Program-made: the position numbers and the translations under genes
Part shown: piece after piece, positions 1 through 64,000 of the stretch
Layout of the letters: each line of letters opens with the position of its first letter
How positions within the stretch are numbered: position 1 is the first letter of the stretch
Assembly (NCBI GenBank): GCA_023151275.1
Contig: JAKLJI010000001.1
Location: 458,409 to 522,408 of the forward strand
Source: Bacteroidia bacterium
Lineage (GTDB): Bacteria > Bacteroidota > Bacteroidia > UKL13-3
Direction: 5' to 3'
DNA: 64,000 nucleotides
The notes under the pieces: model-generated
Seen by the model: only the letters and a program-made list of their open reading frames with translations
Told to the model about the DNA's origin: nothing
Database searches by the model: none

Positions 1-603
1 AAGCTTAAGAAAAGTGATATTCTCACCAAATAAATGATGGCTTAACCACATTGCCAAGATCAGACCAACATCTCCTATGCGGTAAACAGAGAATACCTTT
101 ACTGCATTTTTTACGGGCAAATACCGGTTGCGGTAAAAGGCAATCAGGAGAAATGAAGTGATTCCTAGAATTTCCCAACCCATAAAGAGCGTTTCCAAAT
201 TTCCTGAACAAACCGTTAGTGTATAGCCGGTAAAAAACAGGAGTATGGTATTGAAGAATCGCTTGTACCCGCTCTCTTTGTGCAGGTAGTATCGACTGTA
301 ATAGGCCACCAGAAAGGTTAAGAATGAACCAACCAATAAGAAAACCAAAGTTAGTTTATCAAAGAAGAAATCAATAAAAAATTCGTAGTGTTCATTGCTA
401 AATAGCACCACTTCCTTGATGTTTAAGTGCGGATGTCCATGTATCAACCAGTAAACCGAGAAAACACTTAAAATGCCCAGATGCAAGCCGGTTACTAAAA
501 AAGCAAGTGTTGACAACGCATTCTCATTGCGTGATGGAATAATCAGGCTTAAGAGAAATCCCGTAAAGGGTAGAAGTATCAGGATGGGAAGTATATGGTT
601 CAT
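1..603 (-). CDS. dabB: DabB-like NuoL/MrpA-family proton-translocating subunit, 3' truncated by window edge
   Basis: Reading from the ATG at 603-601 toward base 1 gives 201 open codons with no stop, so the gene continues off the left edge. The start overlaps the stop of dabA (ATGA), so the two are translationally coupled. The product is very hydrophobic, and around residues 110-185 carries the family core: a GWE-hyphen-G-I-x-S-F-L-L segment, then FYRNR and an R-x-GD-x-G-L stretch, as in NuoL, MrpA and DabB. In the DabAB system this membrane subunit conducts cations or protons that energise the soluble CO2-hydrating subunit. Assignment to DabB rather than a complex I subunit rests mainly on the coupled dabA gene. 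Confidence 0.88.
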   Translation of the reverse strand, partial: MNHILPILILLPFTGFLLSLIIPSRNENALSTLAFLVTGLHLGILSVFSVYWLIHGHPHLNIKEVVLFSNEHYEFFIDFFFDKLTLVFLLVGSFLTFLVAYYSRYYLHKESGYKRFFNTILLFFTGYTLTVCSGNLETLFMGWEILGITSFLLIAFYRNRYLPVKNAVKVFSVYRIGDVGLILAMWLSHHLFGENITFLKL

Positions 604-3110
604 GCCTCAACTCCTTTCTTTATAAACACAGGAAGATTGCCCTCTTGTTCTTCATACAATTGCTCCTCATGGATAAGTACGGGTAGTTCTTCATCAACAA
701 GAGTGAGTTCTTGGAACTGCCTATTTTTAAAGAGATAAATCTTTCCTGTTTCGGGATGAATTGCCGTTAGAATTATCCATTCGTTTATAAACCAGCTGGC
801 AGTTTCAGGTGATTGATTTAGAATTTGTAGAATCAATTCCGGGACTTGCTCAATAATCATCAGCAAACGTAAAGGGTCGTGAATTTCTATCATTTGCGAT
901 GGGAGCCCGGGTCTTAGGTCTCCATCAGCCCCATTCGCAAGACCAATAAGTCCCATAACATTGTGTGGTAGCTTACTTCCGGCACCAAGTTTTTGATTGT
1001 CAACCCGAGAAAAATAGTATTCCAGATTAATACCTCCACAAACTGGTGCAGCTGCTTTAAGTATGCCAAGCAACAAACTTCCGTCAGGGTCGTTTTTGGG
1101 GTCGTAAGAGTTTAAAAAAGCTCTTCTATCCAGGTAAACATTGCGGGTTAAGCGTCGGCTTCCAATAATGCACAGGCAATTGCTGGCATGGTTTAACTCG
1201 GGCCTTGGCTCAAACAAAGAAACCACGCGTTTACGTATGCGGGAATGAACCAATGCAGCAGGACCTTTTGACTTGCTACTTACCAAACGCCTTGAACGTT
1301 CCTTGGCATTGATGTCTAAAGCAGCAATAAAGTGTTTTTCATTTTCCTGATGCTGTTGTTTCAGGTTCTCCGGTAAACTTTCAATATCGTAGAAAACAAT
1401 ATCGTCGCTTGCTGTATCGTGCAGTGCGCTAACAAATCGGGTACTCTCAGGGATACTTATTCCTTTTTGTTTAAGCAGCTCACGCACTTTTTCATGGTTG
1501 GCCATAAAGGCAAATACCCGTGCATTAACACTTCCCGGTCTTCCTGAGCAAGCGCCGCAATCGTAAGCCGCATAATAAGGATTGTTGATACTGCTTGAAC
1601 CATGTCCAACTACATAAACCAAATCAGCAAAGTTTTTGGTAAATCCAATGCTGTTGAGTTGTCCCAATACTCGGTCTGCCATTTCCTCAACCGTGAATCC
1701 AAGTTGCAAACCGTTTTCAAGCTGTGGAACATCATCCGCTTCAATTTTTAATTGCGTAGCATGGTGCATGTGTTTGAACGAGGAAGCCGCAGCTGCCGAC
1801 ATGGAAGGTCGAAACAGGTTGTTAAGTAGTTTGAGAGCTGTCCAAGGTGCAAGCAGTTGTGCAGTTAACCAACCCGTCCAAAGTGAATGCGAGCGTTGAT
1901 GAAAATGTGCATCCTCTTCGCTGTGCGAATCTGCTTCTGTTTCAACAATTAAGTGATTGGGAAAAACAGGTGCAGGACAGACTTTATCGAGAAATTTTCC
2001 TTCAAAAGGTCTGAAGTAAAAAGCCACATTAAAAAAGCCCGGTGTACCAAAGGTTTCGCAAGCCGGCGCAAGGTCTTCCAAGTGCCGCCTGAATGAACAT
2101 TCGCGGTCATCAATGCAAAACAAACCCTGAAAGCGTGGGGTCTTTTTTTGAATGGTTTGCGAAAACGACCAGGAAATTCCTGAAAGTACGGGATTGTAAT
2201 ACGACCATTCCATTGCCAGTTGCCAAAGCTCAAGCACCTCGTCATACAATTCACGTTCTCCTTTTTCAAACAAGGGCAATGGATAAGACTCAAGTAAGGT
2301 TGATAAGGGTGCCCAAATAGGTCCAAATTGGTGATCTAAAACATCCAATTCCATGAGAAGCTCCACCAGTATCAAATCCTTTAAGGATATTGGCTTGGGG
2401 TCTAGCAAACTTTCAGGTGAAGCTTCAATACTTGCTGTTATTCCCGACCAACCTTGATGTCCGAATTGCTGGTCGAACAGGTATTGCTCATAAAGTGCTG
2501 GGTCCCCAACAATCCGTTCAAGTAAGAATGGAATACTCAAGTTTTCGGATTGAAGAAACTCTTTTGCCCGCTTTCCTTTGAAAATACTTACAACTGAGTT
2601 CCTTTCAAGCTCACGTAGTGAGGCGAGCAATCCATCCTGATGAACAGGGAAGTTCCAGATGGAAACACCTTGGTCTAAATAACTGCAAAGCAAACGGAAG
2701 AGCAATGGATACACGAGGGAGTCGAGATCTATTTTATAGCGCTTCTTCCAGTTTTGTCGAAGCAAACCAATCCTTGGCTTTTGGTTGGGATGAATTTCAA
2801 CATTCACCATCAGGTTAAACCAATGGTTTTCTGTGGCTGTGCCTTTTATTTTTTGTATAGTCTGGCGTAGGGTTTCTTCTTTGATTTGTCCTTTGGTATA
2901 AAAGGCTCTGAATTCATGCAAATTCAGTGAGGTTTTATACCCTAAAGACTGATTGGCCAACCTGCAACCATCAAAGAAGGGAAGATGTTGCCAAGCATGA
3001 AGCGTATTGTGATGGACAAAGTTTTTTAAAGGAGCCTGGGCTGGGAGATAATGTTCTAGCTTATGCAGAACAGCCCCCTCATCCCATAATCCAGTTGTTC
3101 CTGTATTCAT
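600..3110 (-). CDS. dabA: DabA-type inorganic carbon transporter subunit (DUF2309/UPF0753)
   Basis: 836 residues, normal for the family. DabA is a cytoplasmic zinc protein resembling a beta-carbonic anhydrase that works with membrane DabB to accumulate bicarbonate. The putative zinc and catalytic residues are visible: C332 and D334 in FCIDDREC, H503 in VGHGSSS and C518 in YDCGACSG. The H-to-C distance of 15 equals that in the characterised Halothiobacillus protein (H524/C539, recalled). The N-terminal PLKNFVHHNTLHAW segment is also family-typical. It overlaps dabB by four bases and lies 73 bases behind a small membrane protein gene on the same strand. Transport of CO2 versus another proton-coupled role in a heterotroph is not decided by sequence. 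Confidence 0.93.
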   Translation of the reverse strand: MNTGTTGLWDEGAVLHKLEHYLPAQAPLKNFVHHNTLHAWQHLPFFDGCRLANQSLGYKTSLNLHEFRAFYTKGQIKEETLRQTIQKIKGTATENHWFNLMVNVEIHPNQKPRIGLLRQNWKKRYKIDLDSLVYPLLFRLLCSYLDQGVSIWNFPVHQDGLLASLRELERNSVVSIFKGKRAKEFLQSENLSIPFLLERIVGDPALYEQYLFDQQFGHQGWSGITASIEASPESLLDPKPISLKDLILVELLMELDVLDHQFGPIWAPLSTLLESYPLPLFEKGERELYDEVLELWQLAMEWSYYNPVLSGISWSFSQTIQKKTPRFQGLFCIDDRECSFRRHLEDLAPACETFGTPGFFNVAFYFRPFEGKFLDKVCPAPVFPNHLIVETEADSHSEEDAHFHQRSHSLWTGWLTAQLLAPWTALKLLNNLFRPSMSAAAASSFKHMHHATQLKIEADDVPQLENGLQLGFTVEEMADRVLGQLNSIGFTKNFADLVYVVGHGSSSINNPYYAAYDCGACSGRPGSVNARVFAFMANHEKVRELLKQKGISIPESTRFVSALHDTASDDIVFYDIESLPENLKQQHQENEKHFIAALDINAKERSRRLVSSKSKGPAALVHSRIRKRVVSLFEPRPELNHASNCLCIIGSRRLTRNVYLDRRAFLNSYDPKNDPDGSLLLGILKAAAPVCGGINLEYYFSRVDNQKLGAGSKLPHNVMGLIGLANGADGDLRPGLPSQMIEIHDPLRLLMIIEQVPELILQILNQSPETASWFINEWIILTAIHPETGKIYLFKNRQFQELTLVDEELPVLIHEEQLYEEQEGNLPVFIKKGVEA

Positions 3111-3183
3111 GGAAATAAGTAAATAGGTAAGAAATTGAAGCTAGAAAGGCTTCAGAATAATAAAGTTAACAGAAGGCTATTGC

Positions 3184-3543
3184 CTAAATCAACAAATGCC
3201 GAAGCATAAGGAAGAGCGGTCTGCTCAGGGAATGCGTTTGGCAATTCCGTGTTGGTTCAACTGATTTACTTTTTGCGAAAGAGCCAAAAGCAAAGAATGT
3301 ACCTGTAAAATCACGAGAGAATTCCGATTTGGCATTTTCGCTGTCGGAGCATTCTTCTTTTTCAAAATAGGAACCAAGTGAACCGGAACTCAGGTTGTTT
3401 TTCTGGTCGAGCGAATAATGTGCTTCGTCAGAAACTTGCTCTGTTTTGGTTTGAAGCAGAGGTGCACCAATCAAAATCACCGAAAAACACAAGAGTGTTA
3501 TCCAGTTTACAGCTTGTTTTAGCTTGTTTTGATTTTTAAGCAC
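3184..3543 (-). CDS. Small membrane-anchored or secreted protein upstream of dabAB, unknown function
   Basis: About 119 residues with a GTG start at 3543. The reading frame is open further upstream to an ATG at 3627, but a consensus -7 box (TATCTTTG, 3555-3548 on this strand) lies only four bases before the GTG, so the shorter form is preferred. Residues about 13-30 form one hydrophobic segment (signal peptide or TM anchor). The rest is Ser/Glu/Asp-rich and ends in a hydrophobic LFLMLRHLLI tail. I do not recognise a family. Similar tiny signal-peptide proteins head transporter operons in this phylum, and the one at 33422-33709 in this window is a functional parallel by position, not a visible homologue. 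Possible role: transporter-associated small protein. Confidence 0.55.
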   Translation of the reverse strand: MLKNQNKLKQAVNWITLLCFSVILIGAPLLQTKTEQVSDEAHYSLDQKNNLSSGSLGSYFEKEECSDSENAKSEFSRDFTGTFFAFGSFAKSKSVEPTRNCQTHSLSRPLFLMLRHLLI

Positions 3544-3547
3544 AGGG

Positions 3548-3581
3548 CAAAGATAGTTGAACGGATTTGGGAATAAACAAA
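3548..3581 (-). promoter_or_regulatory. Bacteroidota promoter for the small gene-dabAB operon
   Basis: On the minus strand TATCTTTG (3555-3548) matches TAnnTTTG exactly, with TTTG (3581-3578) 22 bases upstream as the -33 element. The predicted transcript start falls at or next to the GTG at 3543, implying a leaderless or nearly leaderless mRNA. Confidence 0.55.
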
Positions 3582-3689
3582 AAAAATTTGGTGACTTTAC
3601 TTGTCCGTAGAATTTAATTAGCTTCAACAGTAGGTCATTTCGTACCTAAATACCTTTTTAATTCCACTTGCTTTTAGCCTGTTGAGCCC

Positions 3690-5147
3690 TCAAGTTGTTG
3701 GATTGGGAAATTGCAAGGAGATGGTAGTTCCGCTGTTTTCTGCACTTTGTATTCTAATTTTTCCCTGGTGTTGATCCATGTACTCCTTAATAAGTGGAAG
3801 ACCAAGGCCGGTACTTGTTTCATTTTCGGTGCCCGAACGTCCGGTTTTTTCACCAACTTGAAAGAGTCGTTTTAGAAGGTCTTGACTTATCCCCATTCCT
3901 GTATCTGTAATTTGAATGGACGTTTCAAGTTCGTTTGTTGTGGCAACCAAGGTAACTAAGCCATTCCTGAAGGTAAATTTTAATGCATTGCTAAGTAAGT
4001 TGCGTATGATGGTTTGAAACATTTTTTGATCAGCAACTACACTTGCGTCCCTAGGAATTGTTAATTTTAGTTCAATGTTTTTGGATTGAAAACCCTCTTC
4101 CATGAAGGAAACACAAAGATTTACTTCTTTTAGAACATTGAGAAGAACCGGCTTAAACTCTTTTTTTCCATCTCGAATTGTAGCCCATTCCAAGAGGTTA
4201 TCAACCAATTGATATAGATTTACAGAGAGTTTGTTGAGTCGGTTAGTATATTCCTGAACCTTTTCAGGGGATAAGTTTTTTAGGTTTTCTGCTAGCAGTT
4301 GGGACAACGAAATAAGGCCTTGAAAGGGGCTTCTCAAGTCGTGTGCAATTATTTTAACAAAGCGGTCTTTTTCGGCGTTTATTTCTTTCAGTTCCTTTTC
4401 GTTCTTGGTTAATTGGTCCCTAATGTGAATGAGTTCGGTAATATCCCGGCTATAGCTTAGCACTGTTGCTGTTTTACCATCGCTACTTTTTTCAGGAATT
4501 AAACTCCAGTTCACGTATCTATTTATTTCATCTATAGCTGTAATTTCCTGGTGCTTGATTCCGGTTTCAAAAACTTGTTTTATTTGTTTTTCCCAGTGCT
4601 CAACTTCTTCTTTTTTGAATCCTTGTTCGGTAAGTGATTTGCCAATAAAAAATTCTGGAGGTAAACTAAAATAATCGAAGGTTGCATGGTTAGCAAAAAC
4701 AGGTTTTATTTCTTTATTAAAACGAATGATTAGGTCAACAGTGCTTTCGGTTAACAATCGGTAATTGTATTCACTTTGTTTCAGAGCACTCTCTGATTCC
4801 AGTTGTTTGCTGATATCTTTAATAACAACCAATCTGGCTTGTTTTTTATCCCATGTTATAGTTTGGGCAAGCAATTCGGCATAGATAAGTTTACCGGAAT
4901 GTGTCTTGTGTAACCAAATTTCCGATTGGCTTGGCTGATTTAAGTTAAGGGTACTAAGGTTATTTTCAAGATGTTCCAATTCCTCCGGAGGCCGAATATC
5001 CCGAATGGTCATGGATAGAAACTCCTCCCTCGAGTATTCATATAAATCAATAGCAGCTTGGTTTACTTCCAGAAACCGGAGTGTCTGAGTACAGAACACC
5101 CAAGATGGAAGTGGATTTAGCCAGAAGAGGGAGTGGTAGTTGGCCAT
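3690..5147 (-). CDS. Cytoplasmic PAS-PAS sensor histidine kinase
   Basis: 485 residues without membrane segments. Two PAS domains (about 5-120 and 125-245) precede a dimerisation domain with phosphoacceptor H269 in IIAHDLRSP and an HATPase_c domain carrying the N box (NLLSNALKF), G1 box (DTGMG) and G2 box (GLGLPL). An orthodox kinase with no receiver, so it should phosphorylate a partner encoded elsewhere; no response regulator is adjacent. It is transcribed away from the tRNA gene. A consensus -7 box lies four bases before the ATG. Signal unknown. Confidence 0.93.
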   Translation of the reverse strand: MANYHSLFWLNPLPSWVFCTQTLRFLEVNQAAIDLYEYSREEFLSMTIRDIRPPEELEHLENNLSTLNLNQPSQSEIWLHKTHSGKLIYAELLAQTITWDKKQARLVVIKDISKQLESESALKQSEYNYRLLTESTVDLIIRFNKEIKPVFANHATFDYFSLPPEFFIGKSLTEQGFKKEEVEHWEKQIKQVFETGIKHQEITAIDEINRYVNWSLIPEKSSDGKTATVLSYSRDITELIHIRDQLTKNEKELKEINAEKDRFVKIIAHDLRSPFQGLISLSQLLAENLKNLSPEKVQEYTNRLNKLSVNLYQLVDNLLEWATIRDGKKEFKPVLLNVLKEVNLCVSFMEEGFQSKNIELKLTIPRDASVVADQKMFQTIIRNLLSNALKFTFRNGLVTLVATTNELETSIQITDTGMGISQDLLKRLFQVGEKTGRSGTENETSTGLGLPLIKEYMDQHQGKIRIQSAENSGTTISLQFPNPTT

Positions 5148-5151
5148 TGAA

Positions 5152-5159
5152 CAAAGTTA
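5152..5159 (-). promoter_or_regulatory. -7 box for the PAS kinase at 3690-5147
   Basis: TAACTTTG on the minus strand matches TAnnTTTG and ends four bases before the ATG, predicting a leaderless or very short 5' UTR. No clear -33 element was found at the usual distance. Confidence 0.45.
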
Positions 5160-5197
5160 GAAAAAGACGAATGAAAACAGTGCTGTCGAATGACAAC

Positions 5198-5227
5198 TTT
5201 GCAAAAAACAAGAATAAACTATATTTG
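5198..5227 (+). promoter_or_regulatory. Promoter of tRNA-Arg
   Basis: TTTG at 5198-5201, an 18-base spacer and TATATTTG at 5220-5227 form a near-ideal Bacteroidota promoter 22 bases before the tRNA. It is divergent from the kinase promoter at 5152-5159. Confidence 0.6.
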
Positions 5228-5249
5228 CAGCCCGCTAACCTGGCGACTT

Positions 5250-5321
5250 GGTCTCGTAGTTCAATGGATAGAATAGATGTTTCCTAAACATTTGATACAG
5301 GTTCGATTCCTGTCGAGACTA
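5250..5321 (+). tRNA. tRNA-Arg (anticodon CCT)
   Basis: Cloverleaf folded by eye. Acceptor GGTCTCG pairs with CGAGACT (first pair G-T). D arm GTTC/GAAT. Anticodon stem GATGT/ACATT with loop TTCCTAA, anticodon CCT reading AGG. T arm ACAGG/CCTGT with loop TTCGATT. Discriminator A at 5321; CCA is not encoded. No duplicated 3' end indicating an integrated element was seen nearby. Confidence 0.93.
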
Positions 5322-5726
5322 CAAATTATCTTTAGATTTTAGGTACTACGAATTGGTTAATCGGTTTTTTCTTTCCCCCACGATATTCAGACTTCAGAAA
5401 AGACTTTGTTTCTATAATTCCTTCTGAACGAATTGGTGTTCAAAAAGTCTAGGAATGCGCAACCCTTACTTGTCCTCATCAGGTTTTTTAGTGATTTTAG
5501 TCACGAGTGCTCTTGTTTGTGGCTCTTTGTTCTTGAAGAGCTTTCCGCTTATCAAGAAAATGGCACTTAATGTTAATTTAAGAGCAGGTCTTTTCCCGCT
5601 TTGGATGCAGTTTAACACTTGTTTTTCTTTTTTATTAGAAATCACAGATTTCCGCTTATCATGATTATTTTGCTTTTTATATAGACTTTTCGTCTGCTTG
5701 TTGTTTTTTGAGCTCAACAAACGTGA
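5322..5726. other. Intergenic stretch without a convincing gene
   Basis: About 400 AT-rich bases after the tRNA. Short open frames exist on both strands (plus 5455-5664, minus 5466-5774), but neither has a recognisable domain and they overlap each other. It contains a 13-base direct repeat (TTTCCGCTTATCA at 5542-5554 and 5649-5661) and a decamer ACGAATTGGT repeated near 5348 and 5430. No function assigned. Confidence 0.4.
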
Positions 5727-5734
5727 TAGCTTTG
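5707..5734 (+). promoter_or_regulatory. Candidate promoter for a long leader ahead of the multi-PAS kinase
   Basis: TTTG (5707-5710), 16-base spacer, TAGCTTTG (5727-5734). If used, the transcript begins near 5741 and carries about 170 untranslated bases before the ATG at 5913. Confidence 0.4.
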
Positions 5735-5742
5735 CACCCCGT

Positions 5743-5850
5743 ATCGATTGGTAAATTGGGTTCGGAATCGGCAATTTTTCCGATTTAGCTCAAGTTTTAT
5801 CAGCTAAATCTTAGCAGAGAACTTAACTCAAAATGCAATAACCAATCGAT
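5743..5850 (+). ncRNA. Candidate structured leader RNA (three nested/alternative helices)
   Basis: ATCGATTGGT (5743-5752) and ACCAATCGAT (5841-5850) form a perfect 10-bp closing helix. Inside it are two hairpins: AATCGG/CCGATT (5766-5771 with 5780-5785) and a perfect 9-bp GATTTAGCT/AGCTAAATC (5782-5790 with 5802-5810). The hairpins share 5782-5785, so they partly exclude each other, as in a switch. It sits just downstream of a candidate promoter and ends 62 bases before the kinase start. It matches no riboswitch class I know; the fold was made by eye only. Confidence 0.35.
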
Positions 5851-5912
5851 TAGGCTCAGCACCTAAATGGTGAGAAACTCTATTGCCCAAGCAGAAATGT
5901 AGTCAATTTTAC

Positions 5913-8900
5913 ATGGAGAAAACTATTCTGAATTATTTACTTGAGAAATCCTCTCAAGCTTATCTTTCAATCAATTTGAATGGCGAAATTTTGGATTGTA
6001 ATCCTAAAGCGAGTGAGCTTTTTGGCTATTCAATCCACGAAATCAAAGCTCTTCCCATAACCAATCTGTTTTTAGACAACGCACAAAAACTTCTTTTCTC
6101 CGATTTGCTGGCTGAGGGTGAAATTACTTCGGTTGTTGATGCTGTTGGAAAAAATGGAAAGCAGTTCTCATTAGAGCTATCAGGTAAGGTAATTCCTGAT
6201 GATAAAGCTTGTGATAAACGAATTGTTTTACTCGGTCAAATGTCAACGAAAGGAGCACGGACATCTGCTATGAGTGAGGCCCTTGAGGAGGATCTTGGCC
6301 GGGTAATTGAATCGGTTAATGTGGGTATCGTTGTTCATAATGAGCAAGATGAAATCATCCATTTTAACATAAAAGCTCTTGAGCTTCTTGGGGTGTCAGA
6401 AGATTTTTTATTGGGTAAAACGGCAGCAGATGAACACTGGTCCCTGATTAAAGAGAATCATGAACCATTTTCATTTGACGAGATTCCATCAACCATTGCA
6501 CGAAAGCACCGAATTAAAGTTGAAGGTGTGGTGATTGGAAGTAAAACAGGTCCTGGTAAAATAAATTGGCTTCAGGTAGATGCTAATCCTGCTTTTAATG
6601 GAAAAGGTGAACCGATTGTCATTGTAAGTTTTGCTGATATTACAACCCTCAAGAATTTGCAGTATCAATTGATTGATTCTACCCGCTTGTTGGAGGAAAC
6701 AAACAATTATGCGCGAATAGGAAGCTGGGAATTTGAGGTAAGAGAGAATAAGATGAAATGGACAAGCATTACCCGATCAATCTATGAAGTGGACGATGAT
6801 TTTATTCCAAGCTTAGAGGCCACACTTGTTTTTTACCAATCAGAGGATACCAGAAATCAAATTTGTTTGTCGTTTAATGAATTGCTTAAAGAAGGTAAGC
6901 CCTGTTCCCATGAATTTCAAATTCAGACGGCCAAGGGCAGAAAGGTTTGGATTCGCATCAAGGGCAATGCCGAGCTCAAAAACGGGGAATGCATTCGGTT
7001 ATTTGGTACAGTTCAGGATATTGATAGTTACAAACAGAAAGAACTTGAACTGAGTCAGCGCCAGTCTGAAATTGTTCAGATTTACAATACCATTTCCGAT
7101 GTGGTATTTAAGATTGAGGTAATGGGCCCCAATAGCTACAAGTTTGTGACTGTTAATGATGCTTTTTGTGTTTCTACCGGCTTCACCAGAGATCAGGTTG
7201 TGAACCACTACACCTATGAAGTTATTCCTGAGCCTTCACTGAGTTTGGTTCATTCCAAATATGCAGAGGCAATTGAAAAGAGACAATTTGTTGAATGGGA
7301 AGAAACCACGGAATATGCGGGTGAACTGAAAACAGGAATTGTGCGCGTCAGTCCCTTGTTTAACGAGGAAGGTGCCTGCACCCACCTTATCGGAAACGTA
7401 CATGATGTTTCAGAAATACGTCAGGCTGCTAAAGCAGCAGAAGAGGCGCTAAATAAACTTAATCACCAAAAGTTTGCGCTTGACCAACATTCGATTGTTG
7501 TGGTTACGAACTCGGAGCGTGAAATCATTTATGTAAACGATAAATTCTGTGAGATTAGTGGATATAGTCGTGAAGAATTACTTGGAAGAAATCATAGCAT
7601 TGTAAAATCTGGAGTTCATCCTCCAAGTTTCTTTAGAGAGCTTTATGAAACTATTTATTCCGGAAAAGTTTGGCATGGCGATATCTGCAACAAGAAAAAG
7701 GATGGAAGTCTTTATTGGGTAAGGACAACCATCGTGCCATTTCAGGAAGACCCAACTGGTAAACCAACTCAGTTTATCGCCATTCGGACAGATATTACTA
7801 ACGAGCGTAAAAGTCATGAAGCATTAAAAGTAAGTGAGGAGTATTTACGAACAGTTTTTGATTATTCATTAACTGCAATAGTTGTGGCGGATGATGCTGG
7901 TCGTTATTTGGATGTTAATCCATTTGCCTGTGAGCTGTTCGGATATTCACGTGAAGAGTTTCTCAGGATGCAGGTGAAGGATATACAGGTTGCAAGCCAT
8001 CAGTCTGCAGGGGAACAGTATCAGGAATATATCAATAAGGGTATCGATAAGGGTGATTTTCAGTTTTACACTAAAAATGGAAAGCTGGTAAGTACACTTT
8101 ACCAGGCAATCCGCATTCGTGAAAACTTCAATGTAAGTATCATGATTGATATTACTGAACGAATGGAGTTTGAGCAGCAAGCGCTAAGAAATCAACAGTT
8201 GTTGGAAGAGGTATTTAACAACGTTTCCGATGTTATTTTTCTGCTTGAATTGGATGAAACCAATAGGTTTAAATACCTGATGATTAATCATTCGTTTACG
8301 CGGTTGGCAGGATTGCCGGAGAAAGAAAGAATTAATCAATATTTAGATGATGTTGCAAGCTCTCCTTTGAAGGAATTGGAGCTTGATAAATACTGGCAGG
8401 CCATTCGAACCCGTTCAACGGTTGTTTTTCAGGAAACCGGTGTGTATCCAAATGGAGTGCGTACAGTAGTTATTTCTGCAACGCCTTTGTTTGATAGCAA
8501 GGGGGCTTATACCCGACTAATTTGTTCTGCACGTGATATTACAGATGTATTAGATACCCAAAATAAAATTAGACGACTCTCCCTTATCGCATCCGAAACC
8601 ATTAATGGTGCAGTAATTACTGATGTTTATGGCAGGGTGGTTTGGGTAAATAAGGCATTTGAAAGAACAACCGGATTTTCACTTGGAGAAATGATTGGCA
8701 AGAAGCCGGGTGAAGTATTGCAAGGAGAGGGGACAGACCCTGTTGCAATTCGCCAGATGCACGATGCCATTGAAAGTAAAAAGGCATTTGATGTTGAAGT
8801 TATCAATTACAGTAAGGCTGGTGAGCCCTATTGGATAAGGATTCAGTGCCAACCGCTTATTAATTCAGAAGGCGTATTTGATGGCTTTTTTGCAATAGAA

Positions 8901-9641
8901 ACCGATATCACCAAAGAAAAGGAGGCCAAGATTGAACGGGAGCAACTGATTCAGGAATTAACGGCAAAGAACAAAGACCTTCGGCAGTTCACCTTTATTG
9001 CTTCTCATAATTTAAGAGCCCCACTTACCAACCTGGTCGCAATTTCAAACCTACTTGAATTACCGCCGGATATCGATGAATCAACAAAGACCCTCATTGA
9101 TGGATTCAAAGTTTCAACCTTCCGATTACGTGAAACACTGGATGATTTAATCAATATTTTGCTGATTAAGGAATCAAAAAGTATTCAGTTAGAACCACTT
9201 CTTTTTCAGGATACTTTGAATAAAGTCTGCGATTTATTGAACAATTCAATTGCGGTTAATCAGGCCAAAATTGAGGCAGATTTTACCAAAGCGCCTCAGC
9301 TAAAATTTTCTCCTGCTTACCTTGAAAGCATTTTCCTTAATCTCATTACTAATTCCCTGAAATACCGATCTCAAGAACGTAATCCACATATTAAGTTAAA
9401 GTCTGAGTTGAAGGAGGGAAAGATTGTGCTGATTTACGAAGACAACGGTTCCGGTTTTAATTACCATCGGGTGAAAGATAGATTGTTTGGTCTATACCAA
9501 CGTTTTCACAAAAATCATGAGAGCAAAGGAATCGGACTTTACCTTATTAAATCGCAGATAAACGCATTGGGTGGCGATATTGATGCAGAAAGCTGGGAAG
9601 GCGTTGGAACCCGATTCACTTTAACCTTTAAGGTGCTTTAA
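5913..9641 (+). CDS. Soluble multi-PAS (about 8) sensor histidine kinase
   Basis: 1242 residues from the ATG at 5913; the frame is open to a TTG at 5883, but the first PAS domain begins directly after the ATG. Eight PAS or PAC units follow in series. The last (about 880-1005) resembles a LOV core but has Pro where the photoactive Cys would be. Then a dimerisation domain with H1032 in ASHNLRAPL and an HATPase_c domain (NLITNSLKY, EDNGSGF, GIGLYLI). No TM segment and no receiver. The cytoplasmic array probably integrates several small-molecule or redox cues. The ligand of each PAS cannot be read from sequence. A strong hairpin follows the stop. Confidence 0.92.
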   Translation: MEKTILNYLLEKSSQAYLSINLNGEILDCNPKASELFGYSIHEIKALPITNLFLDNAQKLLFSDLLAEGEITSVVDAVGKNGKQFSLELSGKVIPDDKACDKRIVLLGQMSTKGARTSAMSEALEEDLGRVIESVNVGIVVHNEQDEIIHFNIKALELLGVSEDFLLGKTAADEHWSLIKENHEPFSFDEIPSTIARKHRIKVEGVVIGSKTGPGKINWLQVDANPAFNGKGEPIVIVSFADITTLKNLQYQLIDSTRLLEETNNYARIGSWEFEVRENKMKWTSITRSIYEVDDDFIPSLEATLVFYQSEDTRNQICLSFNELLKEGKPCSHEFQIQTAKGRKVWIRIKGNAELKNGECIRLFGTVQDIDSYKQKELELSQRQSEIVQIYNTISDVVFKIEVMGPNSYKFVTVNDAFCVSTGFTRDQVVNHYTYEVIPEPSLSLVHSKYAEAIEKRQFVEWEETTEYAGELKTGIVRVSPLFNEEGACTHLIGNVHDVSEIRQAAKAAEEALNKLNHQKFALDQHSIVVVTNSEREIIYVNDKFCEISGYSREELLGRNHSIVKSGVHPPSFFRELYETIYSGKVWHGDICNKKKDGSLYWVRTTIVPFQEDPTGKPTQFIAIRTDITNERKSHEALKVSEEYLRTVFDYSLTAIVVADDAGRYLDVNPFACELFGYSREEFLRMQVKDIQVASHQSAGEQYQEYINKGIDKGDFQFYTKNGKLVSTLYQAIRIRENFNVSIMIDITERMEFEQQALRNQQLLEEVFNNVSDVIFLLELDETNRFKYLMINHSFTRLAGLPEKERINQYLDDVASSPLKELELDKYWQAIRTRSTVVFQETGVYPNGVRTVVISATPLFDSKGAYTRLICSARDITDVLDTQNKIRRLSLIASETINGAVITDVYGRVVWVNKAFERTTGFSLGEMIGKKPGEVLQGEGTDPVAIRQMHDAIESKKAFDVEVINYSKAGEPYWIRIQCQPLINSEGVFDGFFAIETDITKEKEAKIEREQLIQELTAKNKDLRQFTFIASHNLRAPLTNLVAISNLLELPPDIDESTKTLIDGFKVSTFRLRETLDDLINILLIKESKSIQLEPLLFQDTLNKVCDLLNNSIAVNQAKIEADFTKAPQLKFSPAYLESIFLNLITNSLKYRSQERNPHIKLKSELKEGKIVLIYEDNGSGFNYHRVKDRLFGLYQRFHKNHESKGIGLYLIKSQINALGGDIDAESWEGVGTRFTLTFKVL

Positions 9642-9645
9642 CAAA

Positions 9646-9678
9646 CAATAGGCAGGTTTTGGATAAACCTGCCTATTG
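9646..9678. terminator. Hairpin terminator between convergent genes
   Basis: A perfect 14-bp stem (9646-9659 with 9665-9678) around a 5-base loop starts five bases after the stop of the multi-PAS kinase. The T-run is weak. The convergent gene ends at 9712, so it may act in both directions. Confidence 0.7.
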
Positions 9679-9711
9679 CTTGCTTTCTGATGCCGGTTAA
9701 TGGATTTGTTT

Positions 9712-11376
9712 TTACTCTATCCAAACACGCTTGGTATTGATACCTTCAGGGGTTTTGAGTTGAATAAGGTACACTCCCTTATTCCAACTTTGGCAAGGAA
9801 TCTGATAGGAGGATTTCCTGATTTTTTCTTCCCAGACCAATTCACCTAGTAAAGTAAAAATTTGAAGTTCTGCCAACTCATTTCCCGGATTCGTAAAAGT
9901 GATTTGAATCCGGTCTTTTGCTGGATTTGGATACACATTTAAACCCAGGTCTTGTTTGTTTTCAGGCTCGATTCCGGTTGGCATGCTGACAACAAAAGCA
10001 GAGTCAAGAACCAGTAAACTATCAATCCAATTGTAGGCTTGAATGGCATAGTGTCCGGCTTCAACTGAGCTATCAAGAATAAGTCTGAATTGCACCGTGC
10101 TGTCGTTAATCACCCCAATTTCACTGGTCTTAATCCCGGAAATGGCCTGACCATTTTTCAGCATCTTTATTTTTACGTTAGCAGCTTTGGTAGAAAAATG
10201 TGTACCACTTGCCAACAAGGTATCGACGAAACTTGAATTTGGATTTCCTTTTCCAACGCTTAATGCTTGCAATTGGGGAATTCTTTCAAAAGGCAAAACA
10301 ACAAATGCCTCAGGCAATTGAAGCAGTCCTGCAATGGGGTCAAGCAATTGAATAGTGTACGCCCCCAACGAATCAACTTGCTTTAAGGTAAAATTGGTTA
10401 ATACCACCGAATCGTTTACTACCGTGTAGCTGTTGAGTGAAAGTTTGTAATTCCCTTTTCGGATTGTAATTGAAAAGCCGGGCTGTTTTGTAAAGTTGGA
10501 GCCTGAACAGTTCACCTGAAGGTTGATGGTGCTTCCCTTTGTTGCGCTAGGCGTTGAAATGCTTTTGATTTTGGGATAAGTGAATTGTTTTACGAATCTG
10601 TCGAATCGACGCACGGACGTACCATTGGCATCGAGTACTGCCCTTGCCATATAGGATTTGCCGTTTTTTGCCAACCACAGGTATTCGATGGTACGTTGGG
10701 TTGAATCCAGTCCTAAAAACATATTTATGCTTCTCCAGCCCGTAGTGGGCATTCGGCCATACAAATTGGTTGCTGCCAGACTGCTGATTTTTACAAGGAT
10801 TACTTCGCAGGATGTATCCGGTAAAACAAGCGTTCCGGAGCCAATGCACGTGATGGTGTCAAAAACAAAAATTTGTGCACGCAATGAATCATAACCAATG
10901 GTTCCAAGAAATGGGGTATTGAAACTTGCCGGGGTTCCGATTTTAATGTATTTCAAACTGTCCCTAAAGGTGTTTCCATAGGCAATGGGGAAGCGGAGGA
11001 AATCAATATACATGCCTGTCATGTTGTTGTTTGGACGGTCAAGTATCCGTTTCACACCGGCATTGTCGGCATTTTCGTAATGTGCGCCATATCTGCTATT
11101 TACCAAAAGATTGCAGTAACTAGGGGCATTTGCGGGAACAGCACTGAATGTTATCGAGTCATACACGTAAGAATGCTGCACCGATGAAAAATCCCAGGTT
11201 TTATTCAAGCCGGTTTTGAGAGCCAGGTTAGTGATAAAGCTAGCGGCTGGAGTGTCTATTTCATAGCGCATAAAATCCCCGGGATTGGCATAATCTGATC
11301 GACTAATGGAAATTTGGGCATGCAACGAAACCACTAATAGGTAGCTCAGCAGGGTAAAAATGACTTTTTTTATCAT
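9712..11376 (-). CDS. Secreted T9SS type A sorting-domain protein with IPT/TIG-like regions
   Basis: 554 residues from the ATG at 11376, chosen because MIKKVIFTLLSYLLVVSLHA is a good signal peptide; the frame is open 16 codons further upstream. The last about 75 residues are a T9SS type A domain beginning with LNVYPNPAKDRI and ending in KRVWIE, so the protein is expected to cross the outer membrane through the Por system and be surface-attached or released. The middle looks like beta-sandwich repeats; two stretches (about 290-380 and 385-475) resemble IPT/TIG or Ig-like folds. No catalytic motif recognised. Likely a cell-surface or extracellular structural/adhesive protein. Confidence 0.85.
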   Translation of the reverse strand: MIKKVIFTLLSYLLVVSLHAQISISRSDYANPGDFMRYEIDTPAASFITNLALKTGLNKTWDFSSVQHSYVYDSITFSAVPANAPSYCNLLVNSRYGAHYENADNAGVKRILDRPNNNMTGMYIDFLRFPIAYGNTFRDSLKYIKIGTPASFNTPFLGTIGYDSLRAQIFVFDTITCIGSGTLVLPDTSCEVILVKISSLAATNLYGRMPTTGWRSINMFLGLDSTQRTIEYLWLAKNGKSYMARAVLDANGTSVRRFDRFVKQFTYPKIKSISTPSATKGSTINLQVNCSGSNFTKQPGFSITIRKGNYKLSLNSYTVVNDSVVLTNFTLKQVDSLGAYTIQLLDPIAGLLQLPEAFVVLPFERIPQLQALSVGKGNPNSSFVDTLLASGTHFSTKAANVKIKMLKNGQAISGIKTSEIGVINDSTVQFRLILDSSVEAGHYAIQAYNWIDSLLVLDSAFVVSMPTGIEPENKQDLGLNVYPNPAKDRIQITFTNPGNELAELQIFTLLGELVWEEKIRKSSYQIPCQSWNKGVYLIQLKTPEGINTKRVWIE

Positions 11377-11784
11377 GGTTGATGAGTAAGCAAATTGAAT
11401 TTGTTGCAGCTTACTTTTTTTCAAGCTTAAATTCTCTTTACAAAATCATAAAAGCCTTGTCATTAGTAGATTTTAAGGTGCTTTAAGCCACCCTTTAGAA
11501 GCTCGAATCGTTTAATAGTATCCATTAGGTTTTAAAGTAAATCATTCTCAAAAATCAGTTTTGATATACCTGCTTTAACTCAATTACTGGTTTTGACTTT
11601 CCTTTTTCGACAGCGGAAAATCAAAGTCCAGAAACTTTGCGTGGGTTTAAACCTTTTTTTATCTTTTTCGTTTTGCAGCATTTTTTTGATAGGGGCATAA
11701 CTGAAAAAACTGTCAATCAGATTATTGTGTTTTAATGAATTTTTTATTTCTTGCGAATTGGTTTAATAAAAATTTAACAGACTC
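11377..11784. other. AT-rich divergent intergenic region
   Basis: 408 bases between two divergent T9SS-secreted genes. It contains an imperfect 11-bp hairpin (11592-11602 with 11615-11625, one C-A mismatch, 12-base loop). No full TAnnTTTG promoter was found close to either start. No gene seen. Confidence 0.4.
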
Positions 11785-14700
11785 ATGAAAATTATCCGTC
11801 ATTTTAACAGGTTAATTGCTGTGTTGTGTTTGGCGCTTGCGGGTTTAGACTTGCAGGCACAGACCTTTTCGGTTAGCACTACCGGTAGCACAACAAACAA
11901 CAACGGAACAGGTACAGTTGTATTCAATTTCCGGAATAACAACTCTTATCCCATAGAAATAAAGGAGGTTCATGGGGTTACTTCGAGCACGGCAGCCAAT
12001 GTGGCTACTGCTTTGTATTATAAAACCACTCCCACATCTTCGGCACCTGGAGCAATTGATCTGGCCAATGGATGGAATCTGGTGGCTTCAGGAACCATCA
12101 CAGGACTAGGAAATAGCACCACCACAATAACTCAGCCATTTTTAACAAATTTAAGTTTTGTGGTTCCTGCTAACACCACATGGTCTCTCGCTGTATTTGC
12201 AACTTCTCAGCGTTATTTCACCCATCCCGGTGGTGTAACAAGCGACTCCTCAAACGGAGTTTTTATTATCCAGGGTACAAACAATTCGTATGCCGGAGGA
12301 ACGCCTCCTGCGGCACCAACCAATCATCCTCGTGCCTGGATTGGCCGCATTGAATGGAGGCCGATGGTTCCATGTTCAATTCCTTATCCAGGACAGGCAA
12401 TTGCCAACCGAAATATCGCCTGTTCCGGTTCCCCATTTACACTTCAATTGACAAATGATTCGGTTCGTCTGGGCTTAACCTACCAATGGATTAGCAGTTC
12501 AACCGGACTTCCGGGTTCTTATGTTTTAGACCCTGCTGATTCGTTGCGTACACTTCCAAAAAGTCAAACAAGCTCAACTTTTTACCGCTGTATTGTTACG
12601 TGTGGTTCTTTAACCGATACTTCAACTGCTGTATTTGTAAACACACCTACGAATCCACTTGCAGGAAGCTATACTATCAATCCAAGTTTACCGGCTAGTT
12701 CCTCCAACTTCAGCGCCATTGCAGACTTTGCAGATGCGCTATCCTGCGTAGGTGTATCAGGACCGGTAACTGCTACCGTTGCACCGAATTCAACATTCGT
12801 AGGGCAGGTAAATTTTGGTGCTATCCCCGGCGCTTCAGATACCAATCGGATTGTTATCAATGGCCAGGGTTCAATTATTACCCAGGCTCCTTCACCTATG
12901 GTAACATTCAACAACACCGCTTATGTTACTTTAGATTCTCTAAAGGTAATGGGTGGAGCCAACTTTGGTGGTTTTGGTATTCACTTAACCAACAATACAC
13001 GTTTTGTGACCATTCGTGCATGTACCGTTGAAGTTAGCACAACTGCTACCGGAACAGGTGTTGCAGGTATTGTAGCTTCGGGTTCTCAAACATCAGCCAC
13101 ACAAGCCGGAAACAATGCCAACAATGTTACATTGATAAACAATACCATTTTGGGCGGGTATTACAGTATCATTTTTATTGGTAATGCCTCGTACCAAAAT
13201 TGCTATGGGAACCGCATTGAGCGAAACGTTTGCCGCGATTTTTACCTGTATGGCATTTACTTCAACAATGCTGATTCTGCTGTGGTATTGGGTAACGATA
13301 TCAACCGCATAACGCGCACCACAATTTCAACTTTTTACGGTTTCTACATGGCCACTTCACGCAACATGAAAGTAATTGGAAACCAAATTCACGATGCGGG
13401 CTCAGGAAGTTATGCTTGTTATCCCATTTACATAGTAACAGCGAGTGTAAACGCTCCGGGTGCTGAATCCGATTTTGTGAATAATTTGATTTACAACAAC
13501 CAAACAACAAGCACCTATTATGGAATCTATGGCTTAACCGGAACCTATACCGGTTTGCGCTTTCTACACAATACGGTTCACCACACTATTCCCGCAACAG
13601 CAACAGGTGCTGTTCGTTCTATCTTCCTGAATGGCACCCTTTCTTCACTTGTTATCAGAAACAACAATTTCACCTTAAGTGGAGGTGGAACAGGTGCTAA
13701 GTTTTCCATTTACATAACCAATGCTTCAGCCTCTATCCTAAGCAACAACAACAACTTCTTCAATGCTTCTACCGGAGGAACATACAATTTGGGTTATTAT
13801 TCAGCAGCTAACCGTTCAAATCTTGCGGCTTGGCAAACGGCTACATCCCAAGATGCTTCTTCAGTTTTAATAGACCCTCTGTATTCTTTAGCCCAAGCTT
13901 GGAATTACACCCCAACTAATCCTGCTTTGAATAATTTGGGTGCTTTTGCCGGTGTGAGTAGCGACATACTTGGTTCTGCAAGGTCTGTGGCTACTCCGGA
14001 TATAGGTGCATTTGAGTTTTTAAATTCTGTTGCTGTTTGTTCTGGAAGTTTTAGTCCGGGTGCCGCAACCTCAAGTACATCCATTGCTTGTGCTAACCAA
14101 AGTTTTTCGCTTAGCTTAAGTGGCGATACTCTTCGTTCGGGTATGAGGTATCAATGGATTGTTTCAACCGGTTCTTCTTCCGGTCCTTTCACGATTCTTC
14201 CTGCAGATACCTTCAGACTAGTTACAAAAACACAAGCTCAAAATTCTTGGTACCGATGCATTGTCACCTGTGGTTCAACTTCAGATACCTCAATTGCTGT
14301 TGCTGTTCAAACACCATCATCTGCCATGACGGGTGCTTACACGGTTAATCCGGCTTTACCGGCAAGTGGTACAAATTTTCAAACCCTGAATGAGGTCTTT
14401 AACCAATTGACCTGTGCCGGTGTTTCGGGTCCCGTTACTATAAGCATAGCTCCAGGTGCCGGTGTTGTTGGCAACCAACTTTCCCTTGGAACAATTCCCG
14501 GCGCAAGCGCTTCAAATCCGGTAATCATTCAAGGCAATGGAGCAAGCATTCAAGGCAATAACTCACCTTTGGTTTCCTTCAATGGAACCCAGTATGTAAC
14601 CCTTGATAGTTTGAAAATTCTTGGCGACTCCAACTTTGCAGGTTTTGGCGTGCATATTGGCGGAAACTCAAGATTCCTTACCATTCAGAAATGTTCAGTA

Positions 14701-17412
14701 GTGGTAAATCAAACCGCTACAGGAACAGCCAATGCAGGTATTGTTTGTTCAGGCTCAACAACAGGTGCTACAACTGCCGGAAACAATGGCAGCTACATTA
14801 CACTCGAAAAGAATACGATTCTTGGTGGTTATTACAGCATCACCTTTATTGGCAATTCTACTTATGCTGATAATAAAGGCAATCGGGTGTTGAACAATAC
14901 ATGCAGTAATTTTTACCTGTATGGAATTTACTTCAGCAATGCAGATTCAGCACAAATCGTCGGAAACGATATTAACCGTGAAACCCGCGCAGGAATTTCT
15001 ACCTTCTATGGAATTTACATGGCTACTGCTCGCCAAATGGATATTCGCTCAAACCGCATTCACGATGCGGGTTCCGGCAGCTATGCTTGCTATCCCATTT
15101 ACCTTACAACAGCCTCGGTTAATAATACAGGGGAGGAAACTGTTATAGCAAATAACCTCATTTACAACAATCAAACTACTTCAACCTATTATGGTATTTA
15201 TGGACTAACCGGAACCTATTCCGGAATCCGCTTCTGGCACAATACGATTCATCATGCAATTCCTATTGCAGCAACTGGAGCGGTGCGTAACGTGTTCTTA
15301 AATGGAACACTTAGCAATATTGATTTTAGGAATAATATACTCAGCTTAAGTGGAGGTGGAACCGGCGCTAAACATGCCTTGTACATTACGAACCCGAGTG
15401 CCACATTTACAGCAAATGGTAATGTGTACTTTAACAGTTCTACATCGGGCACATATACCATGGGATTCTGGGGTCAAGCTGCATTAACACTTGCCAACTG
15501 GAAAACACTTACCTCAATGGATTCAGCTTCATTGGATGTAGACCCGGCCTTCACGAGCATTCTAGCAAACAACTTTGTTCCTGCTTCAACCAATATAGAT
15601 AATATCGGCCTTCCTGTTTCATTAGCTGAAGACATCAATGGGAATGCACGTTCATCAACAACACCCGACCCTGGAGCTTTTGAGTTTACTGGTGTTGGCG
15701 CCGATATCAAGTTAAGTTCAGCAACTCTGATTCGTCAAAATCAGTGTTACAATACCAATGATTCAATCAAAATTACATTATCCAATTTAATTGGGTCAAC
15801 CGTAGATTTTGGAGTGAATAATCTTACTATTCAAGCCAGAATTAACGGTCCGGTGAATACCGTTGATAGTTTAGTTCTTATCTCAGATACGCTTGGTGCC
15901 GGTTTGAGTAAGGATTTTTACCTGGGCACCGCCAACTTCTCCTTGCCGGGTACCTACTCCTTGGATGTTTGGATTTCATCAAGTCCGGTTAACTCAATAA
16001 CAGCAAACGACACCTTATTGCAAACAGACCAATTGGTGATTCATCCTATTTTAAGTGTAAGTCCTAAAACTGCTCTTGTTAATTCGCCTACAGATACTGT
16101 GATCATTCGTGCGGAATCTTCCATATTCCCATCAGGTCCGTTTTTCTTCACTGAGGTTTGTCATTTCAAAACAACTGTTGGTGCTCCAACAGGTGGATGG
16201 CCATCCTACTTAGTTGCGGATGATTATGTAGAGATAACCGGTGTGCCAAATTCAGATTTGGGTGGTATTACGCTGGAACAATGGAGCACAACCGCCTTGT
16301 TGAGTTCTTATACTTTCCCAACAGGCACTCGCCTGAGCCCGAATGGAACAGCAATTATCGCAGTTGGCCAATTGAACGCGAGTGTTCCTTCGCCTTCCAA
16401 CTTCTATTACCATGGCGGTTATACCGGAACTTTTGGTTCTACAGGTGCTGCCGGAAGAATTCTAAGGAACGCACAAGGTTTAATAGTTGATGCGGTGGTT
16501 TATGGTTCATTTGTTTTCCCTGCTGCTGCCGGTGTAACGGCTAGCGATTGGTCGGGTGCAACAGCGGCTTCATCCAGTTCAGGAAACCGCTTGAATGGAG
16601 CAGACAGCAATAGCGCAGTGAATTGGATTAATTCAGGAACGCAGCCTCAGGATCCAAATGTGCGCAATAGCAATGTTCCCTTGCCTCAGCCTGTTAGTGC
16701 GCCGGGCTTCTCCTGGACTTACATGAGTGCCTTGTATGATACGATGATTGTTTCAAAAGTGGGTCCATTTACCACACCGGGTGTTTATGCTTATGTAGCT
16801 GAGTACACCAACGGTTGTGGAGTTTTCAGAGATACCGTTTTTGTAACTGCAAGCTCTACCGTGCCTGTAAAATGGCAAAGCTTTGAGGGCTACCGTTCAG
16901 GTGATGATGCAGAATTGATTTGGACTACAGCCAGTGAAACCAATAACAAATTCTATACGGTAGAGCGTTCGTTGAATGGAGTGGATTTTTATAGTATTGC
17001 CGAGCTTGCCGGAAAAGGAACGACAAGTCGCACAAGCACCTATACCTTTACCGATAGAAACGTATTTGCAGACCAAGCACTTGCCTCGGTGGCTTATCGC
17101 ATTCGTCAAACCGATTTTGACGGAAAGAGTGAGTTAAGTAAGACCATTTGGATTGCCACTGAGGAGCTCAGAACCGAGCCTCGGTTTATGCCTAATCCTG
17201 CATCAGATAAATTGATTGTTGATTGGAATGGAATGCAACAACAGGAAATAAATGTTGAGCTTGTAGATTTGAGTGGAAGGCTTGTTCAAAGCAGCGTTCT
17301 TTCTCCAGGTGCAGAACCCACAATTCAATTGACTGCTCCAAACGGAGTTTATATCCTTAAACTAAGGGCCAAAGATCAGGTGCATACGCGCAAACTGATA
17401 ATTCAAAACTAA
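11785..17412 (+). CDS. Giant secreted beta-helix protein with duplicated module, lamin-tail-like domain and T9SS type A domain
   Basis: 1875 residues. Signal peptide about 1-26 ending in LDLQAQ. Residues about 195-750 and 751-1302 are two copies of one module: an Ig-like segment with CSG..C..C spacing, then a right-handed parallel beta-helix with recurring phrases such as YVTLDSLK, NTILGGYYSI and RIHDAGSGSYACYPIY. Then a CARDB-like Ig domain (about 1305-1420), a lamin-tail-like domain (about 1450-1570), a VPVKWQSFEGYRSG beta-sandwich and a C-terminal T9SS type A domain (PRFMPNPASDKL... to IIQN). Parallel beta-helices bind or cleave polysaccharides or serve as adhesins; no lyase residues are obvious. 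Likely surface adhesin or matrix protein. A strong terminator follows. Confidence 0.88.
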   Translation: MKIIRHFNRLIAVLCLALAGLDLQAQTFSVSTTGSTTNNNGTGTVVFNFRNNNSYPIEIKEVHGVTSSTAANVATALYYKTTPTSSAPGAIDLANGWNLVASGTITGLGNSTTTITQPFLTNLSFVVPANTTWSLAVFATSQRYFTHPGGVTSDSSNGVFIIQGTNNSYAGGTPPAAPTNHPRAWIGRIEWRPMVPCSIPYPGQAIANRNIACSGSPFTLQLTNDSVRLGLTYQWISSSTGLPGSYVLDPADSLRTLPKSQTSSTFYRCIVTCGSLTDTSTAVFVNTPTNPLAGSYTINPSLPASSSNFSAIADFADALSCVGVSGPVTATVAPNSTFVGQVNFGAIPGASDTNRIVINGQGSIITQAPSPMVTFNNTAYVTLDSLKVMGGANFGGFGIHLTNNTRFVTIRACTVEVSTTATGTGVAGIVASGSQTSATQAGNNANNVTLINNTILGGYYSIIFIGNASYQNCYGNRIERNVCRDFYLYGIYFNNADSAVVLGNDINRITRTTISTFYGFYMATSRNMKVIGNQIHDAGSGSYACYPIYIVTASVNAPGAESDFVNNLIYNNQTTSTYYGIYGLTGTYTGLRFLHNTVHHTIPATATGAVRSIFLNGTLSSLVIRNNNFTLSGGGTGAKFSIYITNASASILSNNNNFFNASTGGTYNLGYYSAANRSNLAAWQTATSQDASSVLIDPLYSLAQAWNYTPTNPALNNLGAFAGVSSDILGSARSVATPDIGAFEFLNSVAVCSGSFSPGAATSSTSIACANQSFSLSLSGDTLRSGMRYQWIVSTGSSSGPFTILPADTFRLVTKTQAQNSWYRCIVTCGSTSDTSIAVAVQTPSSAMTGAYTVNPALPASGTNFQTLNEVFNQLTCAGVSGPVTISIAPGAGVVGNQLSLGTIPGASASNPVIIQGNGASIQGNNSPLVSFNGTQYVTLDSLKILGDSNFAGFGVHIGGNSRFLTIQKCSVVVNQTATGTANAGIVCSGSTTGATTAGNNGSYITLEKNTILGGYYSITFIGNSTYADNKGNRVLNNTCSNFYLYGIYFSNADSAQIVGNDINRETRAGISTFYGIYMATARQMDIRSNRIHDAGSGSYACYPIYLTTASVNNTGEETVIANNLIYNNQTTSTYYGIYGLTGTYSGIRFWHNTIHHAIPIAATGAVRNVFLNGTLSNIDFRNNILSLSGGGTGAKHALYITNPSATFTANGNVYFNSSTSGTYTMGFWGQAALTLANWKTLTSMDSASLDVDPAFTSILANNFVPASTNIDNIGLPVSLAEDINGNARSSTTPDPGAFEFTGVGADIKLSSATLIRQNQCYNTNDSIKITLSNLIGSTVDFGVNNLTIQARINGPVNTVDSLVLISDTLGAGLSKDFYLGTANFSLPGTYSLDVWISSSPVNSITANDTLLQTDQLVIHPILSVSPKTALVNSPTDTVIIRAESSIFPSGPFFFTEVCHFKTTVGAPTGGWPSYLVADDYVEITGVPNSDLGGITLEQWSTTALLSSYTFPTGTRLSPNGTAIIAVGQLNASVPSPSNFYYHGGYTGTFGSTGAAGRILRNAQGLIVDAVVYGSFVFPAAAGVTASDWSGATAASSSSGNRLNGADSNSAVNWINSGTQPQDPNVRNSNVPLPQPVSAPGFSWTYMSALYDTMIVSKVGPFTTPGVYAYVAEYTNGCGVFRDTVFVTASSTVPVKWQSFEGYRSGDDAELIWTTASETNNKFYTVERSLNGVDFYSIAELAGKGTTSRTSTYTFTDRNVFADQALASVAYRIRQTDFDGKSELSKTIWIATEELRTEPRFMPNPASDKLIVDWNGMQQQEINVELVDLSGRLVQSSVLSPGAEPTIQLTAPNGVYILKLRAKDQVHTRKLIIQN
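12373..15690 (+). repeat. Two tandem in-frame module copies within the beta-helix gene
   Basis: Copy 1 about 12373-14037 and copy 2 about 14038-15690. The translated copies align almost without gaps over some 550 residues and share many identical 8-15 residue strings, while the DNA differs at many third positions. This indicates an older duplication kept under protein-level constraint. Confidence 0.8.
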
Positions 17413-17420
17413 TTCAAATA

Positions 17421-17457
17421 AGGTGGTTGCTTCAGTCTGAAGCAGCCACCTTTTTTT
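17421..17457 (+). terminator. Rho-independent terminator
   Basis: A 13-bp stem (17421-17433 with 17439-17451, one T-G pair), 5-base loop AGTCT and a run of seven T. Lies eight bases after the beta-helix gene stop. Confidence 0.9.
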
Positions 17458-17488
17458 AAGTGAAATTCGTTAACAAGTTGGAATTAGA

Positions 17489-19243
17489 TTATGAATTTAC
17501 CGGAAGTGTAAAGGTAAATTCACTTCCTTTTCCCGGTTCACTTTGAAGGGTGATTTTGCCTTCATGTCGTTCAATAAACTCTCGGCACAGCACAAGGCCC
17601 AGGCCTGTTCCCTCTTCGTTTAATGTTCCCCGGGTTGAGTAATTACCTTCAATGCTAAACAGATTAACTTGTTTGTTTGCAGGAATGCCAATGCCATTGT
17701 CTTTTATGGTCACATAAACCGTATTGTCTTCTTTCCATGCATTTATTTGAATAATGCCTCCGGGGTTCACAAATTTTATGGCGTTTGAAACCAAATTCCT
17801 GATTACGGTTTCTACCATATTCCGGTCGTAATGGGCTTGAAGGTTTTCTGGAATGTTTGTTTTAAGTTGAATGTTTTTCTTTTTAATAAGTTCCTCGTGC
17901 AGTTCTAAACAACTTTTCACAGATTCATTCAACAGATTGGGCGCTGGATTGAATGCAATTCTGCCTGTTTGCAAGCGCGACCATTCAAGTAAATTACTTA
18001 ACAATCCCATGGCTCTTTCTGAGGAGGTATGAATGAGCTCTGCAAGTTGCTCTGCTTCGCTATAGTCCTTTCTCGCCATGTCGTCATGCATCAATTCAGT
18101 TAGCGCTGTAATTTGGCTTATTGGGTTGCGCAAATCATGCGCAATTATTGAAAAGAACTTGTCTTTTGTGGCATTCAGTCTGCTCAACTCCTGTGTAGAA
18201 ATTTTCAATTCTTCCACCAATCGGTTCAAATCGGTCATGTCTTCAATGGTACTCAATACCATTTCCTCTCCATCCAATTCAATAAAATCAGATGAAATAG
18301 CAGCGGTAAATGGTATTTTACCCTTTCTATAAAAGATGCATTCCTGATTTTTTACTCTTCCTTCTTTTAACATCGTTTTCAAGTAGGCGCTTCTGTGTTC
18401 AGGATCACCCCAAAGCTCAAGTTCTAGGGTTGTTTTGCCAATAATTTCTTCGGTTGAAAATCCGGATAGTTTTTCAAATCCTGAATTTACCTCGGTAAGT
18501 TTTCCATCTTCTTTGCGGGTGAGGATAATAGCGTGCGGAGAAGCATGAAATACCTTGAAAAACTTTTCTTCCTGCTTTTCAACTTTAATAATCAATCGCT
18601 TGTTAATTAGTAGCACAAGAGAGAATGTTAGTAGAACAAAAAGTAAGTTGTAGCCAACCACAAATAGAGCTTCGAGATTGCCCGATTTCAAATAATCCAG
18701 CGAATTGTTTAACCCACCATTGAGGTAATAAATAACACGACATACATTAATACCAAGGAAACCGAGCGATATCCAAAAAACAGGCCTACTGCCATTCCCT
18801 TTGGTGCTTAGATTTTTCTTTTTTAACAGGTAAACTGTTTGTACGAAAAAAATGAGAGATATGATTGAATAAGCAAACCCGCGCTGACTAACAGTAATCT
18901 GAGAACCGATACTCCAAAAAACAAAAAGGCTGTAGACCACAAGAGGAACAAGGTTTTGCCATACTTTGATTTTTTCTTGAAAGAATTTTTGGAGACCAAT
19001 TAAACTCAATAAAATACCTGTTGCACTAAAAACATTGGCTATTCCAATTGAGAAGAGGTCTGGTATGTAACCTCTTGATAAAATCAATACCATTGACAGT
19101 AACTGCAACAGGAAATCAGAAACCCAGAAGCCAATGCCATCAAACTTTGTCCGATTTGAAACCCATAAGTAAGAGATCACCCATAGGTTTGCAACGCAGG
19201 TTATGGAGTATATCAAATAAAGGGTTCTTATATCAAGTTCCAT
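17489..19243 (-). CDS. Membrane PAS sensor histidine kinase with multi-TM input domain
   Basis: 584 residues. The N-terminal 220 contain about seven hydrophobic helices, resembling the integral-membrane sensor modules of MASE or 7TM type; the exact family is not recognised. One PAS domain (about 228-345) follows, then a dimerisation domain with H369 in IIAHDLRNP and HATPase_c with NLVSNAIKF, DNGIGI and GTGLGLVL. No receiver. It reads toward the beta-helix gene and shares its terminator region. A near-match -7 box (TACCTTTA, 19258-19251) precedes the ATG. No partner regulator adjacent. Confidence 0.92.
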   Translation of the reverse strand: MELDIRTLYLIYSITCVANLWVISYLWVSNRTKFDGIGFWVSDFLLQLLSMVLILSRGYIPDLFSIGIANVFSATGILLSLIGLQKFFQEKIKVWQNLVPLVVYSLFVFWSIGSQITVSQRGFAYSIISLIFFVQTVYLLKKKNLSTKGNGSRPVFWISLGFLGINVCRVIYYLNGGLNNSLDYLKSGNLEALFVVGYNLLFVLLTFSLVLLINKRLIIKVEKQEEKFFKVFHASPHAIILTRKEDGKLTEVNSGFEKLSGFSTEEIIGKTTLELELWGDPEHRSAYLKTMLKEGRVKNQECIFYRKGKIPFTAAISSDFIELDGEEMVLSTIEDMTDLNRLVEELKISTQELSRLNATKDKFFSIIAHDLRNPISQITALTELMHDDMARKDYSEAEQLAELIHTSSERAMGLLSNLLEWSRLQTGRIAFNPAPNLLNESVKSCLELHEELIKKKNIQLKTNIPENLQAHYDRNMVETVIRNLVSNAIKFVNPGGIIQINAWKEDNTVYVTIKDNGIGIPANKQVNLFSIEGNYSTRGTLNEEGTGLGLVLCREFIERHEGKITLQSEPGKGSEFTFTLPVNS

Positions 19244-19250
19244 TCTTAGG

Positions 19251-19258
19251 TAAAGGTA
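19251..19258 (-). promoter_or_regulatory. Weak -7 box candidate for the membrane kinase
   Basis: TACCTTTA on the minus strand is one base from TAnnTTTG and ends seven bases before the ATG. No clear -33 element. Confidence 0.25.
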
Positions 19259-19424
19259 GGTTCTTGTAACCTTTTGAAGTATGATAAAAGTTTGAAAACC
19301 ATTCTATTGTAACCAATTATTGCGGTTGATTTATTATTAAAAATCTATCCCCTTAACCTAAGTGTTCAGGATTTGCTTGATGCATGTCTGTCTATTTTGA
19401 TAATAATTGTTATACTATTGCAAT

Positions 19425-19859
19425 ATGCCCTCTTGGACCTACCGCATATTACCCCAGCAGAATTTAATCATCACCGCATTTCGCGATAAGATTGTGATTT
19501 CCGATATCATTCAAAGCAATATTGCTTTCTCTGAAGACCCCTTGTTTAATGAAGATTTTGACCTATTGGTAGATTTATCGCGTTGTATATCTATTGGGTT
19601 TCGTGTGGATATTCTCGACTATATTTCCTTTTTCAGGAAAAGGTTTCGGTTCAAGAAAAGATTACGGGTATGCCTCATAATTGGAACATTGAATCAGGAG
19701 TATTTGGCCAGGATTTATAAGACATTTGGCGACTCTCTCAACCTGGATATTGATTATTTCCGTGAAATGGAGGATGGTTTGAATTGGTTGAACCGCGAGG
19801 AAAATCAAAAGGCAGAAATTGTTCAGCTGCTAGCCAATGTGTTTATTGATTCTAAGTAA
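19425..19859 (+). CDS. Small STAS/SpoIIAA-like protein, unknown function
   Basis: 144 residues from the ATG at 19425; the frame is open to a TTG at 19407, but that precedes the likely -7 region (TACTATTG, 19413-19420, one mismatch). The pattern of an N-terminal beta pair (YRILPQQNLIITAFRDKI), a helix with DPLFNEDFDLLVDLS and a later Rossmann-like strand RVCLIIGTL resembles the SpoIIAA-like or STAS-type single-domain proteins often found beside signalling genes. No phosphorylatable Ser motif is evident. Divergent from the membrane kinase and convergent with the sugar operon. Function unknown; a role as a signalling partner is only a guess from position. Confidence 0.65.
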   Translation: MPSWTYRILPQQNLIITAFRDKIVISDIIQSNIAFSEDPLFNEDFDLLVDLSRCISIGFRVDILDYISFFRKRFRFKKRLRVCLIIGTLNQEYLARIYKTFGDSLNLDIDYFREMEDGLNWLNREENQKAEIVQLLANVFIDSK

Positions 19860-19892
19860 CCTGCTTCGGTTATTGAAAACGGATTCGTCCTG

Positions 19893-20237
19893 TTAATTTT
19901 CCTGGTCGTTTAAGGAAAAAATTTGCTTCATAAGCACCCATTTTGTCGTACTGGCTTCCTCCGGCAAAGCTAGCTGGTATTTCCACATCAATTCTTCCCA
20001 TTGCTGAACTGTAGGATTTATGGCATCCATTTGTGCCTTGGTTTCAAATGAAAATTCATCCGTAGTTACCAATACCATCAGCAAACGGTTGTGAACCCGA
20101 TAGATTTCACAGTTCAAAATTCCTGCATCGTAAATGGATTGAATAATTTCAGGCCAAACCTGTTTATGTGCAAGCTCATAGGCTTTTATTAATTCAGGGT
20201 CATTCTTTAGGTCACATGCAAGGTACCAGGTTTTCAT
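19893..20237 (-). CDS. L-rhamnose mutarotase family (RhaM-like) sugar anomerase
   Basis: 114 residues from the ATG at 20237, which overlaps the permease stop (ATGA). The family converts alpha and beta anomers of 6-deoxy sugars. Seen: HKQVWPEIIQSIYDAGILNCEIY, containing the conserved H..xWPE..xx..xxxGI region, and WEELMWKYQ near the C-terminus. Bacteroidota carry family members next to fucose permeases, so L-fucose or L-rhamnose are both possible substrates. Last gene of a coupled three-gene operon with the FucP-like permease and the kinase fusion. The longer upstream frame (to 20279) lies inside the permease gene and is not favoured. Confidence 0.85.
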   Translation of the reverse strand: MKTWYLACDLKNDPELIKAYELAHKQVWPEIIQSIYDAGILNCEIYRVHNRLLMVLVTTDEFSFETKAQMDAINPTVQQWEELMWKYQLALPEEASTTKWVLMKQIFSLNDQEN

Positions 20238-21445
20238 GCTTTTATTTTTGGGGTGATGAGGCCTATCATTACAAAACAAACAAGCGGAATTAGGAAGGCA
20301 TATTGGATGCTTGATTCATCGGATACAGCACCCATGAAAAGAGGAATGATAGCTCCTCCTACAATACTCATAATTAGCAAAGATGATGCATAGCGTGTTA
20401 ATCCTTGGCTATGCTGAATACCGAATGAGAAAATGGTGGGAAACATAACCGACATGAAGAAGGGTGTAAGTGTAAGAGCCAACAATCCCAGCTCGCCTCC
20501 CAAGAAGCTAGCAATTGTCATGCATAATGTAGCCATCCAGGTAAAGAGTTGCAATACAATTTCCGGTTTGATTTTTTTCATGAGCGCACTCCCGGCAAAT
20601 CGTCCTAACATAAATAAAAATAGCCCTAAGGATAAGCGCAGCGCTGATTCTTGATCGCTAAGTTTGGTTTGATTTACCGCATACCGAATAAAGAAACTTG
20701 AAACACCTACTTGTGCTCCCACATACACAAACTGAGCAAGCACCGCCCATTTTAACTTCTGCAAGGATGCGAGTTTTTTAAGAGAGAAAGGCTCTGTGTT
20801 ATCAAGCTGTATTTCCGGTAGTGGAATTCGTTTGAACACAATGGCCATCACTAGAACAAAGAAGCCCATTAGAAAATAAGGCATTTTTACCTGATTCGCT
20901 TCAAATTGAAGCCACCCATTCACCGATTCAAATTCGCTTGGGTCTAAGGCATCTTGCTGTTTTCCAGATAAAATAAATCGAGCTCCTAAAAAGGCGGCCA
21001 GTGTTGCCCCAAGTCCATTGAAAGCTTGGGCAAAATTCAACCTTCTTCCGGCAGTGGAGGGTTCTCCCATTGCATTTACAAAGGGATTGGCTGCTGTTTC
21101 CAAAAGGGTTAATCCACTTGCCAAAACAAACAAGGCTCCCAGAAAAAATGGAAATGACCTAAAATTGGCAGCAGGAATAAATAACCAAGCGCCCAAGGCA
21201 AATAGCACCAATCCACTAACGATAGTTCCCCGATATCCAACTTTTTCAATCAGTTTTCCTGCGGGAAGTGCCATTAAAAAATAAGCAACATAAAAAGAGG
21301 AATCAACCCATGCCGATTGAAAGTCGCTTAACTCCAACGCTTTTTTGAGTTGAGGAATTAGAATCGGATTCAGGTTATGAGCCAATGCCCAAAAGAAGAA
21401 AAGACTTACTACTGCGGCAAACCCAAGCTGATTTTTGCTCAACAC
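20234..21445 (-). CDS. FucP-family MFS sugar:proton symporter
   Basis: 403 residues with 12 predicted membrane helices. The N-terminal FFFWALAHNLNPILIPQLKKA, the LPAGKLIEKVGYRGTI loop and the LLETAANPFVNAMG motif after TM4 are typical of the FucP branch of the MFS, which takes up L-fucose and related sugars with a proton. The start is GTG (21445-21443), preceded by AAGGAGG, an unusually strong Shine-Dalgarno for this phylum, inside the end of the kinase fusion gene (7-base overlap). The downstream mutarotase is coupled by ATGA. Substrate is inferred from the family and neighbours. Confidence 0.9.
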   Translation of the reverse strand: MLSKNQLGFAAVVSLFFFWALAHNLNPILIPQLKKALELSDFQSAWVDSSFYVAYFLMALPAGKLIEKVGYRGTIVSGLVLFALGAWLFIPAANFRSFPFFLGALFVLASGLTLLETAANPFVNAMGEPSTAGRRLNFAQAFNGLGATLAAFLGARFILSGKQQDALDPSEFESVNGWLQFEANQVKMPYFLMGFFVLVMAIVFKRIPLPEIQLDNTEPFSLKKLASLQKLKWAVLAQFVYVGAQVGVSSFFIRYAVNQTKLSDQESALRLSLGLFLFMLGRFAGSALMKKIKPEIVLQLFTWMATLCMTIASFLGGELGLLALTLTPFFMSVMFPTIFSFGIQHSQGLTRYASSLLIMSIVGGAIIPLFMGAVSDESSIQYAFLIPLVCFVMIGLITPKIKA

Positions 21446-22599
21446 AATTCCTCCTTTCTACGAATTCGTATTTGTATGGAATTTACGGGTTGTTTATCTG
21501 CCAGCAGAATCAGATAACCACCTCCGCCGGCACCACTGAGTTTATATCCATAGCATTCATTTTCGTAGCGGCGAATGAGACTAAAAATTTCTTCATTCCC
21601 CATGTTTGGGAAAAGTGCAAGTTGCGCTTTGAATGATTCGGTCATGGCGTTTCCAGCTCCTGATAAATCTTTTTGGAGAATTGAGTTCCAACACTTTTCT
21701 GCAGCTATAGAAAGCGCCTTTGCATGTTCTCTTTCAAGATGGGTGTTTTCAAGCACTGAATAGTTGCTTGCTCTGGGTTCAAGGCTTACGAGATACAGGT
21801 GGTTCTGGAGGAATTGAATGACATCAAGGTCTTGCACCTGTTCAATTGCATTTGGCCAATAGTTGCCTGAGTAGGAGAGTTTATTCAGACCGGTGAAAAC
21901 AATGCCTATGGCATCCTGAGAGCCGGCAATTTCCTGAGTACCGGGAGGATTTTCATAAGCAAACAAAGTCTTTGCTGCTTTTAGTGTATCGGGTTCAGGT
22001 ATACGAAACTCCCAAAGTTCAGTAGCAGCGGCACGCGTACTTGATGCCATTCCACTTCGGGAATTAAAGGCATAATCGGGTTCAATGCAGAGTGTAATTA
22101 CAGGCCCTGGATATAAACTCGAAACAAAGGGTTGATCTAACCAACCTCCGGCAAGGTCCAAGCGAAATGGAATTCGGTTTTCTTTTCGGATAGCAGTAGT
22201 AGAACGAGCAGGCAATCCTGCTTCAGGCAAACGTTTTAAGACTTTGTATTCAATTCCTTTCTGGGCACAAATGGCCTCTTTCTCGGGTTGATGTCCGTCT
22301 TCGTTTACTACAAAAACATCCGGCTTAACCTTTTCCAGTTCAGGAAGAAAATCCAGCATCCCGGTAGCACTTCCAATCAGTACTTCATCAACAAAGCGAA
22401 TGGCTTCCAAGTGGTATTTTCGTTCATCCTGGCTATTGGCAGGAAAACGATTTTTGAGTGCGTAAACCGTTTCATCAGCTCCAATGCATACGCTAAGATG
22501 TGTTCCAAAGGAGGCTGCGCTCTTTAAGAACGCAATATGTCCATTGTGCAATAAATCAAAGCATCCACTTACGAAAACCTTTTTGTCTTTGTTTTTCAT
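21439..22599 (-). CDS. Fusion of HxGH nucleotidyltransferase and GHMP sugar kinase
   Basis: 386 residues. Residues 1-140 are a cytidylyltransferase-like domain with HNGH at 18-21 in SGCFDLLHNGH and a STTAIR signature at 133-138. Residues 141-386 are a compact GHMP kinase: RLDLAGGWLD (sugar side), SGMASSTRAAA (phosphate-binding loop), GSQDAIG and a C-terminal LSGAGGGGYLILL. The GHMP motifs are closest to the heptose-phosphate (HddA) and fucokinase branch. A protein joining the two could phosphorylate a sugar and activate it to an NDP sugar, as HldE does with a PfkB kinase. It leads the permease/mutarotase operon, so the substrate is probably an imported deoxy sugar. The order of reactions and the nucleotide are unknown. 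Confidence 0.82.
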   Translation of the reverse strand: MKNKDKKVFVSGCFDLLHNGHIAFLKSAASFGTHLSVCIGADETVYALKNRFPANSQDERKYHLEAIRFVDEVLIGSATGMLDFLPELEKVKPDVFVVNEDGHQPEKEAICAQKGIEYKVLKRLPEAGLPARSTTAIRKENRIPFRLDLAGGWLDQPFVSSLYPGPVITLCIEPDYAFNSRSGMASSTRAAATELWEFRIPEPDTLKAAKTLFAYENPPGTQEIAGSQDAIGIVFTGLNKLSYSGNYWPNAIEQVQDLDVIQFLQNHLYLVSLEPRASNYSVLENTHLEREHAKALSIAAEKCWNSILQKDLSGAGNAMTESFKAQLALFPNMGNEEIFSLIRRYENECYGYKLSGAGGGGYLILLADKQPVNSIQIRIRRKEELC

Positions 22600-22620
22600 G
22601 GGATGCCAAAATAGCTATTC

Positions 22621-23802
22621 TTAGGCTAATGTAGCATTGCTTGGCAATGTTTCCGACAGGTTTTTCAGGCGTTTTTCGGGTTGGAAATAAACCTTAAATC
22701 GTGTCCCGATTCCCGGGCTGCTTTCCACCTCAATTTTTCCGCCAATGGCTTCAATTTGATTCTTGGTGATAAATAAGCCAAAGCCTTTAGAGTCGTGATG
22801 ATCGTGGAAGGTTTTGTACATACCAAATAGTTGCTTGCCAAATTTCACCAAATCTATCCCTAGTCCATTGTCTTCAACATGAATGCATATCAATCCGGAT
22901 TCATTGGTATAGCTAAGGCGCACAAATGATTCTTTGGCAGGATCTGAATATTTTATAGCATTGGTAAGCAAGTTGAGAATAATAGAATCCGTATAGGCTG
23001 GAATGCCCAATACCTGAATGTTTTCAGGAACCTGATTAATTAGAATAACGCCTTGGCTTTTGGCTAAGGCACTCACATTTTCCAAAGCTTTTTCAATGAC
23101 CGTTCCTAGATTCACAACCTTGAAATCTTTTTTATCACCTGCTGCCAAGATGGCAACTTCAGATAAATTGGTAATGGTATCAAGTAGATTGGAGGATGCG
23201 TTTTTGAGTAAGCGATAAATCTCCGATTCTTCCAGGGCCTGGCTTTCTTCTTTTAGGTATTCAAGCAAGGAAGAAATGTTTCTAGCATGCGAGCGAAGGT
23301 TATGTGAAACAATATGCGCAAAGCTCTTTAGCCTTTCGTTTTGATTACGGGAAATATCCAACATATTGGTCAATTCAAGCTCGGCTTCCAAAAGTTCGAG
23401 ATTCTTCAAACTCAGTAAGTTTTGTGATTTGTATAGCCCAAGGTGGTTTTTTACACGGGCTTTAACCTCTGCCGGATTGAAAGGCTTGGTCACATAATCA
23501 ACGGCGCCGCACTTGAAGCCTTTGGTTATATCGTCGATATCGGTTTTTGCAGTTAAGAAAATAACAGGTATGGATGCAGTATTTGGATTGCTTTTGAGTT
23601 GCTTACAGGTTTCAAATCCATCCATGCCCGGCATCATTATGTCGAGGAGTATTAAGTCGGGTTGGGCTTTTTCAAGCATACTCAAGGCCGTTTCACCATT
23701 GCTTGCTATACTTATTTCATATTCATCGGCAAGCAGGCCGGCAATTACCTTTAAGTTATTGGGCTGATCGTCAATTACCAGAATCAGGTCTTTAGTTTTC
23801 AT
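22621..23802 (-). CDS. Receiver-histidine kinase (REC-HisKA-HATPase)
   Basis: 393 residues. An N-terminal receiver (about 5-122) with acidic pair D11/D12, phosphoacceptor D54 and Lys in TKPF; a short linker helix; a dimerisation domain with H167 in IVSHNLRSHARN; and HATPase_c (NLLTNAIKY, DNGLGI, GFGLFI). The kinase core resembles that of the multi-PAS kinase at 5.9 kb. The gene overlaps the upstream hybrid kinase by 11 bases, so it likely receives phosphate from that kinase's receiver or kinase core. Its own output is unknown because it lacks a DNA-binding domain. The sugar operon follows 21 bases downstream and may be cotranscribed. Confidence 0.92.
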   Translation of the reverse strand: MKTKDLILVIDDQPNNLKVIAGLLADEYEISIASNGETALSMLEKAQPDLILLDIMMPGMDGFETCKQLKSNPNTASIPVIFLTAKTDIDDITKGFKCGAVDYVTKPFNPAEVKARVKNHLGLYKSQNLLSLKNLELLEAELELTNMLDISRNQNERLKSFAHIVSHNLRSHARNISSLLEYLKEESQALEESEIYRLLKNASSNLLDTITNLSEVAILAAGDKKDFKVVNLGTVIEKALENVSALAKSQGVILINQVPENIQVLGIPAYTDSIILNLLTNAIKYSDPAKESFVRLSYTNESGLICIHVEDNGLGIDLVKFGKQLFGMYKTFHDHHDSKGFGLFITKNQIEAIGGKIEVESSPGIGTRFKVYFQPEKRLKNLSETLPSNATLA

Positions 23803-26743
23803 GAATGGTCTCCTCGAATAATTGCTTTAGCTGGGTTAAATGATGTTGGATTTCAAGTGTATCAAAATTGTCCAGACTTTTTTTAAGTTCAACACTTAAG
23901 TTGAGTAATTGATTTTGCTTCCATTTTTTTGCAAAGCTTTCGAGATCAACTACAAGAGCTTCTGCCCGGTCAATCACCAGAAATTCCTGGAGTTTTTGAA
24001 TTCGGGTAAGAAAATGTTCATTGAAAGAGGTTCTCATTTCCTCACTTATTTGAATCGGGCTCAAGCTTTCGGCACTTCTTGTTTCTTGCAGCATTTCTTC
24101 AGGAGTTTCAACAGGAAGAAAGCGTAGTAGTTCATTCAACAAGGTGCTCCGATGTACAGGTTTGCGCAGGTATCCATTGAAGTAGAACTTAAGTTTATCC
24201 AAGTCTCTTTGCATGGTTGACGCGGTGAATGCGATGATTGGTGTTTTATCAAGACCGGGTAGTTTGCGGATTTCTTTCGTGGCATCAAACCCACTCATTC
24301 CTGGCATGCGAATGTCCATGAGTATTAAATCGGGTTTTAATTTCAAAGCAAGCTCAACTGCAATTTCACCACTTTCAGCCTCAAAAAGTTTAAGGTTCTG
24401 CTTTTCGAGGTAATTGGCAACCAAAGCCCTGTTCTGAGAAACATCATCAACCACCAGAATACTTGAGCCCTTGAACTCATATTTCTCTTCTTTCCAGACA
24501 TACGATTCTGTTTTTTCAACCAGCTCTTCGCTATGCTCCAGGTTTGGAAGATGAAGCTTAAATACGCTGCCTTTACCGGGTTTGCTTTCCAGACTTATTC
24601 TTCCTCCCATAAGGGTTGCCAGTCTCTTGCTTATAGCGAGGCCTAATCCTGTTCCTCCGTACTTCTTGTTGTCTTGTCCGTATTGCTGACTAAACGATTC
24701 AAAGATCCGTTCCTGTTCATCATCGGGAATGCCAATTCCGGTGTCCCTTACAGCGATCATCAAATCAAACAATCCGGTTTGAATCTTCTCTACGATTACC
24801 TGGATTTCAATCTCACCGCTTTCGGTAAATTTAACAGCATTACCTACCAGGTTTAGTAGAATTTGCTTCAGGCGAATATCATCGGTTTTGAAAGATTTGG
24901 GCAAGCGGGGATCCAGGTATGAAAACAGGTCAATGCCTTTTTCATTGGCTTTGGGTTTGAATAGATTTTCAATTTCCCAAAGAACAGTTCTCATATCGGT
25001 TGGTTGACTATGAATCTCAAGTTGACCCGCTTCAATTTTAGATAAGTCGAGAATATCATTGATGAGCGATAGCAAGGTTTTACCACTATCGAGGATGGTT
25101 TTCAGGTAATTCTTTTGCTTAGGATTGTCGGTTGTGTTAAGCATGATTTCGCTGAAGCCCAAAATGGAATTCATTGGCGTCCGGATTTCATGACTCATAT
25201 TTGCAAGGAATTCTGATTTCAGACGATTCGCTGTTTCTGCTTCATCGCGCGCCTCGATAAGGTATTTTTTATTTTCCTGAATGTACAAGGCACCACCCAC
25301 AACATTCGCAATGTTTCTGAATATGGCTTCTCCCTGATCTTGCCAGTCGCGCTGATGCCGTGTATCTACAAATCCAAGTAGTCCGTAAAAACGATCTTCG
25401 ATAAAGATGGGTAATAAGGTTACAGATCGAAATCCAAGCGACTTAAGAATGCGTTTTTCTTTCGCCCCAAACTCATCCTCATTCAACCTCAGTATTCGGT
25501 CCCGTTTCATATTGTCTTTCCAGGCCGAAAAGACACGGCTATTGTAACCCTTAACAATACCTGGAATTAAGCCGGCAAGGGGTTCGTGGCTCTTTTCCCA
25601 CCATTCATACCTAAGCACCATTTTTTCTTTTCCTTCCTCTTCAACAGAGGCCAATAAGAAAGCGCGTTGGTAGTTGAAGGCTTCCGATACCAATTCCAAG
25701 AATGAAAACATGGAGCGCTCAAAATCCGGGTCGGTAAGCAATACTTCTGCCCCTTGATTTGCAGTTCTTAACAGGCTTTCTGTTTTCTTGATTTGTTCGC
25801 GGGTATGGGTTATTTGACGAATGATTCCGATGAAGAGCACAATTATACCGCCAATAATCATCAAGAAGTAAAACAGAATGAGAAAATTGGCCTGGGTTTG
25901 CTCTTTCCAAAGGCTTTGAGTATCCACCGAAAAAACAAGCCCAATGGAGTTCCCCAACAAGTTGATGGGATACATCACGGAATACAGGGTCTTGTCTGAG
26001 CCGGGGCCTGCTTCATGTTCTAACTCTGTGCTTAGTCTATTCTGAAGCTTATCAATTAATTCTAAAGGTGGATTTGGGTGAATCAGCGTTGTGTCTGTAT
26101 TATCACTTGCAGTCACTGTGATGAGTGAACCATCCGGATTAAATGCCCAATCCCAAGAATTTCTGCCAATGTAGAATCGGTCAAATTGGTAGTTTAGGTA
26201 TCTCGGAAAGTTTAGGTTGAACCGAATATTGGCAATCAGAACGCCCGAAGAGTTGAAGATAGGTTGAACAAAATAATCATTCTTTCCTTCATGGATAAAT
26301 ATACTGGATTGAAAAAGGGGTAGTTTTTTTTGTAATGGAAAAGGTCGAGTAACGCGGAAGTAATTGTTAAAGTCGCGCTCAAACTCTCTTCCTGTTTTTC
26401 CATCGTGAATGAGAATGCTATTAATTAGCTCTTGGTTTCTGGAGTAAAATCTGCGAATGCGTTTGATTTCGGCATCAACGAATTTGTATTGTTTCTCAAG
26501 TCCAATTTTCTCGGTATCTGAGCGAAAAAAATAATCCAAGTCACGGTTGGCAAACTCCAACTTCGCCGATTCTTCAAAATCATTTGCCGACTCTTCTATG
26601 GTCTTTCCACAAAGGATAATTTGGCGGAAAATGAAGTCTGCGGTTTCTTCTTTTTGATGCCTGCTTAAATCAGTATATTGATAGATAGACAGCCCAATGA
26701 AGAGCAGAATCAGAGGAATTAGCAGGTAAAGCTTTTTGTTCAT
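23792..26743 (-). CDS. Membrane hybrid histidine kinase: extracytoplasmic Cache-like sensor, GAF, HisKA, HATPase, REC
   Basis: 983 residues. TM1 about 4-23 and TM2 about 285-307 enclose a periplasmic domain with dCache-like features (FYIGRNSWDWAFNPDGSLI). Then a GAF domain (about 335-500), dimerisation domain with H518 in MSHEIRTPMNS, HATPase_c (NLVGNAVKF, DTGIGI, GTGLGLAI) and a receiver with phosphoacceptor D810. The last about 85 residues form helices in the position of an Hpt domain but without a clear Hpt His motif. It overlaps the upstream Cache lipoprotein gene by four bases and the downstream receiver-kinase by 11, so the three are coupled and probably work as one pathway. Confidence 0.93.
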   Translation of the reverse strand: MNKKLYLLIPLILLFIGLSIYQYTDLSRHQKEETADFIFRQIILCGKTIEESANDFEESAKLEFANRDLDYFFRSDTEKIGLEKQYKFVDAEIKRIRRFYSRNQELINSILIHDGKTGREFERDFNNYFRVTRPFPLQKKLPLFQSSIFIHEGKNDYFVQPIFNSSGVLIANIRFNLNFPRYLNYQFDRFYIGRNSWDWAFNPDGSLITVTASDNTDTTLIHPNPPLELIDKLQNRLSTELEHEAGPGSDKTLYSVMYPINLLGNSIGLVFSVDTQSLWKEQTQANFLILFYFLMIIGGIIVLFIGIIRQITHTREQIKKTESLLRTANQGAEVLLTDPDFERSMFSFLELVSEAFNYQRAFLLASVEEEGKEKMVLRYEWWEKSHEPLAGLIPGIVKGYNSRVFSAWKDNMKRDRILRLNEDEFGAKEKRILKSLGFRSVTLLPIFIEDRFYGLLGFVDTRHQRDWQDQGEAIFRNIANVVGGALYIQENKKYLIEARDEAETANRLKSEFLANMSHEIRTPMNSILGFSEIMLNTTDNPKQKNYLKTILDSGKTLLSLINDILDLSKIEAGQLEIHSQPTDMRTVLWEIENLFKPKANEKGIDLFSYLDPRLPKSFKTDDIRLKQILLNLVGNAVKFTESGEIEIQVIVEKIQTGLFDLMIAVRDTGIGIPDDEQERIFESFSQQYGQDNKKYGGTGLGLAISKRLATLMGGRISLESKPGKGSVFKLHLPNLEHSEELVEKTESYVWKEEKYEFKGSSILVVDDVSQNRALVANYLEKQNLKLFEAESGEIAVELALKLKPDLILMDIRMPGMSGFDATKEIRKLPGLDKTPIIAFTASTMQRDLDKLKFYFNGYLRKPVHRSTLLNELLRFLPVETPEEMLQETRSAESLSPIQISEEMRTSFNEHFLTRIQKLQEFLVIDRAEALVVDLESFAKKWKQNQLLNLSVELKKSLDNFDTLEIQHHLTQLKQLFEETIHEN

Positions 26744-27741
26744 TTGAGAATCTTTACCAGGTACCAGTCTAATTCATGAATATGGTCTGCCAACACAGTT
26801 ATGTTTTTCCCTTTTTGTTTGGTTTCAACCACATGTTTCTCGTTTCGCAAGATTTGTTTCGCAAGGTCTCGTACCCATTCTTCTTTGGATAAGGTTAAGT
26901 TGTACAGTTCCTTTCTGTAGGTGTTTTGCTTGATGGTTTCAATGTATTTATGATCAAAAAGCGGAGGAAAGGAAAGAAAGTTTATTGCTGATTCTTGAGC
27001 GGTTACAACGGTCCCTGTATTGTCCATAATCAGAGTCATCGAACTGCTATGTTGAGGCAGATAACGCTTGGCAATTTCATTGATGGTAACATCAATTCCG
27101 GGAACTCCAACCAGCTTGTTGGTTACATACACTGGTGCAATTGCCGAAACCATCCAACCCCTTCCTGCGGGGTCAACATAAGGTTCGTTAACCCATACTG
27201 CTTTTCGTTTCGGATTGTGTTTTTCATCTGCCATGTAATAGAAGTTGTAAGAGGGAATGTCCATCTTAGCTTCGTATTGCGAAAGCACATCAAAAAAGGG
27301 GTAAATCCTGTTGCAGGAATGTTTGTCGTTGTAGTACACTTGAACCACTTCAGGGTATTGTTTTACAATGCGGACAAACTCTGTATCTATGGGTTCAGTT
27401 AAATATACAATCTGTTTTATTTCTTCATTTACAGGATAGACACCTGTTACACAAATCGCAGAACCGCCATCATCCCGGGTTTTATAAAACACACCATTGG
27501 GGGCCAAATGGTATAAATCCTTTGCTGGTTTTAAGGGTTTGTTCGGCCTGCTTTCGTAAAGTTTTTGAATCTTTAGCGCCAAACTCCCAACTTCATTTCT
27601 GATGATAGCAAAGTCCCTGTCTATTTTTTCGGCAGTTTTATGCAATGACTCCTGTTCAGCCTTTAGGTCTTGCTTAGATGAGTAGTTGCAAGAGAACAAA
27701 AAGAAAAAAAGTATAGCAAAAGGCAGATAAAGTTTCATCAT
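26740..27741 (-). CDS. Stand-alone Cache-domain lipoprotein sensor
   Basis: 333 residues. A type II signal peptide with lipobox LFSC (Cys at about 18) predicts a lipid-anchored envelope protein. The rest is a dCache-type ligand-binding domain: YPEVVQVYYNDKHSCNRIYP, DIPSYNFYYMAD, VWVNEPYVDPAGRGWM, and APVY followed by GVPGIDVTI. No TM or kinase domain. It is coupled to the Cache hybrid kinase gene (overlap of four bases), suggesting a periplasmic co-receptor that presents a ligand to that kinase. Ligand unknown; Cache domains of this type bind small organic acids, amino acids or amines. Confidence 0.88.
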   Translation of the reverse strand: MMKLYLPFAILFFFLFSCNYSSKQDLKAEQESLHKTAEKIDRDFAIIRNEVGSLALKIQKLYESRPNKPLKPAKDLYHLAPNGVFYKTRDDGGSAICVTGVYPVNEEIKQIVYLTEPIDTEFVRIVKQYPEVVQVYYNDKHSCNRIYPFFDVLSQYEAKMDIPSYNFYYMADEKHNPKRKAVWVNEPYVDPAGRGWMVSAIAPVYVTNKLVGVPGIDVTINEIAKRYLPQHSSSMTLIMDNTGTVVTAQESAINFLSFPPLFDHKYIETIKQNTYRKELYNLTLSKEEWVRDLAKQILRNEKHVVETKQKGKNITVLADHIHELDWYLVKILK

Positions 27742-27762
27742 AGCGGCATTATCCTAAGCCAC

Positions 27763-27770
27763 CAAATCTA
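27763..27770 (-). promoter_or_regulatory. -7 box for the Cache-sensor operon
   Basis: TAGATTTG on the minus strand matches TAnnTTTG, 21 bases before the ATG at 27741. The spacer toward a -33 element overlaps the terminator of the efflux operon and no good TTTG was seen. Confidence 0.4.
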
Positions 27771-27792
27771 CTAATTTTGAGCCTTAAAAAGA

Positions 27793-27819
27793 GGGCCCAA
27801 TAACACTTCTATTGGGCCC
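27793..27819 (-). terminator. Rho-independent terminator of the efflux operon
   Basis: A perfect 10-bp stem GGGCCCAATA/TATTGGGCCC with 7-base loop. Read on the minus strand it is followed by TCTTTTT. It separates the metal efflux genes from the sensory operon. Confidence 0.85.
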
Positions 27820-27880
27820 CGAATAATTTGTTATATTTTTTGAAATTTTATTGAGTAGGGTAGTTGTTTTTTGAGCGAAA

Positions 27881-29038
27881 TTATTCATTTTTTTTCCGCT
27901 CAGCTTCCAAAGAAAGGACATTATTGTCTGCAATTTCCCAGTCTACCTTAAATGAAGAATGCTGCTCAAGCATGGCATAGTCTTCGTCTCTACGTTGCAC
28001 TTTAACTTGAATGCGTTTCATGTGTACAAGGCTGTCACTGATGGAATTGCTCACAAAAAGAAAGGTCTTACTGCCATCATCAAAGAGGGTGCTAAGTGGA
28101 ACACACCAGCCATTTCCAGCCTCTGTTTTTCCTTTGATTTCTGCACGAATGGTCATGTCGGCATGGATTTCTGAAAGTGGGCGCTTCTCAAAATTTACAT
28201 GCAGGGTGATGGTCTTGGTTTCTGGGTCAAGCGCACGGTTAATATAGCTTACTTTACCTTGCAATTCCAAACCTGGACTACCGGCCAGGTTCATGCTTAC
28301 CGGTAAGCCCTCAGTTATCCATGCTGCATCTTTCTCGTACACATACACCTCTGCCTGCAGCAAAGTAGGGTTGATTATCTCGGCAAGAATGGTTTGGCTT
28401 TCAACCAATGTTCCTATATGAACTTGCAGTTTGTTGATGTATCCATCCAAGGGCGCTGTTATGGTCAATACAGGACTTATCTGTCCTTTAACCGGGTCAT
28501 TCAATATAGCCTTGCTAATTCCAATAAGCTCAAGCTTGTGAAGTAGCATTTTTTCTTTTACTACGGCGGCCTGATAGCGAGCCTTGCTGTTTTGAAATTC
28601 AGCAAGTACACCCATGTTCTTTTTAGTTAGGGTTTCCTGACGTTCATATTCCGCTTTCTGAAACTCCGCGTCGGCCTTGGCTGCTGCATATTCGTTTTGG
28701 AGTTCAAGCAATTCAAAACTGCTGATGCTTAAAATGGGTTGCCCTTTTGAAACCTTCATTCCCTCGCGGACAAAAATGCGTTCCACTTTACCTGCAATAT
28801 GACTGCTTATTTCCGCCTTACTTTCGGGCAAGGGTTTGATAATGCCATTGGCATGGATAATGGGTTGAATGTTCTGTTTTGAGAAATGGGTAAAGCGCAC
28901 ATTCACGCCCTGAAGCTGTTTTTTACTCAGAGTTAGTGAATCAATATCCCTTTTAGTAGTTGGGCCGTTTTCTTTAGGTGTTTCAGATGAGCATGCTGCT
29001 ACAAGAAAAAGCACCGTTAATTGAAGTATTGTTTTCAT
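27881..29038 (-). CDS. RND efflux periplasmic adaptor lipoprotein (CusB/CzcB-like)
   Basis: 385 residues, lipoprotein signal with lipobox VAAC. A membrane fusion protein: barrel-sandwich halves (PLPESKAEISSHIAGKVE and ITAPLDGYINKLQVHIGTLV), an intervening helical hairpin (about 105-165) and beta-barrel/MP domains. It bridges the inner-membrane pump and the outer-membrane channel encoded upstream. It lacks the His-rich N-terminus of some CzcB proteins, so metal type is not evident. Six bases separate it from the TolC-like gene. Last gene of the operon before the terminator at 27793-27819. Confidence 0.92.
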   Translation of the reverse strand: MKTILQLTVLFLVAACSSETPKENGPTTKRDIDSLTLSKKQLQGVNVRFTHFSKQNIQPIIHANGIIKPLPESKAEISSHIAGKVERIFVREGMKVSKGQPILSISSFELLELQNEYAAAKADAEFQKAEYERQETLTKKNMGVLAEFQNSKARYQAAVVKEKMLLHKLELIGISKAILNDPVKGQISPVLTITAPLDGYINKLQVHIGTLVESQTILAEIINPTLLQAEVYVYEKDAAWITEGLPVSMNLAGSPGLELQGKVSYINRALDPETKTITLHVNFEKRPLSEIHADMTIRAEIKGKTEAGNGWCVPLSTLFDDGSKTFLFVSNSISDSLVHMKRIQVKVQRRDEDYAMLEQHSSFKVDWEIADNNVLSLEAERKKNE

Positions 29039-29044
29039 TGAAGT

Positions 29045-30241
29045 TTATTCTCCTTTAAGGAATTGAAAAGTATATGCGGTTTGATTGTAGTTTTTTAATG
29101 CTTCCAGGTAACCCAATCGTATTTTGATTACCTGTTGCAGGTTGATGAGGTAATGGTAATAACCAATACTTCCCAATCGGTAAGATTCACGCGCTTCTCT
29201 AGCCAATTGACTTGCCTGAGGAAGGGCAGTTTGTTCATAATAGTTTAGTGCCTCACCGTACTGTTTTAATCCTGAAAGGGTTTCCTGATACACACCTGTT
29301 AAACCATAGCGATTCACCAAAGCCTGTTGTTCGGCAATCTCAAGCTCTTTCTTTTGTGCACCCACTTTTGAGATGTTTTGCCAAAACCACAAAGGGAGTG
29401 TAAATCCATAGCGCATGCGGTAGTTCAATGGGGTTTGATCCGGTCCTTGATTCAAATAACCTACCACCAATCCCGGAAACCAGCCGCTTCGTTCTTGCTT
29501 GAGTTTAGAATGCTGCAAAGAAATATTTTGTTCATACCATTTATTTTGAGGATTTCCCGCAAATGCATCTTCCTGCAAAGGAGATTGAACTTGAGCTTTG
29601 GCCAGAGCTTCTGAACTGTTCAACGAACTGTCGGATGGATTTCCTGTTAGCAAGGCCAAACTTAATCGAGTGGTTTGTAGTCTAGTTTTTACTTGCCCCA
29701 ACTGGTAGCGAATTTCTTTGTATTGCGCTTCTGCATTGAGTTTTTCAAGGGCTGAAATCTGTCCAACCTGATGCCTGATTCCAGTTACTTCCACCAAGTC
29801 CTCAAGTAAGGAATCCTGTTGCAAATAACTTTCGTACACTTCCTTGAGGTATTGAAGTTCAGTATAGGTTAACCTGATTTTTAAGCGGAGCTCATTCCAG
29901 GCCATTTCCTTTTCAATTGCAGTAATTTGAGTTTCCTTTTTTGCAGTTTGATAGTTTCTCAGGTAGCGAGTAGGAAAATCAATATTCTGAAGCACACCGG
30001 GCCTTAATTCAGTGGAGGTTGGGGCTTCAAATAGCACCTCAGGAGATTGAATATTGAATGCCGAGGCCTGAAGCTTTCTTACCTTTTCAATGCGTTGCTC
30101 AGCAAGCAACATGCTGGGGTTCGATTTCTGTGCCTGCTCCAACAGCTGATTCAAACTCATGGATTTCAGGTTTTGTGCCTCCAGTTTCAACCCCTGAATC
30201 AGTAGCAGAATGGCACAAATTGATTTAGTGACTTGTTTCAT
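29045..30241 (-). CDS. TolC-family outer membrane efflux channel (CusC/CzcC-like)
   Basis: 398 residues with a signal peptide (about 1-22). Long amphipathic helices occur in two repeats typical of outer membrane efflux proteins, e.g. SLNQLLEQAQKSNPSMLLAE at the start of the first. It lacks the N-terminal Cys acylation of CusC. Overlaps the pump gene by 17 bases, so it is translationally coupled. Provides the exit duct for the RND pump. Confidence 0.92.
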   Translation of the reverse strand: MKQVTKSICAILLLIQGLKLEAQNLKSMSLNQLLEQAQKSNPSMLLAEQRIEKVRKLQASAFNIQSPEVLFEAPTSTELRPGVLQNIDFPTRYLRNYQTAKKETQITAIEKEMAWNELRLKIRLTYTELQYLKEVYESYLQQDSLLEDLVEVTGIRHQVGQISALEKLNAEAQYKEIRYQLGQVKTRLQTTRLSLALLTGNPSDSSLNSSEALAKAQVQSPLQEDAFAGNPQNKWYEQNISLQHSKLKQERSGWFPGLVVGYLNQGPDQTPLNYRMRYGFTLPLWFWQNISKVGAQKKELEIAEQQALVNRYGLTGVYQETLSGLKQYGEALNYYEQTALPQASQLAREARESYRLGSIGYYHYLINLQQVIKIRLGYLEALKNYNQTAYTFQFLKGE

Positions 30242-33200
30242 GGGTTTTTGTTTTTGAAGTGAATAGGGTGTATAAAACCGGTAGAACGAACAAGGTTAAC
30301 AGGGTTGAAATTAAAAGTCCGCCAATTACAACTGTTGCCAATGGTTTTTGAACCTCCGCTCCCACACTTGTTGATAAGGCCATTGGAAGGAAGCCTAATG
30401 CCGCAACAAGTGAGGTCATAAGCACTGGTCTGATGCGCTCTTCCATTCCTTTTAGTACGCGTTGGTCGGGATCACTTTCTCCCAGTGTTCCCAATGTGTT
30501 GAAGTGACTAATGAGCAATATGCCATTCAATACCGCAACCCCAAAAAGGGCAATAAATCCAACTCCTGCAGAGATACTGAAGTTCATGTCGCGGATGAGC
30601 AAGGACAATACGCCACCAACCGCAGATAATGGCACCACCGAATAAATCAGTAAGCTATCTCGGATATTGTTAAATGTTAGGTAAAGTAGAATCAGAATGA
30701 CCAACAAAGAAAGCGGCACAACAATGGCCAGTGTTGATTTGGCACGACTGAAGTTTTCAAATTCACCGCCATAAGTAATGCGGTATTCTTTTGATAGGTT
30801 TACACCTGCATCTACCTTTTTAATAACATCGTTTACTACACTTTCCAAATCCCTTCCACGCACATTGAAGCCAAGATTTACCCTGCGTTGAAGCCCTTCG
30901 TGCCCAATTTCAGAAGGTCCCACATCTTCACGAATGGTTGCCAGTTCCTTCAAGGGAACAGGAATCCCGTTTTGAGCTTCAATCATCAGGTTATCGATGT
31001 TTTCTTTCTTCTGACGCTCGTTACCTACCAAGCGCAGACTCAAATCAAAACGCTTATCGTTTTCATAAATCAAACCAGCGCTTGCTCCTCCAAATGCCAA
31101 TTGAACTGCACGGTTAATTTGAGCTGCTTTGATTCCATATACCGCCATGGCTCTTCGGTCGTATTCTATATTGATTTGTGGCAATCCAAATACCTTGTTT
31201 TCCTGAACATCAACAGCTCCAGGTACAGTTTTGACCAATTGAATGATTTCATTTCCTTTCTTAACCAAGGTGTCTAAATCAGGACCATAAAGTTGCACCA
31301 CCACGTCGGTTCTTGCTCCACTCATCATGTCGTTTACACGGCTTTCAATTGGCTGTTGAATGGAGAGGATAATTCCGGGAAAGTCCTTCATTTTTTCATT
31401 GAACAGCGCTGCAAGTTCTTCCTGTTGCTTTGATTTGGTCCAATACTTTTTATCCTTAAGCACAACGATTATCTCTTGTGATTCCAAGGGCAATGGATCA
31501 ACCTTAACTTCCGATGTTCCTATTTTTGAAACAATGCGCTCAATTTCGTCCGGGAATTCACGCATCAGGAATTGTTGGATATTTGTACTCTGAGCAATAC
31601 TTTCAGTTAATGGTGTGCCAATTGGTAGGTTCATATCTATCAAAATATCACCTTCCTGAAGTTTTGGAATGAACTCTCCTCCAATCCGACTAAAGCCAAT
31701 TACACCCACTACTACTACCAGCACAGCAAAGGCAATCACTGCTTTTTTGAAACGGAGCGAAAGATGAAGTAGGGGCCTAATTCCTTTCATGAAGAATTCA
31801 ACTATTTTGGTTCCAATGTCTTGATGGTGCAATGTTGCTGCCGGTTTCAATACAAGAGCACTCATCATGGGAACATAAGTAAGGGAAAGAATCAACGAGC
31901 CAATAATGGCATAACCAACGGTTTTCGCCATTGGACCAAACATCTTTCCTTCTACACCTTGCAAGGATAGGATAGGCACATAAACAATCAGGATAATAAG
32001 TCCACCAAATACAACCGATTTTAGAATAGCACCCGTTGATTGAATAATCAATTCCTGCCTTTCTGCGTAGCTGAGCATGGATTTGTTTTGTTCGCGCATG
32101 GCCTTTTGCATACCCAGTGCCAGGAAGAACACCGAACTCTCAACCACAATAATTGCCGGGTCAACAAGCAAGCCAAAGTCAATCGCTCCCAAGCTCATGA
32201 TGTTTCCAACTACACCCGTGTACTTCATCAGAATGAAAGCAAACAGCATGGACAAAGGAATTACGGATGAAGCAATTAATCCCGCTCTCCAGTTTCCTAA
32301 AAGCAGTAAGATTACAAGCAATACGATGGTTGCGCCTTCAATCAAATTGGTTGCAACTGTTTTTATGGCTGCATTTACCAGTTTAGAGCGGTCAACAAAA
32401 GGCTCAATTACCAAGCCTGGTGGAAGTTCAGCCTGGATAACAGCCATCCGTTCACGGATTCGTTCAATCACTTCATTTCCGTTGGCACCTTTCATCATCA
32501 GGATAGAACCACCAACAACATCTCCTTTTCCATTCATGGTAAGGGCACCATATCTCAGGGCATGTCCGTATTCAACATCGGCAACATCTTTCACCAAAAC
32601 AGGTACACCCTGGTTTACGCGAACAACAGTGTTTCCAATATCTTCCAGGTTTTTGGCTAAACCAATTCCCCGGATTGTATAGGCTTTGTTATCTTTTTCA
32701 ATATAGGCACCACCGGTGTTGCTGTTTCCATCGGCAAGGGCATCATGGAGTTCATCAACAGTAATGCCCAGCGCCTTCATCCGTTCCGGTTTTAATTTGG
32801 CTTGATACTCCCGGGTATAGCCACCATAGCCACTTACGTCTGCAATTCCGGGAAGTCCCAATAGTTTTCTTCGTACTTCCCAATCTTGAATAGTGCGAAT
32901 TTCAGTAAGGGTATGTCTTGGATTATCGGGGTCTTCCGGGCGAATAACATATTGATAAATTTCACCCAATCCCGTTGAAGGTGGCCCCATAATTGGGTCG
33001 CCGGCTCCTTCCGGTATTTCAGATTTTACTTGTTGAAGACGTTCAAATACTTGTTGTCTGGCCCAGTAAATGTCAATCTCATCTTTAAAAATGAGTTTAA
33101 CCACACTGCTTCCAAATTTGGAATTTGAACGTACCTCAATAAGGCCGGGAATATTGGCCATGGCCATTTCTACCGGAGTTGTTATAAATTTTTCAATCTC

Positions 33201-33377
33201 CAAGGATGACAGGTTTGGAGAATTGGTTATGACGTCAACCTGATTGGTGGTGACATCGGGAACTGCATCAATTGGCAGCTCCTTGAGGGAATAGCCTCCC
33301 CAGGCAGCAATAAGCAATACAAACAGCCCAATAGTCCATGGACTGCGTGTGCTGAACGCAATCAGTTTTTGAATCAT
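30225..33377 (-). CDS. CzcA/CusA-family heavy-metal RND efflux pump
   Basis: 1050 residues with the 12-TM RND layout; N-terminal LPIDAVPDVTTNQVDV is the heavy-metal (HME) family signature. The TM4 proton/metal motif is DFGLLVDPAIIVVES: acidic residues D400, D406 and E413 keep the spacing of CzcA D402/D408/E415 (recalled), but Gly after the second Asp is Pro and the usual VEN is VES. This favours a divalent-cation (Zn/Co/Cd/Ni) rather than Cu/Ag exporter, with an altered helix. It exports ions from periplasm or cytoplasm through the adaptor and TolC-like channel encoded next. Preceded at 44 bases by a small secreted protein. Confidence 0.93.
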   Translation of the reverse strand: MIQKLIAFSTRSPWTIGLFVLLIAAWGGYSLKELPIDAVPDVTTNQVDVITNSPNLSSLEIEKFITTPVEMAMANIPGLIEVRSNSKFGSSVVKLIFKDEIDIYWARQQVFERLQQVKSEIPEGAGDPIMGPPSTGLGEIYQYVIRPEDPDNPRHTLTEIRTIQDWEVRRKLLGLPGIADVSGYGGYTREYQAKLKPERMKALGITVDELHDALADGNSNTGGAYIEKDNKAYTIRGIGLAKNLEDIGNTVVRVNQGVPVLVKDVADVEYGHALRYGALTMNGKGDVVGGSILMMKGANGNEVIERIRERMAVIQAELPPGLVIEPFVDRSKLVNAAIKTVATNLIEGATIVLLVILLLLGNWRAGLIASSVIPLSMLFAFILMKYTGVVGNIMSLGAIDFGLLVDPAIIVVESSVFFLALGMQKAMREQNKSMLSYAERQELIIQSTGAILKSVVFGGLIILIVYVPILSLQGVEGKMFGPMAKTVGYAIIGSLILSLTYVPMMSALVLKPAATLHHQDIGTKIVEFFMKGIRPLLHLSLRFKKAVIAFAVLVVVVGVIGFSRIGGEFIPKLQEGDILIDMNLPIGTPLTESIAQSTNIQQFLMREFPDEIERIVSKIGTSEVKVDPLPLESQEIIVVLKDKKYWTKSKQQEELAALFNEKMKDFPGIILSIQQPIESRVNDMMSGARTDVVVQLYGPDLDTLVKKGNEIIQLVKTVPGAVDVQENKVFGLPQINIEYDRRAMAVYGIKAAQINRAVQLAFGGASAGLIYENDKRFDLSLRLVGNERQKKENIDNLMIEAQNGIPVPLKELATIREDVGPSEIGHEGLQRRVNLGFNVRGRDLESVVNDVIKKVDAGVNLSKEYRITYGGEFENFSRAKSTLAIVVPLSLLVILILLYLTFNNIRDSLLIYSVVPLSAVGGVLSLLIRDMNFSISAGVGFIALFGVAVLNGILLISHFNTLGTLGESDPDQRVLKGMEERIRPVLMTSLVAALGFLPMALSTSVGAEVQKPLATVVIGGLLISTLLTLFVLPVLYTLFTSKTKTHETSH

Positions 33378-33421
33378 GAAATAAAATGTTAAAACCTAAA
33401 AAAAATGTGACAGCAGCGGAC

Positions 33422-33709
33422 TCAGGCTTTGGGGGGTGGAGTTGCCGGTTCCACTGAGAGTTGAGGGTGTTTACCTTCCTGATAAACTCCGTCTTGCTTT
33501 TGAAAGCTCAGGCCGGAGTAAATTGATTTTTCTGAAAGGAAACTCAGGTCTTGTTTTTTAAGTTCATACGAATCGTATTCACACGAATTGTCATTCAGTG
33601 TAGATTCTGTTCGTGGCTCATTCAAGCTAAGATAATCCGGTACCAACTGCGTGCTAAGCATCATTGGTATGAGAAGAATTAACACAAAAATCCGGATATA
33701 CACTTGCAT
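33422..33709 (-). CDS. Small secreted protein heading the metal efflux operon, unknown function
   Basis: 95 residues: N-terminal hydrophobic signal or anchor (about 4-20), an acidic Ser-rich middle with one Cys, and a C-terminal EGKHPQLSVEPATPPPKA tail with a single His. No family assigned. Bacteroidota RND metal operons often start with such tiny proteins carrying a Pro-rich tail; a metal-binding or pump-assembly role is inference. A -7 box lies ten bases before the ATG, so this is the first gene of the operon. Confidence 0.7.
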   Translation of the reverse strand: MQVYIRIFVLILLIPMMLSTQLVPDYLSLNEPRTESTLNDNSCEYDSYELKKQDLSFLSEKSIYSGLSFQKQDGVYQEGKHPQLSVEPATPPPKA

Positions 33710-33719
33710 TTAGAGGGCG

Positions 33720-33727
33720 CAAAATTA
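33720..33727 (-). promoter_or_regulatory. -7 box of the metal efflux operon
   Basis: TAATTTTG on the minus strand matches TAnnTTTG, ten bases before the ATG. No TTG at the usual -33 position; that region is occupied by an inverted repeat (33729-33759), consistent with an activator-dependent or repressed promoter. Confidence 0.55.
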
Positions 33728-33728
33728 G

Positions 33729-33759
33729 TAAAGCGCCGATATATTGTATACTCGCTTTA
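33729..33759. promoter_or_regulatory. Candidate operator of the metal efflux operon
   Basis: Perfect 7-bp inverted repeat TAAAGCG (33729-33735) and CGCTTTA (33753-33759) with 17 bases between, directly upstream of the -7 box and covering the -33 region. Suited to a dimeric regulator; none is encoded in the operon. Confidence 0.35.
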
Positions 33760-33796
33760 AGGTTAATTTGTTTTGGTATCAAAAGGTAGAAAGTGT

Positions 33797-33818
33797 AAAA
33801 AGCTGTCAATCAGCTTTT
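33797..33818 (-). terminator. Terminator of the PAS/phosphorelay operon
   Basis: AAAAGCTG (33798-33805) and CAGCTTTT (33811-33818) form an 8-bp stem with a 5-base loop; on the minus strand it ends in TTTTT. It lies 42 bases past the stop of the last operon gene. Confidence 0.7.
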
Positions 33819-33859
33819 CGTGTTAATTTTTGCAAATAAAATTTCAGCTAAAACGCAGT

Positions 33860-35404
33860 TTATGACTGAAAAAATGCAGATATCCATGCTTGAGTGCGCA
33901 GTTTGTTAACCAATTCCGCGGAGATTGGCTTCTTGATAAATCCGATTAGTTCAGGATATTTATCCATAAGCCCGTCCATTTCCAACATGTCTGATTTGCT
34001 CATTAAAACAATCCGTATTTGGCTTTTCAGATTCATTTTTCTGAGTTGCTCCAGAAATTCTTCGAGCACAAAATCAGAAAGGTCGGTATTTACGAAAACC
34101 AGGTAGCTTGACTCCTCCTTGTTGTTATTTTGCAAGGTTGTATACGCCTCCTGGATATCAAAAGCAAACTCCGGATTTGGATGAAATTTGTTGCGCATTA
34201 TAACCGCCTTCTGCAACAGTTGCTCCATTTTAATTTCTTCAACAAGAAGTACATGAAAATGCTTAGAAACGTATGCGTTTTCTGCGGTGCCAATATCCTG
34301 ATTAATGCTTTGGTTTACGGTAAAGGTTTTATCCGCGATGTCATGAATAATGGCATCCAATTCATCAGCAGAGGTTTTAATGGCCTCAATTATTTCTAGC
34401 TCTTGAGCTGAAGGTTCAAGCAGATTCACCAAACCCATAAGCCTTGCTAATGGAGCCCTTACCAAGTGTGATTGGCTCCAGGCAATATCGCGTAAAGTCT
34501 CATTCTGCCGCGTGATTTCATCAATAAATTTAACCCGTTCAGTAATATCGCGGCATATCATCAACACAAGCTTTTGACCTGCAATTTCAACCATTACAGC
34601 TTTGGCTTCCACATTGCAAAGCCTACCGTCCTTTCGTTTGAAAACGGTTTCAAAACTGGCTTCTCCGTCTGCCTTTAGTTGTTGGGTAATCAAATCAAAT
34701 TGGTCTCTAGCCGGAATGGCCTCGAGGTTCATGTAAGGCTGTCCTAATAATTCTTCGCGCGTGTACCCGGTAACATGAAAGCTGGCCTGATTGAGCTCCC
34801 TTATCGGACATTTGTGACTTTCTTCCTGCAATTCAAGCAGGCAAATAAAATCTTTGTTGGCATCAAACAGCGTCCTGTATTTGAGTTCATTGGCCTCAGC
34901 TCGAATCTTTTCAATTTCCAATTGCTCATAACTTTTATTGAGCTCTTCAGATTTCTCTTTCACTGTTTCACTCAAACCAAGATTCTTGATTTTGAGTGCA
35001 TTCATGAGGTAAACATTGGTAAGCAGGTTTTTAATCCTAAGGTCAACTTCTGTTAGGTCGAAAGGCTTAGTTAGGAAATCGGATGCACCTCCTTGAAGCG
35101 CTTGTTTTTTGGCCTCATAAGTTGCATCGGCAGTAAGCACGAGTATGGGCATGTAGCCATCAAGCAGGCCCTTGTTTTTTAACCGTTCCATTAATTCATA
35201 ACCCGAAAGTTCGGGCATCATCAGGTCAAGAATTAATAGATTGGGATTGAATTGGTCGATAATCCCTTCTGCTTCCAAGGGTTTGGTGGTGGTCCGAATA
35301 TTGGAATATCCTTTGAGCTCAAGCAGCTCCTTGAGAATTTCAATATTGGAATGATTGTCATCTACAATCAGAATTCGCGACAGAAGTAATTCAGGGATTT
35401 GCAT
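33860..35404 (-). CDS. REC-PAS-DHp-pseudoreceiver protein lacking the kinase ATPase domain
   Basis: 514 residues. Functional-looking N-terminal receiver (D60, TKPF), coiled coil (about 130-165), one PAS (about 170-285), then a histidine dimerisation segment with H313 in AWSQSHLVRAPLARLMGL. No N, G1 or G2 box follows. The C-terminal about 125 residues align with the receivers of the paralogues at 42.1 and 50.2 kb, but the acidic pair is EE and the phosphoacceptor is N439, so this receiver should not be phosphorylated. Last gene of the operon, one base after the 2190-residue hybrid kinase, from which D60 could be charged. Inferred role: phosphorelay adaptor or regulator. Confidence 0.88.
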   Translation of the reverse strand: MQIPELLLSRILIVDDNHSNIEILKELLELKGYSNIRTTTKPLEAEGIIDQFNPNLLILDLMMPELSGYELMERLKNKGLLDGYMPILVLTADATYEAKKQALQGGASDFLTKPFDLTEVDLRIKNLLTNVYLMNALKIKNLGLSETVKEKSEELNKSYEQLEIEKIRAEANELKYRTLFDANKDFICLLELQEESHKCPIRELNQASFHVTGYTREELLGQPYMNLEAIPARDQFDLITQQLKADGEASFETVFKRKDGRLCNVEAKAVMVEIAGQKLVLMICRDITERVKFIDEITRQNETLRDIAWSQSHLVRAPLARLMGLVNLLEPSAQELEIIEAIKTSADELDAIIHDIADKTFTVNQSINQDIGTAENAYVSKHFHVLLVEEIKMEQLLQKAVIMRNKFHPNPEFAFDIQEAYTTLQNNNKEESSYLVFVNTDLSDFVLEEFLEQLRKMNLKSQIRIVLMSKSDMLEMDGLMDKYPELIGFIKKPISAELVNKLRTQAWISAFFQS

Positions 35405-35405
35405 A

Positions 35406-38400
35406 TCAGGCCAGGTGTTCGTTAATTAGATTCAATAAAACGGAAATATCTATTGGTTTGGTAATATAGCCTTTTGCTCCAATTTTCATGAGTCCTGAAA
35501 TGGTTTCCGGCATTGCATCAGCACTTACCACATAAACAGGTATAGACCGGGTTTCATCATTTTTTAGAAGTTCTGCCAAGAATGTAGAACCATGCCCATC
35601 GGGAAGATTTAAGTCAAGAAAAATTAAATCGGGCTTGTGTTCCAGCGCAAGTTTTAGGGTGTCTTTGCCAAATGGGTGCGAAACAAGCTGTATTCCGGGA
35701 AATCGTAGACTCAACACATTTTCTAGCAATTCAACATTCGATTGGTTGTCTTCGATGTACAAGATTTTGCCTAAATTTTTTTTCAGTTTTTGTTCCTCAT
35801 CCTTAAGGATACTTTCAGCAATAAGATTTTTTTGTTGAACCTTAGAGGTTCTGAATTTTACCCAGAATGTACTGCCTTCTCCGAGCTGACTTTTTACGCC
35901 ATAGATTCCTCCCATGAGGTCTGTAAGTTGTTTAACAACCGCTAAACCTAGTCCTGTACCTTCGGTATTCACAGATTCGTCGCCAACCCTTTCAAAGGGT
36001 TGGAAGATGCGTTCCAAATCTTCTTGTGCGATTCCCTGCCCATTGTCCGAAATTTCAATTCTCATCCAGGTAAAACCCTGAATATCGACAGGGTTAGTTG
36101 AAACATTCACCCAACCTCCCGGTTTGTTGTACTTGATAGCATTTCCTATTAGATTTATCAGAATTTGTTTAATCCGTTGTTTATCGGCATCAATCATCCA
36201 ATCGTTTTCCAGTTTGGGAATATAGAGACTGATTTGATTCTTAGCTGCTGTTGGTTTCAGGAGGTCGCTAACTTCATCAAATACACTTTGAATAGATACG
36301 GGTTCAATGGAAATGGATATTCTGCCGGCTTCAATTCGCGAAATATCCAGCACTTCATTGATTAGATTAAGCAGGTGCTTACCACTTTTAAGAATATGGT
36401 TAACGCTTTTTTGTGCTTGCTGATTCAATTCACCCATTTCGAGCAATTGTGCAAAACCCAGAATGGAGTTCATGGGAGTTCTAAGTTCATGGCTCATGCG
36501 TGACAGGAAATCACTCTTAGCTTTGTTGGCAAGTTCAGCAGCTTCACGAGCTTGTTTCAAGGCATTTTCCTGCATAATTCTATCAGTAATGTCTCGCGCT
36601 GCGGAATAGATAAGCACGCCAACCGGAACACTATGCCATTCAATAAAGCGGAAACTGCCATCGGCTGTGCGGTAACGATTGGTAAAGCTTCGCACCAGGT
36701 TCTGGTTTTCCAGATTTTCTAAGGCCTGATATGTAGCTGGAATGTCTTCCGGATGAACGAAATTCATAAAGGATTGGCCTTCCAATTCTTCAACGGGATA
36801 ACCTAAAATGGTTCCCCAAGCTTTGTTTACTTTAATGAAATGGCCATTGATATCCGCAATGCAAAGCAAGTCAAGCGCCACATTGAAGAAGGTCTCCAAT
36901 TCTCGGGTTTTGAGTTGAAGCTCTTGGGTGCGTTCTTCAATTTTGGATTCAAGTCCGGAGTTCAACAGGCGGATTTCCTCTTCTGCTCGCTTCCTTTCCG
37001 ATACATCCTGTTTGATACTCATGTATCCGGTTATCTCACCGTTTTCATTGGCAAGCGGACTAATGCTCGTACTTTCCCAGTATTCAGTGCCATTCTTCCT
37101 CCGGTTAATCCATTCGTAATCCCAAGTTTCGCCTTTGTTAAGCGTTTCCCAAAGCTGCTTATACGCTTCTTTACCGGTTTTACCTGATTTGAAAATGCGG
37201 GTCTTTTTTCCAATCAATTCTTCAGGTTTGTATCCGGTTATTTTTAATGTACCCGGACTGGCATACAAAATTTCGGTTTCAAGGTTGGTTATGATAATCG
37301 CAACCGGACTTTGCTCTATGGCCTTGGTTAGTTTACGAATTTCTTCTTCTTGTAATTTTCGTTCGGTGATATCACGAACCATGCGAAGGACCCTGTTTTG
37401 CTCAAGCGGAACAATGCGACTCTCAAAGACCTTATGGCTTTGGTCGATATCAAATGCAGGGTATTCAATGGTTGTAATGATTTGGTTGCTTAGTGCTTCC
37501 TTAATTTTTTCAACCACTTTTTTACTGTATTCAGGTGATAACCAATTTGAGATATTGGTGTTTACATGGCCTGAATAATCACGTGTGCTGCTTACAGAAC
37601 TGGATCTTACATAATCAATGAAATTGCCTTGTTCATCGGAGATAAATACAGGGTCGGGAAGGGCATCAATAATTGCACTTAGTTGCTGGTTTTGTTGTTT
37701 GATTTGCTCTTCTTGTTGCTTTTGTTGAGTAATATTTATGTTTACTCCTTTTAGCCCAACTAGTAATTTGTTTTTGAAAATAGGAACGATGCTGTTTCTT
37801 ACCCATTTAATTCTTCCATCGGGCATTAGCAGTCTAATTTGGATGGTTTCTTCCTGCTGAAAACGGTTGATTTTTTCTAGGGTTTCATCAATCATATATC
37901 TGTCATCCGGATGGATAATGGACAAGTAGTTTTCAAAGGAAGGTGGATGTTCCTCTCGCTTACGTTCTATTAATTTGTAGTATGCATTAGAAAGTATCGT
38001 CTGTTGACTTGTAAAGTTGTATTCCCAACTTCCCATTTCAGCAATTTCTTGCGCATAGTTCAGTTCATCTTCCCGTTTTCTAAGCTCTTGTTCGGTTTGC
38101 TTGAGCGCAGAGATATCGATGGCTGTTGCAGCAAAATACAGGGGTTTGTTTTCTTTCATGATTAGCTTACCACTCATCAGAGTTGGAAATACATTCCCGT
38201 CGCGTGTAACATGATCCACTTCTTCGGCAGCAAATCCACCTTTTTGTTTCATTTCCTCAAGCAAAAAGAATACACGTGGTAATTGACTTTCATTGTGGAA
38301 AACAGTAAGGTTTTTCCCCAATAGCTCATCAGTTGAATAGCCATGCATTTCTGCAAAGGTTCTGTTGATGTAGGTAATTGTGCCATCCATCAACGTAATT

Positions 38401-41400
38401 GCTGTTCCGTAATTTGCTTCATCCGAAATCATCCGGAACTTATTCAATTCTTCCAGGGCCTGTTTTTTCTCAGTAATGTCGATATCAGAGCCCCTGAAGC
38501 CCATGATTTTTCCCACTTCATTGTAAAAGGGAATTCCATTGGTTGAAACCCAAATTAACTCACCACTTTTTTTAACAATGGGGTTTTCATATTCGCTTAT
38601 GGGTTGTTCTTGCTTAAAAAGTTCTTCAGCCTCTTGTTTATAAGCCTCTCTGATTTCTTCGGGATGGAGGTCGTAAAAGTACATTTTGCCGACAAGTTCT
38701 TCGGGTGTGTACCCGTAAACTTCGGCGGCCAATTGGCTTACGTATGTATATAAGCCTTCATTGTTTACTTCCCAAACCACAGTTTTACTTTGGCTTACCA
38801 CTTGGCTAAAGCGCTCTTCACTTTTCTTGAGTGCATTTTGAATGGCCTTAACTTCGGTAATTTCCTGCCAGCTTACAAAAGTTATATTCCCGTCTTTTTG
38901 ATTGATACTGGTTAAGGTAACCTCGCATTCAATGGTTGTACCATCTGATTTTTCATGTAGCCAATCAAAACTAAGTTTGCTTTTCTGTTTTGCAATTTCA
39001 AGATTCCGTATAACCAGCTCCTTACTAAGTACACCGTTCTTCTGAAACTCAGGTGAAATGTCGGTTGGTGTTTTTCCAACAATTTCCTCATAGGAATAAC
39101 CTAATAACTTGCAGGCGGCCTCATTGCAATCCGAGTACCTCCCGTCAATCATAATGAGGTGGGCATCCGGTGAACCAAAGAACAAACTCTTGAAGCGTTG
39201 CTCACTTTCTTCCAGCTTTAATCTTGCTTGCTTTTGGTCTGTGATATTGGTTGAATTCATCAGAGCTGCATAGGCATTTCCTTGTTCATCGCGAACAGGC
39301 TGTATGCTGGTTCTTAGCCAAAGCGTTTTTCCATTGATAAGCAAGGAGGGCTCAAACACTTTACCTGCATTGTTTTGAATAACCCAGGTAATGTTGTTGA
39401 TGATGTCCTTAAATTCTTCAGGTGAAACCAGTTCACCGGTTGACCTTCCAATTATTTCATCCGGGGTTTTGCCAAAATTTTGTGCGGCTATGGTATTGCA
39501 AAAGAGAATGATTCCTTCCGGGTCATAAAGCACCACGATGGAGTCTGTGCTTTCCACCAGGCTTCGGTATTTTTCTTCACTTTTTTGAATGAGTTTTTCG
39601 GTCCTTTTTCTGTCGGTAATGTCAAGGCCCATACATTGCATCTCAGAGGGCACACCATCATCGTTAGTGAGGCAAACAAATTCCCAAAGTGTCGTACGTA
39701 TGCTGCCATCTTTTTTGGGTTTATCCAGTTCAACCTGAATTACTTTTCCGGGTTCTGCAATACATGCATAAACGGCCTTTCTCATTTTGGGCCGTTCATA
39801 GTCCATTACCGTAAGCTCTGCATCGCCAGGTCTATGTTCTCTTCCTTCAAACAGAAAGCCACAATCCTCCTCAAACTTCTTATTCCAATAGGTATGCCTT
39901 CCCTGCATGTCGGTGCGCATCACATAAAGGGTTTGGTTTTCAACCATTTTTTCAAGACGTTCCTGGTTGCGTTTGAACTCAAGATCGTATGTTTTTTTGG
40001 TAGTGATGTCGCGGGTTACTCCAATCCAACCAATAATTTTTCCATTTTCATCCAGGTTCGGCTGAAAGTTGGTAGAGAACCAAAAAAGGTCCCCATTGCC
40101 TTTGTAGGCTTCTCCTTCGAGGTTCCAGGTTTTTCCAACAACTGAGCCTTCTTTTTGAATAGCTTGGCTCATTTCAAACCGAATGGAAAGTAGCTTGTCG
40201 TAAGTATCGGTGGTGTATCTTTCTGGGTCCTTCTTGGCTATGAATGATTCTGGACTTTCATCAAAAACCCGTATTACGGAGGGTGAAACATAGATAGGCT
40301 TAAACTCCGAGTCTGCTATCAAAATCATGTCCGAACTGTTTTCGGTGATTCTTTTGAATAAGGTTTCTTTTTCTTTCAGGTAATTGATTTGGTTGATGCG
40401 GTTGTGAATATTCACCAGCATTTCGGCAAATACCAACAACATGTCTTTCTCGATTTCGGTAAATACATGTTTCTTTTTTACGGCATCCAACCCAATAAAA
40501 CCTATGCAAACTCCTTGGTTCATGAGCGGAACCGTAATCATACTTTGGATGCCCTGAGGTTCCAGAATTTGGCGCATTGGATGCTTTTCTTCCAAGGCAA
40601 GCACATCCTGCACCTCCATAATTTTCCCGGTTTTGTGGGCATTAACCCAATCGGGAATATGATCAACCGGGAAATCTTGTAGGTTTTGAATTTCTGGGCT
40701 TATACCTTCTGCACACCATTCATAGGTATTGGTGCAGGTTTGTGCTTCAAAATTGTATTCAAAAATATAGAAGCGGTCGGTCTCAAAGTTCTCACCCAGC
40801 TCCTTCATGGTTTGCTGAATTTGGCAATCCACTTCCTCCAATGGAAGATTGATAAAGGTTTGAGCGTTTCGGGTTAATAATTTGTGACTGATATTCTGTT
40901 GTTGAAGGTTCTTTTGAGCTCTTACCTGCTCACTTACATTGTAAAAACTGGTAACAAAACGAAATGGAGTTTTTTCTCCCTCTTGGTATTCGGGTACCAC
41001 AGAAACTTCAAGCCAAAGCTTAGTGTCATTTTGCTTTAAGGATAGACCAATCAATTGAGAATATACCGGCTTGCCACTTGTTTTTGCTTTGATAAATGGA
41101 TGATCCTCTAATGCTATTGGCGTAAGGTCCGGATTTAGAATAGTCCAATCCGGACATGCATACGAGCAGCCTATAAGTTCTGATTTCGTCCTGCCGAGCA
41201 TTTTTGCTGCGGCAGAATTAGCTGCTGTAATAATTCCATCCGGGTTATGATACAGGATTCCAATTGAAATTTTTTCAAGTATATCCAGCAGTTGATTTTC
41301 ATCTTTTGTCTGGCTGGAAAAAACAAAGAGGCGAAGCGCTGTTTCATCCTGTGTGAAATCGAAATAGCTAACATGAATCGGAACTTTTTTTCCATCACTT

Positions 41401-41978
41401 TGCTGGAAGGTGGATTGGAACTGAAAACTGCTGTGTTCATTCAAAAAGAGTTCAGCATTTTCCGGATATTCAATGCCGGAAAACCCTAGGCCTTCAAACA
41501 AGGAGGAGTTTGGATTATCAGCTAGGTCAAATCCGGTTAATTTCTGATAAGCTTTGTTTGCATATACCAGTTTCTTTTCAGTTTTGTGGTAAACCAAAAC
41601 CGGTTCTGCAATTGATTTGAACAGATCTTGATTCTGTAAGCCATCGCCTCTGTTATTCGAAGGATTGGTTTCATTTTTGGCTTTCACCAATTCAAGTAAA
41701 TAGGATTCCTGATTTTGCTTAAGGTACGCAATCCAGTATCCCTGGTTTTCATCAATCAGGTTTATCCGAGCAGGGTTTTCTCCATTTTCAAGTCCTTGTT
41801 GCAAGGAAACGAACCAGGGTGTTTTGCATAGCTCTTCGGCATGCTGAAAAGGAAAGGCTGATTTTGGCTCTTTCCAAATGAGGTTAAAACCAGCATCCAA
41901 TAGCACAATACTACCTTTATCAACGGGATAGAGGGTATTGTGTTTTAGCTCGGTGAGTTGCCCTGTGCGGTATTCCAT
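35406..41978 (-). CDS. Giant soluble hybrid histidine kinase: about 12 PAS, GAF, HisKA, HATPase, REC
   Basis: 2190 residues without TM helices. About two PAS domains after a PAS-like N-terminus, a GAF domain (about 350-530), some ten more PAS/PAC units (to about 1805), a dimerisation domain with H1830 in MSHELRTPMNS, HATPase_c (NLIGNAIKY, DNGQGI, GTGLGLAV) and a receiver with D2122. It is the only protein in the five-gene operon with an ATPase domain and hence the probable phosphate source. It has its own -7 box 32 bases before the ATG, after the only sizeable gap in the operon (125 bases). Confidence 0.93.
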   Translation of the reverse strand: MEYRTGQLTELKHNTLYPVDKGSIVLLDAGFNLIWKEPKSAFPFQHAEELCKTPWFVSLQQGLENGENPARINLIDENQGYWIAYLKQNQESYLLELVKAKNETNPSNNRGDGLQNQDLFKSIAEPVLVYHKTEKKLVYANKAYQKLTGFDLADNPNSSLFEGLGFSGIEYPENAELFLNEHSSFQFQSTFQQSDGKKVPIHVSYFDFTQDETALRLFVFSSQTKDENQLLDILEKISIGILYHNPDGIITAANSAAAKMLGRTKSELIGCSYACPDWTILNPDLTPIALEDHPFIKAKTSGKPVYSQLIGLSLKQNDTKLWLEVSVVPEYQEGEKTPFRFVTSFYNVSEQVRAQKNLQQQNISHKLLTRNAQTFINLPLEEVDCQIQQTMKELGENFETDRFYIFEYNFEAQTCTNTYEWCAEGISPEIQNLQDFPVDHIPDWVNAHKTGKIMEVQDVLALEEKHPMRQILEPQGIQSMITVPLMNQGVCIGFIGLDAVKKKHVFTEIEKDMLLVFAEMLVNIHNRINQINYLKEKETLFKRITENSSDMILIADSEFKPIYVSPSVIRVFDESPESFIAKKDPERYTTDTYDKLLSIRFEMSQAIQKEGSVVGKTWNLEGEAYKGNGDLFWFSTNFQPNLDENGKIIGWIGVTRDITTKKTYDLEFKRNQERLEKMVENQTLYVMRTDMQGRHTYWNKKFEEDCGFLFEGREHRPGDAELTVMDYERPKMRKAVYACIAEPGKVIQVELDKPKKDGSIRTTLWEFVCLTNDDGVPSEMQCMGLDITDRKRTEKLIQKSEEKYRSLVESTDSIVVLYDPEGIILFCNTIAAQNFGKTPDEIIGRSTGELVSPEEFKDIINNITWVIQNNAGKVFEPSLLINGKTLWLRTSIQPVRDEQGNAYAALMNSTNITDQKQARLKLEESEQRFKSLFFGSPDAHLIMIDGRYSDCNEAACKLLGYSYEEIVGKTPTDISPEFQKNGVLSKELVIRNLEIAKQKSKLSFDWLHEKSDGTTIECEVTLTSINQKDGNITFVSWQEITEVKAIQNALKKSEERFSQVVSQSKTVVWEVNNEGLYTYVSQLAAEVYGYTPEELVGKMYFYDLHPEEIREAYKQEAEELFKQEQPISEYENPIVKKSGELIWVSTNGIPFYNEVGKIMGFRGSDIDITEKKQALEELNKFRMISDEANYGTAITLMDGTITYINRTFAEMHGYSTDELLGKNLTVFHNESQLPRVFFLLEEMKQKGGFAAEEVDHVTRDGNVFPTLMSGKLIMKENKPLYFAATAIDISALKQTEQELRKREDELNYAQEIAEMGSWEYNFTSQQTILSNAYYKLIERKREEHPPSFENYLSIIHPDDRYMIDETLEKINRFQQEETIQIRLLMPDGRIKWVRNSIVPIFKNKLLVGLKGVNINITQQKQQEEQIKQQNQQLSAIIDALPDPVFISDEQGNFIDYVRSSSVSSTRDYSGHVNTNISNWLSPEYSKKVVEKIKEALSNQIITTIEYPAFDIDQSHKVFESRIVPLEQNRVLRMVRDITERKLQEEEIRKLTKAIEQSPVAIIITNLETEILYASPGTLKITGYKPEELIGKKTRIFKSGKTGKEAYKQLWETLNKGETWDYEWINRRKNGTEYWESTSISPLANENGEITGYMSIKQDVSERKRAEEEIRLLNSGLESKIEERTQELQLKTRELETFFNVALDLLCIADINGHFIKVNKAWGTILGYPVEELEGQSFMNFVHPEDIPATYQALENLENQNLVRSFTNRYRTADGSFRFIEWHSVPVGVLIYSAARDITDRIMQENALKQAREAAELANKAKSDFLSRMSHELRTPMNSILGFAQLLEMGELNQQAQKSVNHILKSGKHLLNLINEVLDISRIEAGRISISIEPVSIQSVFDEVSDLLKPTAAKNQISLYIPKLENDWMIDADKQRIKQILINLIGNAIKYNKPGGWVNVSTNPVDIQGFTWMRIEISDNGQGIAQEDLERIFQPFERVGDESVNTEGTGLGLAVVKQLTDLMGGIYGVKSQLGEGSTFWVKFRTSKVQQKNLIAESILKDEEQKLKKNLGKILYIEDNQSNVELLENVLSLRFPGIQLVSHPFGKDTLKLALEHKPDLIFLDLNLPDGHGSTFLAELLKNDETRSIPVYVVSADAMPETISGLMKIGAKGYITKPIDISVLLNLINEHLA

Positions 41979-42009
41979 TGTGTGTTTTTTAGGCAGATAC
42001 GAATTTCTT

Positions 42010-42017
42010 CAAAGGTA
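42010..42017 (-). promoter_or_regulatory. Internal -7 box ahead of the giant hybrid kinase
   Basis: TACCTTTG on the minus strand matches TAnnTTTG. It sits in the 125-base gap between the 1576- and 2190-residue genes and predicts a 5' UTR of about 25 bases, so the two distal genes may be expressed separately. Confidence 0.45.
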
Positions 42018-42103
42018 GGTTTCTCTTGTTGGTGAAGATTGCCAATTGATTTAAAAAATAAGCCTTTTTGCTCCAATTTTAAATCTGGTTATCAGCTTTC
42101 TGA

Positions 42104-45100
42104 TTAGCCATTTGGTAACTTTAATCGGGGGTGGTTTTTAATGTCTGCAAGAATTGAACTCGTAATTGGTTTTGTTAAGTATTCAATCACCTGTGGGTAC
42201 TGTTGAGCCTTCAACCTATCCTGTATTTCTACAGATGAAGTTAATATGACAACATTGATTTCGCAGTCGAGCGGCGCTTTAGTGATTTCATCCAAAAACT
42301 CCCAGCCGGTCATTTTTGGCATATTGATATCAAGGAATAGCAGGAAGCGGATAGATTTGTCGTTTTTACTTCTCAAAAATTGAAGCGCCTCCAGACCATT
42401 GGGCATCAACCTGGGATTTTGGCTTAAGCCTGATTTCTGAACCATGGTTTTATGAATGGTTTGAATCATCTCATCGTCATCCACCAAAAGAACTTCTTGT
42501 GTTAAGGTTTGAATGTTCTTAGGTTCAGTTTTTTCTCCTTTGGGGTTGCTGTGATTAAGGTTGTTGGCCACGTAGGTTTTTTCTGCAATGTTTTTAATTA
42601 CCTTATCCAGTTCATTCGCAGAATCTTTAACAGATTTGATAAGTTCATTCTCCGGAAGAATACTGAAATCTTTTTCCACAAAAACATCCATCAATCCCAT
42701 AAGCCTTGCCAATGGAGCCCTAACCACATGCGATTGTGTCCATGCAATATCACGCATTACCTTGTTTTGATTTTCCAGCGCTTCAAAGTATTGGTTGCGT
42801 TCGGTTATATCATGTACAATTTCATGCACCAATTCAAGATTTCCAGATTCAAGTAGGGTAGAGAAGGCTTCCACATCCCGAACAGTGCCGTCTTTCAGGC
42901 GGTGCTTGAGTTCGGTACGGATATGTTTTTCAGTGCGTAGCTTTTCAATTTTTGATTTTACTTCATCTGTTTTTGGATTGATATTTTTGAGGTTTAAGCG
43001 AAGAAATTCCTCCCGATTGAAGCCATAGAATTGCAGAGCTGCATTGTTTACATCAACCATATTCAATGAAGAGGCATCCAGTAGATACATGGGTGAGGCA
43101 TTGGCTTCAAAAAGATTACGGAAGCGCTGTTCACTTTGTCTAAGTTCCTGAATTGCTTTTACCCTCGAGGTAATATCCATGAAGGTATAAACCGCATATT
43201 CATTAAAATTCATATAGCCTATATCCAGGTACTTGTAGCTTCCATCTTTGCACCTCACTTTGGTTTCCATGGAGACATAAGCGGATTTGGCATGCTCTGC
43301 TTCCTGAACAAGTTTCAAGCGTTTTTGCTGGATGGAAATTCGATAGGCTTCATCCGGATAAGCAAGCAATTGCCAGGTAGTTACATCTGGAATTTCACCT
43401 GGGCTATAACCGGTAATCTCAGTGAATTTTTGGTTTACCATGATTACCTGATGATTTGGGGCTACAGTCGACATACCAATTGGAGAGTATTCAAAGAGTT
43501 CTCTGAAACGGGTTTGACTGGTGCTGAGCTCCTGTTCAACACGCTTGAGTTGGGTGGTTTCAAAACTTACACCCGCAGTTCCAATAATTTTTCCTTCCGA
43601 ATTTCTAACCGGGAACTTGTTGGAGAAAAAGTAGCGAATCGCTTTTTCTTTATCCGATTTCTGCTGCCCGGAGGTCCAAGTTTCTGGATGCCATTCTTCA
43701 ACCTGAATGGTATTTCCCTGCTGAATAACCTGCTGGTCGTGGCTCAAAAACATTTCGGCGATATCGGTTGGAAACAGGTCAAAATCGGTTTTACCTACGA
43801 TATCTTCTGCGGCAAGCCCTAAGGTTTTTTCAAATTGTTGATTAACCAGCTCGTAGCGTCCATCCAAATCTTTTCGGTAAACGGTAGCTCCTGAAAAGTT
43901 AATAAGGTCGCTAAGCAAGAATTCACTTTCTCTGAGCTCCAATTCCGCTTTTTTACGTTTGGTGATATCCGAGCAAACACCAATATAACCGGTAAGTTTA
44001 TGGTGCTCATCCCGAATAGCTTCCAGTTTTATTTCAACCCAGATTCTTTTACCTGAGCTATGAATGCCTTCCAGCTCACGCACAGGTATAGGCTCAATGC
44101 GTTCCTTTTGCATTCTAAGTTTTTCAATGCTTTCCAAAATTATTTGCTGCGACTCTTCGGTATAGCATTGTAAGAGTGCATTGGTTTTGTATTCTTCCGG
44201 ACTAATACCAAATATTTTGTACGAGGAAGGACTCACATAAGTAGCATTCATGTTGGCATCTATGGTAAATACCATGTCCGACATGTTTTCACTGATTTGG
44301 CGGTATTTGCGTTCACTGTCTTCCAGCTTCCACAAGGCCTCCTTCTTATCAGTGATGTCTTCTTTTACGGCAATAAAGTGAGTGATTTCCCCTTTGTTAT
44401 TCTTTAATGGACTGATAGATGCTTGTTCCCAGTAAAAGCTTCCATCCTTTTTCTTGTTCAGAAACTCGCCTGTCCAGGTTTGCCCATGCGTGATATTGTT
44501 CCATAGTTTTTCGTATTCTGTTGAAGGCTTATTCCCCGATTTTAATATTCTTGGATTTTGTCCAAATGCTTCATCGCGGCTATAGCCTGTAACTTCACTG
44601 AATTTTTTGTTTACATACTCAATTTCACCTGCCAGGTTGGTGATTACAATGCTTACTGGGCTTTGTTCTACGGCAAGGGATAATTGACTTATTCTAATTT
44701 CATTTTCTTTTCGTTCGGTTATGTCTTGATGGGTACCTGCCATGATAAGCGGTTTTCCATCTGAGGTGTACTCAAATACTTTACCTTTATCAAGTATCCA
44801 AATATAATGCCCATCTTTATGCAGCATGCGGTATTCGGCTTCATAGAATTCGGCTTCTCCCTTGAAGTAGTCTTCAAGTTTTTTGTTCACGCCATCCAAA
44901 TCTTCCGGATGCGTTAATCTGTCGAAAGTTTGAATGGTTATAGGGAACAGGTCCAATAGGGTATATCCCAAAATAGCAGCCCAGCGTTCGTTGAAAATGG
45001 TTTCGCCGGTTTGCACATTCCATTCCCAGGTACCTACATTGGTACCTTCAATAACATTGTTTAGTCTGTCTCTTTCTTTTTGAAGGGCTTCTTCAAACAA

Positions 45101-46834
45101 ACGTAATTGATGGATGTCCTGAAAGGTGCCAACCAATTTGATGCATTTGCCATTTTCGTATACTGTTTTTCCAATGGTACGCACCCATTTTTTATTACCT
45201 TTCGCGGTAATGATTTGGAGTTCCAAGTCATATTCCAAACCGGTTTCAATGGCTGTTTTTACGGCCCGTTCAAGCACAGCCCGACTAAAATCTGCATCGT
45301 AAAAAAGAATTGCTGTTTCTAAATTTGGTTCAAAATCATCGGGCAGTTCATGGATTGCTTTTGTTTGGTTTGACCAGGTAAGCTTTTGATTAATTAAATC
45401 GAGTTCGAAACTTCCTATTTTGGCCATATTTGCCGTTTTTTCCAGCATTTCCCGGGTTTGGTTCAATTCCATTTCCCGTAGTTTGCCTTCGGTAATGTCT
45501 CTAGCGATACCACTGAAGTTAACAATATTGCCATTGGAGTCATATACTGGTCCTGAGGTTGAATTGATCCAGCGAACACCTTTGGTTGGATGAATAATTC
45601 GGTAAGTCTGCTCCTGCCTTTCAGATTTTGAAGGGTTGGAAAGCCTTTGCTTTACGATTTCAACATCATCCGGATGCAGTATTTTGAAAAAGGTTTCAGA
45701 GCGATTATTAAACTCATTAGGCTTTATGCCAAACAGGTTCTCAAAGGAAGGGCTTAAGTACAGTAGGTTTTTATTTTCTTTGTCTCTAAGCCAGAACACC
45801 TCTTCAATGCTTCGTGCAATGGCGTTAAATTGGTTGAGGTTTTTAGTTGACTCTTCTTCTGCCACCTTCAAACGGGTAATGTCAAGAACAGTACCCATCG
45901 TACGCTGAGGTTTTTTCTCTTCATCAAAAATCGTTTGGCAATGCAGTAATAAATGTTTCCCGGTTTTTTGCGCTGTAACAACCCGAAAATCAATTTCTAG
46001 TTCAATTCCATTTAGCAAATGGTTTTCAAATGCATTTTCAAAGCCTTGCCAATCATCGGGATGCACCCTTTCAAAAAAATCACTCAGAAGGCCATTGAAC
46101 TTTTCGGGTTCTATGTCCATGATTTTGAACATTTCCGAACTCCAAGAGAAAATGCCGGATTCCGGCTCGTATTCCCAGAATCCGAGGTCCGCCATTTTAT
46201 GAATTTGTCTCAGGCGCAAGGAGGTTTCCTGAATTTTTTGGTTTTCCAGCTTCAGTAGTTCGTGGGCTAGTTGTAGCTCGAGCTGCGTTTCCCGTTTTGA
46301 TGAAATATCCGAAAGACTAATGCGCATCAAGCGTTCTTCATTTTCTGATTCCGAAATTGAAGTTTGGCAATTCACATCTGCGTAGAACTCTTCCTCCTTG
46401 CCTAAAAACTTGAGCTCAGTTGATGAAACACTTTCCTCCTGCTGCCAGGCTTTTTTAAGAAAAAGATACCATTGATCCTGGTAATCACTTGCTATGAAAT
46501 CGTGAATTTCTTTACCAACAATTTTTTCTTTGGATACACCAAATAGCTTCTCGCATTTCTTATTGCAATCCAGAATAACGGATTTTTGATTCAATGCCAG
46601 GTAGCCAATTGGAGCCTCATCAAACAGCTCCTGATAGCGTTTGCTTGTGGCTTCTATTTGCTCATAACTATGGGCAAGTTCCTTGTTTTGAAATTCAAGT
46701 TCCTGTTGGTAGATGCTTAGGGTTTCCAGAATTTCTTCGATGGGCTTTTCTTTTAGTTTATCAATATCCAAACCCGGATTGCCCAATGCTTTCCGGATAA
46801 GGTCTTGCAGTTCTTGATTGGTTGAGACTTTCAT
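42104..46834 (-). CDS. Ten-PAS protein with DHp and receiver but no ATPase domain
   Basis: 1576 residues, soluble. A short N-terminal coiled coil (QQELEFQNKELAHSYEQIEA) of the kind that accompanies CheB/CheR-linked sensors, ten PAS/PAC units (about 55-1335), a histidine dimerisation segment with H1369 in AWTQSHVVRAPLARLMGL, and directly a receiver (about 1450-1570) with DDD, D1502 in FLDINMP and TKPI. The 80 residues between DHp and receiver are too short for HATPase_c and contain no N/G boxes. It therefore cannot autophosphorylate in the usual way; a His/Asp phosphotransfer module is the likely function. Starts six bases after the CheB-CheR gene. Confidence 0.9.
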   Translation of the reverse strand: MKVSTNQELQDLIRKALGNPGLDIDKLKEKPIEEILETLSIYQQELEFQNKELAHSYEQIEATSKRYQELFDEAPIGYLALNQKSVILDCNKKCEKLFGVSKEKIVGKEIHDFIASDYQDQWYLFLKKAWQQEESVSSTELKFLGKEEEFYADVNCQTSISESENEERLMRISLSDISSKRETQLELQLAHELLKLENQKIQETSLRLRQIHKMADLGFWEYEPESGIFSWSSEMFKIMDIEPEKFNGLLSDFFERVHPDDWQGFENAFENHLLNGIELEIDFRVVTAQKTGKHLLLHCQTIFDEEKKPQRTMGTVLDITRLKVAEEESTKNLNQFNAIARSIEEVFWLRDKENKNLLYLSPSFENLFGIKPNEFNNRSETFFKILHPDDVEIVKQRLSNPSKSERQEQTYRIIHPTKGVRWINSTSGPVYDSNGNIVNFSGIARDITEGKLREMELNQTREMLEKTANMAKIGSFELDLINQKLTWSNQTKAIHELPDDFEPNLETAILFYDADFSRAVLERAVKTAIETGLEYDLELQIITAKGNKKWVRTIGKTVYENGKCIKLVGTFQDIHQLRLFEEALQKERDRLNNVIEGTNVGTWEWNVQTGETIFNERWAAILGYTLLDLFPITIQTFDRLTHPEDLDGVNKKLEDYFKGEAEFYEAEYRMLHKDGHYIWILDKGKVFEYTSDGKPLIMAGTHQDITERKENEIRISQLSLAVEQSPVSIVITNLAGEIEYVNKKFSEVTGYSRDEAFGQNPRILKSGNKPSTEYEKLWNNITHGQTWTGEFLNKKKDGSFYWEQASISPLKNNKGEITHFIAVKEDITDKKEALWKLEDSERKYRQISENMSDMVFTIDANMNATYVSPSSYKIFGISPEEYKTNALLQCYTEESQQIILESIEKLRMQKERIEPIPVRELEGIHSSGKRIWVEIKLEAIRDEHHKLTGYIGVCSDITKRKKAELELRESEFLLSDLINFSGATVYRKDLDGRYELVNQQFEKTLGLAAEDIVGKTDFDLFPTDIAEMFLSHDQQVIQQGNTIQVEEWHPETWTSGQQKSDKEKAIRYFFSNKFPVRNSEGKIIGTAGVSFETTQLKRVEQELSTSQTRFRELFEYSPIGMSTVAPNHQVIMVNQKFTEITGYSPGEIPDVTTWQLLAYPDEAYRISIQQKRLKLVQEAEHAKSAYVSMETKVRCKDGSYKYLDIGYMNFNEYAVYTFMDITSRVKAIQELRQSEQRFRNLFEANASPMYLLDASSLNMVDVNNAALQFYGFNREEFLRLNLKNINPKTDEVKSKIEKLRTEKHIRTELKHRLKDGTVRDVEAFSTLLESGNLELVHEIVHDITERNQYFEALENQNKVMRDIAWTQSHVVRAPLARLMGLMDVFVEKDFSILPENELIKSVKDSANELDKVIKNIAEKTYVANNLNHSNPKGEKTEPKNIQTLTQEVLLVDDDEMIQTIHKTMVQKSGLSQNPRLMPNGLEALQFLRSKNDKSIRFLLFLDINMPKMTGWEFLDEITKAPLDCEINVVILTSSVEIQDRLKAQQYPQVIEYLTKPITSSILADIKNHPRLKLPNG

Positions 46835-46839
46835 AGAAA

Positions 46840-49800
46840 CTAAGAATTTCTGATATCAAGGGATAGTATAATGGCATGAATAGGCTCTGGTTCTTTGTTC
46901 GATTTTTTTATTCTGAACCTAAATTTTATCAACTTGCCTTCTTTAGTAGTAATCGAAAAATTGTTCTGCTGAAATAGTTCTGTATGCTGAAGTGCTTCTT
47001 CATAGAGGTTATAGTTTTCAGCTACTTTTCTTCCCCCGATTTTGAGTTTTAATTTTGCAGACGGAAAGGGTTTTCCAAGTAACTCCTCCCGCTCCACATC
47101 GAGTATCTTAGCAAATTGAGTGTTTAGCACTCTTAAGCTGTTTTCAGGACTAACAACAACCAAAGGGGTATCCAATAAATCGAAGGTAGATTCCAGGGTT
47201 TTTTCCATGTTGAGTTTATCGAGTTCTATGTCTTTCAATCGACTCACGTCTATCACGGTCCCAACAAGGGTTAATGGCATCCCTTTTTCATCCCTTTCGG
47301 TAATCACGCCCCTGTCGAAATACCAACCATAAGAGCCATCTTTGCGTTTGATACGGTAAGTAGAAATCCATTCAGCAGCTCTTCCTTCCAGGTGTTCTCG
47401 CATATCCTGCATGGTTTTTTCATAGTCATCCGGATGAATGAGGGCAGTAATACCATAAATGTCTTTTGGAAACTCTTCCAGTGTATAACCCAACATGGTT
47501 GCTTTTCGATCATCCATCAGCACTTTGCCACTGTGTCTATCCCATTCCCACCATGCCATCCTGCCCATTCCTAAAGCTTCCTGTAGTCGTTTGGTTGTAA
47601 GCTTAAGTTGAATTTCACCGGTTTTGATTCGGGTGATATTTACAAAGGTGATAAGGATTCCCTCTATGGCATTGTTTTCTGTGCGGTAAGGCAAAATACG
47701 TACTTGATAAATGGTTCCATTTGCAGCCTGAATTTCATTCTCAATAGGCTGAAGGTTTTCTGCCACCTGTTCAATATCCTTAACCATTCCGGGATAAACA
47801 TCTCCCAAGGAAATATGCGCAATGGGCCTTCCGCTGTCTGTAGGAAGAATATGGGTGATATTGGATACCAAAGGAGTAAGCTTTCTGATACACAAGCGTG
47901 AGTCAAGATAGAGCGCCCCTACCTCTGTATTTCTAAGTAGGTTATGAATATCTGTATTGGTCTTGGTAAGCTCGTTTATTTTGCTTTGAAATTCTGAGTT
48001 AACGGTAAACAATTCTTCGTTTACAGATTGTAGTTCCTCGTTTGTGCTCTGCAATTCTTCGTTTGAAGCAATTAATTCTTCATTACTGGATTGCAGTTCT
48101 TCGTTGGCTGTTTCTAATTCCTCTACAGTGGCTTGCAAACTCACTTTGGTGTATTGCAATTCACGTTTAATTTCTTCGTAAGCATTGAGGTTGATTCGTA
48201 CTTCTGTACCGGTATCCGTGTTTTCATTATCAGTAAGGGTTGGTTCTTCTTTGAAGGAAATAAGCTGTTGTGTTCCGCTTCCGGTCTGAAGATTTCGAAT
48301 ATCTACTCTTATTTTTCGTTTTGCTTCCTGGTCAAATAAGCTGACACTTTCACTGAGAAAGGCCATGCGTTCTTTTCTTGCTTTTTGAATCAAGGTTTTC
48401 AAAACAACTCCAAATTCAGGTTGCAAGTGGTCATACAAGATTTGCGAGAACTTTCCGGGTCTTAAGGTAAGGTAGGGTGTTGTATCGTTTATCAGTTGAA
48501 GCAGATTGTCTTGTTCATCAATAATTACTGTTGGTGGAGCAAGAATATTCAGCAGATTTTCCTGCGAGAATTCGCTTCGAATTGCTTTTGAGCGGTGTTC
48601 TTGTGGAATAGTCGAATTCGGATTTATTTCCTGCATTTCAGGAACCTGCAGATGCGATTGACGAATGGTATCATGCAATTTAAAATTTCGTTTTACCCGA
48701 TAGATTTTCCAGCGATTGTCAACGGTTTCAAAGGCATCAGACAAGCTCCCCAAGGTTTCGCTGCTTCCCATGAATAGATAGGAACCGGGTTTAAGGCTGT
48801 AAAAGAATGAGGTGAGGAGCTGGTTTTGCATTTCGGGTTTGAGGTAAATGAATAAATTACGACAAACCAATAGGTCGAGTTTTGAAAATGGCGGATCCTT
48901 GAGCAAATTGTGTCGGGCAAAAACAATTGATTTGCGGATGTTTTCATTAATTTGATATCCGGCTTCTCTTCGCGTGAAGTATTTATTAAGTCGTTCTTGA
49001 TCAATGTCTCCGGCTATGCTGTCTGAATAGAATCCACTGCTAGCTTGTTCAAGTGCATGCTTGTCAACATCGGTGGCAAATATTTTCAAGTCACAGGATA
49101 AATTATTTTTATCCAGGTAATCCTGCACCATCATGGCCAGAGAATACACTTCTTCTCCGGTTGAGCAACCTGTAGACCAAATCCGGATAGATGGGGGTCT
49201 GTTTTCAAGAAGTGCAGGAATCACGTGATTCTCCATGGTTGCAAAGGCTTGTCCATCTCGGAAGAAGCTTGTAACACCAATGAGGAGTTCACGGTATAAA
49301 GTTTCTTTTTCTTTGGTAGATGAATTTAAAAATTCAAGGTATTCATCAATACTGTTCAGGCGATTGATGCTTACCCTTCTTTCAAGCCTGCGAATGATGG
49401 TGTTCTCTTTGTACCAGGTGAAGTCAATACCGCAATGGTCGCGTAAGATCATGCAGATTTTGGCGATTGTTGTGATATCTCGGGTGAGAATATTTTCGAT
49501 GGGTTTATTGCCCTGTGAAAAGGGGTGACGGATAAAGTTCAATAAAGCTTCTGGCATCTGTGCCGGACTTAGGATAAAATCAACCAAGCCGGTAGATATG
49601 CAGCTCTTCGGCATCCCATCAAAGCGCGCAGAGGAAGTATCCTGGGCCATAATCATGCCTCCTGCCTCTTTTATGGCTTTTGTTCCAAGGGTTCCGTCTG
49701 ACCCTGTTCCAGATAATACAATACCAATGGCTTTGTTGCCTTTTTCTTTTGCCAATGATTTAAAAAAGATATCTACCGGAAGGTTTAGACTTTTGGTGTG

Positions 49801-50133
49801 ATTCTGCGGTTCAAGGAATATTTTATTGTGAAAGACCGAAATGTTTTTACCGGGTGGAATAAGGTAAACATGATTGGACTCTAATTCCATAAGATGCTCG
49901 GCAATATGAATGGCCATGCTGGTGTGCCTTGCCAGCAGCTCATTCATTAAGCTTTTGTAATCCGGTGAAAGGTGCTGGATTACCACAAATGCTAGTCCGG
50001 AATCAACCGGCATTGCTGTAAACAATTCCTGAAGGGCGTCAAGACCACCGGCAGAAGCTCCAATGGCTACAATATCTGGACTCGCTTTTTGGACAATGGT
50101 TGGGTCTGATTTTTTTCGTGTATTCTTTTTCAT
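46840..50133 (-). CDS. CheB-CheR-PAS fusion protein
   Basis: 1097 residues. A CheB methylesterase domain (about 18-205) with the triad S27 (GASAGG), H54 (IQHLSP) and D146 (SGTGSDGT). A CheR methyltransferase (about 220-490) with SAM-binding TGCSTGEE at 321-328 and [13 protein letters not shown]-like segment, a heptad coiled coil of repeated NEEL units (about 668-718) and three further PAS units. No receiver in front of CheB and no kinase core. Such fusions modify or sense through methylation, but no MCP, CheA or flagellar gene is in the window. It is 16 bases downstream of the LOV/PAS protein and 5 bases upstream of the ten-PAS protein, so it shares their operon. Confidence 0.93.
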
Positions 50134-50149
50134 CGAAGGGTAGTTAGAC

Positions 50150-53100
50150 TTAAAAAAAGCCGATGAGTTTTGGGTGCTTTTTGATTGAATCTAGCAATTC
50201 TGCATTTAATGGTTTGGTTTGATAATCAATTACCCGATTGAAATTATTCGCCCTTAGCTTGTCGTCAAGGTCGATAGAAGAGCTTAACATGATAACCCGA
50301 ATATCTCCCTTGAATTCATGGTTTTCCAATTCAGTTAGGAATTGCCATCCATTCATGCCGGGCATATTGATGTCGAGGAATATCAAGAAGTTTTCGTCTA
50401 ATTGAGCTCTACCAATTAGTGAATCTAATGCAGATTCTGCGGTAAAATAAACCTCAGGTTCTTGCGAGAAACCTTGCTTTTTGATAACCGCTTTTTGGAG
50501 AAGCTGAACCATTTTGTCGTCATCAATCAGTAACACATGCAGCGGAGTTTCTTTGGCCAATGTGCTTGTTTTAGCTTTGGTTTCAGTAGAAATTTCTTTT
50601 AAACTGTTTGCTACAAATGATTTTTCTGCAATGTCTTTGATAATGGTATCAAGTTCATTGGCAGAATCATTCATCATGGAAATGATTTGCTCTTGGCTCA
50701 AATTTTCCTGGCTCGAATCTTGAAGTAATTCCATCAAGCCCATTAAGCGAGCCAATGGGGCTCTTACCACATGAGATTGAGTCCAGGCAATGTCTCTGAA
50801 TATTTTATTCTGTCTTTCAAGTGCCTTGAAATAATTATTCCTATCGGTAATATCATGCACCGTTTCATATATTACCTCTTTGCCATTGAAGTTAATTAAA
50901 CTGCAAAATACCTCTACGTCAATTAGACTATTGTCTGCCTTACGGTGTTTGAATTCAAACCGAACACCTTTTTTCTGACGGAGTTCATTGAAAAGGTGAT
51001 TAAAATCGCTGATGCTCGCATTGATACAACTCAGGTGTTTCCCGATGACATCCGATTTTTTGTAGCCATAAAAGCTTTCACATGCAGGATTAATCTCTGT
51101 AATGTTTCCGGTAAGCGGGTCAATCAACAGCATCGGTATGATATTTCCTGTGAACAGGCTTTTGAAGCGCTCCTCACTGTCGCGTAGGGCTTGTTTAGCT
51201 TCTTCTTCAGCCGACACGTTTTTGCTAAACACAGAAGCACCTGTAACCCGGTTGTTGATGATTATTGGGTTCATCGAAACATCTACATAGTAGGTATTTA
51301 TTTCGGTAGGAATTCGTTCGGTAAAATGAATTTTCTCACCAGCAAAAACCTTGTCATATCTTTCTTTCCACCTTTCTTGAAGCATTTTCGGCAGTAAAGA
51401 GATGATGGAATCACCCGGCAATAAGAAGTGACCAAACGCATTTCTAAACTCATTTGAGAAAACCTCATTTGAATAAATAACCCGGTAATGTCTATCAACA
51501 GACCAAACACTTTCTGAGCTTGAATTGAGTAAGGCTTTAAGATTTGCTTCGCTTTCAAGCAAAGCCAATTCAATGTTTTTTAATTGGGTAATGTCTTTTT
51601 GAACGCCTAAGAAGTGCGTTAATTTTTTAGCTTGATTGAAGATGGGGGATATGCTCAGCTGGTTGTAGAATAGTTTACCTTGTTTGGTATAATTTTTTAG
51701 AACCACCGAGATGGGTTTGGCCTGACGAATGCATTCCCTAAGGAGGTCTAATCCGTTTTGGTCTTTGTCTTCCGATTGAAGGAAGCGACAATTTTTTCCA
51801 AGAACATCCTCTTTGGTATAGCCAGTTAAGTAACAAAAGGCGTCGTTCACATAAATCAGCGGAAAATCAGGTTTCTCAGCAGTTGCCAATGTTATGCTTA
51901 CTGTACTCGAATCAATGGCTTGTTTAAGCAGGTAAATTTGTTCTTCGTGTTTCTTTTCCTGAGAAATATCTGTATCAGAGCCTTGATAGCCAATCAAGTT
52001 TCCAGCCTCGTCAAATAAGGGAAAGCCGTTTGTTGAAACCCAAATTTGTTCTCCGGATTTGGTTTGAATAGGATTAACCAAGCTTCTAAAACTCTCTCTT
52101 CTGGCCAGAACTTTTTGTACATTTTCAATAAACTCTTCCCTGCCTTGAATCGGATGCAAATCAAAATAGTACAGTTTTCCTTCCAGTTCTTCCGGAGCAT
52201 AGCCAACAAGTTCTTTGCTTGATTTACTTACATAGGTAAACAGTCCGCTTTGGTCAATTTGCCAAGCCATGGTTCGGGTATGAATGCCAATTTCTTCAAA
52301 GCGATTTTGGGCTTCAAGCATTTGCCTTTCGGCATCTTTCCGTGCACTGATATCTTTTAAAAATGCAGTGAACTGAAATCGACCCATAAATTCCACTTTA
52401 GACAAAGACAAATGAACCCAAACCATGGAGCCGTCTTTGCGCTTTACCTCAAACTCTCTACCTGATCCGGCAACCCGGTTGATACCAGTATTCAAATTGG
52501 TTTCAATGGCATGGTCGTGGGCAGCCCGGTCTTGCATGGGCAAAACGATATTTACGTTTGCCCCAATAAGTTCTTCCTTGGAGTAGCCGAGTAATCTTTC
52601 TGTGGAAGGGTTCGCAAAAATGATTTCTTTTTTATCGTTAATGGTAATAACCGCATCAACTGCCTGCTCAAGCGTGAGTTCCATTAGCCTGTGCAGTTCT
52701 TCAATTTCGTTTTTCTGATTTTCGAGCAGTTTTATTTTTTCTTGAAGCTCCAGCTCTGAGGCTATCAAATCTGTGATGTCGGCTACAACTCCAAAAGAGC
52801 GAATAGGATTGTTGTGCTCATCAAAACTTGTTTTGCAGCGTTCTCGGATGTATTTGGTTTGTCCCGAGTTGGTGATAATGCGGTGCACGATATCATATCT
52901 GCTTTTGTGTAAAAGGTGATTGTCGTAGGCTTCCTTTACTTTTTGCCTGTCATCGGGATGAATAAATTTGAGAAATGCTTCATAGCTATCATCAAATTCA
53001 TTGAGCTTGCAATCAAAGAGTGTAAAGACCTCATCCGACCAAAAAAGCCGATTCGTGGCCAAATCAAGCTCCCAGTGGCCCATCTTGGCAACCTCGTAAG

Positions 53101-53533
53101 CCTGTTTAAGCAAGAGCTCACTTTGACTTGCCCACTTGATGGCTTCATTTTGGAGAAGTGTTTTTTCTGATTTTGATGGCTCCGCGTGCAGGAACAATTG
53201 AAGTTTTTCGAGTCCGCCTTCTAAAAATCGTAAGCCGGAAATGGAGATAGGTCTGCTTTTCTGCCTCGGTCTTGTTAAATGAATCCTTAATTCTTCTCCA
53301 TTGTCTAAAGCGCCTTCCGGACGAATAAAGTCATTGAATTTATCCGCATAGTTTGAATCAATCAAGGTTGAAAAGGCTTGGCCAATAAAGGAGTTTGCAG
53401 CTTTGTTTACCAGCAATTCAAAGGCCTTATTGCACGAAAGAATTGCGCCCGATTTAAGCTCCAGCTGAAGTGCCGGCATCGGGATTCTTTCCTGAATGTT
53501 TTCGTAGCTTGTTCCTGTGAGTTGCTTTTTCAT
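50150..53533 (-). CDS. LOV/PAS-array protein with DHp and receiver but no ATPase domain
   Basis: 1127 residues, soluble, first gene of the operon. Seven PAS-type units; the fifth (about 535-649) is a LOV domain with GKNCRFLQ, photoactive C582, and flavin contacts R583, Q586, R599, N614, N624 and Q645 at the same offsets from Cys (+1, +4, +17, +32, +42, +63) as in phototropin-type LOV domains. Then a dimerisation segment with H921 in AWTQSHVVRAPLARLMGL, and a receiver with DDD, D1054 in FLDINMPGM and TKPL. No N/G boxes lie between. Expected to be a blue-light-responsive phosphotransfer protein; other PAS inputs unknown. The start follows a divergent intergenic region with no obvious TAnnTTTG on this strand. 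Confidence 0.92.
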   Translation of the reverse strand: MKKQLTGTSYENIQERIPMPALQLELKSGAILSCNKAFELLVNKAANSFIGQAFSTLIDSNYADKFNDFIRPEGALDNGEELRIHLTRPRQKSRPISISGLRFLEGGLEKLQLFLHAEPSKSEKTLLQNEAIKWASQSELLLKQAYEVAKMGHWELDLATNRLFWSDEVFTLFDCKLNEFDDSYEAFLKFIHPDDRQKVKEAYDNHLLHKSRYDIVHRIITNSGQTKYIRERCKTSFDEHNNPIRSFGVVADITDLIASELELQEKIKLLENQKNEIEELHRLMELTLEQAVDAVITINDKKEIIFANPSTERLLGYSKEELIGANVNIVLPMQDRAAHDHAIETNLNTGINRVAGSGREFEVKRKDGSMVWVHLSLSKVEFMGRFQFTAFLKDISARKDAERQMLEAQNRFEEIGIHTRTMAWQIDQSGLFTYVSKSSKELVGYAPEELEGKLYYFDLHPIQGREEFIENVQKVLARRESFRSLVNPIQTKSGEQIWVSTNGFPLFDEAGNLIGYQGSDTDISQEKKHEEQIYLLKQAIDSSTVSITLATAEKPDFPLIYVNDAFCYLTGYTKEDVLGKNCRFLQSEDKDQNGLDLLRECIRQAKPISVVLKNYTKQGKLFYNQLSISPIFNQAKKLTHFLGVQKDITQLKNIELALLESEANLKALLNSSSESVWSVDRHYRVIYSNEVFSNEFRNAFGHFLLPGDSIISLLPKMLQERWKERYDKVFAGEKIHFTERIPTEINTYYVDVSMNPIIINNRVTGASVFSKNVSAEEEAKQALRDSEERFKSLFTGNIIPMLLIDPLTGNITEINPACESFYGYKKSDVIGKHLSCINASISDFNHLFNELRQKKGVRFEFKHRKADNSLIDVEVFCSLINFNGKEVIYETVHDITDRNNYFKALERQNKIFRDIAWTQSHVVRAPLARLMGLMELLQDSSQENLSQEQIISMMNDSANELDTIIKDIAEKSFVANSLKEISTETKAKTSTLAKETPLHVLLIDDDKMVQLLQKAVIKKQGFSQEPEVYFTAESALDSLIGRAQLDENFLIFLDINMPGMNGWQFLTELENHEFKGDIRVIMLSSSIDLDDKLRANNFNRVIDYQTKPLNAELLDSIKKHPKLIGFF

Positions 53534-53688
53534 GCTTCGCTAAAATAAACTCAACATTTTGCTTTTTTTGGGATAAATGTCATATTCCCACCTGAAGTTT
53601 GTTGGCTGATTCTTTCTTTTTCAGGGCTTTATAAACGATTCGTCAGTCCTTTGTTCAGCCATTCAGAACATTTTGCCCTTGATGGGGT

Positions 53689-53696
53689 TAATTTTG
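53689..53696 (+). promoter_or_regulatory. -7 box for the pirin gene
   Basis: TAATTTTG matches TAnnTTTG and ends 24 bases before the ATG. No well-placed -33 TTTG. Confidence 0.4.
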
Positions 53697-53720
53697 AATA
53701 AACCGTAACCCATACGCAGT

Positions 53721-54851
53721 ATGAAAAGCAATTCTCGCAGAGGTTTTTTAGGGAGATTAGGACTCGTCATTAGTGCGGCAGTTGTTTCACCTTTGGAGCA
53801 AGCTGCCCAGGGTATTCGAAAAACAGTACAGACCATGAATCCAATTCTTGAAGTGAAGCCAATGGGCTTTCAATGGGAGACTCTTGATCCCTTTTTATTT
53901 TGCGTACACCACGAAGATGATTTCCCACGCGGGAACGACCAAATGGGCCCGGCAGCTTCTTTAACCGGACGTAGTTTGGGCGATGATTTTATCATCAAAG
54001 ATGGGTTTAGAATGTATCATGGTAAGCAGGTACCGGGATTTCCAGGCCATCCTCACCGTGGATTTGAAACAATTACGGTGGTTCGAAAAGGTTTGGTAGA
54101 TCATGCCGATTCTATGGGTGCAGCTGGGCGTTATGGAAATGGCGATGTGCAATGGATGACCGCAGGTGGGGGAGTTCAGCACTCAGAAATGTTTCCTCTG
54201 CTTAACAAAGACAAAGGCAATCCACTTGAGCTGTTTCAGATTTGGCTGAATCTACCCGCCAAAAGCAAAATGGTAAAGCCGCATTTTAAAATGTTTTGGG
54301 CTGAACAGATTCCGCAGGTGGTGAATACAGATGCGCAGGGCAAGAAAACTCGTGTTGAAGTAATAGCAGGTAAACTCGGAAAATCAAAAGCCTTGCAACC
54401 ACCGCCTGATTCATGGGCTGCAGATCCTCTTCATGAAGTAGCAGTGTGGAATATTTTGATGGATGAACAGGCAGAATTCACCTTACCTGCCGCCGGAAAA
54501 GAGATCAACCGCATGCTTTATTTTTACGAAGGCGAACAATTGCTAATCGATGGAAACCCGGTTTCTTCCTACAAATCTGTTCGTGTTTTGGGTTCTGCTT
54601 CACTTAAGCTTAAGGCAGCTAAAGGAAAAGCTCAAATTCTTGTATTGCAAGGAAAGCCCATCAATGAACAAGTTATTCAATATGGGCCTTTTGTAATGAA
54701 TACTAAAGAAGAAATTAAAGCAGCCTTTGATGACTATCACCGAACTGGTTTTGGTGGTTGGCCATGGAAAAAGGCCGATCAGGTGCACGATAGAAGCCTC
54801 GGTCGCTTTGCTAAGCATGCAGATGGCAAACAAGAAAAGCCGGGAGTTTAA
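53721..54851 (+). CDS. Pirin-family cupin with twin-arginine signal peptide
   Basis: 376 residues, longer than the usual about 230-300. The N-terminus SRRGFLGRLGLVISAAVV is a twin-arginine signal, so export in folded form, perhaps with bound metal, is predicted; most pirins are cytoplasmic or nuclear. The N-terminal cupin carries the metal ligands in PGHPHRGFETIT and GGGVQHSEM. The second half is a pirin C-terminal cupin with an extension ending in a Lys-rich tail. Some pirins are quercetin dioxygenases, others regulators; the role here is unknown. It is divergent from the LOV operon and convergent with the Cys-rich peptide gene. Confidence 0.88.
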   Translation: MKSNSRRGFLGRLGLVISAAVVSPLEQAAQGIRKTVQTMNPILEVKPMGFQWETLDPFLFCVHHEDDFPRGNDQMGPAASLTGRSLGDDFIIKDGFRMYHGKQVPGFPGHPHRGFETITVVRKGLVDHADSMGAAGRYGNGDVQWMTAGGGVQHSEMFPLLNKDKGNPLELFQIWLNLPAKSKMVKPHFKMFWAEQIPQVVNTDAQGKKTRVEVIAGKLGKSKALQPPPDSWAADPLHEVAVWNILMDEQAEFTLPAAGKEINRMLYFYEGEQLLIDGNPVSSYKSVRVLGSASLKLKAAKGKAQILVLQGKPINEQVIQYGPFVMNTKEEIKAAFDDYHRTGFGGWPWKKADQVHDRSLGRFAKHADGKQEKPGV

Positions 54852-54859
54852 TCACTCCC
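54842..54859 (+). terminator. Weak hairpin at the pirin stop
   Basis: GGGAGT (54842-54847) pairs with ACTCCC (54854-54859) around a loop that includes the stop codon; a pyrimidine-rich tail follows. Lies between convergent genes. Confidence 0.4.
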
Positions 54860-54866
54860 AGCTCCT

Positions 54867-55136
54867 TTATTTCTTTTCTTCTTTGGGTTCAGCTGCTTTT
54901 TCAGTTTTGCAGTGGTCTTTGCAGGATTTCTTTTCTTCTGCACTGCACTTTTCTGAGTCTTTGTGCTTTTTGTCGTGACTGCATTTTTCCTTGTCGGTTT
55001 TGCATTCTTTTTTGTCTTTGCAACATTCTTTTTTGTTACCGTTTTTGTCGTCGCAAGCTTTTGAGTTAACAGCAGCAGAAAGTAAGGTGATTCCGAAGAA
55101 CAGGGCGCTTATGCCCATCAAGATTCTTTTTTTCAT
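54867..55136 (-). CDS. Small secreted Cys/Lys-rich peptide, possible metal-binding protein
   Basis: 89 residues: a signal peptide (about 1-24, ending SAAVNSKA), then a mature region with eight Cys spread among Lys, Glu and Asp (CDDKNGNKKECC, KECKTDKEKC, KSCKDHC). The Cys spacing and charge resemble metallothionein-like or periplasmic metal-buffering peptides; no family is recognised. It is divergent from a two-component system whose sensor also has a Cys cluster in its periplasmic loop, suggesting a shared stimulus (metal or thiol stress). A consensus -7 box is 19 bases before the ATG. Confidence 0.75.
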   Translation of the reverse strand: MKKRILMGISALFFGITLLSAAVNSKACDDKNGNKKECCKDKKECKTDKEKCSHDKKHKDSEKCSAEEKKSCKDHCKTEKAAEPKEEKK

Positions 55137-55155
55137 GGTTTGTAATTTGGTTTGA

Positions 55156-55163
55156 CAAAGGTA
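55156..55163 (-). promoter_or_regulatory. -7 box of the Cys-rich peptide gene
   Basis: TACCTTTG on the minus strand matches TAnnTTTG, ending 19 bases before the ATG. Its -33 region lies within the direct-repeat array at 55183-55222. Confidence 0.5.
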
Positions 55164-55182
55164 GTTTGCTCAGTAACCCAGT

Positions 55183-55222
55183 GTTGTTATCAACTTGTTA
55201 GTGGCTTGTTAACGACTTGTTA
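55183..55222 (+). promoter_or_regulatory. Four phased direct repeats, probable OmpR-type regulator binding array
   Basis: GTTGTTA (55183-55189), then CTTGTTA at 55194-55200, 55205-55211 and 55216-55222. The spacing is exactly 11 bp each time, one helical turn, as in binding sites of OmpR/PhoB-family regulators. It lies between the divergent -7 boxes at 55156-55163 and 55250-55257, so the adjacent regulator could control both its own operon and the Cys-rich peptide. Confidence 0.65.
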
Positions 55223-55249
55223 ATGCCTCAAGGAAATGGATTAAAGACC

Positions 55250-55257
55250 TACTTTTG
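55250..55257 (+). promoter_or_regulatory. -7 box of the two-component operon
   Basis: TACTTTTG matches TAnnTTTG and ends four bases before the GTG at 55262, supporting that start and a nearly leaderless transcript. A -33 TTTG is absent; the phased repeats end 27 bases upstream, consistent with activation. Confidence 0.55.
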
Positions 55258-55261
55258 TGCT

Positions 55262-56533
55262 GTGAAAAGCCTACAAGGAGCCCGTATTTTGATTGTAAGT
55301 GTTGTTGTGTTGATTGCTTTATTGGGCATTCAAATCAGCTGGCTTATTCAAATGGCTCAAGCCAAGGAGCAACTGTTCAATGAAAAGGCTGAACTGGTGC
55401 TTTCGCGAACAGCTATTGCCATTTGTGAAAATCGGGAGAGTTGCCAAAATATTGGCCGTTGTTGCAGAGACAACGAAATGGGTAAGGGTCCGCTGGAAAT
55501 GCCCGATGCAGAGCATGCCAGAATTGATTCTTTACTTCGTTGGAATATGGCTCAGATAGGTATGGATATTCCTTTTTCTTTTGAACTATCACAGCATTCT
55601 GAAGCAGAATCTGAAGAGGAAGAGGCCTTGGAGCATGGGAAGAGTGTATTTCAAAAACGCATAGAAGAAATTGTAAGTAGAAACGGCGTTGTGCTCAAGC
55701 TAATTCTTCCAGGGAGAAAAGCTTTCATCTTGCAGGAAACAGGCATTCTTTTTATGAGTTCAGTATTGTTGTTGCTTGTTGTTTTTTACCTCTTTCTGAT
55801 GATGTTGAAGCAATGGAAAAAGGAGAAAGAACTTAGCCAACGCACCCTGGATTTTTTAAATATCATGGCACATGAATTTAAAACGCCACTTACAACCATG
55901 CGTCTTGCTGTAAAAACCATGTTGCGTTCATCCAAAGAAGATCCGGATAAGCTGTTGCAAGTCCTGTTGAATGAAAATAAAAAGCTTGAATCGCAGGTTG
56001 AGCGCGTATTGCTAATGAGTGCGGTTGAGAAGAATGAATGGGCTTCAAAAGCACAGGTTATTCATGCCGATGCTGTAGTTTCTGCTGCTGTTGACTCCAT
56101 GGCTTTGCGCATTCAGGATTGTAATGCCACTATTGATTTGCAGTTGATGGCAGGCGATGCTTTAATCAAAATAGACCCCAATAACCTGGAAGCAATTCTT
56201 AGAAACCTATTGGAAAATGCCATGAAGTACAGCAGGGATAAGCCAAGAATTGAAATTCGCAGCCAGTTGGAAAAGCATTCTTATGTGCTAGAAATTGCAG
56301 ATCAGGGAATAGGTATTGCTCCTGAATTTAGAGAACGAGTACTTGAGCCTTTTTACCGAATTCCTGGTCCCAATGCTGAGCAAGTAAACGGCTATGGGCT
56401 TGGTCTGACTTATGTGAATCAACTCGTAAAGTTTGCCGGAGGAACCCTGAATATCCAAACCAATTTGCCACAAGGAACCCGCATTCAACTTCAATTCCCC
56501 AAATGCCATGAAGCCGAAGATTCTTTTAGTTGA
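55262..56533 (+). CDS. Two-TM sensor histidine kinase with Cys-containing periplasmic domain (RprX-like)
   Basis: 423 residues from GTG at 55262; the frame is open to a TTG at 55217, but that lies upstream of the -7 box. TM1 about 7-28, periplasmic loop about 30-160 with a cluster ENRESCQNIGRCCRDNE, TM2 about 163-185, dimerisation domain with H204 in MAHEFKTPL and HATPase_c (NLLENAMKY, DQGIGI, GLGLTYV). Overlaps the regulator gene by 26 bases: a classic pair. The four clustered periplasmic Cys suggest metal or redox sensing. Confidence 0.92.
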   Translation: MKSLQGARILIVSVVVLIALLGIQISWLIQMAQAKEQLFNEKAELVLSRTAIAICENRESCQNIGRCCRDNEMGKGPLEMPDAEHARIDSLLRWNMAQIGMDIPFSFELSQHSEAESEEEEALEHGKSVFQKRIEEIVSRNGVVLKLILPGRKAFILQETGILFMSSVLLLLVVFYLFLMMLKQWKKEKELSQRTLDFLNIMAHEFKTPLTTMRLAVKTMLRSSKEDPDKLLQVLLNENKKLESQVERVLLMSAVEKNEWASKAQVIHADAVVSAAVDSMALRIQDCNATIDLQLMAGDALIKIDPNNLEAILRNLLENAMKYSRDKPRIEIRSQLEKHSYVLEIADQGIGIAPEFRERVLEPFYRIPGPNAEQVNGYGLGLTYVNQLVKFAGGTLNIQTNLPQGTRIQLQFPKCHEAEDSFS

Positions 56534-57200
56534 AGACGATGAAACACTAGGTAACCTGCTTAGCAATTATCTCCGTTCAGAAGAAATGGAAGTTTGCCAT
56601 TTAACCAATGGTCAACAGGCCTTGTTGGAAGCCGAAAAATCAAGATATGATTTGTTTCTTTTTGACATTATGCTTCCCGGAAAAACGGGTTATGAATTAG
56701 CAAAAGGAGTACGAAAACTCTTTCCAGCAATACCCTTAATTTTCATCAGTGCCAGGTCGCTAAAATCAGATAAGTTGATGGGCTACGAAACCGGTGCAGA
56801 TGACTACATTACCAAGCCTTTTGATGAAGAAGAATTGCTTTGGAAGATAAAGGCCTTGCTTCGCAGAAATGCCCCGGAAGGCCCAGTGGACGAGGTTTTT
56901 CAATTTGGTAGTTTGCAGTTCACTCCACAACTTCAATTGCTTCGTACAAGCTCCGGCGAGCGCAGATTGACGCAGAAAGAATCGCAACTGTTGGCAGTAT
57001 TCTTCAAGAATCTTGATCGCGTAATTAAGCGTGAGGACTTACTGTTTGAAGTATGGGGCCAGAACGATTATTTTCTGGGTAGAAGCCTGGATGTGTTCAT
57101 TGCTAAATTGCGCAAATACCTCAAAGATGAACCACAGTTGAGCATTGAGACCATTTTCGGGGCAGGCTTTGTGTTGAAAAGCAAATCGATTGAATCCTGA
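56508..57200 (+). CDS. OmpR-family response regulator (RprY-like)
   Basis: 230 residues. Receiver with D10/D11, phosphoacceptor D53 in LFDIMLPGKTG, switch Ser in FISAR and Lys in ITKPF; then a winged-helix Trans_reg_C domain (about 130-228) with RRLTQKESQLLAVF and the SLDVFIAKLRKYL recognition helix. Coupled to the kinase. The likely target is the four-repeat array upstream of the kinase gene. Confidence 0.95.
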   Translation: MKPKILLVEDDETLGNLLSNYLRSEEMEVCHLTNGQQALLEAEKSRYDLFLFDIMLPGKTGYELAKGVRKLFPAIPLIFISARSLKSDKLMGYETGADDYITKPFDEEELLWKIKALLRRNAPEGPVDEVFQFGSLQFTPQLQLLRTSSGERRLTQKESQLLAVFFKNLDRVIKREDLLFEVWGQNDYFLGRSLDVFIAKLRKYLKDEPQLSIETIFGAGFVLKSKSIES

Positions 57201-57262
57201 GTTGGTATTAATCCTTTCCTTGGTTTAGGTTCAAAAACTTTAACACTCAATCCTTTTTCAGT

Positions 57263-58528
57263 TTATTCAACCAAAAAAGGAAAGTTAGCTGTTGCAATGC
57301 TTCCTTTTCCATTCTTCACATATACAAACAGACGATAAGGGCCCTTGGCATAAGGAGCACGGAAACTGTATTGACCAGCGCCAGTTTTCTTAAGTGAAGT
57401 TTGAATGGCTTCCGGTTTTTGTTCGGCATCTCCGCCCACTCCAGTGAAGGTACTTTCCGGCATCAGTTCCCAAGTGATGTTCCCAATTGCATCGGGTTCA
57501 TTCTCAAGTTGTAGTGCAACCTCTATTTTTTCCCCCTTTTTTAGCTTTACCGATTCGGAAGGTAATTTGCCTTTGAACCTGTAATTGGTAATTTTTGGAC
57601 AAGGGTCATTGAATGGAGTGCCGCTCCAGAGTTGTTTTAACTCATGCACAGCACCGGTTTTGTTTTCGCCCACAAAAGTTCCATACCAAGTTGGCGTGGT
57701 TTCCTGCTTTTCTCCCCAAAGAAATGCATATGAGCCCAGGCATAGTCCTGTGTCGGCAAGAATATTGGTAAGGTAACGCTCGCGGTAGGTTTCCTGTTTT
57801 TGGGTTGATGTTTGTTCTATGGGACTATTCCAGCTTGTTTTCTGAACTTCCCAATGCCCATTCGGTCCCCATTCGGTAACCAAGTAAGGTTTGGTCCAAC
57901 CAAATTGTCTGATTTTATCTGCAAGTCCGGGTAAATCGCCATAGGTATTCACGCCTAACATATCAATGGCAGGACAATGCGTTTTTATCAAATGAACTTC
58001 AGCCGGGTCAATACCCGCAGTTACTACACAGGTGGGATGATTGGGGTCTTCAAGGTGAATCATTTCAGCTATGTTTTGAACGGCTTTCCATACCGAGAAG
58101 TCGGTATACTCCAAATCCATTTCGTTTCCAACGCCCCATAGCAAAAGTGCAGGATGATTTTTGAAGCGATTCACAACGCTCTTAAATTGCTCAAGCTGGT
58201 CTTGGCAAGCAATAGGATCTGAATAATCAAAGCCATGCCTTTCCGGAGCCATCCACAATCCCAACATCACAGTAAGGCCGTTTTTTTGCGCAAGGTCTAA
58301 GACTTCCTGTGCCTTTTCAGGTCCCCAAAGGCGAATGGAGTTTGCTTTGCACTCCTTGGTGGTTTCCATGTAGGCATCACCACCAACTCCATTGATGTAG
58401 TAAGGTGCTCCATTTCTTAGCAGGGTGAATTTTCCGGCTTCATTTATGCGAATTTCAACCTTGATGGGTTGAGCCCATGAAAGCACAGCTGCAAGAATGC
58501 CAAGTATCAAACCAAATTGTTTTTTCAT
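57263..58528 (-). CDS. Secreted GH2-type TIM-barrel glycoside hydrolase
   Basis: 421 residues from the ATG at 58528, chosen because it begins a clean signal peptide (MKKQFGLILGILAAVLSWAQ); the frame runs further upstream only inside the preceding gene. A (beta/alpha)8 domain of clan GH-A carries the acid/base Glu E136 in WGVGNEMD and nucleophile E219 in LVTEWGP, the pattern of GH2 catalytic domains. The usual N-terminal GH2 sandwich domains are missing, and a C-terminal beta-sandwich (about 330-421) follows. Placed after a laminarinase, it may trim beta-glucan oligosaccharides; substrate unproven. Confidence 0.8.
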   Translation of the reverse strand: MKKQFGLILGILAAVLSWAQPIKVEIRINEAGKFTLLRNGAPYYINGVGGDAYMETTKECKANSIRLWGPEKAQEVLDLAQKNGLTVMLGLWMAPERHGFDYSDPIACQDQLEQFKSVVNRFKNHPALLLWGVGNEMDLEYTDFSVWKAVQNIAEMIHLEDPNHPTCVVTAGIDPAEVHLIKTHCPAIDMLGVNTYGDLPGLADKIRQFGWTKPYLVTEWGPNGHWEVQKTSWNSPIEQTSTQKQETYRERYLTNILADTGLCLGSYAFLWGEKQETTPTWYGTFVGENKTGAVHELKQLWSGTPFNDPCPKITNYRFKGKLPSESVKLKKGEKIEVALQLENEPDAIGNITWELMPESTFTGVGGDAEQKPEAIQTSLKKTGAGQYSFRAPYAKGPYRLFVYVKNGKGSIATANFPFLVE

Positions 58529-58529
58529 G

Positions 58530-60344
58530 TTACTCTTTTCTGAGTTTGAAAGTTTTAATGCTGTTTTCGGTGCGTACCAGTAACACATACAATCCCGGAG
58601 TTGTATGGATTAGTTCCTGATTCAATTGCTCAAGCGTTGAGAATAGCCCGCATGATTTGCCTGATATTTCTAACAGTTCAAGGGATTGAATAGGCGATGC
58701 AGATTGAATATTTAGTTCAGTTGAGACAGGATTTGGATAAACCAATAGTTCTGTATCATCAAGCTGTTCACCTAGGGCATTGGCTGCATCTTTGCAAGGT
58801 TTTTCAAGCAAGCTAAACTCATCAAAAAAGAACACATCGTTGTTGGAAGAATTTGGAGCAGGCAACATTACCAATTGGTCGATGCTGTTAGCGGGTGTTT
58901 GTAAGTCCGGTGTAAGAATTCGTTTGAATTCTAGCTGTTCCCAGGCACGTGTACGTGTTGTTTTGGCTTGAAAAACAGAGCGCCTTCCACTTGGATAATC
59001 GGCTTGGGCTCGTTGTCTGTTTTCAAAATTCAGATTGATTTCTGTGCCAATGGGAGCGGTTGTGTACACCTTCATGCGCAATACCAGATTTCCTTTCTCA
59101 AAGGATTCAGATTCCTTAATCAAATCCGTTCTCCAGTTGATATTATCATAAGCTTGTGTAGCGTTGCGGTAATACCTGTAACAAGCATTTGTATTGTTTA
59201 CACTGTCTTTGGCCGGATTGGTTGTTCCTAATCTAAAAGTTCCAGTTGATGCGGCATAAAGCATGGTGTTTAAGTCTTCTCCATTGTCAATTAATCCTCC
59301 ACAGGTATCAGGCAAACTGTTTACCCATTTTGAAAGGATATAGCTAGATCCATTGCGCGAAATTTCAACTTTTAGACTATCGCTTTTCAAGCCCCAATTA
59401 ACCACCACAGCTGGAGTTCCAGCTCCAGAAACCAAGCTTGCTCCACTTGGAAGCATCCAGTTGTAGGTACTTCCAGGGAACGAATTTACATAAAACTTGC
59501 GTCCTTTCTCATACCTCAAAACCGCTTCGGGTCCCGAAATGGTTTGGTGTTCCGGTGCCTGATAAATCCGGATATAATCCACTTGTAGAGTTGCCGTATC
59601 GGGTGTGCTGCCGTCTGGATTGCCCAGGAAATTTCCTCCTACAGCAAGATTTATTATAGCATGAAAATTGTGTCTAAAAGGCCAGTTGTAGCCTCCCAAA
59701 TCTTTGGGTGTGCGGGTTGCAAACAGTTGACCATTCACATACCATTTGATAGAATCGGGTTTCCAGATTATCGTGAATGTATGGAAGTCGTCGGTGAAAT
59801 TACCTGAGGGCAATGTATAGGTTTCTCCGGAGTATTTATTCTGTGGGGCATAAGACCCATAGTGAATGGTTCCCCAGGTTTTAGTAGGCTCCTGTCCTTT
59901 ACCTTCCAACAAATCTATCTCTCCACTCATAGGCCATTGTCCGAAGTAATTTTCAGTGGGTAAAAACCATACTGCCGGCCAGTAGCCTTTTCCTTTTGGC
60001 ATACGCGCTCTTACTTCAATGCGGCCTCCTGCAAAATCAAGCTTGTTGATGGTTCTGATTCGGGATGATACATAGCTTGAGTTGCCTATGCTTTGTTTTT
60101 TTGCCTGAATCATCAGCAAGCCATTTTCTACTTTTAATTGGCTTTTCTGATAGCTTTGAAGTTCATTGTTTCCCCAGCCGCATAGGTTGGGACACCCATC
60201 GCCAATTTGATACTCCCAATAAGATGTGTCCAGGCTATTGCCATTGAATTCATCAGCCCAAAACAAAACTTCCTGTGAAAATGCCCTCATCGGAATATGG
60301 GCGATTGCAAGAAGTATAAATATCCATTTTTTTGTGAATGTCAT
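58530..60344 (-). CDS. GH16 laminarinase-like endo-beta-glucanase with T9SS type A domain
   Basis: 604 residues. Signal peptide about 1-23; GH16 domain (about 25-265) with catalytic motif GEIDLLEGKG, nucleophile E142, acid/base E147, and the laminarinase-type extra residue between them. Then a PKD/Ig-like segment (about 270-345), a carbohydrate-binding-like sandwich (about 350-520) and a T9SS type A domain (LLVYPNPVSTELNI ... FKLRKE). Expected to cut beta-1,3 (or mixed 1,3-1,4) glucan at the cell surface. One base separates its stop from the GH2-type gene. Confidence 0.92.
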   Translation of the reverse strand: MTFTKKWIFILLAIAHIPMRAFSQEVLFWADEFNGNSLDTSYWEYQIGDGCPNLCGWGNNELQSYQKSQLKVENGLLMIQAKKQSIGNSSYVSSRIRTINKLDFAGGRIEVRARMPKGKGYWPAVWFLPTENYFGQWPMSGEIDLLEGKGQEPTKTWGTIHYGSYAPQNKYSGETYTLPSGNFTDDFHTFTIIWKPDSIKWYVNGQLFATRTPKDLGGYNWPFRHNFHAIINLAVGGNFLGNPDGSTPDTATLQVDYIRIYQAPEHQTISGPEAVLRYEKGRKFYVNSFPGSTYNWMLPSGASLVSGAGTPAVVVNWGLKSDSLKVEISRNGSSYILSKWVNSLPDTCGGLIDNGEDLNTMLYAASTGTFRLGTTNPAKDSVNNTNACYRYYRNATQAYDNINWRTDLIKESESFEKGNLVLRMKVYTTAPIGTEINLNFENRQRAQADYPSGRRSVFQAKTTRTRAWEQLEFKRILTPDLQTPANSIDQLVMLPAPNSSNNDVFFFDEFSLLEKPCKDAANALGEQLDDTELLVYPNPVSTELNIQSASPIQSLELLEISGKSCGLFSTLEQLNQELIHTTPGLYVLLVRTENSIKTFKLRKE

Positions 60345-60347
60345 GCC

Positions 60348-61487
60348 TTAGTTTTTAATGCGTTTTAACTGAATATTTCCGAGTAGGAATTCTCCCTCAG
60401 CTTCGGTTTCAAGTATTAATTGTTTGAAAATCGTGATGTCAAAATTGCTTGGGTCAATCTTAAAGGCTTCAAGTGGAATGCGGGTTTGGGTCCATTCGCC
60501 TTCTGGTGTTCCATTTTTTGAATCCATGGAATAGCGGGCTGTTTTGCCTTTGTAATTCTCTAACACCAATTGTGGCAAGGGTCCGGATTTGTGCTTGTAA
60601 TTGATAACAAATTCATAGTTTTTCAAGCTGTCGGCCAACTTACTTGCTTCCCAGTTCGACCAGCTGAATCCTGCAATCTGTATGGGTTTATCAGATTTGC
60701 TTTTCCAACGGATAGAAAGAGAAGGCATATTGTTGAAGGTGTTTTGAAAATCTTTTTGAACAGCTGAACTACTAAGTTTTGCTTCACCCCACCAAGCGTT
60801 TCCGGGATAAAGCGAATACGAGGATTCTCTGCTTACAACTTTGCCCCATTTTTCTGTTTTTTTGGCGCTTAAGCTTCCTTGAACAATTCGTATTTCATCC
60901 ACTAGAATAGCAGCGTTTCCTTGACATTCGATGTTTAAACTTTTGATGTTGCTGAAATCGCATTTGCGTTCAAATGCACTCAAGGGAATGCGCACTTGTT
61001 GCCAGCTTTCATCAATCGGATACTTGCTAAGGTAAGCAGGTTTGAAGGCAGCTGCACTCATGTTACCGGAATAGTCTTCAAACAAAAAGATAAGGGTAGG
61101 AGAGTGGTGTTTTCCTTGGATTGAACGCAGGTAAAACTCAATCATGTCCGTCTCAATTACGGTACTGATGTCTTTGGCCACATAGCCGTTCCAACCAATT
61201 CCTAAACCAATCCATGGGCAAGCTCCTTCGCGGTTAAATTCAATGCGTAAGCAGGATGTTCCCTTGAATGCCAAACTATCAATCCGATTGAAGTTTTTAC
61301 ATTCTGTTTTTTCAAGTCCCCATACGTCAGTACTTCCATCGTTGTAAATATCTCGGTCCTGAAAGGCTCTTCCTTCTTCAGAATACCAAGTTCTTCCCCA
61401 TTCGTCTGTAAGAGGGGTTTGCTTGAGTTGAATTCCGCAGGAAGCAAGTTGCAGCAGGCAGACAAGAAGGCCAAGCAATCTTATCAT
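60348..61487 (-). CDS. Lipoprotein with two sandwich domains, probable glycan-binding
   Basis: 379 residues with lipobox LASC (Cys about 17). Two regions (about 40-200 and 215-378) each look like a galactose-binding-type beta-sandwich, with parallel phrases ESWQQVRIPLSAF and EGEWTQTRIPLEAF, so the protein seems to be an internal duplication. No catalytic motif. In a laminarinase operon a surface or periplasmic glycan-binding role is reasonable, but I do not recognise the exact family. Overlaps the upstream lipoprotein gene by four bases. Confidence 0.75.
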   Translation of the reverse strand: MIRLLGLLVCLLQLASCGIQLKQTPLTDEWGRTWYSEEGRAFQDRDIYNDGSTDVWGLEKTECKNFNRIDSLAFKGTSCLRIEFNREGACPWIGLGIGWNGYVAKDISTVIETDMIEFYLRSIQGKHHSPTLIFLFEDYSGNMSAAAFKPAYLSKYPIDESWQQVRIPLSAFERKCDFSNIKSLNIECQGNAAILVDEIRIVQGSLSAKKTEKWGKVVSRESSYSLYPGNAWWGEAKLSSSAVQKDFQNTFNNMPSLSIRWKSKSDKPIQIAGFSWSNWEASKLADSLKNYEFVINYKHKSGPLPQLVLENYKGKTARYSMDSKNGTPEGEWTQTRIPLEAFKIDPSNFDITIFKQLILETEAEGEFLLGNIQLKRIKN

Positions 61488-62512
61488 GGCATGAAGGGTT
61501 GATTGTACGTGAATGAACAGAAGTCTAAACCAATGCGTGTAATGCCGGATGTGCCAGGTTGTGCAAGCAATAGGAATTGGGTTGCAATGATGCGGTCTAA
61601 TTCTTTTTTTCCGTTTCTGTCCTGGTTTCCAAATCCGCCCGAGGTAGAGATTTTGGTATCGTCGTAAGAAAAGCTAACCAGTTTCCAGCCCGTCCAATTT
61701 ACCGGTATTTTGTAGGTGTAGGTGCCTTCTTGTGCGGGTTGATAGGTACCATCCTGGTTATCGTCTTCCTGAAATTCAATGCTTAACTCAGCTTTGTTAT
61801 CGCCCCAGCCATAAATGAATGCATTGAAAAATAACTTTTTAGGATTATCAGTAGCAAATTGAAAATACGAACTTCCGGTTCCTTGTGATATCTTACTTGA
61901 TAAATTCATACCACATAAAAACAAGCTCGCGGTTGGACCATGGTTACCCGACATGGCATAGAATCTTGTTTTTTCAGCTGGACCAACCCCTTGGAAGTTA
62001 ACAGCAGTAGAGTTGTAAGCTTGTTGTCCTTCCTGAAATGTGCTGTAGGGTCTTTGTGGACTTTCAAAATCATCAATCAAAATATCAACGCCTGGAGTTG
62101 GCCGCGATTCAAGAATTTGAACCGTGTCTGAATACAAGGTATCCGGATAGTTATCAAAAGATAATCTGGCATAGGCCGATTCATTCTTTCTGAAAAAGGG
62201 TGCGAAGCTTATGGTTCCATCCCAGTTAATTAAGCCATTTTCCAGGTCTTTGGCATTGCCGGTATAAACTTTTCTTGCACCACTGTTTATGCCAATTACT
62301 TCGAGTGTCCAATTGGTGCGAATGCTTAATCGGGCTTTGAATTCAACGCTTCCACCTGATTTAAAGTCAACTGTTTTTTGCGATGCACGCAAGGGTTCAA
62401 TTACTTTAAATTCACCAAAGAGGTCGTTGAGGTCTGGACCCTCAGACACTGAATCTTTTTTACAGCCTGCAAGAATGCCTAGCAGGAATATACTCATCAA
62501 TAGGTTTTTCAT
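61484..62512 (-). CDS. Lipoprotein with N-terminal Ig-like and C-terminal sandwich domain
   Basis: 342 residues with lipobox LAGC (Cys about 17). Residues about 35-140 look Ig-like, and 145-342 resemble a carbohydrate-binding sandwich (ILIDDFESPQ start). It occupies the position of a surface glycan-binding protein in a polysaccharide locus. No SusD-like TPR features. Two bases after the beta-barrel gene. Confidence 0.72.
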   Translation of the reverse strand: MKNLLMSIFLLGILAGCKKDSVSEGPDLNDLFGEFKVIEPLRASQKTVDFKSGGSVEFKARLSIRTNWTLEVIGINSGARKVYTGNAKDLENGLINWDGTISFAPFFRKNESAYARLSFDNYPDTLYSDTVQILESRPTPGVDILIDDFESPQRPYSTFQEGQQAYNSTAVNFQGVGPAEKTRFYAMSGNHGPTASLFLCGMNLSSKISQGTGSSYFQFATDNPKKLFFNAFIYGWGDNKAELSIEFQEDDNQDGTYQPAQEGTYTYKIPVNWTGWKLVSFSYDDTKISTSGGFGNQDRNGKKELDRIIATQFLLLAQPGTSGITRIGLDFCSFTYNQPFMP

Positions 62513-62514
62513 AC

Positions 62515-64000
62515 TTAGAAAAAGAGGTTGTAAAGAATGGCCAAACGATTAATCTGATAAGCGTTGTTGGGTTGAATGTCTTGCTGGTTGGCAATCTGTT
62601 GGTATTGGATTTTTAGTGATGCCTGCTCTGAAAACTGATAATTCAAACCCCCTATTAGAAAAGATTGTTTGAGGTTGCAATCTTGTTTTTGGAAGAATAC
62701 CACTTGGTTGTAGCTGTTTCGTTCTGCTAGAAATTCATTGCCCTCACTGGTTAAGTTTAACCATGCCAGTTGAATATCTAATTTCGGTAAAAGTTCAACT
62801 TCGGTTCCAAATTTAAGCTGAGTGCTGGTGAGCTTAATGGCATCAATACCTTCTTGTCCATCGCGCTTGGTTTGCTGCTGGCGTGCCCATAAACTGATGT
62901 TCCATTTGCGCTTCATTCCAACATAAGAGCTTAGTTTAACATTGGCTTGAACGGTTTGTTCTAAGAAGCTTCTTAAGTTAGTAGTTCCTTGGCCAGTTAT
63001 TTCTTTCATACTTGCTAATCCGGTCGATACACTTGCATTGCCCTTAACCTTGCTATCCCAGGCTGCTTTAAGACTTACTCCTTGTCTGTTGGGCGTTGCT
63101 TTTCCATAAGGATTTATGTTTTCAAATGCTGGATGAAAGCGCTGAAGTTCTGGGTTTAGAAAGGACTGGTAAACCGCTCCATCCGTTAGAACTTCTGCCA
63201 ATGTTAATGCCCGTTGCGATTCACGGTTGGTGATATAGGCATACTGAGATGTTAGTGCATTCAAATTGAGGCTTCTGCTTTGTGCACCCATGCTTCGAAA
63301 TCCGGTTTCTACTGCACGCCATTCTACCTGTGCAGACCAGCTCTTATCGGGAGATTTCCAGGCTAAGGAGAATTCGTTAAAAGCGCCATTTTCAAGTTTT
63401 GGTGCAAGTGGGTCATTTTGGTATTCAACTTGTGATAGGCCAGCTTGAGCCGAAATTAAAAAATTGTTTTTGGCCAATGTAAGTGCTTTGCTCAAGCCCA
63501 GTTGATGAACAATATTCAGGAAGGCTAGGTCTGAAAACATGGCCGATTTGGGGATATCAAAAACACGAACACCATCGTAGTTAAGTTTGAAGCGGTAGTT
63601 GTTTTTAAGCTCAAGGCTCGCTCCGGCGAAGAGTCTGTCGGGTTTTGAGAAAAAATCGGTTTGTCTGTTCTTGGCAATAAGCCCTTTGATTTGAAGTGAA
63701 TGCTTAATGGGTTGTAAATCCAAAGTCATTTCGGCTTGTGCCCCTTGTTGGCGCCAGGAGTTTTCACCATAAAAGCGGTCGTATTGAATGATTTCACGGA
63801 AGGTTTCCAAGGCCATTGGATTTCCCTGTGCCATCTCCACCTGTTGGTTAAACAACGTATAAGGAGTCATGCGTGTGTTTAAATCACCTACCTGATAGCT
63901 TATGCGGTTAAGCAGTAATCCACGTAGATAAAGTTCACGTAGGTAAAAATTTATTCCGGCACCCCAAAACCCATTTAGGTCATTTTGAACGCGTGTAATG
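62515..64000 (-). CDS. Outer-membrane beta-barrel protein, 5' end outside window
   Basis: The frame is open from the right edge to the stop at 62515 (at least 494 residues), so the start lies beyond 64000; the internal Met at 63870 is not the start because the 43 codons before it also look like coding barrel sequence (YQVGDLNTRMTPYTLFN). Alternating polar/hydrophobic strands and a C-terminal NLFF aromatic end indicate an outer-membrane barrel. It lacks visible TonB-box or plug features in this part, so it cannot be called SusC. First visible gene of the beta-glucan operon. Confidence 0.75.
   Translation of the reverse strand, partial: ITRVQNDLNGFWGAGINFYLRELYLRGLLLNRISYQVGDLNTRMTPYTLFNQQVEMAQGNPMALETFREIIQYDRFYGENSWRQQGAQAEMTLDLQPIKHSLQIKGLIAKNRQTDFFSKPDRLFAGASLELKNNYRFKLNYDGVRVFDIPKSAMFSDLAFLNIVHQLGLSKALTLAKNNFLISAQAGLSQVEYQNDPLAPKLENGAFNEFSLAWKSPDKSWSAQVEWRAVETGFRSMGAQSRSLNLNALTSQYAYITNRESQRALTLAEVLTDGAVYQSFLNPELQRFHPAFENINPYGKATPNRQGVSLKAAWDSKVKGNASVSTGLASMKEITGQGTTNLRSFLEQTVQANVKLSSYVGMKRKWNISLWARQQQTKRDGQEGIDAIKLTSTQLKFGTEVELLPKLDIQLAWLNLTSEGNEFLAERNSYNQVVFFQKQDCNLKQSFLIGGLNYQFSEQASLKIQYQQIANQQDIQPNNAYQINRLAILYNLFF

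Follow-up and report, generated by a model that had tools for sequence, protein, structure and literature searches.

Spo0B, ChpT and PhyT are dimeric DHp proteins derived from histidine kinases, in which a conserved histidine shuttles phosphate between receivers and which do not autophosphorylate (PMC3433190, PMC5898713, PMC9981736); PhyT receives its phosphate from a single-domain receiver (PMC3433190, PMC5898713, PMC9981736). In archaea, "HisKA, no HATPase" proteins and response regulators of the REC-(PAS)n-HisKA type have been catalogued, and P2CS has a class named "possible incomplete histidine kinase" (PMC5847659). The split kinase CheA3/CheA4 carries its histidine and its ATPase on separate proteins (PMC3591291), and in hybrid histidine kinases a single chain carries a PAS array, an H-box and a C-terminal receiver.

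Here we analyze three proteins, P0001, P0002 and P0003, encoded within a window of 64,000 nucleotides of Bacteroidia DNA, which is the whole stretch that was examined. An earlier note on this window had described them as sensor-controlled phosphotransfer proteins rather than dead kinases and had known of no characterized member. We found no experimental work on the DHp clade to which they belong in the open-access literature, and to that extent the statement stands, although the category as such had already been described for archaea (PMC5847659).

Gene organization and domain composition of the locus

The locus consists of five genes, all of them on the minus strand, to which all coordinates of its genes and domains given below refer. 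In the order of that strand, P0003 (50150..53533; 1127 aa) has a PAS array that includes predicted heme-PAS and LOV domains, an ATPase-less DHp domain and a receiver; P0005 (46840..50133) is a CheB-CheR-PAS fusion without a receiver; P0002 (42104..46834; 1576 aa) has a PAS array, an ATPase-less DHp domain and a receiver; P0004 (35406..41978; 2190 aa) is a hybrid kinase with a PAS/GAF array, HisKA (H1830), HATPase and receiver (D2122) domains; and P0001 (33860..35404; 514 aa) is composed of a receiver, a PAS domain, an ATPase-less DHp domain and a pseudo-receiver. The open reading frames of P0001, P0002 and P0003 are present where the earlier note had placed them. Its description of these genes as operon-mates is plausible: they share one strand, the intergenic gaps are 16, 5, 125 and 1 nt in the order given, and a terminator-like site was not found on that strand within the 125-nt gap that precedes P0004, although this gap could offer room for a promoter. 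Elsewhere in the window, a minus-strand gene at 21439-22599 encodes a cytidylyltransferase-like domain fused to a GHMP-kinase C-terminal domain.

The histidines H313 of P0001 (34466-34468), H1369 of P0002 (42728-42730) and H921 of P0003 (50771-50773) are located, as had been reported, in the box W[ST]QSH[VL]VRAPLARLMGL. The domains around them (residues 289-362 of P0001, 34319..34540; residues 1345-1421 of P0002, 42572..42802; residues 897-972 of P0003, 50618..50845) have the H-box and two-helix hairpin of a DHp domain, and profile searches matched them to DHp domains of known structure, 7n0e among them (E 7e-7). The Pfam HisKA profile gave two matches, in P0001 and P0003, both under its 26.9-bit cut-off (20.6 and 25.3 bits), with P0002 unlisted, and the HPt profile PF01627 is absent among the Pfam matches of the three proteins. 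The family-specific profile described below matches all three at E-values of 1e-31 to 1e-36.

A receiver had also been reported within about 80 residues of each histidine, and this holds in every case: it starts 79 residues after the histidine in P0002 and P0003 (residues 1448 and 1000, as defined by Pfam) and 72 residues after it in P0001 (residue 385, as defined by a local receiver model). The C-terminal receivers of P0002 (42149..42493; D1502 at 42329-42331) and P0003 (50192..50536; D1054 at 50372-50374) are canonical, with the aspartate, the Thr/Ser and the lysine all present. The C-terminal domain of P0001 (33917..34252) has a receiver-like fold in the structure model, but it is a pseudo-receiver, unable to act as an acceptor, because Asn439 replaces the aspartate (VFVNTDLS) and the acidic pair is E-E. 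At its N-terminus P0001 carries another receiver (residues 11-123; 35036..35374), which is canonical and keeps D60. The PAS arrays that had been attributed to all three proteins are found in P0002 and P0003, whereas P0001 has a single PAS domain plus the N-terminal receiver. The earlier note had overlooked this receiver and the dead state of the rear one, as well as the two recognizable sensor types, LOV and heme-PAS, in P0003.

Sensor domains of P0003

Residues ~284-402 of P0003 (52328..52684) are predicted to form a heme-PAS domain of the DosP/FixL type (E 2e-24 for DosP and ~1e-16 for FixL). His339 and Arg359 align with the proximal His and distal Arg heme-contact positions of DosP, and the domain probably binds heme. 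A LOV domain is predicted at residues ~535-660 (51554..51931), with Cys582 in the sequence GKNCRFLQ; its best match is the short LOV protein 7r5n (E 3.9e-34), and other matches include YtvA and phototropins. The presence of the GxNCRFLQ motif with its reactive cysteine suggests flavin binding. The predicted stimuli of P0003 are blue light and oxygen. A PAS-array/DHp gene located directly before a gene for a CheB-CheR-PAS fusion without a receiver, as in the pair P0003-P0005, was also observed in two genomes of another class (fusion genes at L154:3719-7207 and L155:133-3525). The DHp protein that adjoins CheB-CheR-PAS in L154 also has a LOV motif.

Absence of the ATPase domain

Pfam gave no HATPase match in P0001, P0002 or P0003, and a local HATPase model run with all filters off produced no E-value below 1 on any of them. 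The same model matched 7/7 true kinases of the window at E<1e-22, and Pfam identified HisKA, HATPase and receiver domains in P0004. The local model cleanly separates the three proteins from the seven kinases, and the results uphold the original observation that they, unlike the other kinases of the window, have no HATPase domain. The AlphaFold model of P0003 (pLDDT 81) consists of PAS domains, a two-helix hairpin, a linker of ~15 residues and the receiver, and that of P0001 (pLDDT 72, with only moderate values in the hairpin region) is arranged as receiver-PAS-hairpin-receiver; as modeled, neither protein has room for an ATPase domain. A divergent ATPase hidden in the linker, which had been considered at the outset as a matter for structure prediction, is ruled out by Pfam, by the unfiltered HATPase model and by the P0003 structure model, in which the linker is too short to show anything of the kind. 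Foldseek searches with the tail of P0003 returned LOV/PAS kinases, the matches being dominated by the PAS domain and helices.

A family of ATPase-less DHp proteins in Bacteroidota

A family profile built from 24 members matched 93 of the 395 genomes of the same class at E<=1e-12, and more members are found in other classes of the phylum. The census covers Bacteroidota genomes; apart from one ordinary Vibrio kinase, a scan of the whole collection returned no more than three members of the family. The 100 regions examined yielded 107 ORFs, which encode 109 DHp domains. The search for the QSHxVRAPLARLMGL segment across Bacteroidota, suggested together with the original observation, recovered the same box in more than 100 proteins, and none of the 109 domains has an ATPase of its own. 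Since the box recurs in so many proteins the motif is far beyond chance, and since it stands in 100 distinct contexts the sample is not clonal. Nearly all family members terminate 52-80 residues past the histidine, most of them right after the DHp domain, and a residual ATPase-like C-terminal domain is absent.

The histidine is conserved in 109/109 domains (profile-based selection may slightly favor sequences that bear it, though one substitution would not lose a match of 70-120 bits), as is the proline at H+5 (109/109); the serine at H-1 and the arginine at H+3 are each kept in 107/109 domains, and an aspartate of helix 2 (D66) in 104/109. Conservation of the box may in part be structural, given that Pro, Ser and Arg nearly match His.

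In a tree that also included 32 DHp domains of kinases, all ATPase-less members, including those of L124 and L125, fall into one clade (110 DHp domains; support 0.90) whose neighbors are the HNLRAPL-type kinases of the window; the tree is limited by short alignments and constitutes one line of evidence only. Judging from the profile matches and this tree, P0001-P0003 are members of a large uncharacterized Bacteroidota clade and not oddities. The proteins of L124 (L124:1929-4940) and L125 contain an ATPase-less DHp domain followed by a complete PAS-HisKA-HATPase kinase in one chain, with a single-domain receiver gene next to them. They were considered as members with their own ATPase and rejected, the HATPase belonging to the separate complete kinase further along the chain. 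In L076 and L093, from another genome of the same family (G330), ATPase-less DHp genes stand side by side in groups of two or three. The window genome also has a 330-aa open frame (L009; contig C11, ~645 kb) that combines a PAS-like region with a TSHALRLPVAN box and a fused receiver and appears to encode a more distant small DHp-receiver protein.

Association with receivers and a recurrent operon

A single-domain receiver gene is located <=250 nt downstream of 24/107 DHp genes, compared to 1/310 control genes taken from the same regions (Fisher p 1.6e-14), and these 24 genes come from ten or more taxonomic families. The fused receivers of P0002 and P0003 score 90 and 83 bits (mean of the top five) against the downstream single-domain receivers and 19-22 bits against N-terminal receivers. 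Because they are closest to the downstream class, the fused receiver and the adjacent receiver gene appear to be two forms of one pairing. The same fused DHp-receiver architecture is present in L092, from another family. The phosphoacceptor aspartate is kept in 70/70 linked receivers; for 68/107 DHp genes no receiver, fused or adjacent, was detected within the stretch examined.

Among the relatives with a REC-PAS-DHp architecture (n=23), a kinase gene lies just upstream in 20 cases, and a single-domain receiver gene lies directly upstream in 14 and downstream in 11. Several families share the arrangement kinase, receiver, REC-PAS-DHp, (receiver), as in L156. Five kinases of this recurrent module that we scanned have PAS/GAF/CHASE sensors and an intact HATPase domain. 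Most kinases of the module have ASHDLQEPLR boxes, whereas the box of P0004 is HELRTPM. The genes of P0004 and P0001, 1 nt apart, resemble a fused version of the module in which the kinase is of another HisKA type. In the N-terminal receivers of 18/23 REC-PAS-DHp proteins (L156, L074, L077, L103, L095, L116 and others), Lys-Asp is found in place of the usual receiver Lys-Pro.

Predicted function of the ATPase-less DHp proteins

We propose, with a probability of roughly 0.6, that P0001-P0003 are sensor-controlled DHp histidine phosphotransferases acting in His-Asp-His-Asp relays. The dimeric DHp hairpin has kept its phosphoacceptor histidine and would be unable to phosphorylate itself because the ATPase is gone. 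Its histidine would accept a phosphoryl group from a receiver that a true kinase has phosphorylated and would pass the phosphate to, or exchange it with, a second receiver, giving the sequence H(kinase)-D-H(DHp)-D, with the PAS domains gating the middle transfer step. The participating receivers would be the products of separate small genes in most relatives with a recognizable partner and the domains fused behind DHp in P0002 and P0003; in P0001 the candidate is the receiver fused in front, the rear one having no aspartate. The likely phosphate donor in this locus would be the P0004 receiver (D2122), acting on D60/H313 of P0001 and on H1369/H921, a reasonable assignment in view of the operon position of P0004 and the recurrent arrangement with a kinase upstream. 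The original reading as phosphotransfer proteins and not dead kinases is thus strengthened by comparison, through the invariant histidine, the aspartate of the linked receivers, receiver adjacency or fusion and the recurrent operon; the transfer itself, like its direction, is what we infer from them. This account also fits the near absence of HPt domains from the window genome, which has 56 HATPase and 57 receiver matches and 1 HPt match (contig C74). A broader and more tentative idea is that sensor-gated DHp phosphotransferases might replace HPt across the phylum, signals acting on the transfer step and not on the kinase; in this locus P0003, through its LOV (blue light) and heme-PAS (oxygen) domains, would then gate the flow from the one hybrid kinase to several receivers.

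HisKA kinases depend on an acidic residue at H+1 for their kinase activity and on Thr/Asn at H+4 for their phosphatase activity (PMC3510030). In P0001, P0002 and P0003, H+1 is Val/Leu and H+4 is Ala, and within the family the acid is retained in 12/109 domains and Thr/Asn in 0/109. These losses argue against self-phosphorylation and against phosphatase activity of the HisKA type. Alone they do not prove the loss of such chemistry, because a sister kinase of the window with an intact ATPase (5883-9641; HNLRAPL box) likewise lacks both residues, with Asn at H+1 and Ala at H+4.

The same positions bear on two other explanations. It is possible, but unlikely, that the proteins act as signal-controlled phosphatases or phosphate sinks, in which the DHp domain dephosphorylates the phospho-receiver at a rate set by the PAS domains. 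Galperin et al. proposed such activity for the archaeal "HisKA, no HATPase" proteins (PMC5847659), the linkage to receivers fits it equally well, and back-transfer to the histidine would drain the receivers; however, the Thr/Asn required at H+4 (PMC3510030) is missing in 109/109 domains, and the histidine is invariant though a pure phosphatase need not keep it. We give still less credence to a split kinase, in which the ATPase of another kinase would phosphorylate the DHp domain directly within heterodimers, as CheA4 does with CheA3. This mode of action is established in other systems (PMC3591291), sister DHp domains with ATPases are encoded in the window (5883-9641 and 22621-23802), and a true kinase precedes 20/23 REC-PAS-DHp genes. 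However, these linked kinases have intact H-boxes of their own and are therefore not ATPase-only partners, and H+1, where the HisKA autokinase requires an acid (PMC3510030), is mostly hydrophobic or neutral. Least probable is a purely structural role, with an unphosphorylated DHp stalk for dimerization and signal transmission that sets the PAS domains beside the receivers: the near-equal conservation of Pro, Ser and Arg, the loss of the rear aspartate in P0001 and the dimerization role proposed for archaeal REC-PAS-HisKA proteins would suit it, but an invariant histidine, an aspartate in all 70 linked receivers and repeated linkage to one receiver class would not be expected.

Proteins that combine PAS domains with a conserved phosphoacceptor histidine and no ATPase are a common protein type in Bacteroidota. 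Because the Pfam HisKA match often falls under the cut-off in the family members scanned, annotation may list such proteins simply as PAS proteins. Should they be gated phosphotransferases, Bacteroidota two-component networks would hold a layer of control that is missed by kinase counts, and the family would be a candidate for the HPt step that is missing for many hybrid kinases. With the linked receivers, the recurrent four-gene operon and the light and oxygen sensors predicted in P0003, the question is open to standard phosphotransfer assays.

Comparison with known systems

P0001-P0003 resemble Spo0B, ChpT and PhyT in anatomy: they have a DHp domain with an invariant histidine and no competent ATPase, and they are linked to receivers that can be phosphorylated. 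An ATPase-like fold persists in ChpT, and PhyT still has a degenerate ATPase domain, whereas in P0001-P0003 this part is wholly missing. Spo0B likewise retains an ATPase-like domain. The present clade also differs from all three in its QSHxVRAPLAR-type H-box, in its attached PAS sensors and in the receiver, which is often fused.

The archaeal and P2CS class, which is defined by sensors and a HisKA-like domain with a conserved histidine and no HATPase domain, has the same composition as P0001-P0003, and the likeness is one of architecture (PMC5847659). That class was catalogued without experimental study, while the present clade belongs to Bacteroidota, is monophyletic in our tree and is tied to one particular receiver class and to the recurrent operon with its kinase. 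Histidine and ATPase are on separate proteins in CheA3/CheA4, as they are here, but CheA3 has a P1 domain of the HPt type instead of a DHp domain, and no ATPase-only partner is linked to P0001-P0003. Hybrid histidine kinases share with our proteins the arrangement of PAS array, H-box and C-terminal receiver; unlike them, P0001-P0003 have no ATPase, and their receiver is of the stand-alone class seen downstream of their relatives.

What the first reader, a model, noticed from the sequence alone, without database searches (positions are those of the whole stretch)
51586..51931. Canonical LOV photoreceptor domain inside a PAS array of a phosphotransfer-like protein
Residues about 535-649 of the 50150-53533 product contain GKNCRFLQ with photoactive C582, and Arg583, Gln586, Arg599, Asn614, Asn624 and Gln645 lie at offsets +1, +4, +17, +32, +42, +63 from Cys, the same spacing as in plant phototropin LOV2 (recalled from known structures). 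Seen directly: the residues and spacing. Known: these positions bind flavin and form the Cys adduct under blue light. Inferred: light controls the attached histidine/receiver module although the protein has no ATPase domain.
Basis: partly seen in the sequence, partly recalled or inferred. Interest (0 to 1): 0.82.

Follow-up and report, generated by a model that had tools for sequence, protein, structure and literature searches.

The report
Blue-light sensor on kinase-less phosphorelay protein
A bacterial signalling protein carries a genuine blue-light-sensing (LOV) domain, but where a normal light-regulated kinase would have its ATP-using engine it has only the phosphate-accepting histidine hairpin and a receiver, and the engine is most likely supplied by a neighbouring gene; the light sensor is ordinary, the kinase-less output is a widespread Bacteroidota module for which I found no description.

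Summary
Gene 50150-53533 (minus strand, 1127 aa) holds a complete LOV core at residues 535-660; Cys582 and all six flavin-contact positions have the canonical spacing. It matches YtvA-family models and PDB LOV proteins (E 8e-34), and its predicted fold overlays short-LOV crystal structures at 1.1-1.6 A. The output end is the unusual part: PAS-DHp-REC with no ATPase. In the sample its histidine is invariant (125/125), but the next residue is acidic/Asn in only 11/125, versus 55/55 in ATPase-bearing kinases from the same loci. About half lie beside a single-domain receiver; here one is fused. The gene leads a five-gene set that also encodes CheB-CheR-PAS, a second PAS-DHp-REC protein and a complete hybrid kinase. 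A Balneolia genome has the same plan: LOV-DHp protein, CheB-CheR (54% identical), kinase, receiver. Best reading: a Spo0B/ChpT-like phosphotransfer hub fed in trans by the operon's kinase and biased by blue light. Photochemistry is near certain from sequence; the phosphotransfer role is inferred, not shown.

The parts
50150..53533 (-). LOV-PAS array-DHp-REC protein, 1127 aa
51587..51931 (-). LOV core (residues 535-649; homology extends to about 660)
51788..51790 (-). photoactive Cys582 codon (TGT) in GKNCRFLQ
50588..50851 (-). ATPase-less DHp hairpin (about residues 895-982) with H-box IAWTQSHVVRAPLAR
50771..50773 (-). His921, presumed phospho-acceptor; the next residue is Val, not the acidic/Asn residue seen in ATPase-bearing kinases
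50192..50536 (-). receiver domain (1000-1114) with complete acceptor site: D1004-D1006 region, D1054, S1084, K1107
46840..50133 (-). CheB-CheR-coiled coil-PAS protein, 1097 aa, no receiver and no kinase domain; CheB and CheR motifs intact
42104..46834 (-). second PAS-array-DHp-REC protein, 1576 aa, same ATPase-less H-box, one NifL-type PAS (GQNPRIL)
35406..41978 (-). hybrid histidine kinase, 2190 aa: PAS/GAF array, HisKA (SHELRTP), HATPase, REC; proposed phosphoryl source
33860..35404 (-). REC-PAS-DHp-REC protein, 514 aa; the second REC has lost the acceptor Asp (VFVNTDL)
33798..33818 (.). hairpin between the end of the gene set and the RND efflux genes, possible terminator
   Evidence: consensus match only

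Best explanation
This is a cytoplasmic blue-light receptor in which a standard FMN-binding, cysteinyl-adduct LOV domain sits in the middle of a PAS array whose output is an ATPase-less DHp hairpin fused to a receiver. Steps: (1) blue light forms the Cys582-flavin adduct (inferred from complete conservation); (2) the change passes through the linker helix and two downstream PAS domains to the dimeric DHp bundle (inferred); (3) the DHp cannot phosphorylate itself, because there is no ATPase and the residue beside the histidine is Val, so it acts as a Spo0B/ChpT-like phosphotransfer station: the operon's hybrid kinase (41978-35406) makes the phosphoryl group, which moves between receivers (the kinase's own REC, the fused REC, the N-terminal REC of the last protein) through His921 (inferred); (4) light shifts this relay and so biases the fused REC and its partners, with the CheB-CheR protein as a further component whose target is not a chemoreceptor (no MCP in the assembly). 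Shown: domains, residues, gene order, conservation contrast, recurrence in another class. Not shown: flavin binding, coupling, phosphotransfer, direction, output.
For: Complete LOV signature, LOV-specific matches and fold. No HATPase in the protein; 108 of 112 related proteins end right after the hairpin, 4 continue only into a REC, none has an ATPase. Histidine invariant 125/125 while the next residue is E/D/N in only 11/125, against 55/55 in ATPase-bearing kinases; histidine also invariant, 70/70, in loci not chosen with the H-containing pattern. 53 of 112 have a same-strand single-domain REC within 300 bp. Intact REC acceptor site. A complete kinase lies in the same gene set. The plan recurs in G166: LOV-DHp protein, CheB-CheR (54%), kinase, REC, without LOV in G078, and with a hybrid kinase in L079 (CheB-CheR 61%).
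Against: No biochemical data. The LOV is two PAS domains away from the DHp. The relay partner is assigned by proximity only, and one transcript is not shown. The sample of relatives is not independent (shared ancestry), and most of it was fetched with a pattern that fixes His, though not the next residue. A few members keep E/D/N after the histidine. The closest full-length relative (L077) has no LOV, so light is not an essential input of this output type.
Confidence: 0.55

Rival explanations
1. Partner exchange: the ATPase-less DHp forms mixed dimers with the DHp of the operon's hybrid kinase, as RetS does with GacS, and either inhibits that kinase or is phosphorylated in trans by its ATPase domain; light changes the tendency to form mixed dimers.
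For: A profile of the hairpin family finds in the PDB 7n0e, 7z8n and RetS 6dk7/6dk8 (E 5e-7 to 0.03; that 7n0e is a RetS-GacS complex is recalled, not checked). A full kinase is in the same gene set.
Against: These hits may only reflect the general HisKA fold. The kinase H-box (SHELRTPMNS) and the rest of its DHp differ clearly from the family motif. Pairing with, or fusion to, receivers fits phosphotransfer better.
Confidence: 0.2
2. The DHp is only a dimerisation stalk; its histidine is not phosphorylated. Light acts by changing how well the operon kinase phosphorylates the fused receiver.
For: The acidic residue next to the histidine is lost; a two-helix dimer could serve as a mechanical relay.
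Against: The histidine and the surrounding QSH-VRAPLAR are invariant across the sample, which a passive stalk would not need.
Confidence: 0.15
3. The LOV domain is flavin-bound but used mainly as a redox or structural element, not as a light switch.
For: The sister protein carries a NifL-type PAS (GQNPRILKSG; NifL model 135 bits), a type that senses redox through FAD in NifL (established knowledge). The LOV is sporadic: no other Cys-LOV was found in the 64-genome family set.
Against: Cys582 and every tested flavin-contact residue are conserved, and the G166 relative also keeps NCRFLQ.
Confidence: 0.08

Closest known systems
Bacterial LOV photoreceptors (PpSB2-LOV, PF5-LOV, YtvA, LOV histidine kinases)
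   Same: Same domain fold and complete signature; 1.1-1.8 A to short LOV structures.
   Different: Those domains are stand-alone, joined to STAS, or joined to a kinase with an ATPase; here the LOV is internal to a PAS array with a DHp-REC end. LOV joined directly to a response regulator is known (PMC4844311), but not with this DHp as far as I found.
Histidine phosphotransferases derived from kinases: Spo0B, ChpT, PhyT
   Same: DHp-type hairpin with phosphate-accepting His and no working autokinase; phosphate moved between receivers (PMC3433190; PMC5898713).
   Different: ChpT and PhyT keep a degenerate ATPase-like domain, and Spo0B has a C-terminal domain (recalled). Here that domain is absent, a sensor array precedes the hairpin and a REC follows it. 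Phosphotransfer has not been shown.
Truncated histidine kinases lacking HATPase (Archaeoglobus fulgidus family noted in a 2005 census, PMC1183210)
   Same: Kinase-like architecture without ATPase.
   Different: Different phylum; no sequence comparison made here.
Hybrid histidine kinases
   Same: Sensor array, DHp and REC in that order.
   Different: No ATPase domain; residue after His is Val, not E/D/N.
RetS (with GacS)
   Same: Weak profile match of the hairpin family to RetS and GacS-type DHp.
   Different: RetS keeps an ATPase-like domain (recalled); no evidence here of mixed dimers.

Membership tests
LOV photoreceptor domain | GXNCRFLQ with photoactive Cys | tested here: met
   GKNCRFLQ, Cys582
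LOV photoreceptor domain | flavin-contact R, Q, R, N, N, Q at +1, +4, +17, +32, +42, +63 | tested here: met
   columns conserved in the alignment with 25 other Bacteroidota LOVs
LOV photoreceptor domain | closest to LOV rather than other PAS in sequence and fold | tested here: met
LOV photoreceptor domain | FMN binding, 450-nm band, light-driven adduct | not testable with these tools
   needs purified protein
Sensor histidine kinase (HisKA + HATPase) | HATPase_c domain | tested here: not met
   no match at E 0.1; the hairpin is followed only by a linker and REC
Sensor histidine kinase (HisKA + HATPase) | acidic or Asn residue after the phospho-acceptor His | tested here: not met
   Val922; 55/55 in ATPase-bearing kinases of the sample
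Sensor histidine kinase (HisKA + HATPase) | HisKA-type hairpin with His | tested here: met
   25.3 bits in the whole protein, below the 26.9 cut-off, but all 14 isolated hairpins match HisKA, 32.1 bits for this one; helical hairpin in the model
DHp-type histidine phosphotransferase (Spo0B/ChpT-like) | conserved His on a DHp hairpin without working autokinase | tested here: met
DHp-type histidine phosphotransferase (Spo0B/ChpT-like) | phosphate transfer between receivers through that His | not testable with these tools
   needs biochemistry
Pfam Hpt (PF01627) | four-helix Hpt profile | tested here: not met
   no Hpt match in this protein; the only match in the assembly is elsewhere, C74
Chemotaxis CheB/CheR pair (neighbour gene) | methyl-accepting chemoreceptor present to act on | tested here: not met
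   no PF00015 match in the 98.3% complete assembly; the same search rings in 7 of 14 control genomes

The most novel reading that the evidence does not exclude
Bacteroidota carry a large, apparently undescribed class of sensory histidine phosphotransfer proteins (PAS arrays ending in an ATPase-less IAWxQSHxVRAPLAR DHp, often paired with or fused to a receiver). These sensors regulate a relay instead of a kinase, and here one is under blue-light control together with a CheB-CheR protein that has no chemoreceptor to modify.
Probability: 0.42. Interest if true: 0.68.

Novelty: new variant of a known kind. Interest (0 to 1): 0.5.

Why it matters
If right, environmental input (light here, other PAS signals elsewhere) enters at the phosphotransfer step of a relay instead of at the kinase. 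That would explain many Bacteroidota proteins that look like broken kinases. It also offers a light-switchable, kinase-free phosphotransfer module, and links CheB/CheR chemistry to signalling in a genome that shows no chemoreceptors.

Tried and rejected
Rejected: LOV by chance or generic PAS. Rejected: truncation or frameshift as the reason for the missing ATPase; 108 of 112 relatives stop at the same point, and of the 125 ATPase-less rows only six had more than 40 residues after the hairpin. Rejected: Ala at +4 as a mark of the family, because ATPase-bearing kinases show it too (11 of 55) and the collection pattern fixed it. Not supported: descent of the LOV within the window's own family; among 64 genomes no other Cys-LOV was found. 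Not a true LOV: the G177 hit reads GKSPRFLQ and has a normal kinase end. The LOV tree puts this LOV nearest G166's by path length, but the forks are weakly supported. A close full-length relative (L077, pond MAG) has the same PAS-PAS-DHp-REC end without LOV, so the LOV looks like a modular swap. My first residue comparison used a search pattern that itself required E/D/N/Q/A after His; it was replaced by the alignment-based count. Paper searches for ATPase-less DHp proteins found nothing specific to Bacteroidota; most subscription papers are not held. Promoter scans were uninformative.

Full report
OBSERVATION. The finding lies in a minus-strand ORF, 50150-53533, 1127 residues. GKNCRFLQ is there, with Cys582 at 51788-51790 and R583, Q586, R599, N614, N624 and Q645 at the canonical offsets. 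Sequence search against solved structures returns short LOV proteins, YtvA, phototropin-2 LOV2 and LOV kinases (best E 7.6e-34). NCBIfam's YtvA model matches over the domain (189.6 bits, best stretch 535-668; below its whole-protein cut-off, so this is domain identity only). A model built from 26 Bacteroidota LOVs (pLDDT 95.5) matches only LOV proteins and LOV fusions among its listed best hits, with 1.1 A to PF5-LOV 7r5n and 1.6 A to PpSB2-LOV 7a6p. FMN binding and adduct formation are inferred from this.

ANATOMY OF THE PROTEIN. Pfam finds a PAS array, a sub-threshold HisKA at 920-968 and a receiver at 1000-1114, with no HATPase. The predicted structure of 785-1127 is PAS, then two long helical segments forming a hairpin, then a receiver. 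The receiver keeps its acidic pocket, Asp1054, Ser1084 and Lys1107. The LOV is not next to the hairpin: two PAS domains intervene. A close full-length relative in a pond MAG (L077) shares the PAS-PAS-DHp-REC end but has other PAS domains in place of LOV, so the LOV is a module set into a variable array.

THE ATPASE-LESS HAIRPIN IS A FAMILY. Aligning hairpins from relatives gives IAWxQSHxVRAPLAR...SAxELDxxIxxI, nearly invariant. Of 112 such proteins with readable context, 108 end right after the hairpin and 4 continue only into a receiver (window proteins among them); none has an ATPase. Fifty-three have a same-strand single-domain receiver within 300 bp. On a joint alignment, ATPase-bearing kinases from the fetched loci have E, D or N after the histidine in 55 of 55. 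The ATPase-less group keeps the histidine in 125 of 125 but has E, D or N in only 11, mostly V, L or I. Part of the sample was selected by a pattern that fixes the histidine but leaves the next residue free; in loci not so selected the histidine is again invariant (70 of 70, both groups together). Keeping the phosphate acceptor while losing the residue tied to kinase catalysis (established knowledge for HisKA kinases) is what one expects of a phosphotransfer station.

THE NEIGHBOURHOOD. Downstream, tightly spaced and on the same strand, are CheB-CheR-PAS (50133-46840), a second PAS-array-DHp-REC protein (46834-42104), a complete hybrid kinase with HisKA, HATPase and REC (41978-35406), and a REC-PAS-DHp protein whose last receiver has lost its acceptor Asp (35404-33860). 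A hairpin follows at 33798-33818. The missing ATPase activity can thus come from the gene set's own kinase. The assembly (98.3% complete) has no MCP signalling domain, so the CheB-CheR protein is not part of ordinary chemotaxis here. That the five genes form one transcript is inferred from spacing and strand.

THE SAME PLAN ELSEWHERE. In a 395-genome Bacteroidota sample 38 genomes have a strong LOV match, this one included; the best outside this genome, 53% identical, is in G166. It lies in a 1575-aa protein that also ends in the ATPase-less hairpin and is followed by CheB-CheR (54% identical), a HisKA-HATPase kinase and a single receiver. G078 of the same genus has this order without a LOV in the part held. 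That genus is probably Balneolia, judging by the equal contig length of G158:C6 and JAIUMA010000006.1; the tools place it in the same phylum but not the same class as the window. A Chitinophagaceae MAG (L079) has the closest CheB-CheR (61%), with a DHp protein on one side and a hybrid kinase on the other. Most of the other LOV proteins whose context I read have an ordinary kinase end; the rest are short LOVs or ends that my models did not recognise. In the window's own family no other Cys-LOV was found among 64 genomes.

MECHANISM. Most likely, blue light acts on the LOV, the change travels through two PAS domains to the DHp bundle, and this biases phosphoryl flow from the operon kinase through His921 to the fused and partner receivers. 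Shown: the domains, their residues, the gene order, the conservation contrast and the recurrence. Inferred: photochemistry, coupling, phosphotransfer, direction of flow and output. The known phosphotransferases Spo0B, ChpT and PhyT are the nearest functional parallels (PMC3433190, PMC5898713). LOV-receiver fusions are known (PMC4844311), and truncated kinases lacking HATPase were noted in Archaeoglobus (PMC1183210). The rivals are mixed dimers in the manner of RetS-GacS, a passive dimerisation stalk, and a LOV used for redox.

VERDICT. The LOV domain is a new member of a known kind. The light-sensor-on-kinase-less-relay architecture is a new variant, repeated in what is probably another class of the phylum, and rests on a large family that I could not find described in the open-access papers searched; absence there is weak evidence, since most subscription papers are not held.

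Noticed in passing
window 42104-46834, residues about 717-840: The sister PAS-DHp-REC protein carries a NifL-type PAS (GQNPRILKSG; NifL model 135 bits) where a LOV would read NCRFL, so the gene set may combine light and redox inputs.
   Followed up: partly
window 33860-35404: The C-terminal receiver of the 514-aa REC-PAS-DHp-REC protein is degenerate (acceptor Asp replaced by Asn, VEE instead of VDDD).
   Followed up: no
window 46840-50133: CheB-CheR-PAS protein without receiver or kinase part, in an assembly with no detectable MCP; its closest relatives (51-61% identical) lie beside ATPase-less DHp proteins and a kinase.
   Followed up: partly
L298 (G034) and L297 (G005): Same-family genomes have LOV-like PAS domains without the Cys; G034's reads GKNPRILQGPDTD in a protein that ends in the ATPase-less DHp, G005's is in a protein with an ATPase.
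   Followed up: no
window 600-26743: The rest of the window is rich in PAS or GAF sensor kinases (3690, 5883, 17489, 23792) and has a DabA-like inorganic carbon transporter (600-3110).
   Followed up: no
window 27881-33377: RND efflux genes (membrane fusion protein, outer membrane factor, AcrB-type pump) follow the signalling gene set on the same strand after a 480-bp gap; they could be an output but nothing ties them to it.
   Followed up: no

Follow-up and report, generated by a model that had tools for sequence, protein, structure and literature searches.

An array of four phased repeats with a -7 box on either side, conserved between a histidine kinase-regulator operon and a divergent exported protein gene in Bacteroidota

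We analysed a window of 64,000 nucleotides (the whole stretch of DNA under study) from a genome of the class Bacteroidia, focusing on the intergenic region that separates a two-component operon from a divergently oriented gene for an exported, Cys-rich peptide (Table 1). The peptide has no match in Pfam or NCBIfam, and because it lacks a family match, the "metal/redox" label that a preliminary description gave to the divergent genes is still a guess. Terminator-like hairpins of the kind found past the peptide gene are expected by chance in equal number in the scanned region. The GTG start of the kinase was inferred from alignment; its sensor region contains four Cys, a CC pair among them. When the N-terminus of the kinase was modelled (mean pLDDT 75), structural matches were only middling, with Z of at most 5.6, and WalK sensor domains (Z 5.4 and 5.2) were mixed among them with unrelated dynein light chains. 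The receiver (PF00072) and winged-helix Trans_reg_C (PF00486) domains of the regulator both score above cut-off, which bears out the claim that the adjacent operon encodes an OmpR/PhoB-type regulator. Its top curated profile is RprY (NF051850), at 206.7 bits and thus below the cut-off of 370. OmpR-type regulators have 37 matches in this genome. The regulator gene is followed by genes for a pirin and a glycosidase-like protein.

Table 1. Features around the repeat array (window coordinates)
Feature	Coordinates	Strand	Remarks
Terminator-like hairpin past Cys-rich peptide gene	54835..54866	-	13 pairs, 6 GC
Exported Cys/Lys-rich peptide, 89 aa	54867..55136	-	Signal-peptide-like N-terminus, 8 Cys after residue 20
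-7 box TACCTTTG, divergent gene	55156..55163	-	22 bp ahead of first GTTA
Candidate operator array	55183..55222	+	Four heptamers, 11-bp pitch; conserved 5' of orthologous kinase
-7 box TACTTTTG, kinase/regulator operon	55250..55257	+	27 bp past last GTTA
Histidine kinase	55262..56533	+	N-terminal sensor region, HisKA, HATPase_c
OmpR/PhoB-type response regulator	56508..57200	+	Response_reg and Trans_reg_C; overlaps kinase gene end

The array consists of GTTGTTA (55183-55189) followed by three copies of CTTGTTA (55194-55200, 55205-55211 and 55216-55222), as read directly from the sequence, with an exact pitch of 11/11/11; copies and spacing are as the preliminary description had placed them. Four copies of TTGTTA separated by five nucleotides match once in the window and in none of 100 dinucleotide shuffles, and a tandem repeat finder also called an 11-bp array at 55184-55223. 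The pair CTTGTTA-N4-CTTGTTA, proposed earlier as a probe for the regulon, occurs twice in the entire genome (3.9 Mb), both times within this array, and its reversed control not at all. Loosening the heptamer pairs to at most 3 mismatches gave 8 matches in the window against 9.5 expected, that is, no enrichment. Only one four-copy array in the genome is perfect; three more matches have 1 mismatch, overlap one another (contig C18, 7819-7877) and look unlike the array at 55183-55222. With only one perfect array, a large regulon is not seen in this genome, and judging from these counts the regulon looks local. Across the class, three copies of TTGTTA alone are found in only 6 of 395 genomes, in some of which the reversed control scores too, and we therefore rejected the heptamer by itself as a genomic marker.

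Both flanking boxes fit the TAnnTTTG -7 box of the Bacteroidota sigma-A promoter, a consensus whose position is given as -12 to -5 (PMC9723704). At 17-23 bp upstream, both boxes lack a TTG, so that neither side has a -33 element, just as had been claimed. Since the -7 box occupies -12 to -5, transcription is predicted to start at about 55262 (+) for the kinase operon and at about 55151 (-) for the divergent gene, the latter with a leader of about 15 nt. The predicted start at 55262 coincides with the GTG codon of the kinase, and the kinase mRNA may thus be leaderless or nearly so; leaders in relatives are a few nucleotides long.

To follow the element through the class, we searched 395 genomes with a profile built from 5 sequences of the kinase N-terminus. 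The kinase family is present in 18 of them at E<=1.7e-51, with the next match at 6.6e-36 and the one after at 1e-25, leaving a clear gap; the 18 genomes span 12 genera. All sixteen GTTA letters are found upstream of the kinase in 16 of the 18 (the exceptions are L178, with 13/16, and L184, with 14/16). The downstream -7 box lies at 27-29 bp in 16 as well, being at 39 bp in L170 and degenerate in L182, and the upstream, divergent -7 box lies at 21-22 bp in 16, being missing in L178 and L180. The 39 bp of L170 (genome G045) equal the usual 28 plus one 11-bp unit, a natural helical-phase variant. Among 12 distant kinase homologues examined, ten are without a full array, L190 has a perfect one and L187 has 15/16 letters; L185, also a distant homologue, retains two copies and the box at 29 bp. 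At two loci (L047 and L177) the kinase gene is truncated and no regulator follows, while operator and both boxes are intact, an apparent decay of the kinase system.

We also scanned named genomes from the side of the array, using four copies of GTTA with a -7 box 15-45 bp downstream, and obtained at least 80 loci. Among the matches listed, the array-to-box spacing peaks at 28 bp (27-29 bp in 32 of 68 single-placement loci), and the best-scoring loci precede kinases of the same family (MKxNRTY...). Nearly all of these best-scoring loci have the divergent box 21-22 bp upstream, though it was absent from the query. Pooling and deduplication left 42 unique arrays, of which 26 derive from the scan, so that their GTTA letters and downstream box were selected for by the query. 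A kinase is seen downstream of 39; two loci (L106 and L126) end just past the array, and one (L104) has no kinase within 3.4 kb. The regulator gene comes next in 32 of the 42, eight loci end too early, and the remaining two are L047, with its truncated kinase, and L104. The upstream box lies at 22 bp in 34 arrays, at 21 bp in 2, and is absent in 6; at any other offset it occurs at none of 1512 positions over the 42 arrays. The downstream box lies at 28 bp in 27, at 27 bp in 6 and at 29 bp in 4, and by the pooled count it is missing within 45 bp in five, which include L170 with its box at 39 bp. The consensus of the family is TTGTTAtTGAgTAGTTATTGgcTTGTTAAtGACTTGTTA; the second heptamer of the window departs from that of the family.

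The combination of array and divergent box is specific. It is present in 20 of 395 class genomes (reversed control 0 among the matches listed), namely 15 of the 18 that bear the kinase versus 5 of the 377 others (Fisher p=2e-20); the pattern was derived from kinase loci, so presence there is partly by construction and the rarity elsewhere is the informative part. Two of these five other genomes (G330 and G035) carry distant kinase homologues, and in the other three the array letters differ. In G035, a gene for a Cys-rich peptide has the full array at its 5' side, with the distant kinase homologue some 8 kb away. The array, the two boxes, their fixed spacings, their conservation and the gene linkage are thus directly observed, and by its conservation we judge the array to be a regulatory element found in many Bacteroidota.

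A pattern of the box plus three copies matches at 24 places in 20 genomes: 16 kinase loci, 5 stand-alone arrays and 3 places with other letters (L228, which overlaps a phosphate-gene array, L241 and L242). The stand-alone arrays (L201/L231, L206/L236, L221/L247, L237 and L246) belong to four kinase-bearing relatives. Of the two sides, only that at 21-22 bp is retained in them. The genes they precede encode exported proteins, one of which contains DUF4920. For L237 and L246, the pattern that identified them matched three perfect copies. In the same genomes, GTTA arrays with 11-bp pitch and other letters (L215, L216, L217, L218 and L220) precede pst and pit/phoU-like genes, which we named by eye from sequence. 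They lie on the same side, with a -7 box at about 21-22 bp where read, and are probably the Pho boxes of these Bacteroidota. Because stand-alone and phosphate-gene arrays share that side, we read the side facing the Cys-rich peptide as the one normally used for activation, and the side facing the kinase as a route of positive autoregulation.

The divergent products at the 42 arrays fall into many unrelated sequence clusters: 13 are Cys-rich peptides, 6 are haem-c (CxxCH) lipoproteins, 9 are small proteins with a C-terminal Cys, and the other 14 are of further kinds, 8 of them again with Cys at the end. With the Cys-rich and haem-c products set aside, the last residue is Cys in 17 of 23 (the remaining six include one truncated product, one that is missing and one that extends past its locus). 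For comparison, among the ORFs of 70 aa or longer in the 80 scan loci, 26 of 520 end in Cys, a background that includes some of the divergent proteins. Further genes of the divergent operons encode TonB_C-like proteins ending in GGxGC. The Cys endings, from divergent operons or stand-alone arrays (L064, L066, L075, L076, L093, L096, L101, L104, L106, L107, L110, L113, L115, L118, L126, L168, L170, L181, L182, L183, L237 and L246), are often ...GGxGC, SGC, DGC or DNC and belong to small lipoproteins, Reg_prop propellers and TonB_C-like proteins. They possibly constitute an undescribed C-terminal tag. The window's own Cys-rich peptide is without such an ending.

On the kinase tree, which has several weak forks and long branches for L171 (the window), L184 and L187, the four partner labels require 9 changes against a possible minimum of 3. 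The partner thus seems to have been exchanged repeatedly, with operator and kinase constant. The kinases linked to a Cys-rich partner have 4-6 Cys in the sensor region (n = 12); among the 26 others the number is 0-3 in 24, and 4 and 6 in the remaining two (rank test p=3e-6). The one with 6, L187, was counted among the others and its partner is Cys-rich by eye. The Cys-rich label needs only 2 changes on the tree and so reflects few independent events, which makes the apparent tracking of sensor Cys number with a Cys-rich partner suggestive only.

We consider it highly probable, from the sequence comparisons above, that the array serves as an autoregulatory operator, acting in both directions, for the linked OmpR/PhoB-type regulator, which would activate both promoters. 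Tandem head-to-tail sites at a pitch of 10-11 bp mark operators of this type, and the pitch here is exactly 11 bp. The proposal that such an operator lies here is further supported by the conserved array, the box spacings and the linkage of kinase and regulator with an exported partner, and the predicted service of both the Cys-rich peptide and the two-component genes by the conserved spacing to both -7 boxes. The regulator was assigned to the array by linkage; its binding, the dependence on phosphorylation and activation in preference to repression are what we infer. In the proposed mechanism, the kinase would phosphorylate the regulator, whose dimers would then line up head to tail along a single face of the DNA, at the four sites phased by 11 bp. 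The bound regulator would replace the missing -33 contacts and recruit polymerase to both outward-facing -7 boxes. At a distance of 22 bp, on the side common to the stand-alone copies, it would act on the promoter of the Cys-rich exported peptide; at 27 bp, on the other side, it would act on that of the kinase-regulator operon, resulting in positive feedback.

The same operator could instead be used by the regulator to repress one or both promoters, with phosphorylation relieving the repression (negative autoregulation). RprY, the nearest named family by profile score, is placed among repressor-acting regulators in an excerpt of PMC6032018. We nevertheless regard repression as unlikely: the array overlaps neither -7 box and sits upstream of both at activator-like distances, neither promoter has a -33 element, and the phosphate-gene arrays of the same type are placed identically. 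Less likely still, and in our view improbable, is that the array serves another regulator, such as PhoB, and that the linked kinase is incidental. The phosphate-gene arrays of relatives do share GTTA at 11-bp pitch, yet array and kinase co-occur in 12 genera, the conserved letters between the GTTA copies (TGA, TTG, AYGAC) are unlike those of the phosphate arrays, and the window locus has no phosphate genes. Cross-recognition of the array by other OmpR-type regulators is possible, given their number in this genome and the phased GTTA-like sites of the phosphate arrays. An RNA leader element or a plain tandem-repeat expansion, as the 11-bp call of the repeat finder might suggest, can practically be dismissed, since both boxes are downstream of the array, which thus falls outside both predicted transcripts, Rfam gave no match up to E=1 across 54700-55500, and the distances to both boxes stay fixed in diverged genomes.

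Several known systems resemble the proposed two-way operator. The cpxP gene is arranged divergently from cpxRA, which encodes an OmpR-type regulator, and CpxP belongs to the CpxP/Spy family. Both loci combine a kinase-regulator operon with a small exported protein that is, or here would be, under regulator control. The window array has a different repeat and promoter class, its partner is Cys-rich and without the Pfam or NCBIfam match that would place it in CpxP/Spy, and relatives swap the partner gene for unrelated exported proteins. In Escherichia coli, CpxP is described as a small periplasmic protein under regulator control that inhibits the kinase (PMC2731931). At zraP/zraSR, similarly, one intergenic site is reported to serve a divergent periplasmic Zn-containing accessory protein and a kinase-regulator operon, with a near single-target regulon and ZraR listed as NtrC-type (PMC8249747); the regulator here has OmpR/PhoB-type domains instead. 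RprXY is approached through the best curated profile, and the score below cut-off keeps the regulator out of that family; excerpts of PMC3646045 and PMC6032018 contain no RprY operator sequence. Pho boxes and PhoB arrays likewise have head-to-tail 11-bp sites in place of the -35/-33 element, but the window array differs in letters and genes and has four copies flanked by boxes on both sides, and its neighbours are the Cys-rich peptide, kinase and regulator genes rather than phosphate-starvation genes. Because the defining feature of each is lacking, we do not file the locus under any of the four. Our best reading is that the layout resembles cpxP/cpxRA and zraP/zraSR, but that its promoters are of the Bacteroidota kind and its Cys-bearing partners can be exchanged. 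The literature search, among the matches listed, returned no described operator for such an OmpR/PhoB-type regulator in Bacteroidota.

CpxP and ZraP feed back on their own kinases or buffer their signal, and by analogy we would guess that the Cys-rich protein exported here does likewise, acting back on the Cys-bearing sensor region of the kinase or buffering the signal, which might be a thiophilic metal or the thiol redox state. A tentative extension, which we hold to be possible though rather doubtful, is that the system senses thiols in the envelope and has a modular output, made up of thiol-presenting exported proteins. If so, the sensor Cys of the kinase would read the thiol state or a thiophilic metal, the outputs would be Cys-rich peptides, haem-c lipoproteins and unrelated proteins tagged with ...Gly-Cys, and ...Gly-Cys would be a new kind of regulon-wide C-terminal marker. 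The two-sided geometry (22 bp versus about 28 bp) makes the putative operator readable from sequence and searchable in genomes. The finding marks an uncharacterised signalling family together with a set of exported Cys-bearing proteins in which a C-terminal Cys recurs; these proteins point to an envelope function, as yet unexplained, that involves thiols or metal.

In Bacteroides/Phocaeicola, a different kinase-regulator pair (L048, at 4811-4884, L050 and L078) has a GTTA array 28-29 bp before a -7 box. Given this comparable spacing, the kinase-side layout may be more general for kinase-regulator operons.
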